A stretch of 64,000 nucleotides of DNA. Source: Gammaproteobacteria bacterium. Its GTDB lineage: Bacteria > Pseudomonadota > Gammaproteobacteria > Steroidobacterales > Woeseiaceae. Made by a program: the position numbers and the translations under genes. The stretch's first letter is position 1; the number at the start of each line of letters is the position of its first letter. The notes under the pieces are model-generated. The model searched no databases, was not told where the DNA came from, and saw nothing but the letters and a program-made list of their open reading frames with translations. This document shows positions 1 through 64,000 of this stretch, piece by piece. The stretch spans positions 1 through 64,000 of the forward strand of contig JAOUGX010000012.1 in NCBI GenBank assembly GCA_029865385.1. The letters run 5' to 3'.

Positions 1-44
1 ATCGAGCACCTGTTGCACGGCCGGCAGCTCGAGCGGCAGGTCCT

Positions 45-1436
45 TCAGGGCTCGGGATTCCAGCCGCCGCCCAGCGCCTTGTAGAGATCAATGATCGCGA
101 TAATCGACTGCCGCTGCGTTTCTGACTCGGCGAGTTCAGCGCTGAAGAGCGAACGTTCGATATCCAGAACTTCGAGATAACTGGTTACGCCGCCGTCGTA
201 ACGGGCGCGGGAGAGAACCGCCGCGCTGCGTGCCGCTTCAACCTGCCGGCGCCGAGCGGCATGCTCGTCGCGGTAGGTTCGTACCGCAACCAGCGCATCT
301 TCGACTTCCAGGAATGCACGCTGCACAGTCTGCTCATAGGAAAGCAAAGCCTGCTCGGTGCGAGCCCGTTCGATCGCAACGCGATTGCGGTTGCGGCCGG
401 CATTGAACAGGGGTGCGAAGATGTTTGCGCCGACATTCCAGAAATCAGAGTTGCCGGAGTTGAGGTCCGAGAGCTCGCCGCTTTCGAGACCCAGCGACCC
501 GGTTAATGAGAGCGACGGCCAGCGCGCTGCCTCGGCGACGCCGATTCTCGCAGTCTGAGCGGCTAGCTGGGCTTCGGCCGAGAGCACGTCGGGCCGTCGC
601 TGCAACAGTTCCGACGGCAGTCCTGCCGGAATATTGGGAGGCAACAGTTGTTGTCCAAGTGCAATACCCCGTGTAATTTCTCCGGGGTTTCGGCCGAGCA
701 GTACGCTAAGGAGGTTTTCGGTCTGTGCGACCGCGCGTTCGGCCACCGCCACTAATGCGCTGGCAACCGCGAGTTGGATTTCCGCCTGGTTGACGTCGAG
801 TAGCGGCACCGTGCCTTTCTCGAAGCGCGCGGCGATAATTTTCAGGCTATCCTGGCGTGCCGTTTCCGTGCGCTCGGCGATCGCGAGCTGGGCGTCCAGG
901 TCGCGAAGCAAAATGTAGGTGCTGGCGACGCTGGAGACAAGGCTGATAGTGATGCTGCGTCTCGACTCCTCAACGGCGTACAGCTCTGCGCGTGCCGCCT
1001 CGGTTGAACGCCGCAAGCGGCCAAAAAGGTCTACCTCGAAAAACGCGTCGGCAGCCAGGCGATAATTTTCCGTCGTGCCGTCAATAAGATTGCCCGGGAA
1101 CACGTTGCTACTGCCGCGCCCCCGGTTGCCGCCGCCGTTCACGTCAACGTTCGGAAGCTGGTCGGCGCGGGTCACGCCGAGAATCGCACGAAACTCCTCA
1201 ATTCGCGACACGGCGATGCCGAGGTCCTGGTTTTCCTGCAGCGCAATGCGGATCAGTTTCTGCAGCTCCGGATCGGCGAACAGATTCCACCACGGCGCGT
1301 TGGCGAAGCTCTCGCCTTCCTGCACCGGCTGCACATAACGTTCCGGCATGTCGACCTCGGGACGTTCGTAGTCTGGACCGAGCGCGCAGCCGCCCGCGAG
1401 CAACAGCAGCGACAGAGTGGCAAAGCGGCGAGGCAT
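45..1436 (-). CDS. RND efflux outer-membrane factor (OprM/NodT family lipoprotein)
   Basis: Outer-membrane channel of a tripartite RND efflux pump, 463 aa, the usual length for OprM/TolC-like factors. The N-terminus is a lipoprotein signal with lipobox LAGGC (Cys about residue 18), followed by the family opening GPDYERP. The two internal repeats of the OEP domain are visible, with the typical LLQRRPDVLSAEAQLAA segment in the middle and a C-terminal LYKALGGGW. I place the start at the ATG at 1436, which overlaps the TGA of the upstream RND gene (TGATG), so translation is probably coupled; an in-frame TTG one codon earlier is possible. It is the third gene of the minus-strand operon with the adaptor and pump. 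Confidence 0.95.
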   Translation of the reverse strand: MPRRFATLSLLLLAGGCALGPDYERPEVDMPERYVQPVQEGESFANAPWWNLFADPELQKLIRIALQENQDLGIAVSRIEEFRAILGVTRADQLPNVDVNGGGNRGRGSSNVFPGNLIDGTTENYRLAADAFFEVDLFGRLRRSTEAARAELYAVEESRRSITISLVSSVASTYILLRDLDAQLAIAERTETARQDSLKIIAARFEKGTVPLLDVNQAEIQLAVASALVAVAERAVAQTENLLSVLLGRNPGEITRGIALGQQLLPPNIPAGLPSELLQRRPDVLSAEAQLAAQTARIGVAEAARWPSLSLTGSLGLESGELSDLNSGNSDFWNVGANIFAPLFNAGRNRNRVAIERARTEQALLSYEQTVQRAFLEVEDALVAVRTYRDEHAARRRQVEAARSAAVLSRARYDGGVTSYLEVLDIERSLFSAELAESETQRQSIIAIIDLYKALGGGWNPEP

Positions 1437-4400
1437 CAAGACGACACACTCGGCACGGCGCGCCTGCTGAAGTATTTCTCGACGAACACGAACATCGCGG
1501 GAATCACCAGCACCCCGACGACCGTTGCTACCAGCATGCCGCTGAACACGGTCATACCCATGACTTTGCGCGCCTCCGCGCCGGCGCCGGTAGCGACGAG
1601 TAGCGGCAGTACGCCGAGGATGAAAGAGAAGGCCGTCATGAGGATCGGACGAAACCGCGATCGCGCCGCATCCAGGGCGGCTTGCACGGCGCTCTTGCCG
1701 GCAATCATTTCCTGGTTAGCGAACTCCACGATCAGGATGGCGTTCTTGGCCGCCATACCGATCAGCATCACGAGGCCGATTTGCGCGAACACATTGTTGA
1801 CGTAGCTCTCGCTGAACAATCGGGCAATCCACAGTCCGCCAACGGCGCCGAAAACCGCAATAGGCGTGCCGAGCAACACGGAGATCGGCAGCGCCCAGCT
1901 TTCATACTGTGCGGCGAGGATCAGGAAGACGAATACCAGCGCCATGACGAAGACCGCAGCGCCCGTGCCCGCGGCCGCCTTTTCCTGGTAGGACATGTCG
2001 GACCAGGCATAGCCCATGTCGGATGGCAGTGTTTCTTCGGCCACTTCCTCGAGTGCATCGAGGGCCTGGGCGGAACTGTAGCCGGCGGCAGGCTGGCCGG
2101 TCAGTTCTGCCGAACGAAACAGGTTGAATCGCGCCGTGAACTCGGCGCCTTGCGCCGGCCCGGTCGTTACCAGCGTAGACAGTGGCACCATGCTGCCTTC
2201 GTTGTTGCGCACGTAGAAACTGCGGATACCGTTCTCGCTGGCGCGGTACTCTGGCTCTGCCTGAACATACACCTTATAAAGACGGCCGAAGCGATTGAAG
2301 TCGTTGACGTACGCGCCGCCGAGGAATGCACCGATGGAGGTATTGATGTCAGCCAGTGGTACGCCGAGCTTCAGGGCCTTGGGCTTGTCGATGTCCAGGG
2401 CCACCTGCGGTACACCGGCGCGGTACAGCGTTCCGACGCTGGCAATTTCCGGCCGCGCACTCGCCGCTGCGATGAACTGGTCGGCCTGGTTCGCCAGGAA
2501 CTCAGGGGAATTGCCGCCCAGGTCCTGCAGCATCATGGTAAAGCCGGACCCGGTGCCGAGGCCGGGAATAGCCGGCGGCCCGAATGCGAAGGCCAGGGCT
2601 TCAGTAACCCGCGCGGCGAACTGCTCGTTGAGTCGTCGCACGATGTTCTGCGCGTTATCGCGCTCGTCCGGGCGATCGTCCCAATCCTTGAGCTGTATAA
2701 AAATGAATCCGGCGTTCGACGAGGTCGTCGACGTCAGCGCGCTGAAACCGCTCACGGCCGTAGCGCTCTCAATGGCATCGAATTCCGCGATGATCTTCTC
2801 GATGTCGGCCATAACCGCTTCGGTCCGCTCGAGCGATGCTGCGTCCGGCAGCTGCACCGCGGCGACCACGTAGCCCTGATCTTCCTCCGGCACGAAACCG
2901 CCCGGCAGCGCGGCAAATAACATGACGAGGCCTATGACCAGCGCAGCAAGCAGCGCGCCAGCCCGGATCAGACTGGTGGTGAAAAAGGCCGTGAATACCA
3001 TGAACTTTTCTGTAGCACGCTCGAACCCCCGGTTGAACGCCTGGAAGAAGCGGTCGAAAGTGCTCGTCTGTTCGCCCGGTGGCTTGAGCAGCGCCGCCGT
3101 CAATGCCGGGCTGAGTGTGAGCGCATTAATCGCGGAGATTGCCACTGATACCGCGATCGTGATCGCAAACTGTTGGTAGAGCCGACCCGTAATGCCACCC
3201 ATCATGGCTACCGGCACGAAAACTGCGATCAGCGATAGAGTCGTGGCAATAATCGGTGCCGACACCTCGCGCATCGCTTCGACGGTGGCTTCCTTCGATT
3301 TCATGCCACCTTCCATTTTCTTTGTGACCGCCTCGACGACCACGATGGCGTTGTCCACAACGATACCAATCCCCAGCACGAGGCCCAGCAGCGACAGTGT
3401 GTTGATGGAAAATCCGAGCAGCGGGAATACGGCGAAGGTACCGATAAGCGATACCGGCACAGCCAGCGTCGGGATCAAGGTCGCACGGGCGTTTTGCAGG
3501 AATATATAGACCACCAGGATAACCAGTCCGACCGCCTGGAAAATCGTGATGACAATCTCCCGGATACTAGCCTCCACGGGCCGCGTTGTATCAAGCGAGA
3601 CCACGTAGTCGAGGTCTTCCGGAAAACGTTGCTTGAGGCGATCCATCTCGGCGAAGACATTCCTGGCTACGTCGAGGCCGTTGGCGTCGGGCAGCTGGTA
3701 GATCGTCAGCGATGCCGTCGGTGCCTGGTTGAGCCTCGCTGACACGACATAGGCCTGCGTGCCGAGTTCGATGCGTGCTACGTCGCGCAGGAAGACCTGC
3801 GAGCCGTCTGGATTCGAGCGCACCACGACATTGCCGAATTCTTCGGCCGTGACCAGCCTGCCGGGGGTTTGCACGGTGTAGGTGAACTCGGTACCCGGCG
3901 GTGCGGGTGGACCGCCGATCTGGCCGGCCGGTATCAGCACGTTCTGCTGCCGCAGTGCGCTGGTAATGTCTGGCACGGTGATACCGAGCTTGGCCAGCTG
4001 GTCGGGCCGCACCCATACCCGCATTGCGTACTCAAACGAGGTACCGCCGACGACCGTGGCGGAGCCGATGCCCTGGATACGCGACAGTGCGTCGAGGACA
4101 TTGATGGTCGCGTAGTTGGTCAGGTAGTCGGCGTCGTAGGTGCCGTTTGGTGAGACCAGCGAAATGAGGAGCAGCGGGAACGAGAGCTGTTTCTTCACCG
4201 TCACACCGAGCCGCTTTACTTCCTCGGGCAGCAATGCCTGCGCTTCGGATACCCTGTTTTGGGTTAGCACGTTAGCCGTATCGAGGTTGGTGCCGACCTC
4301 GAACGAGACGTCCAGTTTCATCGAGCCGTCGCTGGCGTTGGTCGACTTCATGTAGATCATGTTTTCCACGCCATTGACCTTTTGCTCAATGGGTGTTGCG

Positions 4401-4582
4401 ACCGATTGCTCTACGTTGACGGCATTGGCCCCGGTATAGCTCGCCGTGACGGATACCATCGGTGGGGTGATCTCGGGATACTGGGCGATCGGCAAGGAGT
4501 TCATCGCGAGCAGTCCTACGAGGACCATGATTATCGCGATCACCATGGCGACAATCGGTCGGCGAACGAAAAACTCAGCCAT
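1436..4582 (-). CDS. RND multidrug efflux pump, HAE1 family (MexB/AcrB-like)
   Basis: Inner-membrane proton/drug antiporter of 1048 aa, the canonical size. It begins MAEFFVRRPIVAMVIAIIMV and shows two repeats of membrane helices separated by large periplasmic loops. In TM4 the motif is GIVVDNAIVVVEA: the first acidic residue of the AcrB D407/D408 pair is kept and the second is Asn, a variation known in other RND proteins. The TM10 lysine is present in MAAKNAILIVEFANQE. The Phe-rich porter and TolC-docking regions look complete. It lies 3 bases after the adaptor gene and touches the outer-membrane factor gene, giving adaptor-pump-channel order. No TetR- or MarR-type regulator gene is visible next to it. 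The drug substrate cannot be predicted from sequence alone. Confidence 0.97.
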   Translation of the reverse strand: MAEFFVRRPIVAMVIAIIMVLVGLLAMNSLPIAQYPEITPPMVSVTASYTGANAVNVEQSVATPIEQKVNGVENMIYMKSTNASDGSMKLDVSFEVGTNLDTANVLTQNRVSEAQALLPEEVKRLGVTVKKQLSFPLLLISLVSPNGTYDADYLTNYATINVLDALSRIQGIGSATVVGGTSFEYAMRVWVRPDQLAKLGITVPDITSALRQQNVLIPAGQIGGPPAPPGTEFTYTVQTPGRLVTAEEFGNVVVRSNPDGSQVFLRDVARIELGTQAYVVSARLNQAPTASLTIYQLPDANGLDVARNVFAEMDRLKQRFPEDLDYVVSLDTTRPVEASIREIVITIFQAVGLVILVVYIFLQNARATLIPTLAVPVSLIGTFAVFPLLGFSINTLSLLGLVLGIGIVVDNAIVVVEAVTKKMEGGMKSKEATVEAMREVSAPIIATTLSLIAVFVPVAMMGGITGRLYQQFAITIAVSVAISAINALTLSPALTAALLKPPGEQTSTFDRFFQAFNRGFERATEKFMVFTAFFTTSLIRAGALLAALVIGLVMLFAALPGGFVPEEDQGYVVAAVQLPDAASLERTEAVMADIEKIIAEFDAIESATAVSGFSALTSTTSSNAGFIFIQLKDWDDRPDERDNAQNIVRRLNEQFAARVTEALAFAFGPPAIPGLGTGSGFTMMLQDLGGNSPEFLANQADQFIAAASARPEIASVGTLYRAGVPQVALDIDKPKALKLGVPLADINTSIGAFLGGAYVNDFNRFGRLYKVYVQAEPEYRASENGIRSFYVRNNEGSMVPLSTLVTTGPAQGAEFTARFNLFRSAELTGQPAAGYSSAQALDALEEVAEETLPSDMGYAWSDMSYQEKAAAGTGAAVFVMALVFVFLILAAQYESWALPISVLLGTPIAVFGAVGGLWIARLFSESYVNNVFAQIGLVMLIGMAAKNAILIVEFANQEMIAGKSAVQAALDAARSRFRPILMTAFSFILGVLPLLVATGAGAEARKVMGMTVFSGMLVATVVGVLVIPAMFVFVEKYFSRRAVPSVSS

Positions 4583-4585
4583 CGT

Positions 4586-5758
4586 TTATTCCTGCTCTGC
4601 GGTGACGGATGCTTCCGGGTCCGTCGGCACGACGCTCATGCCCGTGCGCAGGCGCTGCAGACCTTCCAGTGCGATACGCTCGCTGACCTTCAGGCCGGAA
4701 TCGACGATCCACAGCCCGTCGGTGCGCGGCCCCATCACGACGCGGCGCAGCTCTACGGTATTGTCATCGGCGACCACCGCGAGTTGGAAAAGACCCTGGG
4801 TCTCCATTACGGCGCGTTGTGGCACGGCAATCGCGCCGCTGCGCATCTCGACCATGCCACGCACGCGGGCGAACTGCCCCGGGAGCACCAGTCGTTCGGG
4901 ATTCGGAAAATCGGCTTCGAGTGTCAGTGTGCCGGTCGTTGGATCTATCGCGGCGTTGAACGTTACGACCCGACCGCGATGCGCATGGATCGTGTTGTCC
5001 GCAAGAATCAGTTGCAGTCCCGCGTCCGTGGCATCCTTCGTATCGATGTTCCGCATCTCGCTCGCGAAACGGCGGCGGAAACGCAGGTACTCACGTTCGT
5101 TGATGGAAAAACGCACGCGGATGGGGTCGGTCTGGGACACGACATTCAGTACGACCGGATTCGGCGAACGGCCGACGTATTCGCCGACCTTGGCCTGCGT
5201 GATTCCGACGAGGCCCGCCACCGGCGCAGTGATTCGCGTGTAGCCGAGCTGGATTTTCGCTTGCTCGACCTGGGCCTCGGCCGCCTGCATGGCGCCCTCG
5301 GCCGCTTCGAACTGCGCGATGGCCGCGTCGAGATCCTGCTTGCTGACCGCGTCCATCTCGGCCAGCGGCCGGATGCGGTCGAGGTCGCTGCGGGCTTTCG
5401 CAAGCCCCGTTCGCGCCTGGGCAAGACGGCCCTTTGCCTCGGCCACTTGTGATTGGTAAGGCCGCGCATCGATGACATACAGCAGCTGTCCCTTGGTCAC
5501 CGGCCGGCCTTCGAGAAAATGCATTTCCTCGAGTACGCCGTCCACGCGGGCCCTGATCGGGATGTCCACGGAGCCCTCGGTCTGGCCGACCATGTCGAGG
5601 TACAGCGGGATGTCACGCGCCTCGACATTCAGTACGGCGACCTTGAGCGGCGGTGCGACGCGTGGAGCCTCCTGCTCGCAGGCGGCCACGCAGAGAACCA
5701 TGGCAACGAGCGCCAGAAATGGGCGCAGGGGGCCGGAAAACGATGCTGTCAGGGGCAT
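4586..5758 (-). CDS. RND efflux periplasmic adaptor (MexA/AcrA-like lipoprotein)
   Basis: Membrane-fusion subunit that links the RND pump to the outer-membrane channel. I choose the ATG at 5758 (MPLTASFSG...), giving 390 aa with a signal peptide ending in lipobox VAAC, as in MexA/AcrA; the longer open frame upstream lacks a signal peptide and is not family-like. Visible in order are the first barrel-sandwich half (VDGVLEEMHFLEGRPVTKGQLL), an alpha-helical hairpin rich in Ala/Glu/Gln, the second sandwich half (ITAPVAGLVGITQAKVGEYV), and the beta-barrel with PGQFARVRGMVE. It is the first gene of the operon, so the promoter should lie in the 5759-6314 intergenic region. Confidence 0.93.
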   Translation of the reverse strand: MPLTASFSGPLRPFLALVAMVLCVAACEQEAPRVAPPLKVAVLNVEARDIPLYLDMVGQTEGSVDIPIRARVDGVLEEMHFLEGRPVTKGQLLYVIDARPYQSQVAEAKGRLAQARTGLAKARSDLDRIRPLAEMDAVSKQDLDAAIAQFEAAEGAMQAAEAQVEQAKIQLGYTRITAPVAGLVGITQAKVGEYVGRSPNPVVLNVVSQTDPIRVRFSINEREYLRFRRRFASEMRNIDTKDATDAGLQLILADNTIHAHRGRVVTFNAAIDPTTGTLTLEADFPNPERLVLPGQFARVRGMVEMRSGAIAVPQRAVMETQGLFQLAVVADDNTVELRRVVMGPRTDGLWIVDSGLKVSERIALEGLQRLRTGMSVVPTDPEASVTAEQE

Positions 5759-6314
5759 TCTTAAAAGGTCCTTCGGTATCTTTCGAGTACGCCGGGGCGC
5801 ATGGGAGGCGTTCCTGTGTCCATGATCTTTTTTGTCGATACTGGACCAGGCTCGGCGATCTCGTCCCGGGCCTGGCTCACGCTTGTTGTCCGGCGCAGGT
5901 AATGCCTGGCCGGTGTATTGCCAATAGCTGCTTTCGGGTTGAATTGCATGAATGCGAATCCGGCGCAGCATACCAAGTTGCCGCCCGGAAATGTTGCCAA
6001 AGAAGGACAATCTTTTGGTAATTCATGACAGGGACTCAGGCAAGCCTGTCATCAAAAGATACAATATTGTCGTCAATTACCAATTATTGCGGGCATCGAG
6101 CGCATACTATCGCGATGTTTTGACAGCTCGCCCGGCCGCATCAACGTCATCCACCTTACGTGGATCCCCACAGGTGCATTTTATGAACCGCGTTTTTCCT
6201 TTCGTATCTTTTCCCGTAAAGCAGCAGGCGTCGAGTGCCGGCTGCGAAGAAGCACTCGAGCAACGGGGCTCGGCGAAGTCTGCAAGGCATTTGGCGAGCC
6301 CGGCCGCCGCGCTG
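5759..6314. promoter_or_regulatory. Divergent intergenic region upstream of efflux operon and VOC gene
   Basis: This 556-bp stretch separates the minus-strand efflux operon from the plus-strand VOC gene. Open frames crossing it look like noise. Its main structure is a nested inverted repeat at 6010-6060: inner arms ATGACAGG (6025-6032) and CCTGTCAT (6045-6052) separated by 12 bases, and outer arms ATCTTTTG (6010-6017) and CAAAAGAT (6053-6060). GGTAATT and AATTACC also flank the area at roughly 6017 and 6075. The arrangement could be an operator or an RNA hairpin. No regulator gene is adjacent, so any regulator would act in trans. Confidence 0.45.
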
Positions 6315-7277
6315 ATGTCGGTACCGTACCCGCTCAAAAGCGATGACAAATGCGCTGCTCACGCCGGCCGGTTTGCGGAGCGCGCGCGGACGAGCTTGAA
6401 TCGCCTTGCAGTCGTGTGCCTGCTGGCATTGTTCAGTCAGGTTACGCCGGCCGACGACGCCAAGGCGCTGCCCCCTCTGCCGCCGCTCGCCGACCCGCCC
6501 ACGCACCTGCAACTCCCGGGCAAATTCGTCTGGGCAGACCTGTTTGTCGAGGACGACGACAAGGCGAGGCAGTTTTATTCGCAATTGCTTGGCTGGACGT
6601 GGCGCACGATCGGCAGCGGCCCCGACGCTTACGACCTGGCAGAAAATGACGGCATTCCGATAGCAGGCCTCGTGCAACGCGACCGTCAGAAGGGCGAAGT
6701 CGCTGGCGGGATCTGGATCTCTTACGTGTCGGTCCCCGATCCCGGGGCCTCAGCCAGTCAAATAGTCTCACTGGGCGGCAAAACGCTGGTGCCGGTTACG
6801 CAGGTGAACGGGCGCGGCGATTTCGCCATTTTTTCCGACCCCGCGGGCGCGCTGTTTGGCATTGCGCGCTCGGACAGCGGAGATCCCCCCGATTACCAGT
6901 CGCGGATCGGCGACTGGATCTGGATCCAGCTCGCCGCGAGGGATGCGACGCAGGCTGCGAAGTTCTATTCCGCCGTCGCCGGTTTCGACATGACGGAGCG
7001 CCCTGATACCGGGGCGGCCGAGGATCTGCTGCTGGTTTCTGGCGGTTACGCCCGGGCCGGCATCAGCCAGGTGGATGACGACCGGCCACCGGTCTGGGTA
7101 CCCTTCGTGCGCGTCGGGAATGCGGCAGGCGCCGCGGAGCGAGCGGTCGCGCTCGGCGCGGAACTGATCCTGCCGCCTCAGGATGACATCATGGGCGGTG
7201 ATCTTGTGGTGATCGCCGATCCCGCCGGAGCGGTCCTCGGTTTGTTGACCTGGGACTACGAGGAGACAGGCGAATGA
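6315..7277 (+). CDS. Exported protein with two VOC (glyoxalase/bleomycin-resistance) domains
   Basis: About 320 aa from the ATG at 6315; a TTG at 6396 would give a shorter form that begins directly with a hydrophobic leader (NRLAVVCLLALFSQVTPADD). The mature part contains two vicinal-oxygen-chelate modules in tandem: the first around KFVWADLFVEDDDKARQFYSQLLGWTW and the second around DWIWIQLAARDATQAAKFYSAVAGFDM, each ending in an FSDPAGALFGI or IADPAGAVLGLL strand. Tandem VOC proteins bind a metal or small molecule; the substrate here is unknown. A secreted or periplasmic VOC protein is less usual than the cytosolic form. Its 3' end overlaps the next lipoprotein gene by 4 bases (ATGA), suggesting an operon. 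Confidence 0.8.
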   Translation: MSVPYPLKSDDKCAAHAGRFAERARTSLNRLAVVCLLALFSQVTPADDAKALPPLPPLADPPTHLQLPGKFVWADLFVEDDDKARQFYSQLLGWTWRTIGSGPDAYDLAENDGIPIAGLVQRDRQKGEVAGGIWISYVSVPDPGASASQIVSLGGKTLVPVTQVNGRGDFAIFSDPAGALFGIARSDSGDPPDYQSRIGDWIWIQLAARDATQAAKFYSAVAGFDMTERPDTGAAEDLLLVSGGYARAGISQVDDDRPPVWVPFVRVGNAAGAAERAVALGAELILPPQDDIMGGDLVVIADPAGAVLGLLTWDYEETGE

Positions 7278-7636
7278 CAATCCGGATACCCTTGATACGT
7301 AGGCTGACGCTTGCGGGAGCCGTTCTCGCGAGCGCGTTTCTGGCAGCAGGCTGCACTTCCTCGGGCGGTTACAGCCCGACGGTTTACGGATCGGTCGGTG
7401 TTGGCCGCGGCTACTACGGCGGCTACGGCGGCGGCTATTACAGCCCCTGGTACGGGCGGCCTTATCCGCCGTACGGCGTCCGGCCGCCGGGCATGCGCCC
7501 GCCACCCATGTCCGGACCGCCGCGTCCGATGAATCCGATCGAAAGGCGACCGAGCCCCGGACGCATGCCATCGATGGGCGGGCCCGGACGCATGCCGTCG
7601 ATCCCGTCGATGCCGCGTCCGGCGATGCGACGCTGA
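7274..7636 (+). CDS. Small Gly/Tyr/Pro-rich lipoprotein
   Basis: A 120-aa protein with a clear lipoprotein signal (SAFLAAGC, lipobox LAAGC region near residue 27). The mature part begins with Gly/Tyr repeats (GRGYYGGYGGGYYSPWYGRPYPPYG) and then becomes Pro/Arg/Met rich (RPPGMRPPPMSGPPRP, PGRMPSMGGPGRMPSIPSMPRP). No known domain is evident; such low-complexity surface lipoproteins are common and poorly characterised. It is translationally coupled to the VOC gene through ATGA. Low-complexity composition makes homology search unreliable, so function is unknown. Confidence 0.75.
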   Translation: MTIRIPLIRRLTLAGAVLASAFLAAGCTSSGGYSPTVYGSVGVGRGYYGGYGGGYYSPWYGRPYPPYGVRPPGMRPPPMSGPPRPMNPIERRPSPGRMPSMGGPGRMPSIPSMPRPAMRR

Positions 7637-7801
7637 GCAGCGGCGATTCGACGAACGGTAACAAACGGTAACAACAGGGTGCGTGTGCGACGTCTTTCCG
7701 GTTTCATTCATTGCCTGCCGTGGCAATGCAGGACGAATGCTGATCGCTTGAAACGGTTGGCTTGTTCACTCTACTTCACACGGACGACTATCAAATTGCG
7801 G

Positions 7802-8641
7802 ATGAAAAATCACACTCGAAATGCGGGTCTGTTACTGGCCCTTTTTGCAAGCAGCGCGTCGTTGGCGGAGACCTGGCACGCCGATCCGATTTCCGGGTGC
7901 ACCGTGTTTGACAAGGAGGACCCGAAAACGGCGGTACTGGTCTCCTGGTCAGGCGATTGCGACGAGAACAATCACGCCAGCGGCAACGGTGTCTTGAGCT
8001 GGATCGATGATGGCAAATTGCTCGGCCGGTACGACGGGGCGATGGCCGGGGGCAAGGTAAATGGTCAGGGTATCTTGTATATCGTCAGCGCTGCGGGCGG
8101 CCATGACCGGTTTGAAGGCCAGTTCAAGGACAACGAGATTGACGGATTTCTGGTTGCGAAAACGGCCGAGGGCATAACGTTCGAAGGTCGGATGAGCAGC
8201 GTCGAACTGTCCGGTAATGGCGTGTTGAAAACGCCGGTCGGCGACCAGTATACGGGCGATCTGTTGAACGGCAAGATGCATGGAACAGGCCACCTCATAA
8301 AGGCGAGCGGTGAGCAGTATCGCGGTCGTTTCGAGAATGATGAGCTCGAAGGCAGCGGTGAGTGGCTCGGCGTCAACGGCGATTACTACAAAGGCAACTT
8401 TCTGGTGGGAGTATTTTCGGGTGAAGGACGCTACGAAGGCGTTGACGGCGATCTGTACGAAGGCGAATTTGCTGACGGTCTTCCAGACGGCAAGGGTCGA
8501 TTCACAGCTGCGGATGGGCGGGTCATAACAGGACAATTCAAGGCGGGTTGGCCGGACGGGGAGGTCACGGTCACGACGTCCGATGGTATATCACTGGTTG
8601 AAACGTGGCGTGACGGCAATCGGGAGGGTAGTGAACAATGA
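7802..8641 (+). CDS. Secreted MORN-repeat protein
   Basis: Starts at the ATG at 7802 (MKNHTRNAGLLLALFASSASLA) with a good signal peptide; the open frame extends upstream to 7679 but without signal-like sequence. The 279-aa product is mostly MORN-type repeats, roughly eight or nine units of the pattern Y-x-G-x-F-x-x-G-x-x-x-G-x-G, for example YTGDLLNGKMHGTGHL, YRGRFENDELEGSGEW and YEGEFADGLPDGKGRF. MORN repeats form a beta-ribbon used for lipid or protein contacts. The stop codon overlaps the start of the following glycine-zipper gene (ATGA), so the two are likely co-expressed. Confidence 0.85.
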   Translation: MKNHTRNAGLLLALFASSASLAETWHADPISGCTVFDKEDPKTAVLVSWSGDCDENNHASGNGVLSWIDDGKLLGRYDGAMAGGKVNGQGILYIVSAAGGHDRFEGQFKDNEIDGFLVAKTAEGITFEGRMSSVELSGNGVLKTPVGDQYTGDLLNGKMHGTGHLIKASGEQYRGRFENDELEGSGEWLGVNGDYYKGNFLVGVFSGEGRYEGVDGDLYEGEFADGLPDGKGRFTAADGRVITGQFKAGWPDGEVTVTTSDGISLVETWRDGNREGSEQ

Positions 8642-9138
8642 AACGTCTCACCGCGGTCTTCGTGACGGGCATTATCGCGGCAGCCCTTGGAATGCCGGTT
8701 GCACACGCCGGTCTGTTCGACGGTGCGCTGGGCGGCGCGATTCTCGGCAACATGGTCGGTGGTCGCAAGGCGGCGCGGACCGGGGCGATTATCGGCGGTG
8801 TCGTCGGTATGGCAAACTCGTCCGGTCAACGAAAACGGCAGCAGCAACAACAGGAGGAGGCGGAGCGACGCCGGGCCGAGTGGGAGGCACAGCAGCAGGC
8901 CGAAGTTGAAAGGATCGAACAGCAACGCGCCGCAGCGCCGGTCGCGGCTGCCAACGAGACATTGATTGTCGAGACACAAAAGTCGTTGATTCGACTGGGC
9001 TACGAACCGGGCCCTTTGGGCCAGGCGGGGCCCGAATTGACCGGGGCGGTAATGCTGTACCAGAAAAGCAAGGGTCTGCTCGAGACCGGCGACGTGTCGC
9101 AGGCACTCCTGACCCACATGCTGCGCAACGGCGGCTGA
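8638..9138 (+). CDS. Exported glycine-zipper protein with peptidoglycan-binding-like C-terminus
   Basis: A 166-aa protein with signal peptide (cleavage near AHAG), then a glycine-zipper segment GGAILGNMVGGRKAARTGAIIGGVVG that could insert in or associate with the membrane. A charged Gln/Glu/Arg coiled-coil-like stretch follows at roughly residues 62-100. The C-terminal 55 residues (VETQKSLIRLGYEPGPLGQAGPELTGAVMLYQKSKGL) resemble the PG_binding_1 fold. The architecture fits an envelope protein bridging membrane and peptidoglycan. It is coupled to the MORN gene by a 4-base overlap. Confidence 0.8.
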   Translation: MKRLTAVFVTGIIAAALGMPVAHAGLFDGALGGAILGNMVGGRKAARTGAIIGGVVGMANSSGQRKRQQQQQEEAERRRAEWEAQQQAEVERIEQQRAAAPVAAANETLIVETQKSLIRLGYEPGPLGQAGPELTGAVMLYQKSKGLLETGDVSQALLTHMLRNGG

Positions 9139-9225
9139 CGGAGTGACCCGTGAAAATCGAAACGCGCCGGAGCCGCACAGAAACCTTATGCATGCTGTCA
9201 GTGCGACGTCGAAAGCTTGCGCAGC

Positions 9226-9253
9226 TTGCCGCACAGGGCTGATTTAGTTAAAT
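9226..9253 (+). promoter_or_regulatory. Possible sigma70-type promoter upstream of the 9292 gene
   Basis: TTGCCG at 9226-9231 and TTAAAT at 9248-9253 are separated by 16 bases and lie about 40 bases before the ATG at 9292. The match is moderate and in a GC-rich background the AT-rich hexamer stands out. This is inference from sequence only. Confidence 0.3.
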
Positions 9254-9291
9254 TCCGCCACCCACTTTTGTCAACACAACTGGAATAAGCA

Positions 9292-9786
9292 ATGCCAATT
9301 ACCAGAACTCTCATGGCCCTCCTGATCGTCGCCGCTCCGCTGCAGCTCGTGGCCCAGGAAAACGACATAGGCGACATCGACATGGGCGCTTTGAACAGCG
9401 CCATCGCTGCCCAGCGACAGGTATCCGAGGCTCAGCGGCAGCTGATCGTCGCAGAAAACCTGACGCTCACCGAGAGCGAAAGCCTGGATTTCTGGCCCCT
9501 CTATCGGGAATATCGCGCCCAGGTTGCCAAGCTCGAAGATCGTTCGGTCGCCGTAATCACGCAGTTCGCCCGGGAATATTCCACGTTGGGAGACGAACAG
9601 GCGCTGCGCCTGCTGAACGATTCACTAAAAATCGATCTGGATCACGAGAAGCTGAAACAGCGCTACGTAAAGAAGTTCGCAAAGATCGTTCCTGGCGTCA
9701 TGGTTGGGCGATTCATGCAGATAGAAATGCGGCTCGACACGATCGCGCGGCTGAAGCTGCAGACGGCTATTCCGCTCGCAATGTAA
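9292..9786 (+). CDS. Small secreted helical protein of unknown function
   Basis: A 164-aa protein with a signal peptide (MPITRTLMALLIVAAPLQLVAQ). The mature part is predicted largely helical and charged, with the segment LTLTESESLDFWPLYREYRAQVAKLEDR followed by further amphipathic helices. The LTxxESxxFWPLYREY element recurs in small secreted proteins of proteobacteria that I cannot name; the overall style is loosely like Spy/CpxP-type periplasmic helical proteins, but the LTxxQ signature of that family is not clear. It is preceded by a candidate promoter and followed by the barrel gene at 9847. Confidence 0.7.
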   Translation: MPITRTLMALLIVAAPLQLVAQENDIGDIDMGALNSAIAAQRQVSEAQRQLIVAENLTLTESESLDFWPLYREYRAQVAKLEDRSVAVITQFAREYSTLGDEQALRLLNDSLKIDLDHEKLKQRYVKKFAKIVPGVMVGRFMQIEMRLDTIARLKLQTAIPLAM

Positions 9787-9846
9787 AGTCTCGCTCGGCG
9801 GGTTCCGGTATTCATTCTACAAAGGACAAATAAGGACATATAAACA

Positions 9847-10512
9847 ATGAGTGTTGCAAAGATAGCTTTCCTCCTCCTCGTACTACCGTCGATAAGCTTT
9901 GCCCAGGGCTATGGCCGCGGCGACAGGGCGCAAACCTGGGAATTCACGATCGGCGCGATCTACCAGGATGGCGAGAAGGCGGGCGGCACCGGCGGCTCAT
10001 CGCTGGATATGAAAAGCGAGCTCGGTTTCGCCTTCAACGTGGGTTACAACTTTACCAACAAGCTGGCACTGGGCGCGGATTTCAATTTCCTGCGCCCCAG
10101 TTATACCGCGATCATCGCCGATGAAAACGATCCCAATAACACGCAACGAATCGACCACACGTTGTCGCAATTCGATGGCCGCTTCAAGGGCACGTTCAAT
10201 TTCATGGAAGGGCCGTTCACGCCGTTTGCCGAGCTTGGCTTTGGCTGGACCCGGATCGATTCGAATGTCGCCGACGGACCGCCGGTTACCGGCTGCTACT
10301 GGCATCCGTGGTGGGGCTATATCTGCTCCGGCTACTACCGCACCTTCAAGGGCACGGAATTTTCCTACGGCGGCAGCCTCGGTTTGCGATACGATTTCGT
10401 GGGCGGCTCGTTCCTTCGCGGCAGCTACAGCGTTTACAAGCTGGATATCAGCGGCGACGCGGCCGATCCGCAACTGGATTCATTCAAGATCGAGTACGGC
10501 TGGCGCTTCTGA
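9847..10512 (+). CDS. Outer-membrane beta-barrel protein (OmpW/OmpA-barrel type), intact copy of block A
   Basis: A 221-aa protein with signal peptide (cleavage after SFAQ) and alternating amphipathic strands such as WEFTIGAIYQDG, FNVGYNFTNKLALGADFNFL and FAELGFGWTRID. It ends in EYGWRF, the C-terminal aromatic signal read by the BAM complex. Eight strands are plausible. A Cys-containing loop (TGCYWHPWWGYICSGYY) could form a disulfide. The gene has a second copy at 50661-51326 that carries two stop codons, so this is the functional member. The RBS AAAGGA/AAGGAC lies just upstream of the ATG. Confidence 0.85.
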   Translation: MSVAKIAFLLLVLPSISFAQGYGRGDRAQTWEFTIGAIYQDGEKAGGTGGSSLDMKSELGFAFNVGYNFTNKLALGADFNFLRPSYTAIIADENDPNNTQRIDHTLSQFDGRFKGTFNFMEGPFTPFAELGFGWTRIDSNVADGPPVTGCYWHPWWGYICSGYYRTFKGTEFSYGGSLGLRYDFVGGSFLRGSYSVYKLDISGDAADPQLDSFKIEYGWRF

Positions 10513-10588
10513 CAAACGCGAGAGTCGTTTCATTTCCAGAGCGACGCGCCCTGCGTTAACCGGACTCAAAATCGGGGCGGGTAATTCG

Positions 10589-10609
10589 ATGCCGGGCCAG
10601 GCCCGGCAT
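10589..10609 (+). promoter_or_regulatory. Perfect inverted repeat in the 10513-10635 intergenic region
   Basis: ATGCCGGGCC (10589-10598) and GGCCCGGCAT (10600-10609) are perfect 10-base arms separated by one base, 27 bases before the ATG of the next barrel gene. No T-run follows, so it is not a classic terminator. It may be an mRNA hairpin modulating read-through from 9847 or translation of the 10636 gene. Confidence 0.4.
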
Positions 10610-10635
10610 GGTCCCGCCTTGCATACAGGAAAAAC

Positions 10636-11463
10636 ATGAGACTGACGTCCGCCTTCTTCGCAGCGCTGCTTGCCATGGCGATCTGCGGCAACGCCAGGGC
10701 CGAGACCCATCCGCTGCTGACGAGCAAGTTCACCGTGCAGGGCGGTACGTTCCTGCCGAGGATCGACTTCAGGGCGGGTGTCGATGCGAGCGCGTCACTC
10801 GAGAATCCGGATTTTGACCTCGAGGGTCAGCTTGGCGTCTCGAACAGGGACAACCTTGTTTCGGGAAACTTCGACTGGCGATTTACGCCGGACTGGTCTG
10901 CCCACCTGCAGTATTTCGAAGTCGGGCGCTCCGGTACAGCGGTTCTGCAGCAGGATGTCAATTTTGGCGACGTCATTTTCCAGCAAGGCTCCAGCGTCAC
11001 GGCCGGGACGAACACGACGATTCTCCGCGCTTTTTTGGGCCGCGAGTTCAGCCAGAAAGAATATACCAGTTACGGCGTTGGGGCCGGATTACACCGCCTG
11101 AGTCTGAGCCTGAGTTTGTCGGGCGACATCGTCGCAAACGGTATGCAACTACTCAACCAGACACGCGCTGTCGGCACAACGGCACCGCTGCCGAACATCG
11201 GCGCGTGGTACGGCTGGTCGCCTTCACCCAAATGGCTTGTTGGCGCGCGGATCGATTGGCTGGCTGCGTCGATCGGCGATTACAGCGGGGGCTTGCTGAA
11301 CACGGCTCTGGGCGTGGATTACCAGTTATCGAGGCACTTCGGCATCGGTGCCAAATACCAGATAGTCCGGCTTTCGCTCGACATCGATAAACCCGCCTGG
11401 ACAGGCAACGTCGAGCTCGAGTATGAAGGCGCCTATATCTACCTGAGCGCCAACTGGGATTAG
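10636..11463 (+). CDS. Outer-membrane beta-barrel protein, family shared with 60032-60865
   Basis: A 275-aa protein with signal peptide (cleavage near ARAE) and barrel-like alternating strands to the end (YIYLSANWD). The block LGVSNRDNLVSGNFDWRF then HLQYFEVGRSG is shared with the minus-strand gene at 60032-60865 and with the second half of the 15603 protein, which defines a family I do not recognise by name. The gene sits between the first barrel gene and the LssY_C pair; the equivalent position in the decayed copy (51327-51362) has no room for it, so it was inserted here or lost there. Confidence 0.75.
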   Translation: MRLTSAFFAALLAMAICGNARAETHPLLTSKFTVQGGTFLPRIDFRAGVDASASLENPDFDLEGQLGVSNRDNLVSGNFDWRFTPDWSAHLQYFEVGRSGTAVLQQDVNFGDVIFQQGSSVTAGTNTTILRAFLGREFSQKEYTSYGVGAGLHRLSLSLSLSGDIVANGMQLLNQTRAVGTTAPLPNIGAWYGWSPSPKWLVGARIDWLAASIGDYSGGLLNTALGVDYQLSRHFGIGAKYQIVRLSLDIDKPAWTGNVELEYEGAYIYLSANWD

Positions 11464-11736
11464 GATGCTGTGTCATGGCGGCGCATAGCAGGCGGGCCTC
11501 GCGGAGCCGGGACGCAATCCTGTTTCCCGGCGATCAGCTAATCGCCCAGATCCTGACTCCGGCCCGGAATCGAGACCGCATAGTGCATCAGTTCGCCGCG
11601 CTCTCCGAGTCTTTTGTCGCCTGAAGGATCCTCCTTGCCCGGAAATACACACGGTTATTCCGCTCGCAGACAAACCCCTTCAGCCAATCGAATCCTAGCC
11701 CGATCCTGCGCACCAAATGGTGCAATATCGGGGCTG

Positions 11737-12996
11737 CTAGCCCTCCGGATCCGACCAGTCCACGTATCGGATGTCCTGCAAGTCGGTTGGTTTCGCGGGT
11801 ATCCACATCACGGCGCGTAGTCCGTCGGTAAAGTAGGGGTCCCCGGTCAGGTTGCCGCGCGGGCTTTCGATAGGCGCGGCGCCTACGCCGCCGACGTAGG
11901 CGAACCGGGACAACACCTGGTTGTAGGCAAGATTCTCGATCAGGAATTCGCGGGTCTCGTCCACGTCCGGATCGATCTTGTGCGTCGTGATCGTTTTCGT
12001 AGTGAACCGGACGCCGATATCACGACTGATCTGGCCGATCCAGACGGATTGACCCTGGAACGTCATGGGTGCAAGCCAGAGACGGAAATGATTGCGCTCG
12101 TTGATATTTTCGCGAATTCGCTGCAGAGCGATATCCTGGCGGCGCCCGAACACGTAAAGACTGCTCACCGGCGAGTAACGGTACTTGCCGCCGGTGAGGA
12201 ACGACATCGCAGTCCTCAGTCCGGAGGCTGCCGAGACCACTTCCGTCTCATCCCAGTCTGCGCGGATGACCGCATAGTATATGTCGAGAGGCTCCCCGAT
12301 GATGACCAGGTTCAGCGGGTCTCCGAAGTTCTCTCCCTTGGAGTCTTTGACGCAACAGGGCAACTGTTGCAGTGCCCTGATGAATTCCGCGGCGTCGGTG
12401 TAGTGAGAGATCTGATCGTCTGCGTACAGCGACTTGAAATCCACGTTTCCGTGGTCGGTAGCAAGACCGGGAACCGGCACGAAGAAGGTGAACTGCCAGG
12501 TATCATCGTCATTGAATACGTCGACATTGAAGGCCTTTGTGCCCTGGTCCAGTTCGGTGAACACGAAACCGGACCGGGTTTCACCGGGTCTGATTCCCAG
12601 GTTCACGCCGTTTCGCAGGAAATGCTGCTCCGCCTGCTGGCGCGCCGAGCTCTTGCGTGTCAGTGCCGCGACCTCCATCGGCGTGTGATAGTCGCTGTCG
12701 ACGCCGAACGGCAGAAACCATATATCCTCTGCGGTCATGTTCTCGATTTCAATCCAGACGGGCTGGATGCGCTTTCGGTACAGCGATATGCCGAACAAGT
12801 CGCGGGTTTCTCCTGCGTCCGGCACCGCGGTCGTAACCCGGATACCGTTCTCAACCTGCGTGACTGAGCGATCGCGGAAGGGTACCTGGTCGATCGTCTT
12901 GGGTTTGAAACCGCTGGCACATCCGGCGAGGCAAAGGGCGAGCACCGTCCCGGCAAACCAGCGCTTCGGTCGAGTGGGCGATGCCTGGCGAGTCAT
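11737..12996 (-). CDS. LssY_C-domain lipoprotein (first of an overlapping pair, block A)
   Basis: I start at the ATG at 12996 (MTRQASPTRPKRW...), giving 419 aa with lipobox LAGC; this ATG overlaps the stop of the upstream gene (ATGA), while the longer open frame lacks a signal. The second half resembles the LssY C-terminal domain: DPLNLVIIGEPLDIYYAVIRADW, YSPVSSLYVFGRRQDIALQ, FRLWLAP, GQSVWIGQISRDIG, and HKIDPDVDETREFL. LssY_C proteins are envelope-associated and of unknown biochemical role. A near-identical intact paralogue is at 51363-52622. A PCC motif (QLPCCVKDSKGE) precedes the domain in every copy here. Confidence 0.8.
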   Translation of the reverse strand: MTRQASPTRPKRWFAGTVLALCLAGCASGFKPKTIDQVPFRDRSVTQVENGIRVTTAVPDAGETRDLFGISLYRKRIQPVWIEIENMTAEDIWFLPFGVDSDYHTPMEVAALTRKSSARQQAEQHFLRNGVNLGIRPGETRSGFVFTELDQGTKAFNVDVFNDDDTWQFTFFVPVPGLATDHGNVDFKSLYADDQISHYTDAAEFIRALQQLPCCVKDSKGENFGDPLNLVIIGEPLDIYYAVIRADWDETEVVSAASGLRTAMSFLTGGKYRYSPVSSLYVFGRRQDIALQRIRENINERNHFRLWLAPMTFQGQSVWIGQISRDIGVRFTTKTITTHKIDPDVDETREFLIENLAYNQVLSRFAYVGGVGAAPIESPRGNLTGDPYFTDGLRAVMWIPAKPTDLQDIRYVDWSDPEG

Positions 12997-14189
12997 AGTC
13001 CCCACCGTGGCGGCAGGTCCCAGTCCTTTACATCGATATTCGCGACCGATAATGGCTCTGCGGACAGCCACAGGACGAGTCGATAACCATCGGTGAAATA
13101 CGGAGTATTGATGAGCCGTTCGAGGAACGATTCAGCCGGTACGACTGCCTTGCCAGCGAGCCAGCCTATCGACTGCAGCGCCTGTCCGTAGAGAAATTTC
13201 TGCATGGCGAAGTTGCGGGCACTGTCCACGTCCGGGTCAAAACGCCGCAGTGATCCGCCCAACACGTAAAAATGCTTGATTTGACCGAGCCAGACGCGAT
13301 CCTGTCCATACAGCATGGGCGCCAGCCAAAAACGGATTTCATACAGGCTGTCGCCCGCCGACGACTTGTACCTGAATATCGCGTCCTGCATTCGGCCGAA
13401 CAGGAATTGAGGCTGCTGCTCGGCGGCTTCCTTTGCCGAGGTTTCGATCCAGCCGCTGCGTAACAGCGCTTTCAGGAGCTCCGGGCCACTGCCCACGAGC
13501 ATGATGTTGACGGGTTCACCGGCGGTATCGCCGCTCTGGTCCGTGCTGCAGCAGGGCATGGCCCGCAACGCGTCGACGACCTGCTCATCGTCGTAGGCGG
13601 TTAGCTCTTCCGCAGAATAGATCGAAGCAGCGTCGAAGTTCGCGTAGTCGGGTACGAAGCCCGGAACGCGGAGCAAGAAGGTAAAACTGGACGGGGCGCC
13701 GGAGCCGAACACGTCGACATTGAAGCCCTTTGCACCCGCGGCGATATGTGTAAAGACAAATCCGGAACGGCTCTCCCCGGGGTCGACGTACCGCGGCATG
13801 GCGAGTTTGTTGAATCGCTCTTCCATCTCCGATCGGCCCTCATCCGAGTATCCGCCGCGGTTCTTGTACGCGACTTCGAGGGGAGAAAAATAGTAGCGGT
13901 CCGTACTGACCACGGCATACCGTGCCAGGGAATTGGTGGAATTCCGGATCTCCATCCAGACCGGCTGGATGCCCTGTTTGTACAGATCGATGCCAAACAC
14001 CGCCGTGGTTTCTTCGCGCCCCAGCACGGCCGCCGAGACCTGGACGCGGGCATCGGATTGCGATTCCGCCCGCTCGCGAAAATCACTCCGCTCGACCGCC
14101 TCGTACACGTAGGCGCGGCCTCCGCATCCGGCTAAAACGGCGGTACCGGCAAGAATCGCTAGCGTAAGACAGAGCGGTATTTCTCGCAT
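12993..14189 (-). CDS. LssY_C-domain lipoprotein (second of the pair, block A)
   Basis: A 398-aa lipoprotein (signal ending TAVLAGC) that is clearly related to its downstream partner: it shares REETxxxFGIDLYKQGIQPVWMEI, a PCCSTDQSGD motif, GEPVNIMLVGSGPELLKALLRSGW, a FLFGRMQDA element and PYFTDGYRLVLWL. It belongs to the same LssY_C group but is shorter around the FGR segment. The two genes overlap by 4 bases and must be one transcription unit. A shrunken relic of this gene remains in block B at 52619-53176. Role unknown; a partner complex with the other LssY_C lipoprotein is a reasonable inference. Confidence 0.78.
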   Translation of the reverse strand: MREIPLCLTLAILAGTAVLAGCGGRAYVYEAVERSDFRERAESQSDARVQVSAAVLGREETTAVFGIDLYKQGIQPVWMEIRNSTNSLARYAVVSTDRYYFSPLEVAYKNRGGYSDEGRSEMEERFNKLAMPRYVDPGESRSGFVFTHIAAGAKGFNVDVFGSGAPSSFTFLLRVPGFVPDYANFDAASIYSAEELTAYDDEQVVDALRAMPCCSTDQSGDTAGEPVNIMLVGSGPELLKALLRSGWIETSAKEAAEQQPQFLFGRMQDAIFRYKSSAGDSLYEIRFWLAPMLYGQDRVWLGQIKHFYVLGGSLRRFDPDVDSARNFAMQKFLYGQALQSIGWLAGKAVVPAESFLERLINTPYFTDGYRLVLWLSAEPLSVANIDVKDWDLPPRWGL

Positions 14190-14449
14190 GTTTCGTGGAG
14201 TGCCTCAGGGAAAGCGGGTGACCATCGACTGCAAGACGACTATACCGGGAGATGCCGGGTGTTGCGACAGAATTGCCGCCCGTTCAGCCCGCCCCTGAAA
14301 GCCGCAGCCGGGATGACCACTCCTGCACCCGGCGAGGACGGCCGGACGCCGATTGCGATGACCGGTTGATGTAGTGCGTGTGGCCGACTTCGGGCTGAAC
14401 GGGCTTCTGCCATGGGTCGCGCGTTGCCAGCATGCCACCCTGCCGTGCG

Positions 14450-15493
14450 TCAGCGGAAGACGAGCGTAACGAGAATAACGATGACGTAGACGACGGGGAA
14501 CGCCCAGCGGCTTGCCCGGTCGAGCATCGCCGCCGCCGCGACACGCCCGTTGCCTGCCAGCGCGCCGGTCGTAAGCGCCTCGACCAGGGCGAGGAATACC
14601 AGCACCGACGACGACAGCAGGTATCGGTCCATGGCGGTGAGATACCCCACTTTCGGTAACAGGTCGTTGACCGTGAACTGATAGGCGATCAGTGTGAGCA
14701 TCGATGTAGCCGCGAGCTGCAGCTGTGCGCTGAGCTGGCGCGCATCGATCCAGAATACTGACCAGGACATCATGACGATCAGGCACAGCGGCAAGACGAA
14801 TTTATAAATGTAGTAATCGGCCAGCCGCGACGCAGGGATCCGGAACTCGTAGATCGATACTTCCCGGTCGATGCTTTGCAAGCTCAGTGTGCTAACGTCG
14901 GCGGTCGGCTCGCCAATGGCCCAGTCGGGAATCGTGAGCGTCGCAGCCCGTCCCGTCCACGGCCCGGATATTTGGAGCGGCAGTTCCGCCGCGTCATGCT
15001 GCAGGCTGACGGCCTGCAGGACGATGTCGTTCGTGTCGAACGGAAAGTCTTTCAGATGCCACGGGCTTGTCACTGTGCCTTCGTAACGGACCGTACTGAT
15101 GACTCTGCCATCCGCCTCGACGAGCACCTCCGGCGGCCGGCGGCTTCGTATCGTTCCGGAGTTGATCAGCTGCATCTCCGGCGTCCAGATTGCCGTGTAG
15201 GGGTAACGGCAACCGGGCGCGTTCACGAGGCGATGATCGGTCCATTCCATCGTCAACAGTACATCCAGCGCCACGGTCTGATCGACGTCGTTTATGGCCA
15301 TCAGGTCGGCCAGAATCAGCCCGATCGTGACTTCCGTTGCTGTGCCCGCCGGATCAGGGCGAACGGAGGGCCGATAATCAGCCAGATCACAGGTCGCAGC
15401 GTCGCGATTCTCCGCAAGGCACGGCAAAGCAACGGAGGCGCCGCAGGCGACGGCGACCAGTAACAGTTTACGGAGCGGTATCGCGGGTATCAT
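14450..15493 (-). CDS. Pentameric ligand-gated ion channel (Cys-loop receptor family, GLIC/ELIC-like), channel 1
   Basis: A 347-aa protein with signal peptide, an extracellular beta-sandwich and four C-terminal membrane helices, the layout of prokaryotic pentameric ligand-gated channels. Diagnostic features are WTDHRL (residues 84-89), IWTPEMQLINSG, and the Cys-loop-equivalent FPFDTN at 150-155 without the bracketing cysteines. M1 is about 228-248, M2 254-276, M3 290-310 and M4 330-346. M2 ends in DLLPKVGYLT, aligning with ELIC/GLIC LPK. By that alignment the pore position -2', Glu in GLIC, is Ser here and 2' is Gln. The ligand is unknown. The gene diverges from the double-barrel gene at 15603, so both may share the 15494-15602 region. 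Confidence 0.92.
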   Translation of the reverse strand: MIPAIPLRKLLLVAVACGASVALPCLAENRDAATCDLADYRPSVRPDPAGTATEVTIGLILADLMAINDVDQTVALDVLLTMEWTDHRLVNAPGCRYPYTAIWTPEMQLINSGTIRSRRPPEVLVEADGRVISTVRYEGTVTSPWHLKDFPFDTNDIVLQAVSLQHDAAELPLQISGPWTGRAATLTIPDWAIGEPTADVSTLSLQSIDREVSIYEFRIPASRLADYYIYKFVLPLCLIVMMSWSVFWIDARQLSAQLQLAATSMLTLIAYQFTVNDLLPKVGYLTAMDRYLLSSSVLVFLALVEALTTGALAGNGRVAAAAMLDRASRWAFPVVYVIVILVTLVFR

Positions 15494-15602
15494 TGATCAG
15501 TAGTCCGCATTGCCAATTGATCGCCACCTTGTCACGCTCCTGACTGAAGATTGCGAAATCGACTTCTGGCCGGCAAAAATACCAGAGATACCCAGAAAAA
15601 GA

Positions 15603-17216
15603 ATGATGTTTGTCCCCCGGATGGTTCGCAAAGTGTCGGCACCGTGGTTCCGCCACGGCGCATCCGCCGCGCGCGCCTGCCGGATCGCTGCCCTGTTGCC
15701 GGGGATCATCGCGTCTCCTGCCGGTATTGCGGCACCGTTACTGGATTCTCTGCGGAAAGTCGATCTCAACGATTACGCGCTCGGTATCGGTATCTCGACC
15801 TCGAACAACCCGTATGCGGGTACCGACTATTCCCGGTACCTCTTTCCGTACCTGACGAGCCTGCAGGATTCGACGCTCACGGAGAACACGCTGCTGCTGG
15901 AGGGCAGCGAGATCGGCGGCCGCCTGTTCAGCCCGAATTCCGACTGGGAGTTCGGAGTCATCGGGCAATTGCAGACCCTTGGCTTCGGTCCCGACACCGG
16001 GCCGGCGCTTGCCGGCCTTCGGCCGCGCGGCTGGACGCTGGAGGCCGGCGGCATGGTCGGTTGGCGGGGCGGGCCGGTGCAGGTCAACCTGAAGCACTAT
16101 TGGGAACTGCTTGGCCGGCACCCGGGAACGATGCAGGAGTTACGTTTCTCCTACCCGCGCGAACTGAAGCAAGGCCACATCGTGCCGTTCCTGAGCCTCC
16201 AGCGGCAAAGCAGTGACTACGCGAATTACTACTTCGGCATCACGCCCGACGAAAGCGCGCCGGATCGAAAGGCCTACGAACCCGGCAGCGCGTTGAATGT
16301 CATCGCCGGCGTTCGCTGGGGCTATCGGGTGAGCCCCGACTGGCTGCTGTCCGTGAGCGCCAGGATGCAATACTGGGACGATGCGATCACGCAGAGTGAC
16401 CTCGTCGACAAGGACTACACCGGCTCCTTGTCGGTGGGCCTCGCCTATAACCGGGCGCTGTTCCGCCGCCATCAACCGGCTGAACCGGACTCCAGGCTGG
16501 TGCGCTGGGAGCTGTCGGCCGCCTATATCGATGCTCGCATCAACAGCATCCAGCGCGTCGACGGCGATCTGCTGGGCGGGGGGAGCCCGCTCAACCTCGA
16601 GGATTCGCTCGGACTTTCGGAACGGGACAAACTGATTGCAGCAAGGCTGGTCTGGCGTTTCGCCTACTATCATCGCTTCGAGGCCGAATACCTGCGCATC
16701 TCGCGGCAGGGTTCTGTGTTGCTGGATACGCCCGTCATTCTTGCTGACACGACGCTCGCAACCGGAGATCGCGTGCTGACCGATTCGTTGCTGGAGTTTT
16801 CGCAGGCGAGCTACGGTTACTCGGTCATCCGCGACGCACAGAAGGAAGCCGGAGTGACCGTTGGACTGCACGTGCCGACGGTGCGATTCCGCCTGACTGA
16901 CAGTGAATCGAATGTTGTGCAGAGCGTACGGGCGGCGCTGCCGCTTCCTGTCCTTCGCGTGTTCGGCAAACTGGCGCTGCCGGTCGATCTGTTCCTGCGG
17001 GCCCGTGCGCAGTTATTCATGCTGGATGTGGACAATTATGACGGTTACATGACCAAGCTTGACCTTGCGCTGGATTATGCACCGATCGACCGGCTGGCCC
17101 TGTCGATCGGCTGGATCGCGTATCGCCTGAACCTGGAGGCGGCCGACGAAGACTTTCGTGGCCGGCTCAAGGTCGACTACCGCGGTCCGCAGATTGCGGC
17201 GAGCCTGAGCTTCTGA
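15603..17216 (+). CDS. Fused outer-membrane protein: MipA/OmpV barrel plus a second barrel
   Basis: A 537-aa protein from the ATG at 15603. Residues about 45-300 match the MipA/OmpV family: GIGISTSNNPYAGTDY, ALAGLRPRGWTLEAGGMVGW, NYYFGITPDESAPDRKAYEPGSALNVIAG and QSDLVDKDYTGSLSVGLAY. From about residue 320 the sequence changes to the other barrel family seen at 10636 and 60032 (SLGLSERDKLIAARLVWRF, EYLRISRQGSVLLD) and ends in ASLSF, with a C-terminal Phe. Its length, twice a MipA protein, and the two distinct homologies argue for a genuine fusion of two barrels. MipA proteins scaffold murein synthesis or act as porins; the role of the fusion is unknown. Confidence 0.82.
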   Translation: MMFVPRMVRKVSAPWFRHGASAARACRIAALLPGIIASPAGIAAPLLDSLRKVDLNDYALGIGISTSNNPYAGTDYSRYLFPYLTSLQDSTLTENTLLLEGSEIGGRLFSPNSDWEFGVIGQLQTLGFGPDTGPALAGLRPRGWTLEAGGMVGWRGGPVQVNLKHYWELLGRHPGTMQELRFSYPRELKQGHIVPFLSLQRQSSDYANYYFGITPDESAPDRKAYEPGSALNVIAGVRWGYRVSPDWLLSVSARMQYWDDAITQSDLVDKDYTGSLSVGLAYNRALFRRHQPAEPDSRLVRWELSAAYIDARINSIQRVDGDLLGGGSPLNLEDSLGLSERDKLIAARLVWRFAYYHRFEAEYLRISRQGSVLLDTPVILADTTLATGDRVLTDSLLEFSQASYGYSVIRDAQKEAGVTVGLHVPTVRFRLTDSESNVVQSVRAALPLPVLRVFGKLALPVDLFLRARAQLFMLDVDNYDGYMTKLDLALDYAPIDRLALSIGWIAYRLNLEAADEDFRGRLKVDYRGPQIAASLSF

Positions 17217-17557
17217 AACCGGATCCCGCTGCGCACGGTATCGCGACTGAACGACGGACGGTCCTGGATTCGCAAGCTCGGCGTGAGCGAGAACCGGCGG
17301 ACCCCGCGCACCGATGACAACCACCGGACGCGCCTTCCGGCATCCGCATGGGAACGCCGGGAGAAAGGTCCACCGCCTTGTCGTCGCCCGGCCAATGCCC
17401 GGAACGATGCCCGGCCGGCGAAGAGCCGAAGAAACAATCTATTACGAACTCACCGTGGACAGGCCCGGCCGAATCCTCTAACTTCCACCGGCTGACAATT
17501 TCTACGAATGGGGCCGATGTGCCATCGGCCGCAGCCAAACAACCAGGATCCAGGACA
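17217..17557. other. Intergenic region, no gene seen
   Basis: 341 bases between the double-barrel gene and the DUF3313 lipoprotein. Open frames through it have no signal peptide, domain or ribosome site. The promoter of the downstream lipoprotein is expected here but no convincing hexamers were found. Confidence 0.5.
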
Positions 17558-18295
17558 ATGAATACAGGCAGAACAGTCAAAACCGCACTCCTGTTGGGAG
17601 CGATCGTCATCGTCTCGGCATGCGCTACCGCTAGCGGTCCCGCGGAGATCGACACCAGCGAAGGTGCCGAACTTTCTTTCGACGGGCTTTACCCGGTCAA
17701 GAACACCAGCCGCTTCACCAAGGTCTGGGCGCGAGAGGGTTTCGATCTCTCCGGTTACACGAAGATCCTCTTGCAAGGAGGCGGCATCGAGTATCGCCCG
17801 GTGAAAAACGTCAGTCGCACGGCCATTTCGAGATCGTCAGCCTCCGAGTTCCCGGTCTCCGAGAAGACAAAGGCCCAGGTGCGCGATATTTTTGCGAAGG
17901 CGTTTACTGACGAGCTTGCCAATGTCCGTGGCTTCGAGGTTGTTACCGAACCCGGCCCTGATGTCCTGATCGTGCGCGGCTACCTTTTGGATGTCGTGTC
18001 CAAGGTTCCGCCGGAACCGATCGGCAGGAGCGAGATCTACCTGTCGTCGGTCGGCGAGGCGACCCTTGTCATCGAACTCGTTGACCCCGACAGCGAAGCG
18101 GCACTGCTGCGGGCGATACAACGAGGCGTTGCCGGTCGCAATCGATCGGGCAGTCTCGATATGACGACAGCGATCTGGTCCAATCCGGTCACCAATATGG
18201 CGGAAGTGCGACGGCTGGCGAGCTCATGGGCGACGAGGGTGCGCAGCGGACTCGAAGAACTGGCCGACACCTATAAGATCGGCACCGAGAGGTGA
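17558..18295 (+). CDS. DUF3313-type lipoprotein
   Basis: I start at the ATG at 17558 (MNTGRTVKTALLLGAIVIVSAC), giving 245 aa with lipobox VSAC; the open frame reaches 17348 but without any signal. The mature part has the DUF3313 look: LSFDGLYPVKNTSRFTKVWAREGFDLSGYTKILLQ near the start, then VRDIFAKAFTDELANVRGFEVVTEPGPDVLIVRGYLLDVVSKVPPE and an SSVGEATLVIELVDPDSEAALLRA strand. The family is composed of uncharacterised periplasmic lipoproteins. It stands alone between two intergenic regions and precedes the phosphatase-superfamily gene. Confidence 0.8.
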   Translation: MNTGRTVKTALLLGAIVIVSACATASGPAEIDTSEGAELSFDGLYPVKNTSRFTKVWAREGFDLSGYTKILLQGGGIEYRPVKNVSRTAISRSSASEFPVSEKTKAQVRDIFAKAFTDELANVRGFEVVTEPGPDVLIVRGYLLDVVSKVPPEPIGRSEIYLSSVGEATLVIELVDPDSEAALLRAIQRGVAGRNRSGSLDMTTAIWSNPVTNMAEVRRLASSWATRVRSGLEELADTYKIGTER

Positions 18296-18422
18296 GCCGC
18301 CCGGCACGGGCCCGTCAACGACGAATCGCGGACTACCCTCGCAGCCGGCGGGAGACGCCTGGTCGGATAAGCGGCGAAAGCCACGCATCATTGCAGCCGG
18401 CGGGCGGGATCCAAAAGATCCA

Positions 18423-20135
18423 GTGACAAAGAACAGGCACAGAGCCATCTCGGCCCTGTCGATCGGGGCCGCATGCCTTTTAGCTACAGTGGCAGGTCAG
18501 GCCGGCGACCGCGCGCCGCCCAGGCTCGTGCTGCAAATTACCGTCGATGCCCTGCGCGGCGACCTGCCCACGCGTTACGCGCATGTCCTCGGATTCGAAG
18601 GTTTCCGTTTCCTGATGGACGAGGGCGTGAATTACACGAACGCCAACTATGAGCACGCCAACACCGAGACCATCGTCGGGCACGTATCCCTTGCCACCGG
18701 CTCGGTACCGGCAGCCCACGGCATGGTCGGCAACGTCTGGTTCGATCGGGAACAGGGCCGGCTCGTTTATAACATCGAGGATGCCCGCTACGCTTTACTG
18801 ACCGCCGGCGGCGACGTCGATAGCGGCACGGAAATCGATCCGACGCAGAAAGCGGCCGGGGTCGAAGGCCGTTCGCCTTCGGCGATCCTGTCCTCGACGT
18901 TCAGCGACGAACTGGCCGTGCATTTCGCCGGCAGGTCGAAGATCTTCGGCGTCTCGGTCAAGGACCGTGGCGCGGTGTCGCTGGCCGGGCACGCCGGCAA
19001 GGCATTCTGGTTCTCGAAGGCCACGGGCGAGTTCGTCACCAGCACCTACTACTACCCGCGCTATCCGGACTGGGTCAACGAATGGAATGCTCGCAAGCCC
19101 GCGGCGGCCTATGCCGGCAAGTCCTGGGAGTTGCTGCGCCCGTCGTCAAGCTACCTGTTCGGCGATGCCGACGATCGCGACTATGAGACTGACTTCCCGG
19201 GTTTCGGTCGTACCTTCCCGCATGCGTATGGCGAGGCGGGCGACAAGTACCTGACGACGCGCCTCACGCTCGGCCCGGCCGGCGATGAGCTCACCCTGGA
19301 CTTCGCGAAGACCTTGCTCGACAAGGAGAAGCTGGGTGAAGACGAGGTACCGGATTACCTCGCAGTGAGTTTTTCATCGACCGACTATGTCGGTCACCTG
19401 TTCGGTGCAGCGAGTCTCGAGAGCGAGGACAACATGGCGCGGTTGGATCGCACGCTGGCCGACCTGCTCGCTTACGTTGACAGCAAAGTCGGTCTTGCCA
19501 ACACGCTGATCGTGTTGTCGGCCGATCACGGCCAGCCCGAGGTGCCGGGTCACCTGGCGGAGCGAGGCATCAATAATGCGCATTACTTTGACACCGGCAC
19601 GCTGGACAGGGCGCCGGCAATTAGCGCACTGAAAAAGCAATTCGGGATTGGCCAGGAACTGATCGAAGCGTTCTTCCAGCCCTACCTGTATCTTGACCGG
19701 GACGTGATTCGGGATAAGGGGCTGGACCAGGCCGCGGTGGAGCAGGCAGTCGCCGGGGAACTCATGAAATTCGAGGGGGTGGCGGCCGCCGTGTCGAGTA
19801 CGGCGCTGCGCACGGCCAGCCTGCCCGACACGCTGTTGATGCGTTCGATCCTGCGCAATTTTCATCCTAAACGATCGGGCGATATTTATCTCGTGTTCGA
19901 GCCGAACGTGTTCATCAACGATTTCGATGGGCTTACGGTGGCGTCGGTACACGGATCGCCGTGGCGATACGATACCTTCGTGCCGGTCATCTTCGCGGGC
20001 GCCGGTATCGAGGCTGCGACGGTGAGCCGTTCGATCACGCCCTACGACATCGCGCCAACGCTCGCCGGCTTCCTCGGCGTCAAGCCGCCGTCGTCCGCAA
20101 TCGGCAACCCTTTGCAGGAAGTGCTCGGCAACTGA
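18423..20135 (+). CDS. Periplasmic alkaline phosphatase superfamily enzyme (PafA/phosphodiesterase type)
   Basis: A 570-aa secreted hydrolase of phosphate mono- or diesters. It opens with a signal peptide after a GTG start at 18423. Metal and catalytic elements are in the expected order: QITVDALRGD (Asp 42), ANTETIVGHVSLATGS (Thr 83 as likely nucleophile, as in the TxxxH motif of nucleotide phosphodiesterases), VSFSSTDYVGHLFG (Asp and His ligands), VLSADHGQPEVPGH (Asp-His pair) and a C-terminal VHGSPWRYD with the last His ligand. The acidic active site is therefore complete. Whether it is a phosphatase (PafA-like) or phosphodiesterase cannot be settled by eye. No obvious Shine-Dalgarno precedes the GTG. 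Confidence 0.88.
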   Translation: MTKNRHRAISALSIGAACLLATVAGQAGDRAPPRLVLQITVDALRGDLPTRYAHVLGFEGFRFLMDEGVNYTNANYEHANTETIVGHVSLATGSVPAAHGMVGNVWFDREQGRLVYNIEDARYALLTAGGDVDSGTEIDPTQKAAGVEGRSPSAILSSTFSDELAVHFAGRSKIFGVSVKDRGAVSLAGHAGKAFWFSKATGEFVTSTYYYPRYPDWVNEWNARKPAAAYAGKSWELLRPSSSYLFGDADDRDYETDFPGFGRTFPHAYGEAGDKYLTTRLTLGPAGDELTLDFAKTLLDKEKLGEDEVPDYLAVSFSSTDYVGHLFGAASLESEDNMARLDRTLADLLAYVDSKVGLANTLIVLSADHGQPEVPGHLAERGINNAHYFDTGTLDRAPAISALKKQFGIGQELIEAFFQPYLYLDRDVIRDKGLDQAAVEQAVAGELMKFEGVAAAVSSTALRTASLPDTLLMRSILRNFHPKRSGDIYLVFEPNVFINDFDGLTVASVHGSPWRYDTFVPVIFAGAGIEAATVSRSITPYDIAPTLAGFLGVKPPSSAIGNPLQEVLGN

Positions 20136-20420
20136 CGCAACAGGTTCTTATGCCAAACAACAGTTCGCACTGATAAAAGTACAGGACGGGTGAATTGTTG
20201 TCGCCCGGGGCTGCTTAAGGTAACCTTCGGGCGCTTACCGACATCGGTCGGTCGACGCCCCGGCAAGAGTTCCACGGCAGGCGCGGCGTTCTGAATATCT
20301 AAAGAGTAATAAATTTCGGCAGCAATTCAGCAACGATAACGACCGCCAGACCTGGCTTCTTCTCGGCCATCGATTGCACGCCGGAATATCGCTTACCGTA
20401 CTTATACCGAGGAGACGTAA

Positions 20421-21971
20421 ATGTTTTCGAATAGCTGTAACCGCTTGGTCGGGCTGCTCGCCGCAGGTTTCCTGCTGGCGTCCTGGGCAGGCAGCGCCAG
20501 TGCAGCCGACAAGCCCAACGTGGTCGTGATCTGGGGCGATGACATCGGTTACTGGAATCCCAGTGCCTACCATCGGGGCATGATGGGGTACGAGACGCCA
20601 AACATTGACCGTATCGCCAACGAAGGCGCGCTGTTCACCGACTGGTATGGCGAGCAGAGCTGCACCGCCGGACGTTCGGCGTTTCTCACCGGGCAGAGCG
20701 GCTTTCGCACCGGCAACCTCAAGGTCGGCCTTCCCGGCGCGCAAGAGGGATTGCAGGCCCGGGACGTTACGCTGGCCGAGTTGCTGAAGGCGCAAGGCTA
20801 CAATACGGCGCAATTCGGCAAGAATCACCTTGGCGATCTCGACGAGCACCTGCCGACGAACCATGGCTTCGACGAATTCATGGGCTCGCTCTACCATCTT
20901 AATGCTGAGGAGGAGCCGGAAAATCCCGACTATTTCAAGGATCCGGCGTTGATCAAGAAGTACGGCACCCGCGGCGTGATCCACACCTTTGCCGATGGCC
21001 GGATCGAGAGCACCGGGCCGCTGACGAAAAAGCGCATGGAGACCATAGATGACGAAGTGACGGAGGCCGCGCTGGATTATCTCGATCGCGCCAAGAAGGC
21101 CGACAAACCCTTCTTCCTCTGGTGGAACTCGACCCGCATGCATATCTGGACCCACCTCAAGAAAGAGTCGGAGGGTGTGACTGGCCTCGGCATTTATCCG
21201 GATGGGATGGTCGAGCACGATGCTCACGTCGGCCAGATCCTCGACAAGCTCGATGAACTTGGTCTCGCTGAAAACACCATCGTCATGTATTCGACCGACA
21301 ACGGTGCAGAGGCGATGAGCTGGCCGGACGCCGGCACAACGCCCTTCCGTGGCGAGAAGAACACCAACTGGGAAGGCGGCTACCGCGTGCCTACCGTTAT
21401 TCGGTGGCCCGGCGTCATCAAGCCCGGCACCGTCAATAACGGCATCTTCTCGCACATGGACATGTTGCCCACCATCATGGCGGCTGTAGGCGTTCCCGAC
21501 GTCAAAGAGCAGCTCATGAAAGGCATGAAGGTCGGCAAGAAGACCTTTAAAGTGCACCTCGACGGCTACAACGCGATGGACGCCCTGGCCGGGAAGAGCA
21601 AGTCCCCGCGACACGAATTCTTCTATTTCAATGACGACGGCTCGCTCGTGGCATTGCGCTATGACCAGTGGAAGCTCGTATTCCAGGAGCAGCGTGCGCA
21701 TGGCTACGAAGTCTGGCAGGACCCGTTCGTGACCTTGCGCTTCCCGAAACTCTTCAATCTCCTGACCGATCCGTTCGAGCGGGCCGATCATGAAGGTATC
21801 GATTATCCGCGCTGGCGCCTGGAGCACGCGTTCCTGCTCGTCCCGGCGCAGGAATACGTCGGGCGGTTCCTGGCAACATTCAGGGAGTTCCCGCCGAGCC
21901 AGAAAGTCGGAAGCTTCAGCCTTGACAACGTGATGAAGGCGCTGTCGGAGCCGCCACCGGGCAGCAACTGA
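20421..21971 (+). CDS. Periplasmic arylsulfatase, type I (formylglycine) sulfatase
   Basis: A 516-aa exported sulfatase that hydrolyses sulfate esters. After a signal peptide (SASAAD) come KPNVVVIWGDDIGY (Asp 40-Asp 41 metal ligands) and SCTAGRSAFLTG, the C-x-A-x-R maturation motif whose Cys 81 would be oxidised to formylglycine. Further conserved elements are QFGKNHLGD, KPFFLWWNSTRMH, YSTDNGAE (Asp-Asn ligands) and WEGGYRVPTVIRWPG. GAGGAG lies 8 bases before the ATG. A strong terminator follows at 22010-22042, so it is probably monocistronic. No formylglycine-generating enzyme gene is seen nearby. Confidence 0.93.
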   Translation: MFSNSCNRLVGLLAAGFLLASWAGSASAADKPNVVVIWGDDIGYWNPSAYHRGMMGYETPNIDRIANEGALFTDWYGEQSCTAGRSAFLTGQSGFRTGNLKVGLPGAQEGLQARDVTLAELLKAQGYNTAQFGKNHLGDLDEHLPTNHGFDEFMGSLYHLNAEEEPENPDYFKDPALIKKYGTRGVIHTFADGRIESTGPLTKKRMETIDDEVTEAALDYLDRAKKADKPFFLWWNSTRMHIWTHLKKESEGVTGLGIYPDGMVEHDAHVGQILDKLDELGLAENTIVMYSTDNGAEAMSWPDAGTTPFRGEKNTNWEGGYRVPTVIRWPGVIKPGTVNNGIFSHMDMLPTIMAAVGVPDVKEQLMKGMKVGKKTFKVHLDGYNAMDALAGKSKSPRHEFFYFNDDGSLVALRYDQWKLVFQEQRAHGYEVWQDPFVTLRFPKLFNLLTDPFERADHEGIDYPRWRLEHAFLLVPAQEYVGRFLATFREFPPSQKVGSFSLDNVMKALSEPPPGSN

Positions 21972-22009
21972 GGTCGCGCTGACCATAGCGGTCAGTCGTC
22001 ATATCGGGT

Positions 22010-22042
22010 CGCACCTGTTCCAGTCAGGTGCGGCTATTTTTT
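22010..22042 (+). terminator. Rho-independent terminator after the arylsulfatase gene
   Basis: CGCACCTG (22010-22017) and CAGGTGCG (22025-22032) form a perfect 8-bp stem with a 7-base loop, followed by GCTATTTTTT to 22042. It lies 39 bases after the sulfatase stop codon and is a textbook intrinsic terminator on the plus strand. Confidence 0.9.
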
Positions 22043-22103
22043 CGCAGCGGCGGCATCAGCAACGCCTCGCTCTGCGATTCGCAAACCAGCTGTTTTCCTG
22101 TCG

Positions 22104-24614
22104 ATGAAAAACGGGCGGTTGATCGACTCAGAGCACGTCGAAACACGCGGCATCCTGTGGCGCGGCCTGCTGCTTTTGATCTCCGGCGCCGCTGCGCTCA
22201 TCTATCAGGTTCTCTGGATCAAGCAGCTGACGCTCATCGTCGGCGTTGATGTGTACGCGGTCACAACCGGAATCTGTGCGTTCTTTGCGGGACTTGCACT
22301 GGGCGGTGTGTTGCTCGGGCGCTGGGCTGATCGGGTAACGCGGCCGTTGAGATGCTATGCGGCGCTCGAGTTTGGCGTTGCTCTCGTCGGCGTTGCCGTA
22401 ACGGCCGCGCTCGCGCATTCGGCATCTCTGTTTGCGACGCTGGATAGGTCGAGCAGCGTAATCGCCTGGGCGCTGATCTTTTTTCTGGTCGGTGTCGGAC
22501 CATTCCTGATGGGTGGCACATTGCCGGCAATGGTTCGCTCGCTGAGGCTGGACGCAGATCAGATCGGCAGCGGAGGTGGAAGGATGTATGCGGCCAATAC
22601 CGCCGGCGCGATCATTGGTGCCCTGCTTGCTTCCTTCCTGCTGATTCCGGCACTCGGCATCCAGGGCACAGCGCTCTGCGCCGCATGCATCGGCATGCTC
22701 GCCGCCGGCGGTGCGTTATGGCTCGATCATTTCTCACCAAGACAAGGCGTGGCCGCGCAGCGGGCGGCGCCAGAGCCGATGACAAAAGCCGCATTGATTG
22801 CCATTCTTTTCTACATGATTGCCGGAGGCCTGGCGCTTGGCTATGAAGTGGTCTGGTCGCAGTCGATCGTGCAGTTCATGAGCACCCGAACCTATGCGTT
22901 CACAGTCATGCTGGCGACCTATCTTGCCGGTCTCGCTTCGGGCGCGGCCCTGTTTGCAGGCCGGGCCGATCGCGTTCGAGATCCATGGAGCATGTTCGGC
23001 CTGCTGATTGCGGCGGCCGGTGCGGTTGCGTTGCTTGAAGTCGGCCTGCTCGGGCCGTGGCTGCCCGCACTGCAGTCAGCGGTGGATCAGGCGGTGTTTA
23101 CGCTGACCTCTAGCAGGCTGGCTGGCATGTGCGCGCGCTTTGCCGTCGCGGCACTGTATATCGTCTTTATTCCCACGCTTCTGCTCGGTGCCGCGTTTCC
23201 GGCGGCGATAAAACTGATCGTCGATGCCGGGCATGTCGGGCGCGATATCGGCAAAGTGGTAGCGCTGAATACCCTCGGCGGCATCGTCGGCACAGCAATG
23301 ACAGGGTTCGTGTTAGTACCGCAACTCGGTTTGGTGAGAACACTTGCGGTTCTCGGCGTCGTCGCTGCAGTACTCGGCTTGCTGGCAGCTATGCGAGGCG
23401 GGGCCGGTTTTCGTACTGCCCGGCGGGGCGCGGTTGCCATCGCCGTCGTAGCGGCGACCGTTGCCTGGCTGACGCCGTCTGATCGTCTGGCCGTCCTGCT
23501 TGCCGATGCGCGCGGCGGCACGATGGTTTTTTATGAAGAAGGCAAGGGCGGCACCGTCGCGGTTCTCGAGCAATCCGCCGGAAAAAAACAATTCCGTCGT
23601 TTGTATATTCAGGGCGTCTCGAATACCGGTGACAGCCTGCCTTCGCTTCGCTACATGCGTTTGCAAACCCTGCTGCCGCTCATCATCCATAACGGCGAAC
23701 CGAAGGCGGCGCTCGCAATCGGTCTCGGTACCGGCATTACCGCGGGTGCCATGCTGCGCTATCGATCGTTGCAGCAACGCGTGGTTGCCGAGTTGTTACC
23801 CGAAGTTCGCGAAGCGGCCCGGTACTTCGAAGGAAATTATGCGGCGGCGACGGTCCCGGAACTGGACATCCGCCTGCGCGATGGCCGGCGCGAACTGTTG
23901 AGCAGCCAGCAAACGTATGACCTGATCACGCTCGAACCGCCGCCGCCATCCGCCGCCGGTGTCGTGAACCTGTATTCTAGCGACTTTTATGCACTGGCGA
24001 GCGCCCGCCTGCGCCCAAAGGGCCTGGTCGCGCAATGGCTGCCGTTGCCGACACAAAATGAAGACGACACGCGCTCGCTGGTGCGGAGTTTTCTCGATGT
24101 GTACCCGTATGCAACGCTCTGGACCACAGAGCTACACGAAATGTTGTTGATCGGATCGATGCAAGCGATCGAACTCGATGTGCCATCGATCATCGAGCGC
24201 TATGAACAGAACGAAGTCAAGACAGCCCTGCGCGAGGTGGGCATTGCGTCGCCCCAAGCGCTGCTGGCTACGTGGGTTACCGACCGCAACGGCCTTGAAA
24301 CGTATGCCGAAAGCGCCCGGCCGGTTACCGACGACCAGCCGCGCATCGAGTACGCCGACTGGGTTCGTTACGATGAGTTGCAGCGTGTGCTGCCGAACCT
24401 GATCGCGTTGCGCACCGATCCGCCGTTGCAGGGCGCCGATACGGAATTTGCCTGGGCCGTAGCGGCACAGCGCCAGACGCTGCTGCTGTTCTACCAGGCG
24501 GCCCTGAATGCTGCTGCGGGTCATCGGGATCTTTGGGCGCGGGACATGCAACGGGTATTCGTGCGCGAGCCCGACAACGCCTACTATCGATGGTTCGGCG
24601 CCGGAAACGAATGA
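22104..24614 (+). CDS. Membrane protein with C-terminal spermidine-synthase-like domain
   Basis: An 836-aa protein in two parts. The first ~430 residues are highly hydrophobic, with helices in two related halves (ALIYQVLWIKQLTLIVG and GLALGYEVVWSQSIVQF), typical of the transporter-like region fused to polyamine-synthase domains. The C-terminal part (~480-720) has a Rossmann methyltransferase-like fold: ALAIGLGTGITAGAML (glycine-rich loop), VVAELLPEV, LDIRLRDGRRELLSSQQTYDLITLEPPPP, and LYSSDFYALASARLRPKGLVAQWLP. In SpeE the acceptor aspartate sits in a DxxD segment; here LEPPPP replaces the usual D-x-x-D/P, so polyamine activity is doubtful. Substrate unknown. Confidence 0.85.
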   Translation: MKNGRLIDSEHVETRGILWRGLLLLISGAAALIYQVLWIKQLTLIVGVDVYAVTTGICAFFAGLALGGVLLGRWADRVTRPLRCYAALEFGVALVGVAVTAALAHSASLFATLDRSSSVIAWALIFFLVGVGPFLMGGTLPAMVRSLRLDADQIGSGGGRMYAANTAGAIIGALLASFLLIPALGIQGTALCAACIGMLAAGGALWLDHFSPRQGVAAQRAAPEPMTKAALIAILFYMIAGGLALGYEVVWSQSIVQFMSTRTYAFTVMLATYLAGLASGAALFAGRADRVRDPWSMFGLLIAAAGAVALLEVGLLGPWLPALQSAVDQAVFTLTSSRLAGMCARFAVAALYIVFIPTLLLGAAFPAAIKLIVDAGHVGRDIGKVVALNTLGGIVGTAMTGFVLVPQLGLVRTLAVLGVVAAVLGLLAAMRGGAGFRTARRGAVAIAVVAATVAWLTPSDRLAVLLADARGGTMVFYEEGKGGTVAVLEQSAGKKQFRRLYIQGVSNTGDSLPSLRYMRLQTLLPLIIHNGEPKAALAIGLGTGITAGAMLRYRSLQQRVVAELLPEVREAARYFEGNYAAATVPELDIRLRDGRRELLSSQQTYDLITLEPPPPSAAGVVNLYSSDFYALASARLRPKGLVAQWLPLPTQNEDDTRSLVRSFLDVYPYATLWTTELHEMLLIGSMQAIELDVPSIIERYEQNEVKTALREVGIASPQALLATWVTDRNGLETYAESARPVTDDQPRIEYADWVRYDELQRVLPNLIALRTDPPLQGADTEFAWAVAAQRQTLLLFYQAALNAAAGHRDLWARDMQRVFVREPDNAYYRWFGAGNE

Positions 24615-24800
24615 AGGTGTCATCAGGTATTGGCCCATCGGCGACCTGCAAACCGGGGCGAAGGTCCCGGGCATGGGATCTGAACGCTGGATTTGTCGGC
24701 GAATCATTTCGCCCGCTGCATAAACGGCCGCGATTCGGCCGCAAACGAAACCTTGTAGAATGGTGAAAAATTCTCTGAACGCACGTACCGGCAAGGATCC

Positions 24801-25238
24801 ATGCGCAACGCGCTTGTAATTCTCTCGATTGTCACGCTGCTTGTTTTGTGGCAGGCAGGTTGCACTGTCATCGACAGCAGGCCTGCGGAACAGCGAAGCA
24901 GCGCCGCCGTCAAAGCGGATGCGTCCGTAAGAAAGCATTGTTTTCGAAACGAGTATCCATTCGGGGATGCGATGGACGTCGAGGAATTGATCGTCGTCAT
25001 AGACGGTCACCGCGTGACCGGCGAGTACAACTGGGTACCGGCTTACAAGGACAGGCGGCTGGGCCGATTTACCGGCACGCTGCATGGCAACACGATCAAT
25101 GCCGACTATGCGTACCAGCAGGAAGGACAATCGGCGACAACCGCGATTTCGATAACTCTCGAGGAACAACAGGCCACCGTCAAAGGTGGGCCGCGGGAAC
25201 TCGGGCTTGACAGGAGCTTGCGGCGCGCGGCCTGCTGA
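24801..25238 (+). CDS. Small lipoprotein of unknown family
   Basis: A 145-aa protein with a lipoprotein signal (LLVLWQAGC, lipobox QAGC). The mature domain has a conserved look with KHCFRNEYPFGDAMDVEELIVVIDGHRVTGEYNWVPAYKDRRLGRFTGTL and a beta-strand pattern, plus two further cysteines (C at ~46 and the last residue). I recognise no family. The gene precedes the second ligand-gated channel by about 200 bases on the same strand, so it could be co-transcribed, but the spacing is loose. Confidence 0.6.
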   Translation: MRNALVILSIVTLLVLWQAGCTVIDSRPAEQRSSAAVKADASVRKHCFRNEYPFGDAMDVEELIVVIDGHRVTGEYNWVPAYKDRRLGRFTGTLHGNTINADYAYQQEGQSATTAISITLEEQQATVKGGPRELGLDRSLRRAAC

Positions 25239-25441
25239 GACAGTCTCCGCGGCGAAGTGTTCGAGCGGACCATTCCGCATTCGTCGTCGCGACGGCCGGT
25301 TCCCGGCTCGTAGTCGCCGACGCGCCGTAGTGGCAGGATTTGCATCCCGGCGGGTGATGACTTGTCATCGAGATTCATGGATATTCTGCCAATGAACGCA
25401 CAAACGAGTTACGATTTCTCCAGCCCCGATCCTGGTTGCCG

Positions 25442-26485
25442 ATGAGAACCTCGCGCAAATCCGTTTTTGCAACGGCGCTATACTTCTTGCTGACATTCCT
25501 GAATACCGCTCTGTCTGCGCAGGGTGTCGACTCGATGGGTTCCGACCGCATCGGTGACCGGCCGAATGCGGCAGGGGGGCCGACGATCGTGTCCGTCGGC
25601 CTGTACGTGATCGACATTGATGCTATCGATGATGCCGAACAGCGTTTCAGTGCGGACCTGTTCGTCAATATCGGCTGGCAGGACCCGCGTCTGGCGCTGC
25701 CGGAAGGCCAGCGATCCGGCAAGAACCGGACTCTACCCCTGAGTGACATCTGGTCGCCCCGCGGATTGATCGTCAATGACCGTGGAATGAGCACGCAATT
25801 GCCACGCGTCGCCGATGTCGACGACCTCGGCAACGTTCAATATCGGCAGCGCCTGACCGGCGACCTGGCCGTTGATCTCGATCTCAGGGAGTTTCCTTTC
25901 GATACACAGCGTTTGCCGATCGACATTATTTCCTACCAGTACTCACCGGATAGCCTGCGGCTCGTCTCGAATGCTGCCATCGCTCGCAGTGACGGTCTGT
26001 TCAGTGCCGAGGGTTGGCATTTCCGCATGCTCGAACCGGAGACCGGTGACTTCACCATACCGGCCGCGGGAGTCGTTCGGCCGCAATTGAACTACGTCAT
26101 GGAAGCACGCCGCAAAGTTCCGTATTACCTCGTAACGATATTTCTGCCGATATCGCTGATCATCTTCATGTCCTGGATGGCATTCTGGCTGCGGCCGGAT
26201 ATCGTTCCGGTACGCATTGGCATCTCGACGACTTCGATTTTTTCCATTATTGCCTTCGGTTTCAGCATCCGCCTGAGTTTGCCGCCGGTTTCTTACATGA
26301 CGCGAGCCGATATGTTTGTCGTCGGGTGCATGGTGATGGTTTTCCTTGCATTCGGCGTAGCGGTTATTGGCAGTCGCTGGGCTTCCTCCGATCGCCTGGA
26401 GCAGGCGCTCCGGCTGAACGTCATCGCGCGCTGGGTTTACGTCGGCATGTTTGGCGTCATCGCCGCAGCCGCGCTCGTATTTTGA
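25442..26485 (+). CDS. Pentameric ligand-gated ion channel, channel 2, with anion-channel-like pore motif
   Basis: A 347-aa relative of channel 1, from the ATG at 25442. It has a signal peptide, then the extracellular sandwich (NIGWQDPRLALP, SDIWSPRGLIVND) and the Cys-loop-equivalent FPFDTQRL at 151-158 without cysteines. M1 is about 227-249, M2 256-278, M3 290-310 and M4 329-347. The M2 start is P256-V257-R258-I259-G260, aligned by the following LPPVSYMT with the P-A-R-V-G entry of vertebrate glycine and GABA-A receptors, where Pro at -2' and Arg at 0' go with anion selectivity. GLIC has Glu at -2'. So this is a candidate anion-selective channel, by inference from motif only. Two paralogues within 12 kb is unusual. 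Confidence 0.92.
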   Translation: MRTSRKSVFATALYFLLTFLNTALSAQGVDSMGSDRIGDRPNAAGGPTIVSVGLYVIDIDAIDDAEQRFSADLFVNIGWQDPRLALPEGQRSGKNRTLPLSDIWSPRGLIVNDRGMSTQLPRVADVDDLGNVQYRQRLTGDLAVDLDLREFPFDTQRLPIDIISYQYSPDSLRLVSNAAIARSDGLFSAEGWHFRMLEPETGDFTIPAAGVVRPQLNYVMEARRKVPYYLVTIFLPISLIIFMSWMAFWLRPDIVPVRIGISTTSIFSIIAFGFSIRLSLPPVSYMTRADMFVVGCMVMVFLAFGVAVIGSRWASSDRLEQALRLNVIARWVYVGMFGVIAAAALVF

Positions 26486-26830
26486 GTCGTTTGCGACACG
26501 AATTACCGGGCCAGCCACCTCCCGGTGCGCTACGCGGCTCGAAGGCCGCCGTCCAGGATTGCCGAACAGGCAGATCTCCATCAGACGATAGATACGCAAT
26601 CCGGGGGTGATTCCGAGATCGCCTGCGCGGGCCATGTGCGTGGATGGCGATGATGCGGCGCCGGCCGCGAGCCCTCGCCGGCCAGTGGTGCGATGCCATC
26701 CTGGCGGCTGTTCCTCGCAGAAATCCGACTCAGCGAGCCGGCCAAAGCGAAGCTCAGGCGATCATCTCAGCAATGACAGCAAGGGCGGAGTGTGCACTCA
26801 CTCGGCGCCGATCGCGGCGCCCGAGCCCTG
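26486..26830. other. Convergent intergenic region with a GC-rich hairpin
   Basis: Between the channel 2 gene and the DUF4136 gene on the other strand. Only one structure stands out: CTCGGCGCCG (26801-26810), loop ATCG, then CGGCGCCCGAG (26815-26825), a stem with one bulge just beyond the DUF4136 stop. No T-run follows, so termination activity is uncertain. Nothing else is seen. Confidence 0.4.
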
Positions 26831-27412
26831 TTATTTTCCGACGGGCGTGCCTTCTCCTGCCCGAAATGGAAAGTTCGCAAAATACTTGGGAACGGCCTTG
26901 TTGATGGTTACTTCCATGTTCTTGAGCTTTTTTTCGGTCACTCGTGCAACATCGACCGCTTCCCAGACCAGCTTTTTGCGGCGCGGATCGACCAGGTCGA
27001 TATTGAACGTACCTTCGGTGTACTGGGATACGTTCGTTTCCTGCGCATAGCCGTAGCCGTACCAGGGGTCATAAAACCCTCTCCGGTAACCGTAATATCC
27101 GCCGGCCATCGGTGCGGGAGAGGTGGTGATCTGGGTCTTGTCTTCAAGAATCGCATTGAAATTGACGAGCAGGTCCGGGTCGTCGGACCTGGTGTATCCG
27201 CGTGCTTCCATTTCCCGTGTAATGGCCGCCATGACGTATTGGGAAAACAGACTCTGGTACTCGGTGTTCTCCGGCCCGGCATTGGCATAAAAGTTATAGG
27301 TCTTGTATTGGCCGAAGTCGACGGTCTTGTCGTAGTCCGAACGCAAATTGCTGGTCGCGCACGCCGAGAGCGCCGCCAGTATGAAAATGCCGAAAATGAC
27401 TGTTAGTCTCAT
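26831..27412 (-). CDS. DUF4136 lipoprotein
   Basis: A 193-aa lipoprotein (ILAALSAC lipobox) from the ATG at 27412; a GTG two codons earlier is possible. The DUF4136 signature is clear: DYDKTVDFGQYKTYNFY, VMAAITREMEARGYTRSDDPDLLVNF, a Gly/Tyr-rich GGYYGYRRGFYDPWYGYGY segment, YTEGTFNIDLVDPRRKKLVWEAV and a final amphipathic helix. The family is thought to be an outer-membrane-anchored periplasmic lipoprotein of unknown function. Two further copies are in the window, one intact (59298-59879) and one with a nonsense codon (44735-45316); those two are closer to each other than to this one. Confidence 0.88.
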   Translation of the reverse strand: MRLTVIFGIFILAALSACATSNLRSDYDKTVDFGQYKTYNFYANAGPENTEYQSLFSQYVMAAITREMEARGYTRSDDPDLLVNFNAILEDKTQITTSPAPMAGGYYGYRRGFYDPWYGYGYAQETNVSQYTEGTFNIDLVDPRRKKLVWEAVDVARVTEKKLKNMEVTINKAVPKYFANFPFRAGEGTPVGK

Positions 27413-27899
27413 GAGCACAAGCCTTGTGCAGTATTGTGATGTGATTGTAGGGGGCAGCGAATCGGTTGCGTTTCTAGCGGATTATTCCATCTCAGGCCAT
27501 ATTTGCCCGGCAGTCGCCGACCGGCGGTTTTAGCGAGGAAGGCATCCCGATACTCCAGCGCCGCAATGCGAAGATCATTTTCGTTACTGCGACACCGGGC
27601 GGCAGGAACTGCCCGGGCTCTTCACGCAGGCTTGAGACCAGCCCGCGTCGGGTCGCCGCAATGTAGCGATTGCCGGAATGGCCGGTGCGCACATCCGTCC
27701 GTTTCCGAAGTATCCGGCGCGCCGGCGTATTGTTGGATGCAGAACTCACTGCAAATGCCAGTCGCGGCCAAGCGAGTTTTCCGGAACGATGATTCATCGG
27801 CGTTGTCCAGTCGATATCAGTTGCGCCCACATTGCAGGGCAATTCCTGAGACAATCACGGCAGATTTTTAACGTTACTGTTACAGGGCCCGGCACTGGC
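27413..27899. other. Divergent intergenic region
   Basis: 487 bases between the DUF4136 lipoprotein (minus) and the MliC-like lipoprotein (plus). Open frames across it have no features of coding sequence. Promoters for both genes should be here, but I found no convincing hexamers or operator. Confidence 0.4.
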
Positions 27900-28673
27900 A
27901 TGTCGAGATCGATTGCAATCTGCGTGTCGTTGGCGTCGTTGCTGCTGGTTGCCTGCGCACCCGGCAGGACGCCGCCTGGGGAAGATCAGGAATCCCGGCC
28001 GGACGCATCGATCGGGAACCTGACGCCCCATCCCGTCCCGGAGAACCCGTCTCCAGCCGATTTCGCAGCAGCCACAGAACCGACGTTTTCTCCGACCAGC
28101 GTTTTCGATTGCGGGGATACGGCGGGCGGGGCATTCAGTTTCGTCATCAAGGCAGGACCGGGCGAGATTGCCATCTGGTTGCCGCCACGATTCGGCCGGC
28201 CCTATCTGGTACTGGGGCAGTCGGCGTCAGCAAGCGGCGCGAAATTCGAAGGCGACGGGATCACGGTTTGGACTCACGGCGATGAGGCGCTGCTCAAGGT
28301 GGACAATCAACGATTCCAGGGTTGCAGGAAAAATCGCGCCAGGTCGATCTGGGAGCACGCGAAACTCAGCGGAGTCGATTTCCGCGCCGCGGGCAACGAA
28401 CCGGGCTGGTACCTGGAGATTCGCAACAGCGACAGTCTGAAATTCGTTTACGAGTATGGCCAGAACGAACTGCTGGCGCCGGCGCCGGCCCCGATAGAGG
28501 ATCCCGCGTCGCGTCAGGTTACGTACGCGGTGCAGAACGATGCGTACTCGTTAATCGTCCGGATTATCGGAGCGCCGTGTATCGATTCGATGAGCGGTGA
28601 TCAATTCGAATCCCATGTCGTCGTCGACCTCGACGGCAAGACCTACCAGGGTTGCGGCCGCGCGCTGCACTAG
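27900..28673 (+). CDS. Lipoprotein with MliC lysozyme-inhibitor domain and COG3650-like domain
   Basis: From the ATG at 27900, 257 aa with lipobox LVAC. Residues about 60-135 match the MliC family of membrane-bound inhibitors of c-type lysozyme: VFDCGDTAGGAFSFVI, LVLGQSASASGAKFEGDGITVWTHGDEALLKVDNQRFQGC, with the paired cysteines. After that comes VDFRAAGNEPGWYLEI and a C-terminal CIDSMSGDQF... DLDGKTYQGCG, the pattern of the COG3650 envelope domain often fused to MliC. It would sit in the periplasm or on the outer membrane and block host- or predator-type lysozyme. It stands alone with a divergent neighbour. Confidence 0.85.
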   Translation: MSRSIAICVSLASLLLVACAPGRTPPGEDQESRPDASIGNLTPHPVPENPSPADFAAATEPTFSPTSVFDCGDTAGGAFSFVIKAGPGEIAIWLPPRFGRPYLVLGQSASASGAKFEGDGITVWTHGDEALLKVDNQRFQGCRKNRARSIWEHAKLSGVDFRAAGNEPGWYLEIRNSDSLKFVYEYGQNELLAPAPAPIEDPASRQVTYAVQNDAYSLIVRIIGAPCIDSMSGDQFESHVVVDLDGKTYQGCGRALH

Positions 28674-28702
28674 CGCCGTGCACAAAAGGCTGCGGATTCG
28701 CT

Positions 28703-29350
28703 TTATCTTTTGATCAGCTTGTCGCTCGACATCGCACGCACGATCGCTTTTGCTTCATCAACGAACACAGAGTAATCACCGAACCTGTCAAGACCCTCGG
28801 TAACCTGCCGTTCGGAAGCGATCGCCCAGACCTTCTCCTGGCTGTCGGCAGAGAACAGGTCTGTCTCCAACGCCACGTCGTGCCGGTGTTGTATGATCGC
28901 CGGCTCGACGTACTCGGTTAATTCGACGCTGAAAACATCGTAATAATAAGTTGGCCGGATGTTGTACGTTGCCTGCGGCCGCATGTCCGTAGACTTGCTG
29001 CTTGTATCAAAACTGATTATTTGAGTGACGAGAACCGCATCCGCGTTGGTCCTTTCCACCAGTTCCAGCAATGTCTTCCGATTGACCGGCGTGCGTGAAT
29101 CCGCCAGCGAAGTCATCGCAACGGCCTTGATGCCACGATCTTCAAGTTGTTTGACGATCTCCTGCTCGAGGTACCTGCGATTATCGAAAGACTTGAAAAG
29201 CGAAAGAACCAGAATATTTCCGTATGGAGCGCCTGCAGATTCTGACAGCGGCGTCAGCCGCGTGATCTTTGGTCCTGAGGCGCAGGCTCCGAGAATGATG
29301 GCGAACATCGCCAGCGTGCTTATGCGCTGCAATAGTTTATTGATTGTCAC
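28703..29350 (-). CDS. Lipoprotein with TolB-N/GNA1162-like fold
   Basis: A 215-aa lipoprotein starting at a GTG at 29350 (MTINKLLQRISTLAMFAIILGAC, lipobox ILGAC). The mature region reads as an alpha/beta domain: YGNILVLSLFKSFDNRRYLEQEIVKQLEDRGIKAVAMTSL, then LVERTNADAVLVTQII, and KVWAIASERQVTE. This is the style of the GNA1162/DUF799 or TolB-N-like lipoproteins that act in envelope assembly. I am confident of a lipoprotein but not of the subfamily. It is convergent with the MliC gene, 29 bases apart. Confidence 0.7.
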   Translation of the reverse strand: MTINKLLQRISTLAMFAIILGACASGPKITRLTPLSESAGAPYGNILVLSLFKSFDNRRYLEQEIVKQLEDRGIKAVAMTSLADSRTPVNRKTLLELVERTNADAVLVTQIISFDTSSKSTDMRPQATYNIRPTYYYDVFSVELTEYVEPAIIQHRHDVALETDLFSADSQEKVWAIASERQVTEGLDRFGDYSVFVDEAKAIVRAMSSDKLIKR

Positions 29351-29654
29351 GGCAAAACCCTGGGGTCAGGTAGATTCCGACGCACAGGGTCGCACGTCGT
29401 CCGGTAAAAAAGAAGGGGACGCCGCCGCAGCGTCTGCATGCGGGCATCCGGGACGCTCATGGGGCGTCCGTCGTGCAACCCAGTGCTCCTGACAGCGCAC
29501 GACGGCCATATCGACTCGCCTGCGCCGGGGTGATACTCGACCGTGTATGCCAGCACGTACCATCGCATCGCGACAGGAAACCTGCTCGCAACCGCAGTCC
29601 GCCCGGTGTTGCTACAATCCGGTCAGCGTATCAACCAACGAATGATATCTCTTC
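29351..29654. other. Divergent intergenic region
   Basis: 304 bases between the 28703 lipoprotein and the MscK-like gene. A TACAAT at 29613-29618 is a possible -10 box for the latter, though no good -35 lies at the right distance. Nothing else is seen. Confidence 0.35.
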
Positions 29655-32600
29655 GTGAATCCACCAATACTGCTGCGGGTGGGCGCAGCATCCAGGCTTG
29701 CCAGTTTTCTGCTGGCGGCCCTGTTGTCGACATCGCCGCCCACCGGCGCGCAGGAGTTGCCGATTTCCGGCGATCTGCCGGTCGCCAGCGTTACGGTCGA
29801 ACAGCTGGAGGCAGCGATTGAGGACGTCACGTTGCGCGAGAACCTCGATGACGGGATGCGGGCAAAGTCATCGAGCAGTTGCGCGATGCCCAGGTGCAGG
29901 TGCAAGACAGGATCGCTGCTGAAGCCGCAGCCAGGAGTTTCGCAGCGGCATTGGATACGGCACCGGCCGAGACCCGGGCGCTGCGCGAATCCGTCGATGC
30001 AGAGATGCCGGCAGCACCCACCGCCGAATCGCTGGGCATCGATGGCAGCACGACGCTGGCCGATCTGGAACAGAGGCTTGACAGTGAGCTCGCAAAGCGC
30101 ACGGTGAACGAATCCCGACTGGCCGAACTCGCGACGCAGATAGAAATACAGGAAGGCCGCCCCACTGTAGCGCGCGAGCAGATCGACCAGCTGCGACGCA
30201 GCCGGGAAAAGCTATCGGCGGCCGTCGACGCAGCGCCGGTGCTCGGGGAACCGCAGATCCTGATCGATGCGCGCAGGCTCGTCGCCGCCATCAGGAGCCG
30301 TACGCAGGACGCCGAAATCAACAAGCTCGAACAGGAATTGCTGAGCCATGGCGTCCGCCTCGATTTGCTGAGAGCCCGCCGCGACATGGAAGAACATTCG
30401 CATGTCGAAGTGGAAATACGCGTCGAGTTGTTGCGAGGCATCGTCAATGACAGGCGGCAGATGTCGGCGATGCTCGCGCAGCAAGCGGCAGCAGAGGCTG
30501 AACTGGCGGCGTCTGACAAGCCTGCCGTCGTCCGGGAACTGGCTGTGGGAAATGCGGGCCTGACGCGGGAAATGGCATCGATCGCGATCGACATCCAGCA
30601 AACGACCGCGCAACTCGATCAGGCGCGGACGGAAACGGACGTTATCGAAGGACGGTTCACGCGGGCACAGCACCCTCTCGAAGTCGCCGGTCTCAGCCGG
30701 GCGATCGGTCAGCTACTCGTCGAAGAGCGCAGGAACCTGCCTCGCGTCTCGCAGTATCGCGCGCAGGTGCGTGCGCGAAGCCGCACGTTGGCCGATGCTG
30801 GTCTTGCGCAATTGCATATCGATGAGCAACGGCGCGAACTTGCATCTCCGGATGCGAAAGTGCGGAAAGTGATGGCGGAAGTGGCGGCCACGGTCACTGG
30901 TGAGCAGGAACTCGCCGATATTCAGAGTGAACTGAGGCGCTTGTTGACGGATCGCCGCGACTTGCTGATCAGTGCCGAGAAGACTTTTGGTGACTATCTG
31001 CAGCTGCTCGGCGACCTGGATATGGCCCAGCGTCGACTGCTGGAGTCAGCAGATCAATACAAGGAGTTCCTCGACCAGAACCTGTTATGGACTCCTAGCG
31101 CACCGGTCGCATTCACGGGTGTGTGGCAGGACTCTGTGCCGGCGGTCGCGAGAGCGGTCTCGCTTGAGTCGTGGCTGACTACGACTGCCACGCTTTATGA
31201 TGCCCTTCGCGAGAATATGACTCAGGCCGTGGCATGCCTTGTCGTGTTGGTCTCGCTGCTGCTGGTCCGCCGTCCACTCGGGCAACGCTATAAGACGGCG
31301 AGCGCCCTGGTCGGTCGCCCGTCCACTGACAGAATCAGCCTGACCCTCGCGGCTCTCGCCATTGCCGCCACGCGTGCCCTGCCGCTGCCGCTGCTGTTCG
31401 GGGCGATCTCCTGGTTTCTTCGTGACGCGATCCAGCCAACCGTATTTTCGCTCGCGGTCGCGTCTGGTCTCGGGGTCCTGGCGCCGTTCCTTTATAACGT
31501 GCTGCTGTTCCGGGTGCTCGCCGCCACGGACGGTGTGCTGCAGGTCCATTTCGGCTGGCCGAAAGAGGGTCTGGCAGTCATTCGCCGGCAGCTCGATCGC
31601 CTTTCGGCGATCGCCGCCCCGCTGGTATTTGCGACCGTCTTCTTTTACGCGTCCGAGTTTGCTTCAGACCGAGCGACGATGGGGCGGATGGCCTTCGTCG
31701 CCCTGATGGCCGTACTCGTGATGACGTTTCACCCGCTGGCCCATCCCGAATCCGGCGTCGTGGCGACCTATTATCATCGGCGGGCGGGGACGTAGGTTAT
31801 CAAGCTCCGCTGGGTCTGGTACGCGCTGGCGGTTGGCGGGCCGCTGCTGCTGGGCCTGATCTCCTTTCTCGGCTATCTGCACACATCACTGGTCCTGACG
31901 GATCTGCTGGTGGATACGGTGTGGCTCGCGCTCGGGCTGATCGTCGTCGATCTCGTCGTGTTGCGATGGCTCGCGCTGACGCGTCGCAAGCTCGCGCGGC
32001 AAATCGAACTCGGCGAGCGCGAGGCGCGGAGAGCGCAGAGAGAAAAGGACTCGAACCTCGCTGCTGAGGGCGAGGCGCCCGTTGTGATCTCGAAGCCGCT
32101 GGACCTGGATGCCGTCGGTCAGCAGACAAGGAAGCTGCTTCGTTCGGGTCTGTTTTTCGTCGCGGCGCTTGTCGCATGGGGCATCTGGGCCAGGGTGCTG
32201 TCGGCATTCACGCGCCTCGACAATGTATCGCTGTGGTCGCAAACCGTGATCGTGAATGGCGCGGAAATCATCGCGCCGGTGACCCTTGCCGATCTGCTGC
32301 TGGCCGTGCTGGTTTTGGCCGTAACGATGGTCGCGTCCAAGAACCTGCCCGGATTGCTGGAGATCGCGATTCTGCAGCGACTGAAACTGCAGCCCGGGAG
32401 TCGTTACGCTGCCATAACCCTCGTGCGCTATTTCGTCGTCACGGTCGGCGTTTTCTCGGTACTCAATATCATCGGCTGGAACTGGTCGCAGATTCAGTGG
32501 CTCGTCGCGGCGCTGAGTGTGGGCCTCGGCTTCGGCCTGCAGGAGATCGTGGCAAACTTCGTTTCGGGCCTGGTCATTCTTTTCGAACGGCCGGTGCGGA

Positions 32601-33104
32601 TGGGCGATACAGTTACGGTGGGTGAGTTGACGGGCACGGTGTCCAGGGTCCGCATCCGCGCCACGACCATTACCGACTGGGATCGAAAGGAAATCATCGT
32701 GCCGAACAAGTCGTTCATTACCGAGCAGGTGGTTAACTGGACCCTGTCCGACCCGATCACGCGTGTCGTGATTCCCGTTGGCATTTCTTACGGTTCGGAT
32801 GTAGAGCTCGCCCACAAGGTCGTGCAGGATACGCTGGTATCGCAGCCCCTGGTCCTCGACGAGCCGCCGCCGAAAGTGTATTTCATCGGCTTCGGCGAGA
32901 GCTCGCTCGATTTCAAGCTGTATGTTTTCTCACGGCAGCTGGCGGATCGCCTGCCCCTGATACACGCGGTGCACGAGTCCGTGCTCAAGGCGCTGCGGGA
33001 ACGGGATCGAGATCCCGTTCCCGCAGCGCGATCTTCACATACGCTCGACCGTCGATGGCAACCCGCCGCAGACAGGGCGCAGTGACAATAGCTCCGCTTC
33101 ATAA
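29655..33104 (+). pseudogene. MscK/KefA-type mechanosensitive channel gene with three lesions
   Basis: The reading frames together encode an MscK-like protein of about 1150 aa: signal peptide, long periplasmic coiled-coil domain, many membrane helices, then the MscS core. The core is well preserved (AALSVGLGFGLQEIVANFVSGLVILFERPVRMGDTVTVG). Lesion 1: a frame change near 29850-29857, where frame one (ENLDD) must pass to the frame encoding RDAGKVIEQLRDAQ. Lesion 2: in-frame TAG at 31793-31795, probably a TGG Trp codon, after which VIKLRWVWYALAVGG continues in the same frame. Lesion 3: a frame change near 33002, after which GIEIPFPQRDLHIRS, the expected C-terminus, is read up to a TAA at 33102. 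Either a decaying gene or sequencing errors; three independent lesions favour decay. Confidence 0.85.
32990..33029. repeat. Perfect 19-bp inverted repeat at the MscK-like frameshift
   Basis: GCGCTGCGGGAACGGGATC (32990-33008) is exactly complementary to GATCCCGTTCCCGCAGCGC (33011-33029), separated by GA. The second arm encodes the conserved IPFPQR of MscK C-termini in one frame, while the first arm carries the frame change at about 33002. The repeat therefore overlaps coding DNA rather than a terminator. Confidence 0.95.
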
Positions 33105-33273
33105 TGACAGATAGCAGCGCCCATGATACTTGAGATTCCGCCTGCTGATCAGCTGATTGAGTCAATTGCAACGACCGACAACCCGATTCGGGAAAGAATC
33201 GCTGCGCTTGCTTTGTCCTTTCTTCGCACAGGACGGGCACGATCCTAACCAACCAAGAAACGAAGGAATCTTC

Positions 33274-34311
33274 ATGACTATCCGAAACCTGCGATCCGGC
33301 GCAATCACCCTGCTGCTCTGTGGGCTGCTGGTCCTGCCGGCTTATGCGGCAAAAACCGATGTTGTCGTACTGGTCAATGGCAATGCTGTTACCGGGGAAA
33401 TCAAATCGCTCGATTTCGGTTCATTGCGATACGGCACGGATTCAATGGGGACCGTAAACGTCGACTGGCAGGATATTGTCAGCATAACCAGTGATCAGCA
33501 TCTGCAGGTCGAGCTGACGGACGGTAGCCGCTATTTCGGCACCTTGCTGACGCCTGATGAACGATTCCGTATTCGAATTCAAACGGCGACTGACGAGGTC
33601 ACGTTCTCAACCGATGAAATTGTTCGCATCACGCCCATCGAGACATCCAGTCGTTTCGTCGAGCGGCTGGATGGCAGTTTCAGCCTGGGCCTTCAGTCGC
33701 AGAAGTCCAGCGGCGTAATCACATCCAATCTTTCGACGGATGTCGCTTATCGCACGCGCCAGTACCTGGTCGGTTTGCGACTCAATTCCACCATTACCGA
33801 TCAGCGCAATGAGGAAACCAAAGCCCGGCAGAGCGTTGAAACGAATTATCAGCGCTTTCGAAAAAATCGCTGGTTTACGGACTGGTTTACAAGCTGGGAG
33901 AAGAACGATGAGCTGGGAATCAGCTCACGCGTTTCGCTCGGCGGGGCGCTCGGCCGCTATATTGTGCAGAGCAACAAGAATGAATTGTCGGTCACAGCCG
34001 GCGCGCAGGGGGCGCGGGAGAATTTCATCGGCGGGGATGAAAGCGTGACGAACGCGGAAGGCAGAATCGAGGTCCGGTATCGCCGTCGCAATCTGGCACC
34101 GGACACGTCGATCACGTTTACGTCGAAAATATTTCCGCTGATCGAAGACCTGCGCCAATACCGTGCCGAAACTGACCTGATTCTCAGGCGCGAATTTATT
34201 TCAGATCTGTTCTTCGATATCAATTTGGGATATTCCTACAATAGCAACCCGCCCACTGACGCGGCGAAAAGCGACTATGCGCTTACGACGTCGCTGGGCT
34301 ACTCGTTTTAG
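33274..34311 (+). CDS. DUF481 outer-membrane beta-barrel protein
   Basis: A 345-aa protein from the ATG at 33274, with GAAGGA as ribosome site and a signal peptide (LPAYAAKTD). The N-terminal domain has the repeat VLVNGNAVTGEIKSLDFGSLRYGTDSMGTVNVDWQDIVSI then LTDGSRYFGTL, an Sm-like or SH3-like strand pattern found before DUF481 barrels. The C-terminal ~220 residues are barrel-like with a BAM-type end (TTSLGYSF). Two related copies lie at 61198-62268 (intact) and 45534-46647 (broken). Function of DUF481 (YdiY-like) barrels is unknown. Confidence 0.85.
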   Translation: MTIRNLRSGAITLLLCGLLVLPAYAAKTDVVVLVNGNAVTGEIKSLDFGSLRYGTDSMGTVNVDWQDIVSITSDQHLQVELTDGSRYFGTLLTPDERFRIRIQTATDEVTFSTDEIVRITPIETSSRFVERLDGSFSLGLQSQKSSGVITSNLSTDVAYRTRQYLVGLRLNSTITDQRNEETKARQSVETNYQRFRKNRWFTDWFTSWEKNDELGISSRVSLGGALGRYIVQSNKNELSVTAGAQGARENFIGGDESVTNAEGRIEVRYRRRNLAPDTSITFTSKIFPLIEDLRQYRAETDLILRREFISDLFFDINLGYSYNSNPPTDAAKSDYALTTSLGYSF

Positions 34312-34335
34312 CTGAACCGAGCGAGACGCTTGAAC

Positions 34336-34385
34336 GGAAAAAGGTGTCCGGAAAAAGGTGTCGGATTTGTTCGGGAAAAGGTGTC
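34336..34385 (+). repeat. Three direct repeats of a GGAAAAAGGTGTC-type 13-mer
   Basis: GGAAAAAGGTGTC occurs at 34336-34348 and 34350-34362, and the variant GGGAAAAGGTGTC at 34373-34385, then AGATTTTTTT. The repeats lie between the DUF481 gene and the MipA/OmpV gene. They may be iterated protein-binding sites or a dispersed short repeat; they do not look coding. Confidence 0.7.
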
Positions 34386-34491
34386 AGATTTTTTTGCCGG
34401 ATTTGTTTTCCGCCGGCCTTTCCGGTTCTGCATCGGCGGGCTCTTTGATATCATTCCGTGCGCGGCCAGGAATAAGGCAAATTAACCGGCA

Positions 34492-35904
34492 ATGAACTCC
34501 CTCAGGAATATCGCGGCCGCGGCAGGTCGGCTCGCAGCCGTTTCGATCTTGACGATGGGTGCTACGGTCCGTGGCCAGGAGGTGGCGGAGATTCCGTTCA
34601 CGCATGCACCCGAGGGTACCGCGGCACTGGGAGGCGGCCTGCGGTTCGGCCAGAGCCCGTATCGGGCGAGCGATAACTCGGAACTGAGGACCACGGACCT
34701 GATTCCGCTGTATCTTTACGAAGGCAAGTACTTCTTCGTTCACGGGACGGCTGGCGGCATCCACGTCATCAAAAGGGATGCATTCAGGTTCGATCTGTAC
34801 ACCCGTTACCGGTTTCAGAAGCTCGATCCGGCGAGCAATGCCTATTATGCGGGCCTGGAAAAACGCGAGCAGTCGCTCGATACGGGTCTGCAGATGAGCC
34901 TGAACCAGAAGTGGGGAGGGCTCAAACTGACCTGGCTCGCCGGCGCCCTGAACAGGCATAACGGCCAGGAAGTCGAGCTCGCCTATCGATATCGCTACGA
35001 TGCCGGCCCATGGTCGATATCGCCGTACATTTCCTGGAGCTGGCAGAACGACAATCTCACAAATTACTATTTCGGGGTGAGCGAGGCAGAAGCCCGGCCT
35101 GATCGACCTGCCTTTGTGCCGGGCGAATCCGAGTGGGTGTCCGTCGGTCTGAATACATCCTGGCATGCAACAGATCGCATCGTATTCTTTGCGAATTTCG
35201 GTTTTTCCGGCACCGATTCGGAAGTAGTCAACAGCCCGCTTGTCGACAAACCTCGATTCTCGACCGCATTCGTCGGCGGGACCTATATTTTCGGTAATGC
35301 CCGACGACCCGATTACATCATGGACAAGGAGAGGGTCGGTGAATGGTCGTGGCGGGTGAATTACGGTTACCAGGCGGAAGGCAACATCGTAAGCGAGATC
35401 GATCAGGGCGATTTCAGCAAAAGCACCGTCGCCGACGCTAACCTGGGAGGGCTGACGTTCGGGAAATTATTGACGGCCGGGCCCAGGATCGATTTCGTCG
35501 GCAAACTGGCGCTGTTCCGGCATTTCGAAGCAGACGAAGGCAACGGCAATTTCTATAGTTATGCCGCCTACATCATGGCGCGGGGCAAGGGCCATTCGCC
35601 ATGGAGTAAGGAGGAACTGTTTCGCTGGGGCTTTGGTTTCGGCATGTCCTACGCCGAGACCGTCCCGATTGCCGAGCAACGCAAGCAGGCTGCGAAAGGC
35701 AACAACACATCGCGCTTCCTGAACTACCTGGAAATGACGCTCGACTTTCCACTCAAGCGAGTGTCAAAGGCGAACTGGCTGCAACGATGCTATGCCGGAC
35801 TCACACTCGTGCACCGCTCGGGCATCTTCGGCACGTCTGACCTGCTTGGCGATGTGTCCGGTGGCGCAGACTGGATTACAGCGCACCTGGAATGCACCCA
35901 ATGA
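34492..35904 (+). CDS. MipA/OmpV outer-membrane protein with C-terminal extension
   Basis: 470 aa with signal peptide (TVRGQ). Residues about 40-275 are MipA/OmpV-like: LGGGLRFGQSPYRASDN, NQKWGGLKLTWLAG, NDNLTNYYFGVSEAEARPDRPAFVPGESEWVSVGLNTSW and NSPLVDKPRFSTAFVGGTYIF. The last ~190 residues (EWSWRVNYGYQAEGNIVSEIDQGDF to WITAHLECTQ) form another barrel-like region; YAGLTLVHRSGIFG is reminiscent of PagL-type deacylase barrels but I cannot confirm a catalytic dyad. So, like 15603, this may be a two-barrel protein. Its stop codon overlaps the start of the SYLF gene (ATGA). Confidence 0.82.
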   Translation: MNSLRNIAAAAGRLAAVSILTMGATVRGQEVAEIPFTHAPEGTAALGGGLRFGQSPYRASDNSELRTTDLIPLYLYEGKYFFVHGTAGGIHVIKRDAFRFDLYTRYRFQKLDPASNAYYAGLEKREQSLDTGLQMSLNQKWGGLKLTWLAGALNRHNGQEVELAYRYRYDAGPWSISPYISWSWQNDNLTNYYFGVSEAEARPDRPAFVPGESEWVSVGLNTSWHATDRIVFFANFGFSGTDSEVVNSPLVDKPRFSTAFVGGTYIFGNARRPDYIMDKERVGEWSWRVNYGYQAEGNIVSEIDQGDFSKSTVADANLGGLTFGKLLTAGPRIDFVGKLALFRHFEADEGNGNFYSYAAYIMARGKGHSPWSKEELFRWGFGFGMSYAETVPIAEQRKQAAKGNNTSRFLNYLEMTLDFPLKRVSKANWLQRCYAGLTLVHRSGIFGTSDLLGDVSGGADWITAHLECTQ

Positions 35905-36467
35905 GCGCTGATGCGATGATACGCCGATTGATCGGTATCGTTGCGCCGCTTGTTTGCCTGTCGATGGCATCGATCGCGTCCGCGGAATGGCAGGCGAATC
36001 AGAACGACAAGGCGCAGGTCGCGGCGCAGGATGCTATTGCGCGGATAAAAGACAGAATTCCGAGAAGCGCGGGGTACTTCGAGCAGGCCTACGCCTACGC
36101 AATTCTCCCATCTGTAACGCGCGCTGCGATCGGCTTCGGCGGTGCCTACGGCAAGGGGCTGGTGGTCGAGGGCGATGAGCTGATCGGAACGACCGGGTTC
36201 TGGCAATTTACTTCGGGCATTCAGGCGGGCGCGAAGAACTTCAGCATGATCTTGTTTTTCAAAGACAAGGCAGCACTGGAAAATTTCAAGATGCGCAAGA
36301 CGCAATTCTTGGGCCAGGCCGGGCTCACCTTCGCGACTGTCGGTGCCGCCGGCACGCCGGCTTACAACGAGGGAGTCGCGATCATTACGGTCACTCGACT
36401 GGGTTTGATGGGGGAATTCTCCGTATCCGGGGCGAAATTTGACTACAAACCGCTGCACCAGGAGTAG
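35901..36467 (+). CDS. SYLF-domain lipid-binding protein (YSC84 type)
   Basis: 188 aa from the ATG at 35901, which overlaps the upstream stop by 4 bases. A signal peptide (SIASAEW) is followed by a SYLF domain: AYAYAILPSVTRAAIGFGGAYGKGLVVEGDELIGTTGFWQFTSGIQAGAKNFSMILFF, ending in GAKFDY. The domain binds phosphoinositides or other lipids in eukaryotes and is of unknown role in bacterial periplasm. Coupling to the MipA/OmpV gene suggests a shared job at the outer membrane. Confidence 0.88.
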   Translation: MSADAMIRRLIGIVAPLVCLSMASIASAEWQANQNDKAQVAAQDAIARIKDRIPRSAGYFEQAYAYAILPSVTRAAIGFGGAYGKGLVVEGDELIGTTGFWQFTSGIQAGAKNFSMILFFKDKAALENFKMRKTQFLGQAGLTFATVGAAGTPAYNEGVAIITVTRLGLMGEFSVSGAKFDYKPLHQE

Positions 36468-36510
36468 TTGCGCGCCGCCTTTCGATCCGAAAGAAACTAC
36501 GGATTGGAGT

Positions 36511-37668
36511 TTACGGGGATCCGACCCCGACGATAACCGGTATTGCAGTGGAATCGTCCAATTCGGGGCGGTCCGTCGGGTTGTCCTTCCTGAATATCAG
36601 CCTGCCGCGCAAGCCCTCTACCGGGTTCGTGAATGACAGAGTTCCCGTGAAGGGCACGAATTCCTTTGTCATCCATTCTCCTTGTGCGCTAAGGAACGAG
36701 CGGGACAACTCATTGCCCTCGGCATCCTCCAGCGCGACCGGAAAGTCACCTTCGAAAAACCAGGTTCCGCGCGCACGGCCCTTGATGATCAGAGGCGATT
36801 CGATGATGGCGCCGGCCAACGGGGTCTCGACCGAAACGAATTCATCGCGACAATTACCCGCCGGATTAACCTCGACCAGTTTGGCTGCAAAAAAGGCTGA
36901 GGAATGGTCTGCGCCGAAGCCGTCGTGCGGCGGGTCCATGAAACTGCCGGCCAAGACCATGAACAGGGGCGCATACGGCGGCCTCCGGCTCATGCTCTTT
37001 TCGTAACTCGCGCGGATATCCGGCAAGGCAGGCGATTGCCCCAGCAACCACGATTCGTCGTCTCTGTCACACGGTGCGAATGTGCGGACTTCGTGGCCGT
37101 ATGTCACCCAACCCGATTGCTCAGTTTCGGATGGAACCGCGATGAGACTTTGACCGTCGAGAATGGCGAAATGCGTCATGTCGATCGTTGGCGCCGTCGC
37201 AAAGGATTCGGCTGGCCCGCGATCCCTGAAATCAATCGCAATCGCGCGGTTCTGGATTCGCAGGAACTGTGGCGTCACTCTGTCGCCGAGGAGCAGGGCG
37301 TTCGTTCCGCGATAGCCGTCCTCGCCACCGAGGGCTGCAGCGAGGTAATAGAAAGTGCCGCTGCCGCCACCCTGGTAAACCAGGATCACGGCCGCATCGG
37401 TCTCCCGGTCGTCGTCAAGCTCACCGTAGGCCGGAGCACCGAATACTTTGAGGGTTATTTTCGCCGCGGAATCCGGCGCGGCGGGCATCTCGAAACGGCC
37501 GTCGCGCAGCGTAAACGGCGAGCCATCGATGCCGTACGTCGTGTTCAGCGGTCCTGCGTCAGCCCGCCCGGGCGCGATCCCGGATTCGGGCGCTTCGTCG
37601 ACACTGCAGGCGGTGACGGCGAGAATGACTGCCGTTGCACGGCATCCGGTACGTACGGCATTCAGCAT
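36511..37668 (-). CDS. Lipoprotein with C-terminal Gmad2 domain
   Basis: A 385-aa protein with lipobox VTAC. The first ~280 residues have no family I recognise (KVFGAPAYGELDDDRETDAAVILVYQGGGSGTFYYLAAAL is a characteristic segment of secreted proteins with this ending). The C-terminus matches the Gmad2 immunoglobulin-like domain: SVETPLAGAIIESPLIIKGRARGTWFFEGDFPVALEDAEGNELSRSFLSAQGEW and then GRLIFRKDNP. It lies 20 bases after the ecotin gene on the same strand, so the two form an operon. Confidence 0.78.
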   Translation of the reverse strand: MLNAVRTGCRATAVILAVTACSVDEAPESGIAPGRADAGPLNTTYGIDGSPFTLRDGRFEMPAAPDSAAKITLKVFGAPAYGELDDDRETDAAVILVYQGGGSGTFYYLAAALGGEDGYRGTNALLLGDRVTPQFLRIQNRAIAIDFRDRGPAESFATAPTIDMTHFAILDGQSLIAVPSETEQSGWVTYGHEVRTFAPCDRDDESWLLGQSPALPDIRASYEKSMSRRPPYAPLFMVLAGSFMDPPHDGFGADHSSAFFAAKLVEVNPAGNCRDEFVSVETPLAGAIIESPLIIKGRARGTWFFEGDFPVALEDAEGNELSRSFLSAQGEWMTKEFVPFTGTLSFTNPVEGLRGRLIFRKDNPTDRPELDDSTAIPVIVGVGSP

Positions 37669-37688
37669 GCGGTGCGAGGCGCGCGTGC

Positions 37689-38168
37689 TTATTCAGGCGC
37701 GGCGTACCCAACCTCGTCGCGGCCAGTCCAGATGCGATAGCGAACCTCGAAACCTTCGGGAACGTAGACGACCACCGGCAGTTTGCTGTTGTAGGTTTGC
37801 AGGAATCCTTCGCAGGTTACGGCCACGAACCGGTCGACCTTCTGAGACTCCGGCGGGCAGGCCATCATCGTGGACATCGGGCCGACGATCTTCTCGATCA
37901 CGAAATACCGGTATCCCCAGCCTTCGGCGACACGCGACTCCAGGGAGCCGCCGAACGACGTACGGTTGCAGTCCACCGACAGCGTTTTGCCGACGAGGAT
38001 CTCGACCTTGAGGGCGGATTCATCGTTCGCAACCGGCAGGCGGAACACCATGCGTTCGAAGCCGTCTTCCGCGGCTGGGTAGGCGTTCAAAGCGTCGTCC
38101 GTATTGCCGGCACAGGCGATCAGGGGCAGGGAGGCGAGCATTATCAGTGCAATCAGTCTGGCATTCAT
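37689..38168 (-). CDS. eco: Ecotin-family serine protease inhibitor, predicted lipoprotein
   Basis: 159 aa from the ATG at 38168. The domain is clearly ecotin: AYPAAEDGFERMVFRLP, ESALKVEILVGKTLSVDCN, EGWGYRYFVIEKI, PMSTMMACP with the reactive-site Met pair, and YNSKLPVVVYVPEGFEVRYRIW, with the disulfide cysteines kept. Ecotin is normally a soluble periplasmic dimer that blocks trypsin-like and elastase-like proteases. Here the leader ends in LPLIAC, which fits a lipobox, so it may be anchored to a membrane. It heads a two-gene unit with the Gmad2 lipoprotein. A longer upstream frame has no support. Confidence 0.93.
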   Translation of the reverse strand: MNARLIALIMLASLPLIACAGNTDDALNAYPAAEDGFERMVFRLPVANDESALKVEILVGKTLSVDCNRTSFGGSLESRVAEGWGYRYFVIEKIVGPMSTMMACPPESQKVDRFVAVTCEGFLQTYNSKLPVVVYVPEGFEVRYRIWTGRDEVGYAAPE

Positions 38169-38475
38169 CTCGTGGCCTTCATCGATGCTTATCACACGAC
38201 CTGGCTGACACCTCAAATATGCAGCGTCAGAACACGAAGCATGACATATCCGTCGAGGATTGTGCACGATGCACGGCGTCGGCGGTTGGTTCCTGAGCCC
38301 GGCTTGTTCTCACACCACCGTCCGGCGCATCGAGGCATCCATGCTGGATGTGTCAATGCCGAAAAATCAGGAATGTCCCCCATTTGGTTGCTTGCCGGGC
38401 CCCGGCTGCCGTCCGATAGCCTGCTGCAATGTCCGGTCACGTCAAACCAGAACGGCGTGAACGACCATCAGGCCC
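38169..38475. other. Gap between ecotin and the IS30 element
   Basis: 307 bases, containing the ecotin promoter by inference and, at its right end (38434-38475), the displaced last codons of the methyltransferase gene described under 39661-40305. No other gene is seen. Confidence 0.5.
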
Positions 38476-39704
38476 TGCGACTTCAATGGATCGTTGCAAC
38501 ACATTGGTTAAAACAGTCAGCCGGTGTTCGGTAGTTTAACGTCTTTCTTGGCCGACCGTTAAGTTGTCGAGCAACCGCATTGAGTTTGGTTTGTGAGTGT
38601 AACGACAGGTCCGTTCCTTTCGGAAAGTACTGCCTGAGAAGACCGTTAGTGTATTCGTTTGAGCCACGCTGCCACGGACTCTGCGGGTCGCAGAAGTACA
38701 CCTTGATGTCGGTCGCCAGAATAAATCGCTTGTGATCGGCCAGTTCGCTGCCGCGGTCCCAGGTTAGCGACTGATAGAGTTCCTGCGGTAACTTGTGAGA
38801 GTGTTTGATCAAGGCATTGATCACCGTCTCAGTGTCCTTGCTATCAACCTTGACCAACATGACGTAGCGCGTGAAGCACTCCACCGGTGTCGCGATCTGG
38901 CTGTCACGGGTGCCGAAGATGAGATCGCCTTCCCAGTGGCCAGGCAAAGCACGATCCTCAACCGAAGCTGGCCTTTCGCGGATCGATACCGCATCGGTGA
39001 TTTGTCCCAGACCTTCGCCCTTCAAGGTCTTATGCCTTGAGCGACGCATCGCTCGCGTCTTGCGAAGATGCTGCAACAGCTCGTTCTTCAAGGCGCCGCG
39101 GGCCTGGATGAAGAGACTTTTGTAAATCGTCTCGTGTGACACCTGCCGTCTCTCGTCGTTGGGATACGTCGATTTTAGCCAACCCGCTATCTGATCGGGC
39201 GACCATAGCTGCCTCAGCTTAATTGCCACCAGGCTGGCCAGTGCTCGATTCTGGACCAGTTTACAGGTCTTCGGGCGGTGTGCCCGATCCCATGCATTCT
39301 GTTCGGCCGTACTGGCTCGGTAACGTCGCAGGCTGCCGTTGCGGTTCAGTTCTCGACAAACGGTAGACGGTGCTCTGCCCAATGATGCGGCAATAGAACG
39401 AACCGATAGACCTGCAAAAACTCCCCGCGAGATCTCTTCACGTTCAGCCAACGTCAACGATCGTGCTGAACGCTTTCGGGGCGGTGGACGTATCCCGCCG
39501 CTTCGCGCCAATATGCCCTGGATCGATGAATGGCTACGCCCAAAATGACGAGCGATTGAGTTGAGTGATTCGCCTTTCCGCCAGCGATCCCACATCAATG
39601 ATTTATCGCTTTCGGCGTAATAGATTCTCGTTGGATACTTCATTTTCAACATCCTCCTCTCTATAGTGAGAGTCTAGATGTTGCATTGACCGGTTGAAGT
39701 CGCA
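38476..39704 (-). mobile_element. IS30-family insertion sequence, apparently complete
   Basis: A 1229-bp element. The left end (38476-38501) and right end (39679-39704) are imperfect 26-base inverted repeats that both begin TGCGACTTCAA and end TGCAACA when read inwards. The flanks both show C runs (38473-38475 and 39705-39707), compatible with a 2-bp target duplication, usual for IS30. A single transposase gene fills the element. Insertion altered the 3' end of the methyltransferase gene to its right. Confidence 0.9.
38483..39652 (-). CDS. IS30-family transposase
   Basis: 389 aa. The N-terminus has two helix-turn-helix-like segments (RWRKGESLNSIARHFGRSHSSIQGIL and GLSVRSIAASLGRAPSTVCRELNRN), then the DDE catalytic core: LPGHWEGDLIFG, SLTWDRGSELADH and SPWQRGSNEYTNGLLRQYFPKG, giving the D, D and E residues. 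These are the IS30 hallmarks and the frame is intact from ATG to stop, so the element may still be active. Confidence 0.96.
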   Translation of the reverse strand: MLKMKYPTRIYYAESDKSLMWDRWRKGESLNSIARHFGRSHSSIQGILARSGGIRPPPRKRSARSLTLAEREEISRGVFAGLSVRSIAASLGRAPSTVCRELNRNGSLRRYRASTAEQNAWDRAHRPKTCKLVQNRALASLVAIKLRQLWSPDQIAGWLKSTYPNDERRQVSHETIYKSLFIQARGALKNELLQHLRKTRAMRRSRHKTLKGEGLGQITDAVSIRERPASVEDRALPGHWEGDLIFGTRDSQIATPVECFTRYVMLVKVDSKDTETVINALIKHSHKLPQELYQSLTWDRGSELADHKRFILATDIKVYFCDPQSPWQRGSNEYTNGLLRQYFPKGTDLSLHSQTKLNAVARQLNGRPRKTLNYRTPADCFNQCVATIH

Positions 39705-40305
39705 CCCAGAACCAGTCGATCTTTCGTCTGGTCGTGCCGATCGTCTTGAAACCGGCCTGGTTCAGGCGAAGCTCAAGTTCAGTCTTGTTAAAAGTATGTA
39801 CATGTGCGTGGCGGGTAAACGGCAGGATGCCGTTCAGTACTCTCATCCAGAAATAATCCCTGCACCAATCCGTAATCATCAGATGACCGGACGGGGACAT
39901 CACACGCCGAATTTCCCCCAATGCGGATTCGGCATCGGGGAAACAATGCAAGGCGTACGTGCTGGCTACCAGTTGGAAGATCGCATCATCGAAAGGTAGC
40001 TTTGCCGCATCGCCATGCAGCAGCGTTGCCCTGTGCCCGATCCTTCGTCTGGCGACATCAAGCATGGCCGGCACCCGGCCGATGCCGAACAAATCCGGAT
40101 GGTCCGGTCGTTTCGCCAGCATCTCCAACAATTGTCCGGTGCCGCAGCCGACATCCAGAACGCGTTTGGCAGGCAGCTCCGAGATCACATCAAGGCTCAT
40201 CAGAAGCGATCTGCCGAGATAGGTCGACCATCGCGCATCGTACGCGGATGCCCGCGCCGTGTACTCTTTGACAAGCTTCTCTGTGCGGTGTGAGTCGGTT
40301 TGCAT
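39661..40305 (-). CDS. Class I SAM-dependent methyltransferase, 3' end replaced by IS30
   Basis: 214 aa from the ATG at 40305 (MQTDSHRTEKLVKEYTARASAYDARW); the open frame extends further up but without family similarity. Motif I VLDVGCGTGQLLEML, then LLHGDAAKLPFDDAIFQLVAS, ALGEIRRVMSPSGHLMITDW identify a Methyltransf_11-type enzyme. The substrate is unknown. The last ~13 residues (RLQPVNATSRLSL) are encoded by the right end of the IS30 element. Removing the IS and a 2-bp duplication restores KIDWFWGLMVVHAVLV and a stop, a family-like ending. The fold core is intact, so the altered protein might still work. Confidence 0.85.
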   Translation of the reverse strand: MQTDSHRTEKLVKEYTARASAYDARWSTYLGRSLLMSLDVISELPAKRVLDVGCGTGQLLEMLAKRPDHPDLFGIGRVPAMLDVARRRIGHRATLLHGDAAKLPFDDAIFQLVASTYALHCFPDAESALGEIRRVMSPSGHLMITDWCRDYFWMRVLNGILPFTRHAHVHTFNKTELELRLNQAGFKTIGTTRRKIDWFWVRLQPVNATSRLSL

Positions 40306-40726
40306 GGTGCTGTCGAACGCGCGAGGCAGCCGAAGAATCAGTACAGCCATGATAGGCGAAGCCGTGTTGCGTTTTGGAAAACGAACGCCCCAGCCGACGG
40401 GCTTGCGCGACGACAGGCCCAAACGCTCGGGCCATGCGGAGGGGCAATCCGGAAGAAACACCGAAGGTAATGAGGAAGAATCTCGGCTCGACGCGGATTT
40501 CCGCACTGGCAGATACACAGCGGTCCGGAACAGGCCCGGAATTGGCAGGTACCGGTAGCAACGGATGTGCGCCCGGAAATTTGCGGCAGCGCGTGGAGCG
40601 GCTCGATGATGGCAGTTCGTTCAGGGCTGGCTTCCCGCCCGACCCCTTGCGCACACCGGGTACGTGAAATACAGTCCTGAGGCCGATGTCATCGCCGTAC
40701 ATCGAACCAGCCACGGGATCTCTTGC
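40306..40726. other. Divergent intergenic region between methyltransferase and AsmA gene
   Basis: 421 bases that must hold both promoters. Open frames continue into it from both genes (GTG at 40664 for AsmA) but I see no coding evidence. No clear hexamers or operator recognised. Confidence 0.4.
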
Positions 40727-43700
40727 ATGCGCCTAGGTCGAGTTGCGCTTTACGCTGTCGCCGGCCTGGTCGGGCTGCTGCTCCTTGCCCTGATCGTTCT
40801 CCTCAACACCGATCTTGGCCGCTTCAAGCATTCTGGCGAGGACCTTGTCAGCGAGTTGCTCGGGCGGCAATTCGTCATCGACGGTCCGCTGCATGCGAGT
40901 ATCGGTCGCAAGATCGAAGTGGACGCGGAAAATCTTCGCCTTGCTGCGACAGAGTGGAGTGCCGAACCCGACCTGGTGACGGTGCGGCGGGTGACGGCGC
41001 GCGTCGATACCTGGTCACTGGTCAGTGGGCCGATACGCATTGAGAGCCTGGAGATCGACGGCGTACGCGTCGCCCTGGAAACCCGCGAGGACGGCGCCGA
41101 TAACTGGACCCTGGCCGCAGCCGGGGAAGCACCTGAACCGGTCGACGAAGATCTGTCGCGGCCGCAGCTGCCGGTGCTGCTCGACGATGCGAAGATCACC
41201 GACGTACACCTGAGCTTCAACAGCCCCGTAAGGCCGCAGCCGCTGGTTTTCCGCGGGCAGCTGGGCGCCGGGACTTATGCGTCCGCCGACGCTCTGCAAT
41301 TGCATATTGACGGCGCCATCAACGATACGCCGGTCACGATCGAGGCGACTGCCGGGCCCGTCCCACAGCTGATCGATTTTCGAGCGGTGACGTTTACCCT
41401 TGCGGCCAGCCTCGGCGAGATCGAGCTGAACGGCAATGCGGCGGTGGCGGACCTGTGGCAGCCGGCACAGCCGAGCATGACGTTGACACTCAGTGGCCCG
41501 AATGCGGAATACCTTACCGGGATACTGGATCTCGAGCCGATCACGACAGGCCCGCTGGCACTCAGGGCAAGCGTCGGGCCGGTCGGCGAGCGAATGCAGA
41601 TCGGTCTGAACGGTGCATTCGGCGAGTTCGCTCTTGACGCGAGCGGTCACTTCGACAGCCTGAGGTCGCTCGCGGAAATCGAACTGCGCGTCGCGGCAAG
41701 CGGTCCCGACGCGCGAACCGTCGGCGCGCTGCTTGGTATGCCGCAGACGCCGCAGGACCCGTTCAATATCGTCGGCAACGTCACGCGCTCCGGAAATGAC
41801 GTTTCGATCGACCAGGTGGCGATCGTGATCGGCAAGTCTCGATTAGACGTAAAAGGCCACTTCGGCAACTTCCCGGACCCGAATGAGGCGTCGCTGACGC
41901 TGAACATCACCGGTCCGGACTTCGGGCGCTTCAATGCGCTGTTCGGCCTGCCCGGGAAACTGACCGGCCCGTTCAATGTCGATGCAACGATCAAACCGGC
42001 GAGTCCATCCGGTGCCGCGATCGAATTTGCGGCAGAAGCGCAGGACCTTCAGATCACGGCGGTGGGCAGCATTACCGACGCCGAGAATTATGCGGGGACG
42101 ACGCTGCGGCTACGTGCCGCCGGGCCGGACCTCAGGACGGTTGCGACCGCCGGTGGACTGGCGACTGCGCCGGCCGAGGCATTTGACGTCGCCTTGCAGC
42201 TCGATCGAATCGGCGAGGGACTTCGCCTGAGCGAGGGTACGGTTTCAATCGGAACAGACCGCGCGACGTTCAGCGGATTCGTCGGCGACAAACCCCTGGA
42301 GGCAGCCACCGATGTCAGCTTTGCACTGGCGGGACCGAATCTTGCGAAAAGCCTGATCGCATTCGGTGTGGATGCCGACGAGTTGCCGTATGCACGTTAC
42401 GAGGTGAACGGGAGGATCGAGCGTGGCGCCGACGGATTCCTGCTGCATGGTTTGCGTGCGGCTGTCGGTGAACGGCTCGATTATGAGTTGACGGTCGACG
42501 GCCTGATTACGGACGCCGCCGACTATGTCGGCTCGCAGCTTGCCGTCAACGCCCACGGAGCCAGCCTCGGGGCATTGGCCGCCGCTGGTGGCGTCGAGGG
42601 CATCGCCGGTATCCCGTTCAACGCCTCGGCCGAGTTGCGGCGCGTTGAGAACGGTTTCATCGTCAAAGAGGGCCGCGCGAAAATCGGCGACGACCTGTTT
42701 ACGCTGGAGGGCCTGGTCGGTGCCAAACCGCTCGAGCGTGACACCGATATCCGCTTTTCGGCAACGGCCGCCAACCTGAAAGGCACGCTGGCGGCCCTCG
42801 GAACCGTCGTGGAGGCCTTGCCACCGGGCAAGCTGGTCAGCAGTGGCTCGATTCGAAGCCGCGGTGACTATTTTTCGCTCAATAACATGTCGACGACCTT
42901 CGCGGGCGCAAAAATCGACCTTGCCGGCCGCGTGGGCAGCTTCCCGACCCTGAATGGTACGGATCTCACGCTGCGCGTCAGCGGTGCCGATCTGTCGCGC
43001 GTGCTGCCGCCGATGGACGCGATCCGCGCCCTCGACAAGCCGTTCAGCCTCGATACAATGATCCGGCTGAAGGGCGACGTGCTCAGGGTGGACGACCTGC
43101 GCTTCAAAGTGGACGACACCTCACTCTCGGCGGATTTCGAAACGGCGATGAAACCGACGCTCGGCCGTGGTCGTTTTTCGATTACCGCAGACTCGCCCGA
43201 CATACTCCGGCTGGTGCCGAAAATGGCCGAAGTCTCGGTTGTGGAAAGCGACCCGCTGACACTCAGGGCGGGCGGCAAATGGGCTGGCGACCTCTGGACG
43301 TTCGACGAATTATTCCTGATGCTGGGCAAGGGCACGCTGACCGTGAAGGGCAGCATCGATCGTCCGCCGGACTTCGATCGCACCGATCTCAGTTTCAATC
43401 TGGATGTCGCGAGTTTGCGCAACCTGAGTCTGCTCGCACGTCGCGAACTTCCCGCCGACTCGGCCCACCTGGAATTTCGCCTGGACGGTACGCGCGAAGC
43501 GATGACGCTGCAGGACTTTGCCGGCACTTTCGGCGACAGCGATATCGCGGGAAGTTTCGTTTGGCGCGATACCGGCAAGACGGACCTGGACGCCACGTTC
43601 ACTTCGAGGCGCCTGAATCTCGCGCCCTATCTGCCCGAGCCCGGAGATGAGCCGGAAAAGCCTGCTCCGTCCGGCGAGAAGAAAACCAGGGTCATTCCCG

Positions 43701-44623
43701 ATACGCCGCTGCCGATGGACAAGCTCGCCAATATCGAGGCATCGGTCAACTTCAATTTCGGCGAGGTGGTCCTGAAGCAGCGCTCAATCGAAAATGTCGT
43801 GCTGGAGGCTTCGGTGCACGACGGTGTCCTGCTGGTGTCGAAGTTCAGTCTCGCAAACACCGTCGGCGGCAGCTTGTCTGGCGCGCTCAGGTTGCGGCCG
43901 CTCGATGGCGGCGGCGACCTGTTGCTCGATGTCCAAGGTGCAGGGCTGACGATGGCATTGCCGGCGGAGACCCCGGAGGAACTCGCCGCGCTGCCGAAGT
44001 TCGATCTCGACACCGTGCTGGCCGGGAAGGGCAGGACCGTCCGCGAGCTTGCCGGGTCACTCGGCGGTTATGTACGGCTGACCGGCGGCGAGGGGCAAAT
44101 ACGCGCGTCGGCAATGCGTTTCCTCGCCAACGACTTCCTGTTTGAACTGATGAACACGCTCAACCCGTTCACGAAGTCCGATACGCATACCGCTGTAAAA
44201 TGCACTGCCGCTCTGCTCGCGGCAAACGACGGCGTCATCTCTGGTAAACCGGCGGCCGTCCTGCAAACGGACCGGATCCAGATTTTTGCCAGTACCACGA
44301 TCGACCTCAAGACCGAGAAGCTGGATGCCGACATCAAGACCGTGCCGCAGAAAGGTCTCGGTGTGAGTTTTACGGATCTCGTCAATCCGTATACCAAGCT
44401 TAGCGGCACGTTAGCGAACCCATTATTGATCCTGGATCCAAAAGGCGCCCTGGTCGAGGGTGGCGCCGCTATTGCAACGGGTGGCATCTCGTTCCTGGCC
44501 ATGCGCTTCAAGGATCGATTCCTGAGCGCCAAGGATCAGTGCGGCAAGGCCGTCGAGGACGCGAACGCGGATTTCGCGGCACTCAGGGAAAAATACCGGC
44601 CGGGCTCATCGAAGCCGAAGTAG
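40727..44623 (+). CDS. AsmA-family protein
   Basis: 1298 aa from the ATG at 40727; a GTG at 40664 could add 21 residues. A single N-terminal membrane helix (VALYAVAGLVGLLLLALIVLLNTDLGRF) anchors a long periplasmic part that consists of repeated beta-strand units with motifs such as LDVKGHFGNFPDPNEASLTLNITGPDF and the C-terminal AsmA domain (KGRTVRELAGSLGGYVRLTGGEGQIRASAMRFL, then NPLLILDPKGALVEGG). Such proteins belong to the bridge-like lipid-transfer group that moves phospholipid between the membranes. It ends about 110 bases from the DUF4136 pseudogene, and a degraded copy of its last codons lies at 56917-56955. Confidence 0.93.
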   Translation: MRLGRVALYAVAGLVGLLLLALIVLLNTDLGRFKHSGEDLVSELLGRQFVIDGPLHASIGRKIEVDAENLRLAATEWSAEPDLVTVRRVTARVDTWSLVSGPIRIESLEIDGVRVALETREDGADNWTLAAAGEAPEPVDEDLSRPQLPVLLDDAKITDVHLSFNSPVRPQPLVFRGQLGAGTYASADALQLHIDGAINDTPVTIEATAGPVPQLIDFRAVTFTLAASLGEIELNGNAAVADLWQPAQPSMTLTLSGPNAEYLTGILDLEPITTGPLALRASVGPVGERMQIGLNGAFGEFALDASGHFDSLRSLAEIELRVAASGPDARTVGALLGMPQTPQDPFNIVGNVTRSGNDVSIDQVAIVIGKSRLDVKGHFGNFPDPNEASLTLNITGPDFGRFNALFGLPGKLTGPFNVDATIKPASPSGAAIEFAAEAQDLQITAVGSITDAENYAGTTLRLRAAGPDLRTVATAGGLATAPAEAFDVALQLDRIGEGLRLSEGTVSIGTDRATFSGFVGDKPLEAATDVSFALAGPNLAKSLIAFGVDADELPYARYEVNGRIERGADGFLLHGLRAAVGERLDYELTVDGLITDAADYVGSQLAVNAHGASLGALAAAGGVEGIAGIPFNASAELRRVENGFIVKEGRAKIGDDLFTLEGLVGAKPLERDTDIRFSATAANLKGTLAALGTVVEALPPGKLVSSGSIRSRGDYFSLNNMSTTFAGAKIDLAGRVGSFPTLNGTDLTLRVSGADLSRVLPPMDAIRALDKPFSLDTMIRLKGDVLRVDDLRFKVDDTSLSADFETAMKPTLGRGRFSITADSPDILRLVPKMAEVSVVESDPLTLRAGGKWAGDLWTFDELFLMLGKGTLTVKGSIDRPPDFDRTDLSFNLDVASLRNLSLLARRELPADSAHLEFRLDGTREAMTLQDFAGTFGDSDIAGSFVWRDTGKTDLDATFTSRRLNLAPYLPEPGDEPEKPAPSGEKKTRVIPDTPLPMDKLANIEASVNFNFGEVVLKQRSIENVVLEASVHDGVLLVSKFSLANTVGGSLSGALRLRPLDGGGDLLLDVQGAGLTMALPAETPEELAALPKFDLDTVLAGKGRTVRELAGSLGGYVRLTGGEGQIRASAMRFLANDFLFELMNTLNPFTKSDTHTAVKCTAALLAANDGVISGKPAAVLQTDRIQIFASTTIDLKTEKLDADIKTVPQKGLGVSFTDLVNPYTKLSGTLANPLLILDPKGALVEGGAAIATGGISFLAMRFKDRFLSAKDQCGKAVEDANADFAALREKYRPGSSKPK

Positions 44624-44664
44624 TTCGATCTCCCGGCTACGAATCACCATTATCCGGCAACCCC

Positions 44665-44687
44665 AAAAAGGCCCGCATGACGGGCCT
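44665..44687 (-). terminator. Rho-independent terminator on the minus strand
   Basis: Read on the minus strand, AGGCCCG, loop TCATG and CGGGCCT are followed by TTTT; arms lie at 44669-44675 and 44681-44687 and the A-run of the plus strand at 44665-44669. It sits about 50 bases after the stop of the DUF4136 pseudogene and would end that transcript; it could also act weakly on AsmA transcripts as a hairpin. Confidence 0.8.
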
Positions 44688-44734
44688 CGTCGTCCTTGCC
44701 TGGAGCGGGCTGCCGCCTTGGCGAAACAGGCAGG

Positions 44735-45316
44735 CTAGGGCTTGCCACCGGGCCGAATGGGAAAGCCTCGCATGACATTCGCAACGGCGTCGTCGACGGT
44801 TCTCTCCATGTCGCGAATATCCTTGTCCGTCAATCTTCCGGCGATGGCTCCCTCCCAGACAAGTTTCTTCGTCGACGCATCGACAACGTCGATGTTCAAT
44901 GTGCCTTCCGTGTATTGATCGATGCGCGTTTCCTAGCCCATACCCATTCCGTAGCCACCCCAAGGACCGTAAAACGGATCACGATAGCCGTAATAGCCGC
45001 CGGCGGACGGTACCGATCTCGCCTTGATCTTTTCCTTTGTATTGATGTAGAAATTGACAAGCAATTGAGGATCGTCCTCATCGAACATCAACCCGCGAGC
45101 GTCAAATTGCTGCGCCACGGCCACCTTGAGGAAATTGCTGACCAGAGATTCGTATTGCCCTTTATCGGTCGACAGCTTGGGAAAGTAGCCGAACGATTTG
45201 TACTGGCTGAAATCGACGGATGGGTCCGCGTTTACAAAAGTATTGGGTGTCCAGGCACAGGCGGACAGAAGCAAGCTTGCCGTGATCATCAGTGCCCGGG
45301 TCATCATAGAATTCAT
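44735..45316 (-). pseudogene. DUF4136 lipoprotein gene with one nonsense codon (block C)
   Basis: Frame from the ATG at 45316 to TAG at 44735 has exactly the length of the intact copy at 59298-59879 (193 codons). The only visible defect is a TAG replacing the TAC Tyr codon in GYGMGMG-Y-ETR, at about 44933-44935. The rest (ETRIDQYTEGTLNIDVVDASTKKLVWEGA) is still in frame. The truncated product would keep the lipoprotein signal and N-terminal half but lose the C-terminal strands. It is the least damaged of the pseudogenes here. Confidence 0.9.
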
Positions 45317-45533
45317 TTTCCTGTTTTCCTGTTTTCCTGGTTTCCTGGTTTGAGTGGTTGGCACGCGAAGCGGGCACCGGAGCCCGGAGGTTCGGCGATT
45401 CGCCATCCGCAAAATCATGGCGGCGCCCTCATCGTTAAGCAGACAGGCGAAAAAGTCCGTTTCGACCAGTTGCCGATCGCAAATACATTACGGAAGGCGC
45501 CGCTAAGCCCACATAGGAGACCGAATACTGACT

Positions 45534-46647
45534 TTAGTGGGAAGATCCCCCTGCTTCCGGACTCATGGACGCAGGTTCTAGAACGCCTGCCCCCAGGGAG
45601 GTAATGACGCCGTAATCGTCTTTCGCGGCGCCACCGGCGGGCTGGTTGTCATAGCTGCCGTAAAACGAAAGGTCCGAGAAAAAATCGCGGAACAGCTCGT
45701 TTCGCAACGTAATGTCGCTGTTTACAAGCATTCGGCCATTTTTCGTGATGCCTGGAAATACGCTGACATTGGCAGACAGGCGCGTGATCGGAATATTCAG
45801 CTGGAAGATATCGAAGGACGAGCGAATCACGCTTTCCAGGCTTTCCTTTGACGTACCATCGATACGGTTTCGTGGCTGGCCGCAAGGCCGGCGTTCACTT
45901 CGAATCGCGTTAGTGCCGTTTGCAGAAAGTACTTGCCGGCGGAACCACCGAGAAGGGTGCGCGGGTCAATGCCGAGCTCCTGGTTACGCTCAAATCCTGC
46001 GGATGCTTTCCAGAACCACCGGTCTCCCAGGTAGCGGGTGAAGTTGCCATTCAGATCGGCTCGCGAGGAGCTACTATCTTCGGCGCGCCGCGATTCATTC
46101 CAGTTGAAGCCGAATTCCAGCTCGTGTTTTCCTGGCAAAATCGCAGATTCGATTCAACGTTGACAAGCAGTCTGCCACTGGCCTTCTTGTAGTCGATGCC
46201 GGCGCTTGCGTCACCTTCAATTCGGTTCAGGAAAGATTCGTCCACGCGCAGAGGTTTCATGTTCGCGACCTGCACCGTAGGTATGTCGACGATTTCTCTG
46301 TCTGTGAGTATCCTCACGTTCCTCGCCAGCTCGGATTTCCGCAGTCGACCGTAGACGAATGTGCCGTCGGTTTCAGCGATGCGCAGATAGGTGCTGCTTT
46401 CAATGAAGTTCATGTCAACCCAGTTGACGTAAATCGTGTCTATGGTTGCTGTCTTGATGCGCAGTTGCCCACGGTCGAGTTCCTTGATCTTTCCGCTAAT
46501 GAGATCGCCGTTATCCAGAAACACCTTGTCCCTGAAAGCCTCGCCGGTTTGAGCCCGTGCCTGTAACGGCCCGAAGGAAATAGCGAAAACTGGCAACAGG
46601 ATCGCGAGCGCGCCAAGGTGTAGTGGCAGCAATCTTCTTCGAATTTT
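45534..46647 (-). pseudogene. DUF481 barrel gene with lost start and two frameshifts (block C)
   Basis: Aligned by eye with the intact copy at 61198-62268. The codon matching the start ATG is AAA at 46645-46647. The N-terminal part follows (PARAQTGEAFRDKVFLDNGDLISG is recognisable), then a frame change near 46135-46150 (after VESNLRFCQ), a second near 45830-45850 (after VNAGLAASHETVSM), and the original stop after VITSLGA is lost so the last frame runs on to 45534. All segments are nonetheless closely similar to the intact copy, so decay is recent. Confidence 0.9.
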
Positions 46648-47087
46648 TTCTTTAGCCGCAGGCTGTTGTTTGTAGTTGCTGTAGCGGACAGGTCAGGAAT
46701 ATGCCATCGCTACTGGTATTGCGTAGGACCGGGTAATGGTTCATGCGTCAAGCAGCATGCGTCGTCTGCTTGCCAAACGTCCGCTCCGCGGTTTCGCGAC
46801 AAAACGTCCCGGGACCAGGTCAACGGCCGGCGTCGCCAACGCGCCGGGCAGACCGCCGATCGTCTCGATGCCGGGCCACAAAAGCCTGCAGGGCAGAAAT
46901 ACGAACAGTTGAGCCGGCAAAGTCGTCTTTGGCATATTTATCGCGGCATTCCATTCGACCACGGACATTGAACGACGATAGTGGCAGAGGAGCAAAAGTA
47001 CCCGATAGGTGTGCGAGAGTCGCCAGGCAGGCAATCGAAGCGGTATGCTTGCGGCAACAGCTGATATTTGACCAGGAGCGAAACAGA
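46648..47087. other. Divergent intergenic region of block C
   Basis: 440 bases between the DUF481 pseudogene and the phospholipase-D-like gene. The ~50 bases before the ATG at 47088 resemble the matching stretch of block D (62889-62938). At roughly 46860-46935 a minus-strand stretch encodes a Leu/Phe/Pro-rich string; see the 62580-62657 entry. No intact gene is seen. Confidence 0.4.
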
Positions 47088-48626
47088 ATGAGGAGCCCGA
47101 AGGCCCTGATCACCGTCGGGACTTTGATCGCCATCATGGCAGTCACCGGTTGCGCCAGCGTGCCACTCGACTTCCCGAAGACTGCGACTTCGGCGTTATC
47201 GAATACCGGCGATACGCCGATTGCCAGATCGAGCGTCACCTGGCGGGCGGCGGATCCCGGGCGTAACGGATTTTATCCGTTGGTCCAGGGGCTGGATGCT
47301 TTCGGCGCGCGGCTGGTGTTGATGGATCGTGCAGAACGCAGCATCGATGCCCAGTATTTCCTGATGAAGCCCGATGCAGCCGGCCTGGTTTTTGCGGGCA
47401 AGCTGATGCAGGCGGCTGACCGGGGCGTACGCGTCCGGTTTCTGCTGGACGACATCTTTACGAGCGTCGACGATGAAGCATTGATGATTCTGAACGAGCA
47501 CCCAAACATCGAGCTTCGCATATTCAACCCTATTTCCCGGAAGGGCTTGCCGGCTCTGAACTACGTCGGGAACTTCAAAATTGCGAACCGCAGAATGCAC
47601 AACAAGTCCTTCACGGTCGACAACCAGGTCACGGTGGTGGGCGGTCGCAACATTGCCGAGGAGTATTTCCAGCTGGATACAACCGGCGAGTTCGTCGACT
47701 TCGATATGCTCGGCGCCGGACCAGTCGTAAAGGATATATCAGCGTCATTCGATATTTATTGGAACCACGAACTGGCGGTTCCGTTAGAAGTCCTCTACGG
47801 CCGGAGAGATGTCGAGAAGCTGGCTGCGAGGCGCAGCAAGGTCGAAGCGGCCATGCAGGATTCCGGCGAAACGATTTATGGCAAAGCGATCCACACCGAA
47901 TTGATGCAGGAGATTTTCGGTGGCGATGTTGATCCGTATTTTGCAGAGGCAAGAACCATCTTCGACGATCCGCAAAAACTGCTCGAGAAAGTATCGCCGG
48001 ATCATCAGATCGTCGCCACGGCCATTGCGGATGTGCTAAGCAATGCTGAAGAAGAGATCATTATTTATACGCCGTACTTTATTCCGGGACAGGCCGGAAT
48101 GGAATTGATAGAAAAAGTCAGGGCAAAAGGCGTCCGGGTCGTCCTGGTTACGAACTCGCTCGCCAGTAACAACCACACGCCGGTGCATTCGGCATACTCG
48201 AGATACAGAAAACGGCTTCTTCAGGCGGGAGTCGAGTTGTATGAGGCACGCGCCAATGCCGCACAGGTGATATCGGAGGATGGCAGCAAGGAGTTGCAGC
48301 AACTTACATTGCATACGAAGGGCATCATCATCGACGGGCGATACACATTCGTCGGCTCGCTGAACCTGGACCCGCGTTCGATCGACATCAATACGGAAAT
48401 GGGGGTGTTGATCGACTCCCGGGATCTTGGCTCTTTGCTGGCAGAAGACTCCGGTATGCGCATAGCAAACATAGCCTACCGACTGAAACTCGATGACAGG
48501 AACAGGATCCGCTGGCATGCGATTATCGACGGTCAGGAGGTGGTGGAGACAAAAGAACCGCTGACCTCTGGCTGGCGTCGGTTTCAGGCCTGGTTCTTGA
48601 AAATCGCACCCGAGAAACAGCTCTGA
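47088..48626 (+). CDS. Lipoprotein of the phospholipase D / cardiolipin synthase superfamily
   Basis: 512 aa from the ATG at 47088, preceded by AGGAG. The leader ends in VTGC, a lipobox. Two HKD motifs are intact: H171-N-K-S-F-T-V-D178 with following GGRNIAEEYF, and H409-T-K-G-I-I-I-D416 with GSLNLDPRS, so the enzyme should be active as a phosphatidyl transferase, nuclease or phospholipase of the ClsC type. The insert between motifs includes IIIYTPYFIPGQAG. It is the sole intact copy; a 5' stub exists at 62939-63238. Confidence 0.92.
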   Translation: MRSPKALITVGTLIAIMAVTGCASVPLDFPKTATSALSNTGDTPIARSSVTWRAADPGRNGFYPLVQGLDAFGARLVLMDRAERSIDAQYFLMKPDAAGLVFAGKLMQAADRGVRVRFLLDDIFTSVDDEALMILNEHPNIELRIFNPISRKGLPALNYVGNFKIANRRMHNKSFTVDNQVTVVGGRNIAEEYFQLDTTGEFVDFDMLGAGPVVKDISASFDIYWNHELAVPLEVLYGRRDVEKLAARRSKVEAAMQDSGETIYGKAIHTELMQEIFGGDVDPYFAEARTIFDDPQKLLEKVSPDHQIVATAIADVLSNAEEEIIIYTPYFIPGQAGMELIEKVRAKGVRVVLVTNSLASNNHTPVHSAYSRYRKRLLQAGVELYEARANAAQVISEDGSKELQQLTLHTKGIIIDGRYTFVGSLNLDPRSIDINTEMGVLIDSRDLGSLLAEDSGMRIANIAYRLKLDDRNRIRWHAIIDGQEVVETKEPLTSGWRRFQAWFLKIAPEKQL

Positions 48627-48965
48627 CGCGGAGTCTCGGCCGCAAATGCCGGGTCCGGGAACGCACGTACCTGGAGGACAGGCTCGCCAAGCCGACTCAG
48701 CTCAGGATCTCCTGTCGGCGGGTAATCGTCCAAACCCCGTAGTCGCTGCTCGATCGCCTGCTCCGCATCGTCGAATGGAAACTCCTCGGACGCTGGGGTC
48801 GCCTGCAAATGGATTCGGACCTGCTGGCGGTCATCGTCGCATCTCTCGAGCTCCCGGCTATCGAGCCAGCACATGCTGAACTGTACGAGCTCGGCGGATT
48901 GGTTCGTCGGTGTCGAAAGTCGTCGCGAATTGCAGCGTCTGGATGCGTTCGAACTGGCTCGTCTG
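48627..48965. other. Gap with no gene recognised
   Basis: 339 bases between the phospholipase-D gene and the HlyD fragment. Several open frames exist on both strands, none with a domain, start site or similarity I can name. It lies at the edge of rearranged DNA and may be a gene relic. Confidence 0.4.
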
Positions 48966-49121
48966 TCACCGCTCCCTTGCACTTTCTGATCTGTATCTCA
49001 GCAACGGCGATAGTAGATACTCGATGACCCGCCGTTCGCCCGTCTTAACCTCCACCGTCACAGCCATACCCGGAGAAAGCTTCACATCTCGTCCATCGAC
49101 GCCGATTACCGAAGTAGCTAG
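48966..49121 (-). pseudogene. C-terminal fragment of a HlyD-type membrane-fusion protein
   Basis: The last ~50 residues of a type I secretion adaptor: TSVIGVDGRDVKLSPGMAVTVEVKTGERRVIEYLLSPLLRYRSESARER, a near-consensus HlyD ending with the LSPGM and YLLSPL signatures. The reading frame is cut at 49121 by the IS5-family element, and the rest of the gene is not on the other side of the element, so DNA was lost or rearranged there. The partner ABC transporter is also absent. Confidence 0.85.
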
Positions 49122-50591
49122 TCGACCCTGAAAAAGCCGGTTTTCATGCGGCATAGTGTGAACATGGAAAGGGTTCGGTCCTGAGAAGCAGCCGGATTTT
49201 GAGGCAAAAAATCCTCAGGTGCCTGAGGATCAGTCGAAGGTTCTGTCCGGCCCCGCACAAGATGACGTTAATGGCGTCACCCTCGGCTCCTTTGAGGTAA
49301 TTGCGATGCAAAAGGCCGTCGCATTTCATGTGGCCAATGATCGGTTCAATCGCATTGCGGCGTTTTAGCTCACGGCGGATGCTCTTTGTCACGCCGCGCT
49401 TCTGTCGGGCTTTGAACACCGTCACATCATCGACGTCGTGACCGCGATAACCGAGGTCGACATAACAACGTTCGGGCCGATGGCCTGTTAACCGTTCAAC
49501 TTGTTGCAGCGCTTGTTTGAGCGTGTGACCGTCGTGCGGATTGCCCGGCATTGACTGTGCACCGACCACCAGGTTGGAGCGGTTGGTCATGGCAATACTG
49601 ACTTTGACGCCAAACTCGTAACGCTTGGGCACCTTGCCTTTGGCAATGCATTCCACTTCCGGTGCATGCAAAGCATACAATTTGTTCTTGTCCTGGCGTT
49701 GCTGTGCGAGGAGTCGTTTGCTCAGTGACAGCGGCCCGGCAAAGGTGGCACGTACCGGTTCTGGCTGATGGGCCAGTTTGCGCTCAATGTCCCGAACCAC
49801 TCGGCCCAGCACCGTCTTTAACTTCGAGGTGGTGCGTCGCATGCGTCGCGTCTGTCGCGCGTAACCATAGCGATTGTTCTTGAACAGCAGTCGTGGCCCG
49901 ACACGCACGTAGCTCTGGCGTAGCGGCACGCCGTGTGCTTTGGCCAACCGCACCAGGCGCTCCCGGGCACGGTTGTCGAGCTTCGAGTCGGTCGGAAAGG
50001 CAATCGCTTTTTCCTGCACTGTCGTGTCCACCGTGACGCGCTTGAGATCACCTGACTTCACGGCCTTCGACCCGATCGCCGCATCCACCGTCGCACTTAA
50101 CAACGACTCCATGCCGCTATCGCCTAAACGTTGACGCCAGCGCGTCAATGAACTCGGGTTCAGCGGCAGCTCGTGTTGAAAATAGGTCTCGCCGCAAAAG
50201 TACTGCCAGTAAGGGTTCTCTGACCTGCGCTGTACGACCTGTTCATCCGACAGACCATAGGTGTGCTTCAGGTAGTGAAGCCCCGCCATCAGGCGTGTCG
50301 CAATCGCCGGTCGGCCGTACTCGCTGAACGATTCTCCCCATTCGCTATCGAAGCGTTGCCAGGCGATCAACTCAGTGAGCCTGACCAACTCGAGACGTCG
50401 ACCAATGAGGTTATCCAGGCGGTTGCGAAACAGGTCGTCGGTGGGTAAATCCGGGGGTGTATAAGGCTTCATTTTTGCGTCCGAAATCGCCAGCTTCGGA
50501 ATGAAATTTTATCATTTACTGGCAATTACTGCGTCGCAAATTCACCGCTTTCTTAAATACTTTCCGCCGCTTACAAGTTGTTCAGGGTCGA
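49122..50591 (-). mobile_element. IS5-family insertion sequence
   Basis: About 1470 bp. The ends are TCGACCCTGAA (49122-49132) and its complement TTCAGGGTCGA (50581-50591), flanked on both sides by CTAG (49118-49121 and 50592-50595), the kind of 4-bp target duplication made by IS5. The perfect inverted match extends to 18 bases (49115-49132 and 50581-50598), so the boundary is uncertain by a few bases. One complete transposase gene lies inside. Although CTAG is repeated, the left flank is HlyD and the right flank is block B, so later rearrangement probably happened. Confidence 0.85.
49144..50472 (-). CDS. IS5-family transposase
   Basis: 442 aa. The N-terminal domain RPAIATRLMAGLHYLKHTYGLSDEQVVQRRSENPYWQYFCGE is the typical IS5-group helical region. 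The DDE triad is visible: KRVTVDTTVQEKA, ERCYVDLGYRG and RRNAIEPIIGHMKCDG (the E within the Y-(2)-R-(3)-E-(6)-K-like region). The frame is open from ATG to stop with no lesions, so the element may be functional. Confidence 0.95.
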   Translation of the reverse strand: MKPYTPPDLPTDDLFRNRLDNLIGRRLELVRLTELIAWQRFDSEWGESFSEYGRPAIATRLMAGLHYLKHTYGLSDEQVVQRRSENPYWQYFCGETYFQHELPLNPSSLTRWRQRLGDSGMESLLSATVDAAIGSKAVKSGDLKRVTVDTTVQEKAIAFPTDSKLDNRARERLVRLAKAHGVPLRQSYVRVGPRLLFKNNRYGYARQTRRMRRTTSKLKTVLGRVVRDIERKLAHQPEPVRATFAGPLSLSKRLLAQQRQDKNKLYALHAPEVECIAKGKVPKRYEFGVKVSIAMTNRSNLVVGAQSMPGNPHDGHTLKQALQQVERLTGHRPERCYVDLGYRGHDVDDVTVFKARQKRGVTKSIRRELKRRNAIEPIIGHMKCDGLLHRNYLKGAEGDAINVILCGAGQNLRLILRHLRIFCLKIRLLLRTEPFPCSHYAA

Positions 50592-50660
50592 CTAGCTAGA
50601 CTGACACTGTAAGCCCGGGCCGGCGGGCCCTGGCATTCATTCGTCAACAAAGGACACATC

Positions 50661-51326
50661 ATGCGTATAGCAAAGACAGCCTTCCTCCTCTTTCTGGCAC
50701 TGCCTGGGGTGACCCTGGCCCAGGGTTACGGCTACGGCGGCAGGGCGCAAACCTAAGATTTCACGCTCGGCGCCATCTACCGGGGCAGCGAGAAGGCGAG
50801 CGGCACCGACGGCTCATCGCTGGACCTGTCCGGCGAGATCGGTTTTGCGTTCAACATCGGTTACAACTTCAACAACCGGCTGGCACTGAGCGCGAACTTC
50901 AATTTTCTGCGGCCCCGTTGCACCGCGGTCATCGCCGACGAAAACGATCCCGGCAACACGCAACGCATCGACCACAAGCTGTCGCAGTTCGACGGCCGCC
51001 TCAAAGGCACATACAATTTCATCGAGGGGCCGTTCACGCCGTTTGTCGAGCTTGGCATCGGCTGAACCCGGTTCGATTCGAACGTGGCCGACGGCTCGCC
51101 GGTGGCCGGCTGCTACTGGCATCCCTGGTGGGGCTATCTCTGTTCCGGCTACTACCGCACCTTCAAGGGCACGGATTTCTCCTGCGGCGGCGCCGGTCTG
51201 CGATACGATTTCCCCGGTGGCTCGTTCGTGTGCGGCAGCTACAGCGTCTACAAGCTGGACATCGGCGGTGACGCGGCCGATCCACAGCTTCAATCTCTGG
51301 AACTCGAATACGGCTGGCGCTTCTGA
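50661..51326 (+). pseudogene. Outer-membrane barrel gene with two nonsense codons (block B copy of 9847)
   Basis: Frame aligns codon by codon with the intact barrel at 9847-10512. Stops replace Trp codons twice: TAA at 50754-50756 (intact TGG in QTWEF) and TGA at 51063-51065 (intact TGG in GFGWTR). One residue is missing in the strand before LRYDF. The ends, signal peptide (GVTLAQG) and EYGWRF, remain. A shine-dalgarno AAAGGA precedes the ATG at 50661. The downstream neighbours are the same as in block A minus the second barrel gene. Confidence 0.93.
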
Positions 51327-51330
51327 CGAC

Positions 51331-51360
51331 CGTGGGGGGAGGGCGCGTCCGGCCCTCCAC
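51331..51360. terminator. Hairpin between convergent block B genes
   Basis: GGAGGGC (51338-51344), a 7-base loop and GCCCTCC (51352-51358) lie in the 36-base space between the barrel pseudogene and the LssY_C gene. It could end both transcripts. There is no T-run, so this is a weaker call. Confidence 0.45.
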
Positions 51361-51362
51361 TC

Positions 51363-52622
51363 TCAGCCTTCCGGCTCCGTCCATTCAACGTACCTGATGT
51401 CCTGCAGGTCGGTCGGCTTCGACGGTATCCACATCACGACGCGTAACCCGTCGGTGAAGTAGGGGTCGCCGGTCAGGTTGCCGCGCGGGCTTTCGATAGG
51501 CGCCGCGCCCACGCCGCCAACGTATGCAAACTGCGCCAGCATCTGGTTGTAGGCAAGATTCTCGATCAGGAATTCGCGGGTCTCGTCCACGTCAGGATCG
51601 ATCTTTTGCGTCCTGATCGTCTTCCTGGTGAACCGGACGCCGATATCACGACTGATCTGGCCGATCCAGACCGATTGACCCTGGTACGTCATTGGCGCAA
51701 GCCAGAGACGGAAATGATTACGCTCGTTGATGTTCTCGCGGATGCGCTGCAGCGCGATATCCTGGCGGCGCCCGAACAAGTAAAGACTGCTCACCGGCGA
51801 GTAACGGTACCTGCCGCCGGTGATGAACGACATCGCCGTTCGCATTCCGGAGGCGGCCGAGACCACTTCGGTTTCGTCCCGGTCCGCACGGATGACCGCA
51901 TAGCAAATGTCCAGCGGCTCGCCGATGATAACCAGGTTCAGCGGGTCTCCGAAGTTCTCTCCCTTGGCGTCCTTGACGCAGCAGGGCAACTGTTCCAGCG
52001 CTTTGGCGAACGCCGTGGGATCCGTGTAGTTAGTAATCTCGCCATCCTGATACAGCGCCTCGAAATCCACGTTGCCGTGATCGGCTGCAAGACCGGGCAC
52101 CGGCACGAAGAAGGTGAACTGCCAGGTATCGTCGTCGTTGAAAACGTCGACATTGAAGGCCCTGGTGTCGTGGTCCAGTGCGGTAAACACGAATCCCGAC
52201 CGGGCCTCGCCCGGCCTGATTGCCAGGTTTACGCCGCTGCGCAGGAAATGCTGCTCTGCCTGCTGACGCGCCGATCTCTTGCGCGACAGCGCCGCGACCT
52301 CCATCGGAGTGTGATAGTCGCTGTCCACGCCGAACGGCAGGAACAGTACTTCCTCTGCAGTCTCGTTCTCAATCTCGATCCAGACTGGCTGGATGCGCCT
52401 CCTGTACAGCGATATGCCAAACAAGGCACGGGTTTCCTTCGCGTCCGGAACCGCGGTCGTAACCCGAATACCGTTCTCAACCTGGGTAACTGAACGATCA
52501 CGAAAGGGCATCTGGTCGATTGGCTTGGGATCGAAACCAGTGACGCATCCGGCGAGGAAAAGAGCGAGCAGCGCCGCGGAATACCGCAGCGTCCGTCGAG
52601 TGGACACGACCCGGCGGTTCAT
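51363..52622 (-). CDS. LssY_C-domain lipoprotein (block B paralogue)
   Basis: 419 aa from the ATG at 52622 (MNRRVVSTRRTLRYSAALLALFLAGC), lipobox LAGC, and highly similar by eye to the block A gene at 11737-12996 across its whole length: REETxALFGISLYRRRIQPVWIEIEN, LPCCVKDAKGENFGDPLNLVIIGEPLDI, GGRYRYSPVSSLYLFGRRQDIALQ, FRLWLAP, GQSVWIGQISRDIGVRF, QKIDPDVDETREFL. It is the one intact gene of block B, while the partner upstream has collapsed. Selection appears to keep a second LssY_C lipoprotein of this type. Confidence 0.8.
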   Translation of the reverse strand: MNRRVVSTRRTLRYSAALLALFLAGCVTGFDPKPIDQMPFRDRSVTQVENGIRVTTAVPDAKETRALFGISLYRRRIQPVWIEIENETAEEVLFLPFGVDSDYHTPMEVAALSRKRSARQQAEQHFLRSGVNLAIRPGEARSGFVFTALDHDTRAFNVDVFNDDDTWQFTFFVPVPGLAADHGNVDFEALYQDGEITNYTDPTAFAKALEQLPCCVKDAKGENFGDPLNLVIIGEPLDICYAVIRADRDETEVVSAASGMRTAMSFITGGRYRYSPVSSLYLFGRRQDIALQRIRENINERNHFRLWLAPMTYQGQSVWIGQISRDIGVRFTRKTIRTQKIDPDVDETREFLIENLAYNQMLAQFAYVGGVGAAPIESPRGNLTGDPYFTDGLRVVMWIPSKPTDLQDIRYVEWTEPEG

Positions 52623-53176
52623 TCTCCCCGCCGTGCCGGCTGGTCCCAGTCCCTTAAATCGACGTTCAGGGCGGACAATGGCTTTGCGGAAAGCCACAGA
52701 ACGACCCGATAACCATCGGTGAAATACGGCGCATTAATGAGCCGATCGAGATGTTGATCGGCTCACTGGCCTTGTCGCCGCTTTGGTTCGTGCTGCAGCA
52801 CGGCACGTCCCGCAAGGCGTCGGCAATTTCCTCGCCGTCGTAGGTGATGATCGCGTCGGCGGCACAAATCGTAGCGGCGTCGAAGTTCGCATAGTCCGGT
52901 ACGAAGTCAGGAACGCGGAGCAAAAAAGTAAAGCTGGCGATGGTGGCGGAGCCCATCACGTCGGCGGTGCAGATCGATGCCAAGTATCGACCTGGTTTCC
53001 TCGCGACCCGGAACCGAGGCGGAGACCCGGATCGGCTGTGCGGTCTTCGTTTCCGCACGTTCCCGAAGACCGGGTTGATCGACCGGATCGTAAACATAAG
53101 CACGGCCGTCGCAGCCGACGAACGCGGTAGTGCCGGCAACGATCGCCAGTGCCCGGAAATGCTGGGTTATTCGCAT
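52619..53176 (-). pseudogene. Relic of the second LssY_C lipoprotein gene (block B)
   Basis: Compared with the intact 12993-14189 gene, the start (MRITQHFRALAIVAGTTAFVGC), the segment to GREETRSILGIDL, the middle SFTFLLRVPDFVPDYANFDAATIC and DVPCCSTNQSGDKASEPINI, and the end (LINAPYFTDGYRVVLWLSAKPLS to the stop at 52619) are present. Two internal stretches are missing, roughly 105 and 185 codons, with frame changes at the joints. The TGA still overlaps the ATG of the downstream gene, so the original operon overlap is preserved. Confidence 0.9.
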
Positions 53177-53730
53177 GGGAATCGGAGGACCTGCGTTTAA
53201 TCGAATAGAGGCCATATTTCACGGACGCGTATCAGGCCTCGCGACCAAATTCCACTGCTGCTTGTGTGATCGCCAGCAGCTTCCGGAAGTCTGTGTCGGC
53301 GCGCGGCCGCCATCGGGCACGATCGCCGCGCTAACGTGCCGCAGGCGCCGCCGATGCGCCTGCACTCAACCAATGCGCCTTTCTGACACGATGCCCATGG
53401 AAAGCCAAGTACGCCGCAATGGCTTGTTTCGCAACACAGGATTTGCGCCACGGCCGGTTTGTCGTCTCGCATCGCCATCAACACGGCGCCCGCACCGAAT
53501 GCTGCCAAGATCGACCAGAGGCCAAAATTGTCAACGTCCTCTCTGGGTCCGGGCCGTGCGATGACTCAGTCTTGACGCCGAGTTGCCGCGGTTAATGCGC
53601 CAACTGCGCCGGCATGCAGCATTCGGGGATCGCCAAGCGATCACAGATCGGGTCCGCGTCGGGATCGTCGTATCGATCACAAAGGCCCGCTGCCGGTCAC
53701 CGGGCTGCTCGCAACACGCCCCGTGAAGGC
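53177..53730. other. Gap with no gene recognised
   Basis: 554 bases. Small open frames exist on the minus strand (one with a hydrophobic stretch ILAAFGAGAVLMAMRDD at about 53440-53500 and another Asp/Cys-rich string near 53600-53700), but none has a start, ribosome site or family match. It probably is relic DNA of the rearranged zone. Confidence 0.4.
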
Positions 53731-54936
53731 TCAGCCGCGCAAATCCGCGATAATGTCGTTACACAGCGTGATGAAGATGCGAAAACTTTCGTCCGGTGCG
53801 AGCTTTTCATCGACCAGATGGTCGAATGCGTTTTCCTGCAATGCCCGGATTTCGTCGATTGCTTTCAACCGCACTGTCTGCTCCTCGTTGCTTCCGGCCG
53901 CTTTGCGGATGGCAATGGCGCGTTCGTAGAACGTATCGATGCGATTCTTGCGCCGGATGCGGTAAATTCGCACTGCCGCGTAGGTGCCGCTGAACAGACT
54001 GACCAGCAGCGTTACCGCGACTTCCGCAACGCCTGAATAGCGCTCATAGGCCGTTGGCGCATCGCGGTCGATGTAGGCTTGTGCACCCGGGTGAATAACA
54101 AATGTCGAATTGCCCGCGTCGAAGTCACCGCTTAGTTTGTGGAACAGCCCCGGCTGCGTGGCGGACAAGGCCGGTTTGAGCCGCAGCACCTCGAGGATGA
54201 GGTCGTACACGACGGTCGCCGGCACATCACTCCGTGCGACCAGTAGCTTGTCGACCGCGATCGTCACGATGGGCTCCAGCAGGACTTCCGCATAGGTGTT
54301 CTTCGGAAGCACGATCGGTTGAAATTTCGGCTGCAAAAAGCCGATCGATTCTGCCGCAGAGCCCCGGCCGAGTTCGTCCACGGTGCCGATGCTGAACAGC
54401 CGGTAGTCACGAAAGTCATCCATCAAGCCGGGCGACACCGGCGCGAACAGCACTACGATATCCGGTCGCGGCGTCAGCGTTTGAACAAGATGAAGCGCGT
54501 CGACGGAGATGCCGAGGTGACTTGCCGTCTCCTGCAGCATGACGCGCGACGGGGATCCCGGCGGCCCCGCGAAAATGGTGGTCCCCATGAGCAGCTCCGA
54601 GCTGTCGACCGGCTGCAAGTCGCTGCGATAGGCGATGTGCAGCACCGTGGGGTAAAGCGGCATGACCGTGTCAATATCATCGCGAAACGCTTCGCCGTTT
54701 GACACGAGGGCCAGTTCGCCGGCCCCCGCCTGCAGCAGGTCCAGCGAACTCATGCTGTCGTTGGAACGAGGTACCAGGCGCAGCCGTACTCTCGGGTTGT
54801 TGTCGAATGCGCGCACGAGCTGTTGCGCAATTTTCTGGTCGACGCCCAGTCGCGGTGTCACCAGCCGCAGCTCGACCGGGCTCGGCGTGCAACCGGCAAA
54901 AACAGTCAGCGCGAGAGCCAGCCCTGTGGCTCTCAT
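53731..54936 (-). CDS. TAXI-family TRAP-type solute-binding lipoprotein with C-terminal membrane helix
   Basis: 401 aa from the ATG at 54936 (MRATGLALALTVFAGC, lipobox FAGC); an ATG at 54975 is an alternative. The TAXI binding domain is seen in QLVRAFDNNPRVRLRLVPRSNDSMSSLDLLQAGAGELALVSNG, AGPPGSPSRVMLQETASHLGI, LFAPVSPGLMDDFRDYRLFSI and NTYAEVLLEPIVTIAVDKLLVARSDVP. A C-terminal helix (VAEVAVTLLVSLFSGTYAAVRIYRIRRKN) plus a cytosolic charged tail follows, found in some TAXI proteins. No TRAP permease gene is adjacent. Stands isolated. Confidence 0.85.
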   Translation of the reverse strand: MRATGLALALTVFAGCTPSPVELRLVTPRLGVDQKIAQQLVRAFDNNPRVRLRLVPRSNDSMSSLDLLQAGAGELALVSNGEAFRDDIDTVMPLYPTVLHIAYRSDLQPVDSSELLMGTTIFAGPPGSPSRVMLQETASHLGISVDALHLVQTLTPRPDIVVLFAPVSPGLMDDFRDYRLFSIGTVDELGRGSAAESIGFLQPKFQPIVLPKNTYAEVLLEPIVTIAVDKLLVARSDVPATVVYDLILEVLRLKPALSATQPGLFHKLSGDFDAGNSTFVIHPGAQAYIDRDAPTAYERYSGVAEVAVTLLVSLFSGTYAAVRIYRIRRKNRIDTFYERAIAIRKAAGSNEEQTVRLKAIDEIRALQENAFDHLVDEKLAPDESFRIFITLCNDIIADLRG

Positions 54937-55436
54937 CAGCGGGGAAGTTGGCAATCGGTCTGTCCTGCCGCGCATCTCAGTTGCCGACAAGCGGGTCTTT
55001 GCGGCGGCCGAAGACCCTCTCGACATCTTTGTCGGTGGTCGTGCCAGCTCGCTCGCGCGTCCGCTCCAGATTCAGGCCGGCCAACGAGTCATTGGCAACC
55101 GCGGCAGCGCCTTCGGCCGCGATGGTCGAGACTATCTGGCGCCCAAATCGCGCGCGCGCATCGTCGTCATCAGCTCCGCCAACACACACGACGTAACACA
55201 AATCCCTATCGCGGAAGGCCGGATCTTCCCGGTTCTTCGAACAGGACGTCGATGCGCCGCCAGCGCCGGGCAGCGCGAGCACCGCGGGCACCGCAAGGGA
55301 ATTTCGATCTCGGGAAGAAGGGATCACCTGGGGCTCCGGTCTGACAGTGACTTACGACGAATTCTACAGTATCCGAACAAGGCGGCGAAGATGACAGGAC
55401 TTCCTCTGTTTCGAGCGCAACGAAGCGGCGTCGGGA

Positions 55437-56225
55437 GTGAATATTGCCCACGGGGAAATGTCGCCGCGCGAATCACGCAAAGGCCGACGCGCCCAGGCCG
55501 AGCAGCAGCTGCCGCGACTCAGGAACAACCAGCTCGTATTCGAGAACCAGCTCCGGCGACTGCTCGGCGAAGCACCCGATGCGGTCGAGACAACGGCGCA
55601 GCTGCAGGATATGCCCCTGACCGAGGATCTGCCCGCGGGCCTGCCGTCAGATCTTCTCGAACGCCGGCCCGACGTTCGGGTGGCCGAACTCGGGCTTGTC
55701 GCCGCCAACGCCGAGGTCGGCGTCGCCACGGCGGATCTGTTGCCGCGCATCTCGCTGACCGGCGGCTTCGGCCAGGAAAGCGCCGAACTCTCGGACCTGC
55801 TCGACTCGGACGGCAGCAGGTGGATCGCCGACCTGACCGTGACCCAGCCCGTGTTAAATGCCGGTGCCCGCCGCGCTGCGGTCAGCGCCGCCTGGGAACG
55901 TCGCGAGCAGGCGGAACTCGCCTACATCGATACGGTGTTGCGCTCACTTGAAGACGTATCCAACTCGCTTAGCACGTTCACGCGTGCCCGCGAACTGGCA
56001 GCGTCAACAGCACGGCTGCGTGACGCCGCGCAGGAATACTTGAGCCTCGCGACCAAACGTTACTCGAACGGAGTCATCGGCTATATTGATGTGCTGGTCG
56101 CGCAACGCCAGTACTTCGACGCCGAACTCGCACTCATCGATGCCGTCCGCGACCGGCACTTAACGGTCGCGCTGTTGTACCGGTCGCTCGGTGGCGGCTG
56201 GGAGCCGGAAGACGACGAGGGCTAG
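55437..56225 (+). pseudogene. 3' part of an outer-membrane factor gene (NodT/OprM type)
   Basis: About 260 residues corresponding to the second half of an RND outer-membrane factor: QLPRLRNNQLVFENQLRRLLGEAP, LPAGLPSDLLERRPDVRVAELGLVAANAEVGVATADLLPRISLTGGFG, and the end ALLYRSLGGGWEPEDDEG. The first ~190 residues with the lipobox are missing; sequence upstream (54980-55430) shows no matching frame. No adaptor or pump gene is next to it. The frame could still be translated from GTG at 55437, but the product cannot form a complete barrel and channel. Confidence 0.8.
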
Positions 56226-56585
56226 CTAGTCGCCGGACTCGGCCGACAGCGTGCCGAGAAAAACCACAAACTGCCGCACTTCTCGATCGTTCAGCTCGAG
56301 CGCCACGAGTTCGTGATCGCCCGCCGACGCCGGCGGATTGCGGTAGTGCTCGATAACGGCGTCGAGATCTGCAAAGCGCCCTTCATGCATGTACGGCGCG
56401 GTGTTGGCCGCGTTGCGCAGGCTCGGCACCTTGAATGCACCCTCGAGCGGCACGTGCGCATCGCGATTCAGGAAACGCAGGTGCTTGCAGTTATCGGGAT
56501 CGGCGTCGCTGTACTGTGTTTGATCTAAGACTACGTAAAGAACGTGTTCAAACCCTATGAAGCTGCAGTCTTCACCATCTGATCA
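56226..56585 (-). pseudogene. C-terminal fragment of a di-heme cytochrome c peroxidase-like gene
   Basis: Reads (from about 56585 downwards) GEDCSFIGFEHVLYVVLDQ, then DPDNCKHLRFLNRDAHVPLEGAFKVPSLRNAANTAPYMHEGRFADLDAVIEHYRNPP, and the end EVRQFVVFLGTLS. The FKVPSLRN and TAPYMHEGRF strings are the signature of MauG/CcpA-type peroxidases. Upstream codons are closed by stops and no CxxCH heme site remains, so the gene is non-functional. Stop codon abuts that of the outer-membrane-factor fragment. Confidence 0.85.
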
Positions 56586-57005
56586 CCAAGGATCAGGCGT
56601 GGCCGCCGAAAATGAGGGGCCGCTCTTCCCGAAAGCCGACGCCTGAATGTCTTGTTTGAAGAAGCCATGAACTTGCGTAAACGGCCAGACGGTATGACTG
56701 CATAACGTCGGACCAGTCGACTCATGCCTCGACGGCGGCTTTGATGCAGGCGGATAGTGCGTATAAGTGGCCATTATGTCGGCACCGAAACCGCTGGAGC
56801 GAGCGGAAATCGGACCGATGACGGCAGATCGAGGCCGCCATCTGGCGGAGCCGGCCCGACCCCTCTTCGTTCAGGCGAGTGAATCTTCCCCTTTCACACG
56901 GAAATGCCGGCACGTCACGGGAAAAGTATCGCCCGGCACGTCGAAGCCAAAGTAGAAGGCTGGCAGAACGGAGAGTTGCGGGGTCCGACGTGACTCGCGA
57001 GTCAC
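56586..57005. other. Gap with AsmA relic and a 16-bp palindrome
   Basis: Mostly no recognisable gene. At 56917-56955 (plus strand) the sequence matches the last ~13 codons of the AsmA gene (ending SKPK-stop), with a one-base frame change. At 56990-57005 is a perfect palindrome, GTGACTCGCGAGTCAC, directly behind the stop of the cytochrome/TPR gene. The minus strand frame of 56722-56913 has no clear family. Confidence 0.6.
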
Positions 57006-59288
57006 CTATTGCGGCGACTGCAACGCGTTAACCAGGTCCAAAGCCTGCGAGTCGCTTGCAGACAGTGCGAGCAGTTTGCGCGCGTAACGCAGGGCTTCAT
57101 CCGTATTGCCGGCGTCACGGTTGATCGTGGCCAGCGCAAACACGATGTTTCTGTAGCCCGGAAAGCGTGCATGCGCTGCAACGAGGGTGCGGAGCGCCTG
57201 CTGTTGATAGCCCGTCGAGTTCTGCGCGATGCCGATGACGTATTGATAATAAGGTGCGTCCGGCGCGAGCTCCACGGCACGCTGCAATTGCTGCAGCGCC
57301 TCGTCGACTTGCCCGGACCGCACCAGCGCCAGACCAAGGGCAAAATGCCCGGCGGGGTCCTCGCTGTTTGCCTCAACTGCCGCAGAGAGAATCGACTGCG
57401 CGTCCGACTCGCGACCGGACTGGCGATACAGGTCCGCCAGATTGACATAGCCGGCAACCCTGTAGGGCTCAACTTCAATCGCCGCCTGCAGTGCAGCCTC
57501 GGCCGCCGAATAGTCACCGAGCTCAAGAAGCACGCCGGCCAGGTTGAGCCGTCCCTCGGCGCGGTCGCTGTTGAATGCCTGCGACTGCCGGTATTCCTCG
57601 AGCGCATTGTCGAACTCGATTCGCTGCGCCTGCCGCAGTTCCGAACGGGCAGGCACGAGCTGCCGTGCGGCCGCCAGGCGCAGCGCACGCACGCTGTGGT
57701 GCAGGAACGGCAGCACGGGTTCGAGCCGACGTTGTATCGGCGCATTGGAAAGGGCATCCAGTGCGGCGAGTTGAATCAGGGACGAGTTGCTCTGCAGCGC
57801 GTCTATCGTCGCCTTCAGCGCGACATCGTCCATCTGTTCTGACAGCAGGCTGATTGCCGTTGCCCGGACAATCGCCGGCGCTCCCGGGTTGGCTGCGAGG
57901 GTCAGAAGCCGTGGGGCACGGTCGCTTGCCCAGTTTCGGCCGGCCGCCAGGGCCTGACCGTAGTGGGCGGTGCCCGTGCGTCCGGCCGGGAACCAGTCGG
58001 CGACGACGCCCGCCGCCCAGCCATTAACCTGGTCTTCATGACATCCGGTGCAGGCATTGGGTGTACCCAGCTCGGCCGAGAGATCGGGCCGCGGCACACG
58101 AAAACTGTGGTCGCGACGCGGATCCACGACCATGTAAGTCTTGGCCGGCATGTGGCAGTCGACGCATTGCGATCCCGGTGCGCCGGTCTCGTGGTGGGAA
58201 TGCGTGCTCACGTCATAGGTACTGGCGAGATGACACTGGCCACAGACGGCGTTGCCTTCAAATTTGAGCCGGGCGCTGTGTGGATTATGGCAGTCGCTGC
58301 AGCTGACCCCAGCGGCATGCATCCTGCTTTGCAGGAACGAACCGTATACATAGACCTCGTCCTGAATTTGCCCGTCGGCGTGATAGAGACCGGTGTCCAG
58401 CAGGGCGGGGCGAAATGCGTCCAGCAGCGGCGCACCCGCGTCGATCTCCTCGTCTATCTGTCCGCGCCGTGAATGGCACTGAGCGCAGGTCTCGATTTCG
58501 GCCTGCGGGCTACGAGCGGGAATTCGCTTCGCGATGCTTGCACCCTCTTCAAACAGCCAGCGCACATCGGTCTCTGCTTGCAGCAACATGGGAACGTCGG
58601 CGGGGGCGAGCGCATGCAGTGAGCCCGGGCCGTGGCAGGCCTCGCAGTCGACATCGATGCTGGAGAACGTTGTGGCGAAGCTGTCCATCGCAACGGAATA
58701 ATTCTTCCGCAAGTTTGTTGAATGGCAAGATGCGCAGGATGTATTCCAGCTTTGAAAAATGCCGGTCCAGTGCAGCGGATCGGCACTGTCGATGGCTTCA
58801 TCCGGGTATAGGTGAAACCAGCGCTGGCCACCCTGTGATGTCGGTCGCGTGTCCCACGCGGTGCTTAAGGCCTGCACCCGACCGGCCGGCAGTTCCACCA
58901 GGTACTGCTGCAGCGGCTCGATCCCGAAGGTGTGAGTAATCCTGAACTCGGCAAGCGCCCCGTCCGGTCCGTCGGTGCGAACCCAGAACGATCCATCGCG
59001 TCGGAAAAACTCGCTGGTAGCATCGTTGTAAGTAAATTCGGCGGCATCAAAATCGCCAAGTACTGTTGCCTCGTCCGCGACCTGCATGGCGAGATCGTGA
59101 TGCGAATTCCGCCAGCGTGCTGCTTCTTCGGGGTGACAGTTGGCGCAGATTTCACCGCCGATAAATTCTGCCACAGGCGCGGCGCGCTCCGGCAGCGCGG
59201 CTGCTTTCTGATCCTTCGCCGCATCGCATGCGCCAATAAGCAGGGCGCAGCAGATAAGGGCGGCGCAAGGACGTTTCTTTATAACCAC
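57006..59288 (-). CDS. Octaheme cytochrome c lipoprotein with HEAT-like and TPR region
   Basis: 760 aa with a GTG start and a leader ending in LIGAC (lipidated Cys about 21). Eight CxxCH heme sites are present: residues 48-52, 185-189, 215-219, 268-272, 330-334, 349-353, 375-379 and 413-417. Sequence around them (CHMPAKTYMVVDPRRDHSFRVPRPD, CSDCHNPHSARLK) is typical of multiheme nitrite/hydroxylamine-type cytochromes. Residues ~460-560 are helical repeats, then ~560-760 carry TPRs such as LNLAGVLLELGDYSAAEAALQAAIEVEP and VNLADLYRQSGRESDAQSILSAA. It probably transfers electrons in the periplasm in a larger complex. No catalytic CxxCK site was seen. Confidence 0.9.
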   Translation of the reverse strand: MVIKKRPCAALICCALLIGACDAAKDQKAAALPERAAPVAEFIGGEICANCHPEEAARWRNSHHDLAMQVADEATVLGDFDAAEFTYNDATSEFFRRDGSFWVRTDGPDGALAEFRITHTFGIEPLQQYLVELPAGRVQALSTAWDTRPTSQGGQRWFHLYPDEAIDSADPLHWTGIFQSWNTSCASCHSTNLRKNYSVAMDSFATTFSSIDVDCEACHGPGSLHALAPADVPMLLQAETDVRWLFEEGASIAKRIPARSPQAEIETCAQCHSRRGQIDEEIDAGAPLLDAFRPALLDTGLYHADGQIQDEVYVYGSFLQSRMHAAGVSCSDCHNPHSARLKFEGNAVCGQCHLASTYDVSTHSHHETGAPGSQCVDCHMPAKTYMVVDPRRDHSFRVPRPDLSAELGTPNACTGCHEDQVNGWAAGVVADWFPAGRTGTAHYGQALAAGRNWASDRAPRLLTLAANPGAPAIVRATAISLLSEQMDDVALKATIDALQSNSSLIQLAALDALSNAPIQRRLEPVLPFLHHSVRALRLAAARQLVPARSELRQAQRIEFDNALEEYRQSQAFNSDRAEGRLNLAGVLLELGDYSAAEAALQAAIEVEPYRVAGYVNLADLYRQSGRESDAQSILSAAVEANSEDPAGHFALGLALVRSGQVDEALQQLQRAVELAPDAPYYQYVIGIAQNSTGYQQQALRTLVAAHARFPGYRNIVFALATINRDAGNTDEALRYARKLLALSASDSQALDLVNALQSPQ

Positions 59289-59297
59289 GGTCCCGGA

Positions 59298-59879
59298 TTA
59301 TTGTGCGCCGCCGGGCTGTATCGGATAACCCATCATGACAGAAGCCACGGCGCCATCGACCGTCGTCTCCATATTGCGAATATCTTTGTCGCTCAATCGT
59401 CCGGCGATGGCGCCCTCCCACACGAGTTTCTTCGTCGCCGCATCGACAACGTCGATGTTCAGTGTACCTTCCGTGTATTGATCCACACGGGTTTCGTAGC
59501 CCATACCCATTCCATAGCCACCCCAGGGGCTGTAAAACGGATCACGATAGCCGTAATAACCGCCGGCGGACGGCACCGATCGGGTCCTAATCTTTTCCTT
59601 GGTATTGATATAGAAATTGACGAGCAACTGAGGATCGTCGTCATCGTAGGTCAAGCCTCGCCTGTCAAACTGTTGGGCCACCGCTACTTTGAGAAAATTA
59701 CTCACCAGCGATTCGTATTGCCCCTTGTCAGTCGACAGTGTAGGGAAATAGCCGAACGTCTTGTATTGACTAAAATCGACGTTGGGATCGGCGTTGATAA
59801 AGGTATTCGGTGTTGAGGCACAGGCGGTCAATAGCGACGCTGCTATTATCACCAGTGACCGTGTTACAACTGCATTCAT
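59298..59879 (-). CDS. DUF4136 lipoprotein (block D, intact)
   Basis: 193 aa from the ATG at 59879 (MNAVVTRSLVIIAASLLTAC, lipobox LTAC). The DUF4136 pattern is full: INADPNVDFSQYKTFGYF, NFLKVAVAQQFDRRGLTYDDDDPQLLVNFYIN, GGYYGYRDPFYSPWGGYGMGMGYETRVDQYTEGTLNIDVVDAATKKLVWEGAI. It is the intact counterpart of the 44735-45316 pseudogene. It is followed (9 bases) by the start of the cytochrome/TPR gene on the same strand, so they may be co-transcribed. Confidence 0.9.
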   Translation of the reverse strand: MNAVVTRSLVIIAASLLTACASTPNTFINADPNVDFSQYKTFGYFPTLSTDKGQYESLVSNFLKVAVAQQFDRRGLTYDDDDPQLLVNFYINTKEKIRTRSVPSAGGYYGYRDPFYSPWGGYGMGMGYETRVDQYTEGTLNIDVVDAATKKLVWEGAIAGRLSDKDIRNMETTVDGAVASVMMGYPIQPGGAQ

Positions 59880-60031
59880 TTTCTGCTCTCCTGATTTGAT
59901 GGGGGTCGTATAACAAGCGCACGCCTGACTTGGGCCATTGTACACCGATATGCGATGTCCATCGTGTCGAGGCATTGGCCACCAAAGACGTACTATGGAA
60001 CGACAATTGGTCCTTCCAGATCTCCCCTGCC

Positions 60032-60865
60032 TCAGAATACCGCCACTATGCTTACCACCGGCCCCTGGTATTTGTAGTTCATTGAACTGACCAGGCCGGA
60101 CTCTTTAAAATCAACGCCGACATCAAAGTACGCATAACTGAGCCCGAAATGCAGATGTTCAAAGGTCTTGTGCTGAATTGACGCATACGCATTAATCACT
60201 TCGCCGTTCAATTGCTCCTCGTCGGATATCGCCAGATCGACCGAAAACACGCCGGCTCCTGCTTTGCCTATCCATTTGTCGGTAAATGCATATCCACCGC
60301 GGAGACCGAGGGTAGGCAGCGGCGCCGTCAGCCCCGAAGTCGCTTCGATGATACCGAGGCCCTCGTTTCCCATCAGCCCGAATTTGATGTCCTGAACCGC
60401 GAGTCCGAGGTCGATCGCGACTTCTTTTTTCTCGTCGAAAACAAATGAATAGCTGTAGTTGAGACCGATAACGCTGATATCGAAGAACGACGATATCGGC
60501 AAATCAACAGTAAATACCTCGTCCCCGAAACGAATATCGGTGGCTGCTATCCCCGAGCCACTGCGCTTCAGGTCGGAGGTCTCAAACTGCAGACGGTGTT
60601 TTTTCGCAAAGCGCCAGCCGATACTGAGTCCTGGCAGGGTTTCCGTATCCGACATGCCGAGGTTTTGCTCGAAATCGACCGTGGTGCCCGGTGAAGCATC
60701 GGATGCATCCAGGCGTATTCGCGTATCAAGATTCTGAAAGAAAGCGTTGGCCGACACGGTGAAATGATCGGCCAACGGCCATGTCTGCCAATTGTCCTGA
60801 TTCTGAGCGACCGCAGAGCCGGACAGCAAGAGCACTGCAAGCGTGGTGAAGACGGTTTTATTCAT
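60032..60865 (-). CDS. Outer-membrane beta-barrel protein, family of 10636
   Basis: 277 aa with signal peptide (SGSAVAQN). The strand pattern includes FTVSANAFFQNLDTRIRLD, DFEQNLGMSDTETLPGLSIGWRF, HRLQFETSDLKRSGSG and the end YKYQGPVVSIVAVF with C-terminal Phe. The LGMSDTETLPGLSIGWRF block matches LGVSNRDNLVSGNFDWRF in the 10636 protein. This gene has no equivalent in block C, where the DUF4136 and DUF481 copies are adjacent, so it was added to block D or lost from C. Confidence 0.78.
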   Translation of the reverse strand: MNKTVFTTLAVLLLSGSAVAQNQDNWQTWPLADHFTVSANAFFQNLDTRIRLDASDASPGTTVDFEQNLGMSDTETLPGLSIGWRFAKKHRLQFETSDLKRSGSGIAATDIRFGDEVFTVDLPISSFFDISVIGLNYSYSFVFDEKKEVAIDLGLAVQDIKFGLMGNEGLGIIEATSGLTAPLPTLGLRGGYAFTDKWIGKAGAGVFSVDLAISDEEQLNGEVINAYASIQHKTFEHLHFGLSYAYFDVGVDFKESGLVSSMNYKYQGPVVSIVAVF

Positions 60866-61197
60866 GAGACCTTTCCGCTACAAGCCAAACGTGAAAAGTT
60901 AGCATACCAATTGCATCGCGAACATGAGGCCTGGTACTGATTACCCCTCCACAATGACATGAACATCTCGTTGCTGTCGCGATTTGGCGCCAGCAGCACT
61001 GGCACCGGCAAGACCGGCAATGCGCACGCCGCATTGTAGTCTGGCAATACCAGCGGCGAGGCTGTCGAATGACAGCCTGACTGTCAGGAATCGATGGATC
61101 AAGCCGCCAGGGCGACCACCGGAGGAGCATACCCATCAGCAGTTCGATCATCGCGTGATAAGCACAGGTTGCGCCGTGTAGCGGCCAGGCTCCACGG
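60866..61197. other. Gap between barrel and DUF481 genes
   Basis: 332 bases. GGCTGTC (61060-61066), loop GAAT and GACAGCC (61071-61077) form a clean hairpin without T-run, of possible but unproven regulatory meaning. No gene is seen. Confidence 0.4.
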
Positions 61198-62268
61198 CTA
61201 GAACGTTGCGCCCAGCGAGGTAATAACGCCATAGTCGTCCTTCGCCGCGCCCTCGGCGGGTTGATTGTCGTAGCTGCTGTAGAACGACAGGTCCCAGAAG
61301 AAATTTCGAAACAGTTCATTGCGCAGGGTTATGTCGGTGTTGACGCGAATTCGGCCCTCTTCCGTAATACCTGGAAATAAGCTGATATTGGCAGACAGGC
61401 GAATGATGGGAATATTCAACTGATAGATATCGAAGGACGAGTGAATCAGGCCTTCCAGGCTTTCCTTTGAATTGCCGTCGATGCGATCTTCCCGGCTGGC
61501 GGCAACGCCGGCGTTCACTTCAAACCGCATGGTTGCGGTTTGAAGAAAGTACTTGCCGGCGGAACCACTAAGAAGACTGCGCAGATCGATGCCGAGCTCC
61601 TGATTGCGCTCGAATGCTGCGGATCCTTTCCAGAACCACCGGTCTCTGAGATACCGGGTGTAGTTGCTATTCAGATTGGCTCGCGACGCGTTATCCGTTT
61701 CGCTGCGTTGCGTTTCGTTCCAGTTGAAGCCAAAACCAAGTTCGTGATTTTCCTCGCGCAGTCGCAGATTCGACGCAACGTTCACGAGCAATATGTCACT
61801 GGCCTTCTTGTAATCGATGCCCGCGCTTGCATCACCTTCAATGCGCTGCCAAAACGTTTCGTCGACGCGGAGAGGCTTCATAGCCGCGATTCGGGCGGTC
61901 GGAATGTCGACGCTTTCGCCTTCGTCGAGCATCCTCACGTTCTGCGTCAGCCCGGATTTCTGCACTCGGCCGTAGATGAAAGTGCCGTCGGTGTTGGCAA
62001 TACGCAGATAGGTCTTGCTTTCGATGAAATCCACCTCGAGCCAGTTGACGTAGATCGTGTCCATCGTTGTCGTCTTGATGCGCAGTTTTCCACGGTCGAG
62101 TTCCTTGATCGTTCCGCTGATTCGATCGCCGTTAACCAGGTAGACCCTGTCCTTGAACGTGTCGCCGGATTGCGCTCGTGCCGGCAACGGCGCGAAGAAA
62201 ATTGCGAACAGCGACAATAGGATCGCGAAGGCAGGTGGGTGTATCGGCAGCAAACGTCGTCGAGTCAT
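61198..62268 (-). CDS. DUF481 outer-membrane barrel protein (block D, intact)
   Basis: 356 aa from the ATG at 62268 (MTRRRLLPIHPPAFAILLSLFAIFF, cleavage near ARAQ). The first domain has VYLVNGDRISGTIKELDRGKLRIKTTTMDTIYVNWLEVDFIESKTYLRI and is followed by a barrel ending VITSLGATF. It is the intact partner of the broken copy at 45534-46647 and a more distant paralogue of 33274-34311. In the same strand direction as the 60032 barrel and the DUF4136 gene, so an operon is likely. Confidence 0.85.
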   Translation of the reverse strand: MTRRRLLPIHPPAFAILLSLFAIFFAPLPARAQSGDTFKDRVYLVNGDRISGTIKELDRGKLRIKTTTMDTIYVNWLEVDFIESKTYLRIANTDGTFIYGRVQKSGLTQNVRMLDEGESVDIPTARIAAMKPLRVDETFWQRIEGDASAGIDYKKASDILLVNVASNLRLREENHELGFGFNWNETQRSETDNASRANLNSNYTRYLRDRWFWKGSAAFERNQELGIDLRSLLSGSAGKYFLQTATMRFEVNAGVAASREDRIDGNSKESLEGLIHSSFDIYQLNIPIIRLSANISLFPGITEEGRIRVNTDITLRNELFRNFFWDLSFYSSYDNQPAEGAAKDDYGVITSLGATF

Positions 62269-62938
62269 TTCTTTCGTCCCAAGTTTCAGGTTGTTTATGT
62301 CCAAAAAAGACAGCGCAAGAGCCGACGATTGCTGCCGGCTTTGCAGTGGACGGTACAAGCATACCTGCCACCGTCACCCGAGTCGTATCATTGCCTGTTT
62401 TCGCCTGGCTGTCTTCTGGCGAGGCATTCGTCGACGCCGACACCGACCTGGCTGCCAGGCCCAGGAGGAATGCGGCGATCAGATCAGGTGCGTTGCGTGG
62501 CACCCGGGGCGGTGAGGGACAAAAAAATTTCCCGGAATCACGTCGGCGATCGGCGTCGACATCGCAACCCCCTCGCTGTCTATCGCGGCCCCAGCCACAG
62601 CAGCATCAGTGACAACAAGGCAAACAGTCCACTCGGTGGAGGGACATTCAGGAAATGAATCCCGCCACTCCGTTCGGCGTCGATTTCGAGTGAATATTTT
62701 CGCAGGCAGGACCTGACGAGTCTGACTTGTGCCGGAAACCTCCGGCCGCTCTGCCGACCCGAAAAGCAGCGTGCCGCCGAATCTCACTGCAAGAACAGCA
62801 CCGGGACTCATCGTCGTGCTGCGACATCTTCGCAGCGATGACGAAAAGCACCGCGATCTCATCCGGGCGTCGCCATCCCGGCAGCCAAAAGGGTATTGTT
62901 GCGGCTGAGGGACACATTTTGACCGGAAGTCTGACGGA
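62269..62938. other. Divergent intergenic region of block D
   Basis: 670 bases between the DUF481 gene and the phospholipase-D stub. At 62580-62657 on the minus strand the frame reads VPPPSGLFALLSLMLLWLGPR and a stop, which resembles a PEP-CTERM-like sorting tail; the frame upstream is closed, so at most a relic. Most of the region shows nothing recognisable. Confidence 0.4.
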
Positions 62939-63238
62939 ATGACGAATCCGAAAACGTTCAAACCCATTGGGACTTCGATTGCCATCATGGTTATTGCCGG
63001 GTGTGCGAGTGTGCCTTTGAACCACCCTAAGACGATGATTTCGGCATTGATCGACACCGACAGTACCTAACTGGCCAAGGCCAGTGCCAACTGGCGGGCG
63101 GCCGATCCCGAACCGAACGGGCTTTATCCGTTGACCGCTGGATTCGACGCGTTCGGCGGACGCCTGGCGCTGATTTACCGCGCCGAACGAAGTATCGACG
63201 TCCAGTATTTTCTGATGAAGCCCGATGCTGCAGGCCTC
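62939..63238 (+). pseudogene. 5' stub of the phospholipase-D-like lipoprotein gene (block D)
   Basis: From the ATG at 62939 the frame matches the intact gene at 47088 (VIAGCASVPL, then after the stop ANWRAADPEPNGLYPL and RAERSIDVQYFLMKPDAAGL). A TAA at 63068-63070 interrupts it after 43 codons. The match ends abruptly at about 63238, before the first HKD motif, at a junction with sarcosine-oxidase sequence on the other strand. So about 80 percent of the gene is gone. Confidence 0.92.
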
Positions 63239-63239
63239 A

Positions 63240-64000
63240 AGGCATCGAAGCCGTCCAGGTGAGGGTCCGAGTCTGCCAGGACAACCCTGATTCCGGTCTC
63301 CGCCGCCGTGATCGCAGCCTCCATGCCGGCCAGCCCGCCGCCGACCACCAGCATTTCAGGGCTAAGGTTGACCGCTGATCGGTGGCGAGTCGCCGGTGCA
63401 GTCGCAGATGCCCGACCAGGAGCGCACGACGCGCACGTGGGCGAGGTCAGGAAAGTATTCGACAATCCTGGAGGCCCGGTCCGCTGACTCCTCCCAGGTT
63501 GCATAGGAATTCCATGACTGCCAGTGGTCCAGCGGACCCCCAAGGATCAGGTCGCCTTTCAGGGTCTGCTGCGTGTAAAAATGCAGCCGTGGAGAGGCAA
63601 CGTAGTAGTCGAGAAACGGCTTCATCACATCGGTAGTCATCACCTGCATCGCATAGGTCTCGACCGGAAACCTTATGCCGATCATCCGGCCGATTTCTGA
63701 CGAGTAGCCGCCGACGGCTACGTGAACCTTGCCCGCTGCGATGCTGCCGACATTGGTCTCTACGCCTGTTACTTTTTCGGCGTCGATATTGATCCCGGTC
63801 ACCTCGACACCGACACAGATATCGACGCCGTATCGCGAAGCTCCCTGCGCATATCCCCACACGGCCGCATCGTGATGGACCGTGCCGCCCTCGGGATGAA
63901 ACTGTGCACCGAATATCGGCAGTGCCGGCTTGTCGCTGATGTCTATCGACGGGACCTTCTTCTTGATCTCTGCCGGGCTGAGCATCTCGATCTTGATACC
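63240..64000 (-). pseudogene. Joined fragments of sarcosine oxidase beta (soxB) and alpha (soxA)
   Basis: The minus strand from the window edge down to 63362 encodes a sarcosine oxidase beta/DAO-family segment (IFGAQFHPEGGTVHHDAAVWGYAQGASRYGVDI, VHVAVGGYSSEIGRMIGIRFPVETYAMQVMTTDVMKP, RIVEYFPDLAHVRVVRSWSGICD), which stops early at ISGQP. In another frame, 63239-63360 encodes LVVGGGLAGMEAAITAAETGIRVVLADSDPHLDG, a dinucleotide-binding segment like that of sarcosine oxidase alpha. The gene end and the delta-subunit gene usually between are missing. The gene runs off the window, so the beta N-terminus cannot be judged. Confidence 0.8.

Follow-up and report, generated by a model that had tools for sequence, protein, structure and literature searches.

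Two pentameric ligand-gated ion channel genes in a Woeseiaceae genome, one from a bacterial clade with a probable anion-type pore

The DNA analysed here, a 64,000-nucleotide stretch of a Woeseiaceae contig that we call the window, carries two genes for subunits of pentameric ligand-gated ion channels (pLGICs), channel 1 and channel 2, whose principal features are collected in Table 1. Both translated proteins match the Neur_chan_LBD domain (E 1.8e-17 for channel 1 and 4.9e-19 for channel 2) and the Neur_chan_memb domain (E 1.5e-13 and 1.8e-11, respectively) above the Pfam gathering score in every case, and their membership in the pLGIC family is therefore far beyond chance. AlphaFold2 models built with alignments of relatives as input contain an extracellular beta-sandwich and four helices in both channels, with mean pLDDT of 81 (channel 1) and 84 (channel 2), and Foldseek matches both models to GlyR, GABA-A and GLIC at E about 1e-26. 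We did not retain the ranking of these fold matches as evidence for anion selectivity, as the top matches of channel 1 are also GlyR and GABA-A, mixed with GLIC. The proline of the Pro-loop between beta6 and beta7 is present in both proteins within the tetrapeptide FPFD. The two channels share 27% identity, channel 1 is 57-66% identical to its relatives L007 and L010, and a search of the genome (3.92 Mb, 99.96% complete) found no third pLGIC. For channel 2 the likelier start is an in-frame ATG at 25442, two codons past the TTG, which gives a protein of 347 residues that would open with a signal-peptide-like stretch. Channel 1 also has two extracellular cysteines outside the Pro/Cys-loop, at residues 35 and 95 (15389-15391 and 15209-15211, minus strand); all seven full-length proteins in the channel-1 group alignment keep both, the channel-2 clade has neither, and a periplasmic disulfide between them close to the N-terminus is possible.

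Table 1. Channel genes and pore features, in positions of the window
Feature	Position	Strand	Basis and remarks
Channel 1, pLGIC subunit	14450..15493	-	347 aa; PF02931 and PF02932 above cut-off; AlphaFold2 model; relatives L007, L010
Channel 1 Pro-loop tip FPFD, residues 150-153	15035..15046	-	alignment with nAChR, GlyR, ELIC, GLIC
Channel 1 M2, -2' to 24', residues 255-281: SAQLQLAATSMLTLIAYQFTVNDLLPK	14651..14731	-	alignment; predicted helix 254-278
Channel 2, pLGIC subunit	25436..26485	+	349 aa from TTG; PF02931 and PF02932 above cut-off; AlphaFold2 model; 16-member clade
Channel 2 Pro-loop tip FPFD, residues 153-156	25892..25903	+	invariant in clade alignment
Channel 2 M2, -2' to 24', residues 258-284: PVRIGISTTSIFSIIAFGFSIRLSLPP	26207..26287	+	gapless alignment to GlyR/GABA-A; predicted helix 257-280
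Channel 2 Arg0' codon (R260), cytoplasmic pore end	26213..26215	+	16/16 in clade
Channel 2 Arg19' codon (R279), periplasmic pore end	26270..26272	+	16/16 in clade, 3/32 elsewhere

M2 was numbered from a gapless alignment to the PDB sequences of GlyR and GABA-A, in which PVRIG of channel 2 lies on PARVG of GlyR and R-L-S-L-P-P on R-A-S-L-P-K. The channel 2 pore reads P-2' V-1' R0' I1' G2' Thr6' F9' R19' P23' and contains the Pro-2'/Ala-1'/Arg0' filter in the form PVR, in which Val replaces Ala, and position -1' is free of acid. The channel 1 pore reads S-2' A-1' Q0' L1' Q2' Thr6' L9' Phe16' N19' D20'; the acidic intermediate ring at -1'/-2' is absent from channel 1 and from L007 and L010 (Gly-2', Ala/Pro-1'), and all three carry an acidic outer ring in the form of Asp20'. 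Neither channel has the Glu-2' of GLIC or the Glu-1' of ELIC. The first-pass annotation had described both genes as pLGICs with an extracellular sandwich, FPFD and four helices, and here Pfam domains, alignment and AlphaFold2 agree. Its M2 alignment was likewise correct, including Ser-2' and Gln2' in channel 1 and the lack of the GLIC Glu in both proteins; a P-V-R lying outside the start of M2, which it had named as grounds for abandoning the reading, is not what we find, P-2' being residue 258 in a predicted helix of residues 257-280. Missing from that annotation was Arg19' of channel 2, a second GlyR-like ring.

The pore features of channel 2 are those of a clade of 16 distinct gammaproteobacterial members, which we compared with 32 other bacterial pLGICs. 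Arg0' occurs in 16/16 clade members vs 19/32 of the others and Arg19' in 16/16 vs 3/32 (L111, L112 and L114, all with Gln0'), so that the two arginines together are found throughout the clade (16/16) and in none of the comparison set (0/32). Pro-2' is present in 13 of the 16 members, the rest having two Ala and one Gln, and in 0/32 others; all 16 are free of Asp and Glu from -4' to 22', as are 11/32 of the others, and Phe9' is invariant (16/16). Searching the named genomes with the channel-2 alignment as query returned 18 loci, and with the single channel-2 protein none; the closest loci belong to MAGs labelled Gammaproteobacteria, Lysobacterales/Xanthomonadales, Woeseiaceae and Chromatiales. 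pLGICs are rare in the sampled genomes, since a PF02931 search found them in only 12/107 genomes of the family, 21/396 of the order sample, 12/369 of the class sample and 7/399 of the phylum sample. As to a mobile origin of the channels, no viral relative was found, and the single plasmid match, from Legionella adelaidensis, is 24% identical; both origins were set aside. One family genome, G233 (L066, L067, L058), has four pLGIC matches, a single 4.4 kb contig holding two of the four, and carries a divergent type with Ala-Gln-Gln at -2' to 0' (L018, L027) beside a channel-2-type gene.

The phylogeny was inferred in IQ-TREE under LG+C20 from 49 rows, with four animal references (GlyR, GABA-A beta3, nAChR alpha7 and 5-HT3A); the GlyR and GABA-A beta3 sequences were taken from the PDB alignments, and those of nAChR alpha7 and 5-HT3A were checked against PDB chains, which they matched across the whole query or nearly all of it. 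The channel-2 clade has support of 100/100 and lies within a bacterial group (29 rows, support 100/97) to which channel 1 belongs as well, with GlyR and GABA-A outside that group and GLIC and ELIC on long branches. L111, L112 and L114 are weakly supported as neighbours of the channel-2 clade (54/84). Profile searches gave the channel-2 clade scores of 165.5 bits against GlyR, 149.6 against GABA-A, 142.4 against GLIC, 116.4 against ELIC, 82.5 against 5-HT3A and 78.0 against nAChR, and removal of M2 reduced the margin of GlyR over GLIC from 23 bits to 6.5 bits (127.4 vs 120.9). Among the control profiles, the channel-1 and 'mpc' groups scored best against GLIC and the ELIC-like group against ELIC, and the L111/L112/L114 group scored best against GlyR by a margin of only 2 bits. 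These scores agree with a predicted anion-type pore in channel 2.

Channel 2 is probably anion-permeable, because its clade keeps Arg0' and Arg19', mostly Pro-2' and no acid, a combination lacking in the 32 other channels, and because of published pore results for nAChR, GlyR and ELIC. Earlier mutagenesis, as cited in PMC4055736, converted nAChR into an anion channel when Pro-Ala replaced the M2 Glu; the GlyR filter is formed by P-2'/A-1'/R0', with Arg0' turned from the lumen (PMC7385131); and ELIC without Glu-1' lets small anions pass (PMC3119659). The evidence in the pore lies in the absence of an acid from -1'/-2', in Pro-2' and in Arg19'. Arg0' alone is not evidence of anion selectivity, because the 0' residue is basic in 19 of the 32 other bacterial channels, Arg and Lys at 0' are together 79% conserved over all pLGICs (PMC4795631), and nAChR alpha7 and 5-HT3A, both cation channels, have Lys/Arg at this position in our alignment. 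The first-pass annotation had taken Pro-2' and Arg0' as the mark of anion selectivity, of which the proline stands and the arginine by itself does not; its proposal of an anion-type channel beside a differently selective one holds insofar as the channel 2 signature is conserved and channel 1 is different, but the selectivity of channel 1 is not readable from its sequence. A cation- or non-selective channel 2, whose Arg0' would turn away from the lumen like that of other pLGICs and whose selectivity would be determined elsewhere, for instance by the negative extracellular domain, is an unlikely alternative that nonetheless carries real weight. It draws on the frequency of Arg0' in all kinds of bacterial pLGICs, on the Arg0' of ELIC, a measured cation channel, and on the doubt cast over motif-based prediction in prokaryotes (PMC4795631), as well as on the net negative charge of the extracellular domain. 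That charge is negative in every channel-2 clade member (-4 to -18) and in most groups, and we dropped it as an uninformative clue to selectivity; we also dropped a rough model that derived the pore potential from ring charges, after its own controls failed, GABA-A beta3 coming out negative. Against a non-anionic channel 2 stands the acid that ELIC, GLIC, nAChR alpha7 and 5-HT3A all have at -1' or -2' and the channel-2 clade lacks, together with the acid-free span from -4' to 22' and the Arg19' of every clade member. On balance we lean slightly towards a clade that is truly chloride-selective, with a GlyR-like filter of Pro-2', Arg0' and Arg19' that would have been built independently of animals.

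That independence bears on a further alternative, in which the animal anion receptors have the channel-2 clade as their true sister group in bacteria and the anion-type pore is shared by descent, through old inheritance or transfer. GlyR remains the top match of the clade even without M2, by the small margin given above, and channel 2 and GABA-A beta3 are alike at loop B (SYQYSPD and SYGYTTD, respectively), but the tree placement opposes such a union, an AU test of the channel-2 clade joined to GlyR/GABA-A rejects it (p-AU 0.0098), the clade lacks the Cys-loop cysteines, and the combination of Arg19' with Gln0' in L111, L112 and L114 suggests stepwise change inside bacteria. With the few animal references of this tree, descent of channel 2 from the animal or eukaryotic anion-receptor clade was not found, and we regard shared descent as improbable. 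Because channel 2 falls among bacterial channels in the tree and the AU test rejects its union with GlyR/GABA-A, the match to the GlyR/GABA-A pore is likely convergent, having arisen within bacterial pLGICs in parallel to animals; we hold this as likely and no more because of the four animal references and the long branches of GLIC and ELIC. The further suggestion in the first-pass annotation, that the two genes form a sensory pair, is not supported by a co-occurrence check in 107 family genomes. Channel-2-type genes occur in eight of these (G000, G020, G179, G214, G216, G233, G275, G280) and channel-1-type genes in three (G000, G176, G246), and both types meet only in G000, the genome of this window (one genome of the 107 observed, about 0.2 genomes expected by chance); other mixtures of pLGIC types occur in G216, G233 and G246. 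A conserved sensory pair of opposite selectivity could appeal to the position of the genome's sole two pLGICs 10 kb apart and to the related G246, which likewise carries two pLGICs within 20 kb, in a rearranged form of the gene cluster found here, but seven family genomes have the channel-2 type only and two the channel-1 type only, the genes here lie on opposite strands with unrelated flanking genes, and the second channel of G246 belongs to another clade. The region is moreover rich in duplications and contains a transposase gene, so that clustering can be genome plasticity, and a conserved pair seems very improbable.

The surrounding region is a cluster of envelope-protein genes (LssY_C, MipA, DUF4136, DUF3313, sulfatase, phosphodiesterase, DUF481, Ysc84, AsmA and MscK-like). 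A rearranged relative of it lies on contig 12 of G246 (L060, L061), from another genus, with two pLGICs, one of them channel-1-type at 66% identity; in the window and in G246 alike the two pLGICs fall within 20 kb, and the shared envelope genes include the sulfatase (71% identical), MipA (67%) and DUF481 (63%) genes, at 11737-14189, 15510-17216 and 28703-29350 of the window. A MipA-type barrel is found within 15 kb of the channel-1-type gene in 3/3 genomes that have one, at 17 bp and divergent by longest ORF here, at 1.3 kb in G176 and at 13 kb in G246. This local linkage is no more than a lead, because such barrels are common in the family, including genomes without pLGICs, and we therefore dropped the conserved neighbourhood as a functional clue. 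A scan for promoters and terminators gave numbers at or below chance. In G176 (L059) a gene for a small secreted protein (8894-9388), related to window 9292-9786, runs 14 bases into the start of the channel-1-type gene (9375-10445) on the same strand, possibly as an operon; its counterpart in the window is about 5 kb from channel 1 and on the other strand. Elsewhere in the window, the segment 9901-13716, with genes for an OmpA-type barrel and LssY_C lipoproteins, is duplicated about 40 kb away at 50718-52963 in the same orientation and at 84-85% identity; the copy excludes channel 1, its barrel ORF is broken, its second LssY_C gene is a remnant, and a transposase gene (49144-50472) lies just before it. 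A second repeat pair (44744-46653 and 59307-62274, 80-81% identical) carries a DUF4136-like lipoprotein gene and a DUF481-like gene, and its copy at 44744-46653 appears broken into fragments.

Taken as a whole, the explanation that we favour, with moderate confidence, is a bacterial clade with a convergent two-ring anion-type pore, to which channel 2 belongs, and a channel 1 of another lineage. We infer that the products of both genes would assemble into pentamers in the inner membrane, as channels whose ligand-binding domain is periplasmic and whose pore is lined by M2. A small periplasmic ligand would open channel 2, and chloride or other small anions would then pass along their gradient through a pore predicted to have positive rings at its cytoplasmic (Arg0') and periplasmic (Arg19') ends, usually Pro-2' and no acid between. 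The putative ligand site of channel 2 has Phe at loop D and two Tyr at loop B (SYQY, with SYGY in GABA-A and SFGY in GlyR), the alignment contains no aromatic loop C motif, and a small amine or amino-acid-like ligand is our guess. Channel 1, with Leu at both the loop D and the loop B position, represents another lineage of the same bacterial group and is no recent duplicate. Its sequence cannot fix its selectivity; because its cytoplasmic entry lacks both the acidic intermediate ring and Arg0', it may be weakly cation-selective or poorly selective, and Asp20' argues mildly for cations.

GLIC and ELIC, well-measured bacterial pLGICs, are cation channels, and we found no measured bacterial anion-selective pLGIC in the open-access literature. 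With the whole GlyR-type pore signature in a protein of about 347 residues, the question of bacterial anion channels becomes directly testable; if channel 2 passes chloride, it would offer an independent replicate of charge-selectivity evolution in the pLGIC superfamily and a simple bacterial model for the GlyR/GABA-A pore. From M2 charges, Tasneem et al. 2004 (PMC549065) predicted that bacterial pLGICs would comprise cation-selective as well as anion-selective members. The anion-type prediction was based on one position of A-[R/K] type, in six sequences, in contrast to the 16-member clade, two-ring signature and absence of acid described here; the six may include members of the channel-2 clade. 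What is new is a defined bacterial clade with a complete predicted two-ring anion-type pore signature, together with evidence of convergence.

Compared with known channels, channel 2 resembles GlyR and GABA-A beta3 in the P-x-R-[VI]-G motif at -2' to 2' (GlyR), in Arg0' with Arg19' and no acid at -1'/-2', in S-L-P at 21'-23' and in the aromatics at loops D and B. It differs from them in lacking the Cys-loop cysteines, with Leu replacing Cys after the Pro-loop (REFPFDTQRL vs KNFPMDVQTC) and zero Cys in the translated extracellular domain, and in lacking the long M3-M4 loop and the loop C aromatics, while its clade has Val, Pro, Ala, Ser or Thr at -1' and Phe9' vs Leu9', and stands separate in the tree. 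Channel 1 is ELIC-like from 2' to 16' (Gln2', Thr6', Leu9', Tyr14' and Phe16', in the M2 pattern M-L-T-x-x-A-Y-x-F), but has Ala-1' and Gln0' vs Glu-1' and Arg0' in ELIC, and no aromatics at loops B and D. The cation-selective ELIC of Dickeya/Erwinia is itself without an acidic outer ring at 19'/20', whereas GLIC, nAChR alpha7 and 5-HT3A have one. GLIC, the proton-gated cation-selective pLGIC of Gloeobacter, gives channel 1 its best sequence match in the PDB (E about 1e-31) and is also the best match of the channel-1 group profile, and the two share the Cys-less loop and the short M3-M4 loop; they part at the pore, where GLIC has Glu-2', Asn0' and Glu19' and channel 1 has Ser-2', Gln0' and Asp20'.

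Follow-up and report, generated by a model that had tools for sequence, protein, structure and literature searches.

Among bacterial serine-protease inhibitors, ecotin serves as the model, and it is described as soluble and periplasmic. In E. coli, it is held to guard the periplasm against neutrophil elastase crossing a damaged outer membrane (PMC9904509), and a similarly protective view is taken of Salmonella ecotin (PMC11977995), as given in the accessible parts of both papers. The ecotin of P. aeruginosa was reported in the biofilm matrix, protecting against neutrophil elastase (PMC5893882, accessible part). The first-pass annotation of the present locus started from the premise that known ecotins are soluble and periplasmic, which agrees with the accessible parts of these papers (PMC9904509, PMC7773321, PMC5893882, PMC11977995), except that P. 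aeruginosa ecotin is partly matrix-bound. A lipoprotein ecotin was not found described in the titles and abstract openings of the open-licence papers naming both ecotin and lipoprotein, and ecotin never appeared alongside the lipobox or signal peptidase II in the open-licence literature. Judged by title, none of the open-licence papers naming ecotin together with lipidation deals with a lipidated ecotin.

The window, i.e., the whole 64,000-nt stretch of DNA analysed, encodes an ecotin whose leader runs up to a cysteine (Table 1). This leader has rather probably become a lipoprotein (Sec/SPII) leader. The recurrence of the lipobox among ecotins is a more interesting point than the window case alone.

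The window ecotin and its leader

The gene lies on the minus strand where the first-pass annotation had placed an ecotin, and its product matched Ecotin PF03974 in the Pfam profile search (E = 1.3e-44; 151.5 bits vs. a cut-off of 22.2; residues 27–148) and passed the NCBIfam equivalog NF002987 (183.2 bits; cut-off 162). The nearest solved structure is ecotin 2y6t (E = 1.9e-40), a match that leaves little doubt about the fold. The annotated reactive loop, with Met at P1, and both disulfide cysteines were likewise recovered (residues 99–104; C67 and C104), while a third mature cysteine, C119, had been missed. In E. coli ecotin, the intra-subunit disulfide joins C50 and C87 (PMC7773321, accessible part). 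Among 191 mature ecotin domains, two cysteines were counted in 188 and none in two, and the window ecotin alone has three; its C119 is probably unpaired. A C19–C119 disulfide was considered and dropped, since cleavage by signal peptidase I would discard C19 and cleavage by signal peptidase II would leave the C19 thiol lipidated. Its sequence makes the window ecotin a conventional member of the ecotin family of broad-range serine-protease inhibitors.

Table 1. Positions of the ecotin gene, its parts and neighbouring or compared genes (window coordinates unless a locus is named).
Feature	Position	Strand	Basis
Ecotin gene, 159 aa precursor	37689..38168	(-)	Pfam and NCBIfam profiles
Leader peptide M1-A18 (MNARLIALIMLASLPLIA)	38115..38168	(-)	Sequence
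Lipobox L16-I17-A18-C19, Pro15 at −4	38112..38123	(-)	Loose pattern match
Overlapping A18-C19-A20, candidate site for signal peptidase I (cut before G21; Pro15 at −6)	38109..38117	(-)	AXA rule
Canonical disulfide cysteine C67	37968..37970	(-)	Sequence comparison
Reactive loop STMMAC, residues 99-104	37857..37874	(-)	Letters identical to solved ecotins
Canonical disulfide cysteine C104	37857..37859	(-)	Sequence comparison
Extra cysteine C119 (VTCEG)	37812..37814	(-)	Third mature cysteine
Shine-Dalgarno-like AAGG	38176..38179	(-)	7 nt upstream of ATG at 38168
Gmad2-domain protein, lipobox-like leader LAVTAC	36511..37668	(-)	Gmad2, E 4.5e-11
Lipobox protein (LVAC), MliC domain at 28200-28307	27900..28673	(+)	PF09864, E 1.9e-6, over cut-off
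Transposase gene, upstream of ecotin	38483-39652		HTH_38 and rve domains
g10 ecotin/LysR-like entries	L218 3149-4039; L220 3406-4311; L002 574-1464		By eye

The leader reads MNARLIALIMLASLPLIAC(19)|AGNTDD, with Arg4 as the positive n-region, nine uncharged residues directly preceding C19, and a mean hydropathy of 2.35 across the ten residues before it. Lipoboxes are described either by the loose pattern [LVI][ASTVI][GAS]C or by the strict PROSITE pattern PS51257. The first-pass claim that the leader ends in LPLIAC and fits a lipobox holds for the loose pattern, which L-I-A-C matches, but the strict pattern fails because of the Pro at −4. As a yardstick, 25 E. coli K-12 reference lipoproteins were used, the box being placed at the earliest suitable Cys that has [AGS] at −1 and is preceded by no charge, two features that this choice itself imposes. 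The strict pattern was passed by 25/25 and the loose one by 20/25; neither Pro at −4 nor Ile at −2 occurred in any of the 25, while Leu stood at −3 in 20, Ala at −1 in six and Ala at +2 in three.

Across the surveyed loci, 75 lipobox-like leaders were found by a scan pattern that overlooks leaders with a nearby second Cys, e.g., that of the L102 ecotin, and five of them carry Pro at −4. These are two ecotins (those of the window and L104), two neighbour genes (in L011 and L102) and one frame in L013 that is probably spurious. The neighbour genes, APLSAC|DAQ (L011) and LPLTAC|FDQ (L102), which are predicted lipobox leaders, have the Pro at −4 without an AXA site there. Thus, Pro at −4 seems unusual yet tolerated. 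Similar boxes also occur in other leaders of the window, namely LVAC|AP (the MliC-type protein), LTAC and LGAC. The Pfam lipoprotein-attachment models matched 0/10 leaders, canonical boxes included, and are thus uninformative. A mixture model of our own, built on 72 leader cysteines, gave the window ecotin a posterior of 1.0; it was overfitted, rejecting the clear lipoboxes LAGC|GGRAY and FAGC|TPSP and giving TLAAC 0.40, and its posteriors were not used.

An A-X-A motif with Pro at −6 makes a good signal peptidase I site. A type I cleavage site at another position had been named by the first-pass annotation as evidence against a lipid anchor; the competing site found, A18-C19-A20|G21, overlaps the lipobox itself. 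A cut at A20|G21 leaves nine residues before the YP motif, a spacing equal to that in the soluble sister L005 (HVSA|ADEATDMQPYP), and C19 occupies the X position of the A-X-A in L005. The window ecotin may therefore be an ordinary soluble periplasmic ecotin in which signal peptidase I discards C19 and the Cys at −2 is there by chance. The AXA site with Pro at −6, the mature length shared with L005 and the failure of the strict lipobox pattern all agree with this, although Lgt normally acts on a lipobox Cys closing the h-region before any other processing step takes place.

Lipobox leaders among other ecotins

Ecotins were collected from the window's relatives, order, class, family and phylum and from four other taxa, plus regional fetches. 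The genome-contig scan contributed the best 80 of 582 relatives, with a bias towards the query and Pseudomonas, and the viral-contig scan contributed one ecotin locus. With the window ecotin as probe, 194 of 196 loci were readable (L116 and L156 were excluded), giving 156 distinct leaders; some loci represent one genome twice (L005 = L011; L060 = L106). Ecotin is rare near the window, being found in 4/107 genomes of the family, 3/296 of the order sample and 8/369 of the class sample, each count including the window's own genome. The viral locus, L091 5001-5390, is an ecotin with an ordinary leader on an IMG/VR contig counted as viral. The nearest homologue of the window ecotin, in L011 near 4986, seems to start either with ATA behind a good GGAGG or with an upstream GTG; an unusual start codon or an error in the sequence may explain this.

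A survey of ecotin leaders had been proposed as a check, and it revealed that the lipobox is not unique to the window, with 11 other credible cases among the 194 loci. These 11 fall into three groups, bringing the credible lipobox leaders to 12. The first comprises L002 and L092, two species of another genus in the window's family, both with LIGAC|A. The second comprises six ecotins of genus g337 in family f175 (L102, L104, L140, L169, L175 and L179), whose leaders read LPL[AV]AC|A[AS]TPEALKP. The third is formed by L160–L162 of family f225, outside the window's class, with LAAC|AT or VTAC|AT and a stretch of 23–24 residues up to the YP-type motif. Genus g337 is probably Pseudomonas, since the f175 ecotins group with named Pseudomonas ecotins. 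An ecotin match was obtained in 65/149 genomes of the g337 search, and the LPL[AV]AC leader in 5/63 of those read; the sixth, L104, came from a separate search. The remaining g337 ecotins are taken to have ordinary leaders in which a cysteine turns up here and there, as in L176. Two Rhizobium plasmid ecotins, read separately, also have ordinary-type leaders.

The credible set is a matter of judgement. Rule-based labels assigned the 194 loci to 'lipo' (22), ambiguous (8), 'none' (162) and leaderless (2), and taking every flagged leader Cys as a lipobox was rejected. Eleven of the 22 'lipo' loci were kept (L001, L002, L092, L102, L104, L140, L160, L161, L169, L175 and L179), together with L162 from the ambiguous ones, of which L052, L093, L094, L101, L146, L147 and L150 were dropped. 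From the 'lipo' label, L033 and L051 were dropped for an AXA site soon after the Cys, L066 (Kluyvera) for a plain AXA site seven residues on, L103, L149 and L151–L154 (one f202 group) for several AXA sites, and L060 and L106 (one species, LNGC) as uncertain. L107 and L163 (SGSC) fail the lipobox rule and are of uncertain status.

A tree of 61 mature ecotin domains was built by a quick method, with 10 rows from the credible lipobox set. On the best tree, the credible set of 12 needs four changes, but the starred branches alone force only one; therefore, a single origin followed by losses is compatible with the tree. The wider rule-based label needs nine changes, of which the starred branches force five. 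The g337 lipobox group is one starred branch (four rows for six loci), with the Cys in 6/6, and L002 and L092 share a starred branch with L003. L160–L162 form one branch with a support of only 67. In the same-family genome G298 (L003 1468-1881, minus strand; L220 4301-4717, minus strand), the ecotin frame opens directly with the domain and has apparently lost its leader, although its upstream flank is like that of L002 by eye. The window ecotin itself groups with L005, L012, L013 and L024 on a branch that is not starred (88), and the absence of a lipobox from all four of these nearest relatives favors the soluble reading; in the fifth nearest row, L033, the leader Cys was rated uncertain. Since these relatives have no lipobox, selection on the window ecotin's own Cys cannot be demonstrated.

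The Cys is kept in the other lipobox groups while the leaders around it diverge. Between L002 and L092, the h-region is identical at 2/10 positions and 11 of 23 codons carry nonsynonymous changes, with LIGACA unchanged; between L160 and L162, the h-region is identical at 3/10 positions, with 15 nonsynonymous changes and the Cys kept through TGC/TGT. In g337, the Cys is kept in 15/15 pairs at a mature identity of 0.69–0.98, and the residues following it are kept as well; the Cys is thus not singled out by conservation in this group. The control set consisted of 138 soluble leaders, from which [AGS]C leaders had been excluded beforehand. At −2 of the cleavage site inferred for them, 17 different residues were seen; the rule that placed this site is crude, clearly misplaces it in at least one leader (L043) and thus adds spurious diversity. 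The same −2 residue was shared by 590 of 4365 soluble pairs (14%) at 65–82% mature identity, these pairs not being mutually independent. A Cys at −2 occurred in 0/138 soluble leaders, which carries no weight against the soluble reading, as [AGS]C had been excluded in advance. On balance, the comparison supports a functional Cys in the other lipobox groups, and this conservation speaks against a chance Cys in the window ecotin. In contrast, the lone A-C-A of L176, in an otherwise soluble group, indicates that such a Cys can arise sporadically and speaks for it. Taken together, an ordinary soluble ecotin is a doubtful reading that nonetheless keeps appreciable weight.

All 12 credible lipobox ecotins carry Ala at both −1 and +2, above the frequencies in the E. 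coli reference lipoproteins. Ala is favored by GC-rich genomes. The retained Ala pair may just be a relic of an A-X-A site out of which the lipobox was formed, or the site may still serve signal peptidase I. In the latter direction, processing could be mixed, part of the protein being lipidated at C19 and part cut at A20|G21, which would give an anchored and a soluble pool; the exact overlap of the two sites (x-A-C-A) and the invariant Ala pair fit this, but a signal peptidase I cut beside an Lgt-modified Cys is not expected, and mixed processing is very unlikely. In view of this invariant Ala pair, lipidation of the window ecotin at C19 is rated as moderately probable. The membrane tether proposed by the first-pass annotation is plausible, given the lipobox leader and the recurrence of this architecture with a conserved cysteine, though the overlapping signal peptidase I site and the atypical −4 and −2 residues leave it short of certain.

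Surroundings of the ecotin gene

The gene of the Gmad2-domain protein starts 20 bp downstream of the ecotin stop. This pair, its two members 62% and 61% identical to those of the window, is kept in G394 (L005/L217), the genome also represented by L011 (JAOTYY010000057.1, Gammaproteobacteria bacterium 21_Jan_SF_Bin59). The pair does not always come with an anchor, for the ecotin leader of G394 is ordinary and its Gmad2 partner has MVSDC as its box. The Gmad2 protein was matched in 16/149 relatives, its own genome included, the other matches being partial and at most 41% identical. The G394 contig also encodes a PLD-family protein with a lipobox leader, 37% identical to that at 46743-48626 of the window, and a lipobox protein that matches residues 149–257 of the MliC-type protein in the window at 39% identity. 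A stretch of about 6 kb (L217 8286-14327) holds the PLD-family gene, ecotin, Gmad2, a transporter-like frame and the relative of the MliC-type C-terminus, and four of these genes have homologues within about 21 kb in the window. The transposase gene upstream of the ecotin is one which we take to be IS30-type. The patchy occurrence of ecotin, the presence of the pair in another family and the nearby insertion element suggest that the ecotin gene was gained by transfer. No near match to window positions 30000–45000 was found among plasmids, and the search for a phage or viral origin gave one short unannotated phage record (49% protein match) and one viral contig.

The first-pass annotation had also joined the ecotin to an MliC-type lipoprotein 10 kb away; the gene and its lipobox are present, about 9 kb off on the other strand, and nothing in the analysis connects the two in function. 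That an anchored ecotin is exposed at the surface and paired with this lysozyme inhibitor against predators or hosts is improbable in the extreme, for although the two genes lie some 9 kb apart in the window and a homologue of MliC-type residues 149–257 lies within about 3 kb of the G394 ecotin, the window genes are on opposite strands with several intervening genes, the G394 match excludes the MliC stretch, no export-to-surface signal was identified, and g10 lipobox ecotins adjoin a LysR-like gene instead. In the g10 genomes, by eye, the ecotin stands tail to tail with a LysR-family-like regulator, unlike its context in the window.

Several other genes of the window were recorded in passing. 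Positions 25436-26485 encode a pentameric ligand-gated ion channel homologue (Neur_chan_LBD, E = 4.9e-19; Neur_chan_memb, E = 1.8e-11). A large MscS-type channel is split across the frames 29879-31795 and 31910-33085, with MscS_TM positions 6–186 in the first and 230–339 in the second. Three LssY_C-domain proteins with lipobox leaders, apparently paralogues, are encoded at 11737-13071, 12993-14189 and 51363-52697, and two DUF481 proteins at 33157-34311 and 61198-62358.

Proposed route to the membrane and known systems

From the sequence, we infer for the window ecotin a lipidation route, a membrane side, target proteases and a biological role. The precursor would be exported by Sec. Lgt modifies the Cys of a Sec-exported precursor, and LspA then cuts before it; here, Lgt would transfer diacylglycerol onto C19 and LspA would cleave ahead of it, followed by N-acylation. 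By default, a proteobacterial lipoprotein without Asp at +2 is delivered to the periplasm-facing inner leaflet of the outer membrane. Since the +2 residue is Ala, not Asp, Lol transport would deliver the lipidated ecotin to that leaflet, and the surface defence suggested by the first-pass annotation accordingly finds no support here. A linker of about 10 residues, similar in length to that of soluble ecotins, would hold the inhibitor dimer at the periplasmic face of the outer membrane, where the dimer could trap foreign trypsin-, chymotrypsin- or elastase-like proteases breaching the membrane. Once anchored, the inhibitor would stay where the membrane is breached instead of being lost to the medium. 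The most likely origin of the lipobox would be an A-X-A site for signal peptidase I whose X became Cys, leaving x-A-C-A.

The sequence change needed to anchor an ecotin is small. As a tentative proposal, lipid-anchored ecotins may form a real recurrent class with multiple origins, of which the window ecotin would be a recent and separate case, the Cys lying at or beside the middle of an A-X-A and the inhibitor being held at the outer membrane. If several lineages did anchor ecotin independently, its location rather than its specificity would be under selection, which bears on what ecotin protects and where, i.e., at the outer membrane, in the matrix, in vesicles or in the periplasm.

A conceptual parallel is found in E. 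coli, where an MliC-type lipoprotein and periplasmic Ivy put a putative anchored inhibitor beside a soluble one; the MliC-type inhibitor has lysozyme as its target and a fold different from that of ecotin. Omp19 of Brucella, which we take to be unrelated in sequence to ecotin, and the C1s-directed lipoproteins of Borrelia, which are not ecotins, offer functional comparisons. Omp19 is a lipid-anchored lipoprotein presented as aiding against host proteolytic defence (PMC6607954, accessible part), and the Borrelia surface lipoproteins, acting on the complement protease C1s, are likewise directed at a serine protease (PMC9637899, PMC9060444, accessible parts). The ecotin of P. aeruginosa is also partly kept near the cells outside the periplasm, but it is described as bound there by the polysaccharide Psl rather than by a lipid (PMC5893882, accessible part). 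E. coli ecotin shares with the window ecotin a near-full-length inhibitor domain, the STMMAC loop and both disulfide cysteines; in contrast, it reaches the periplasm by a 20-residue signal peptide (PMC9904509, accessible part), whereas the window ecotin has the C19 lipobox and an extra cysteine.
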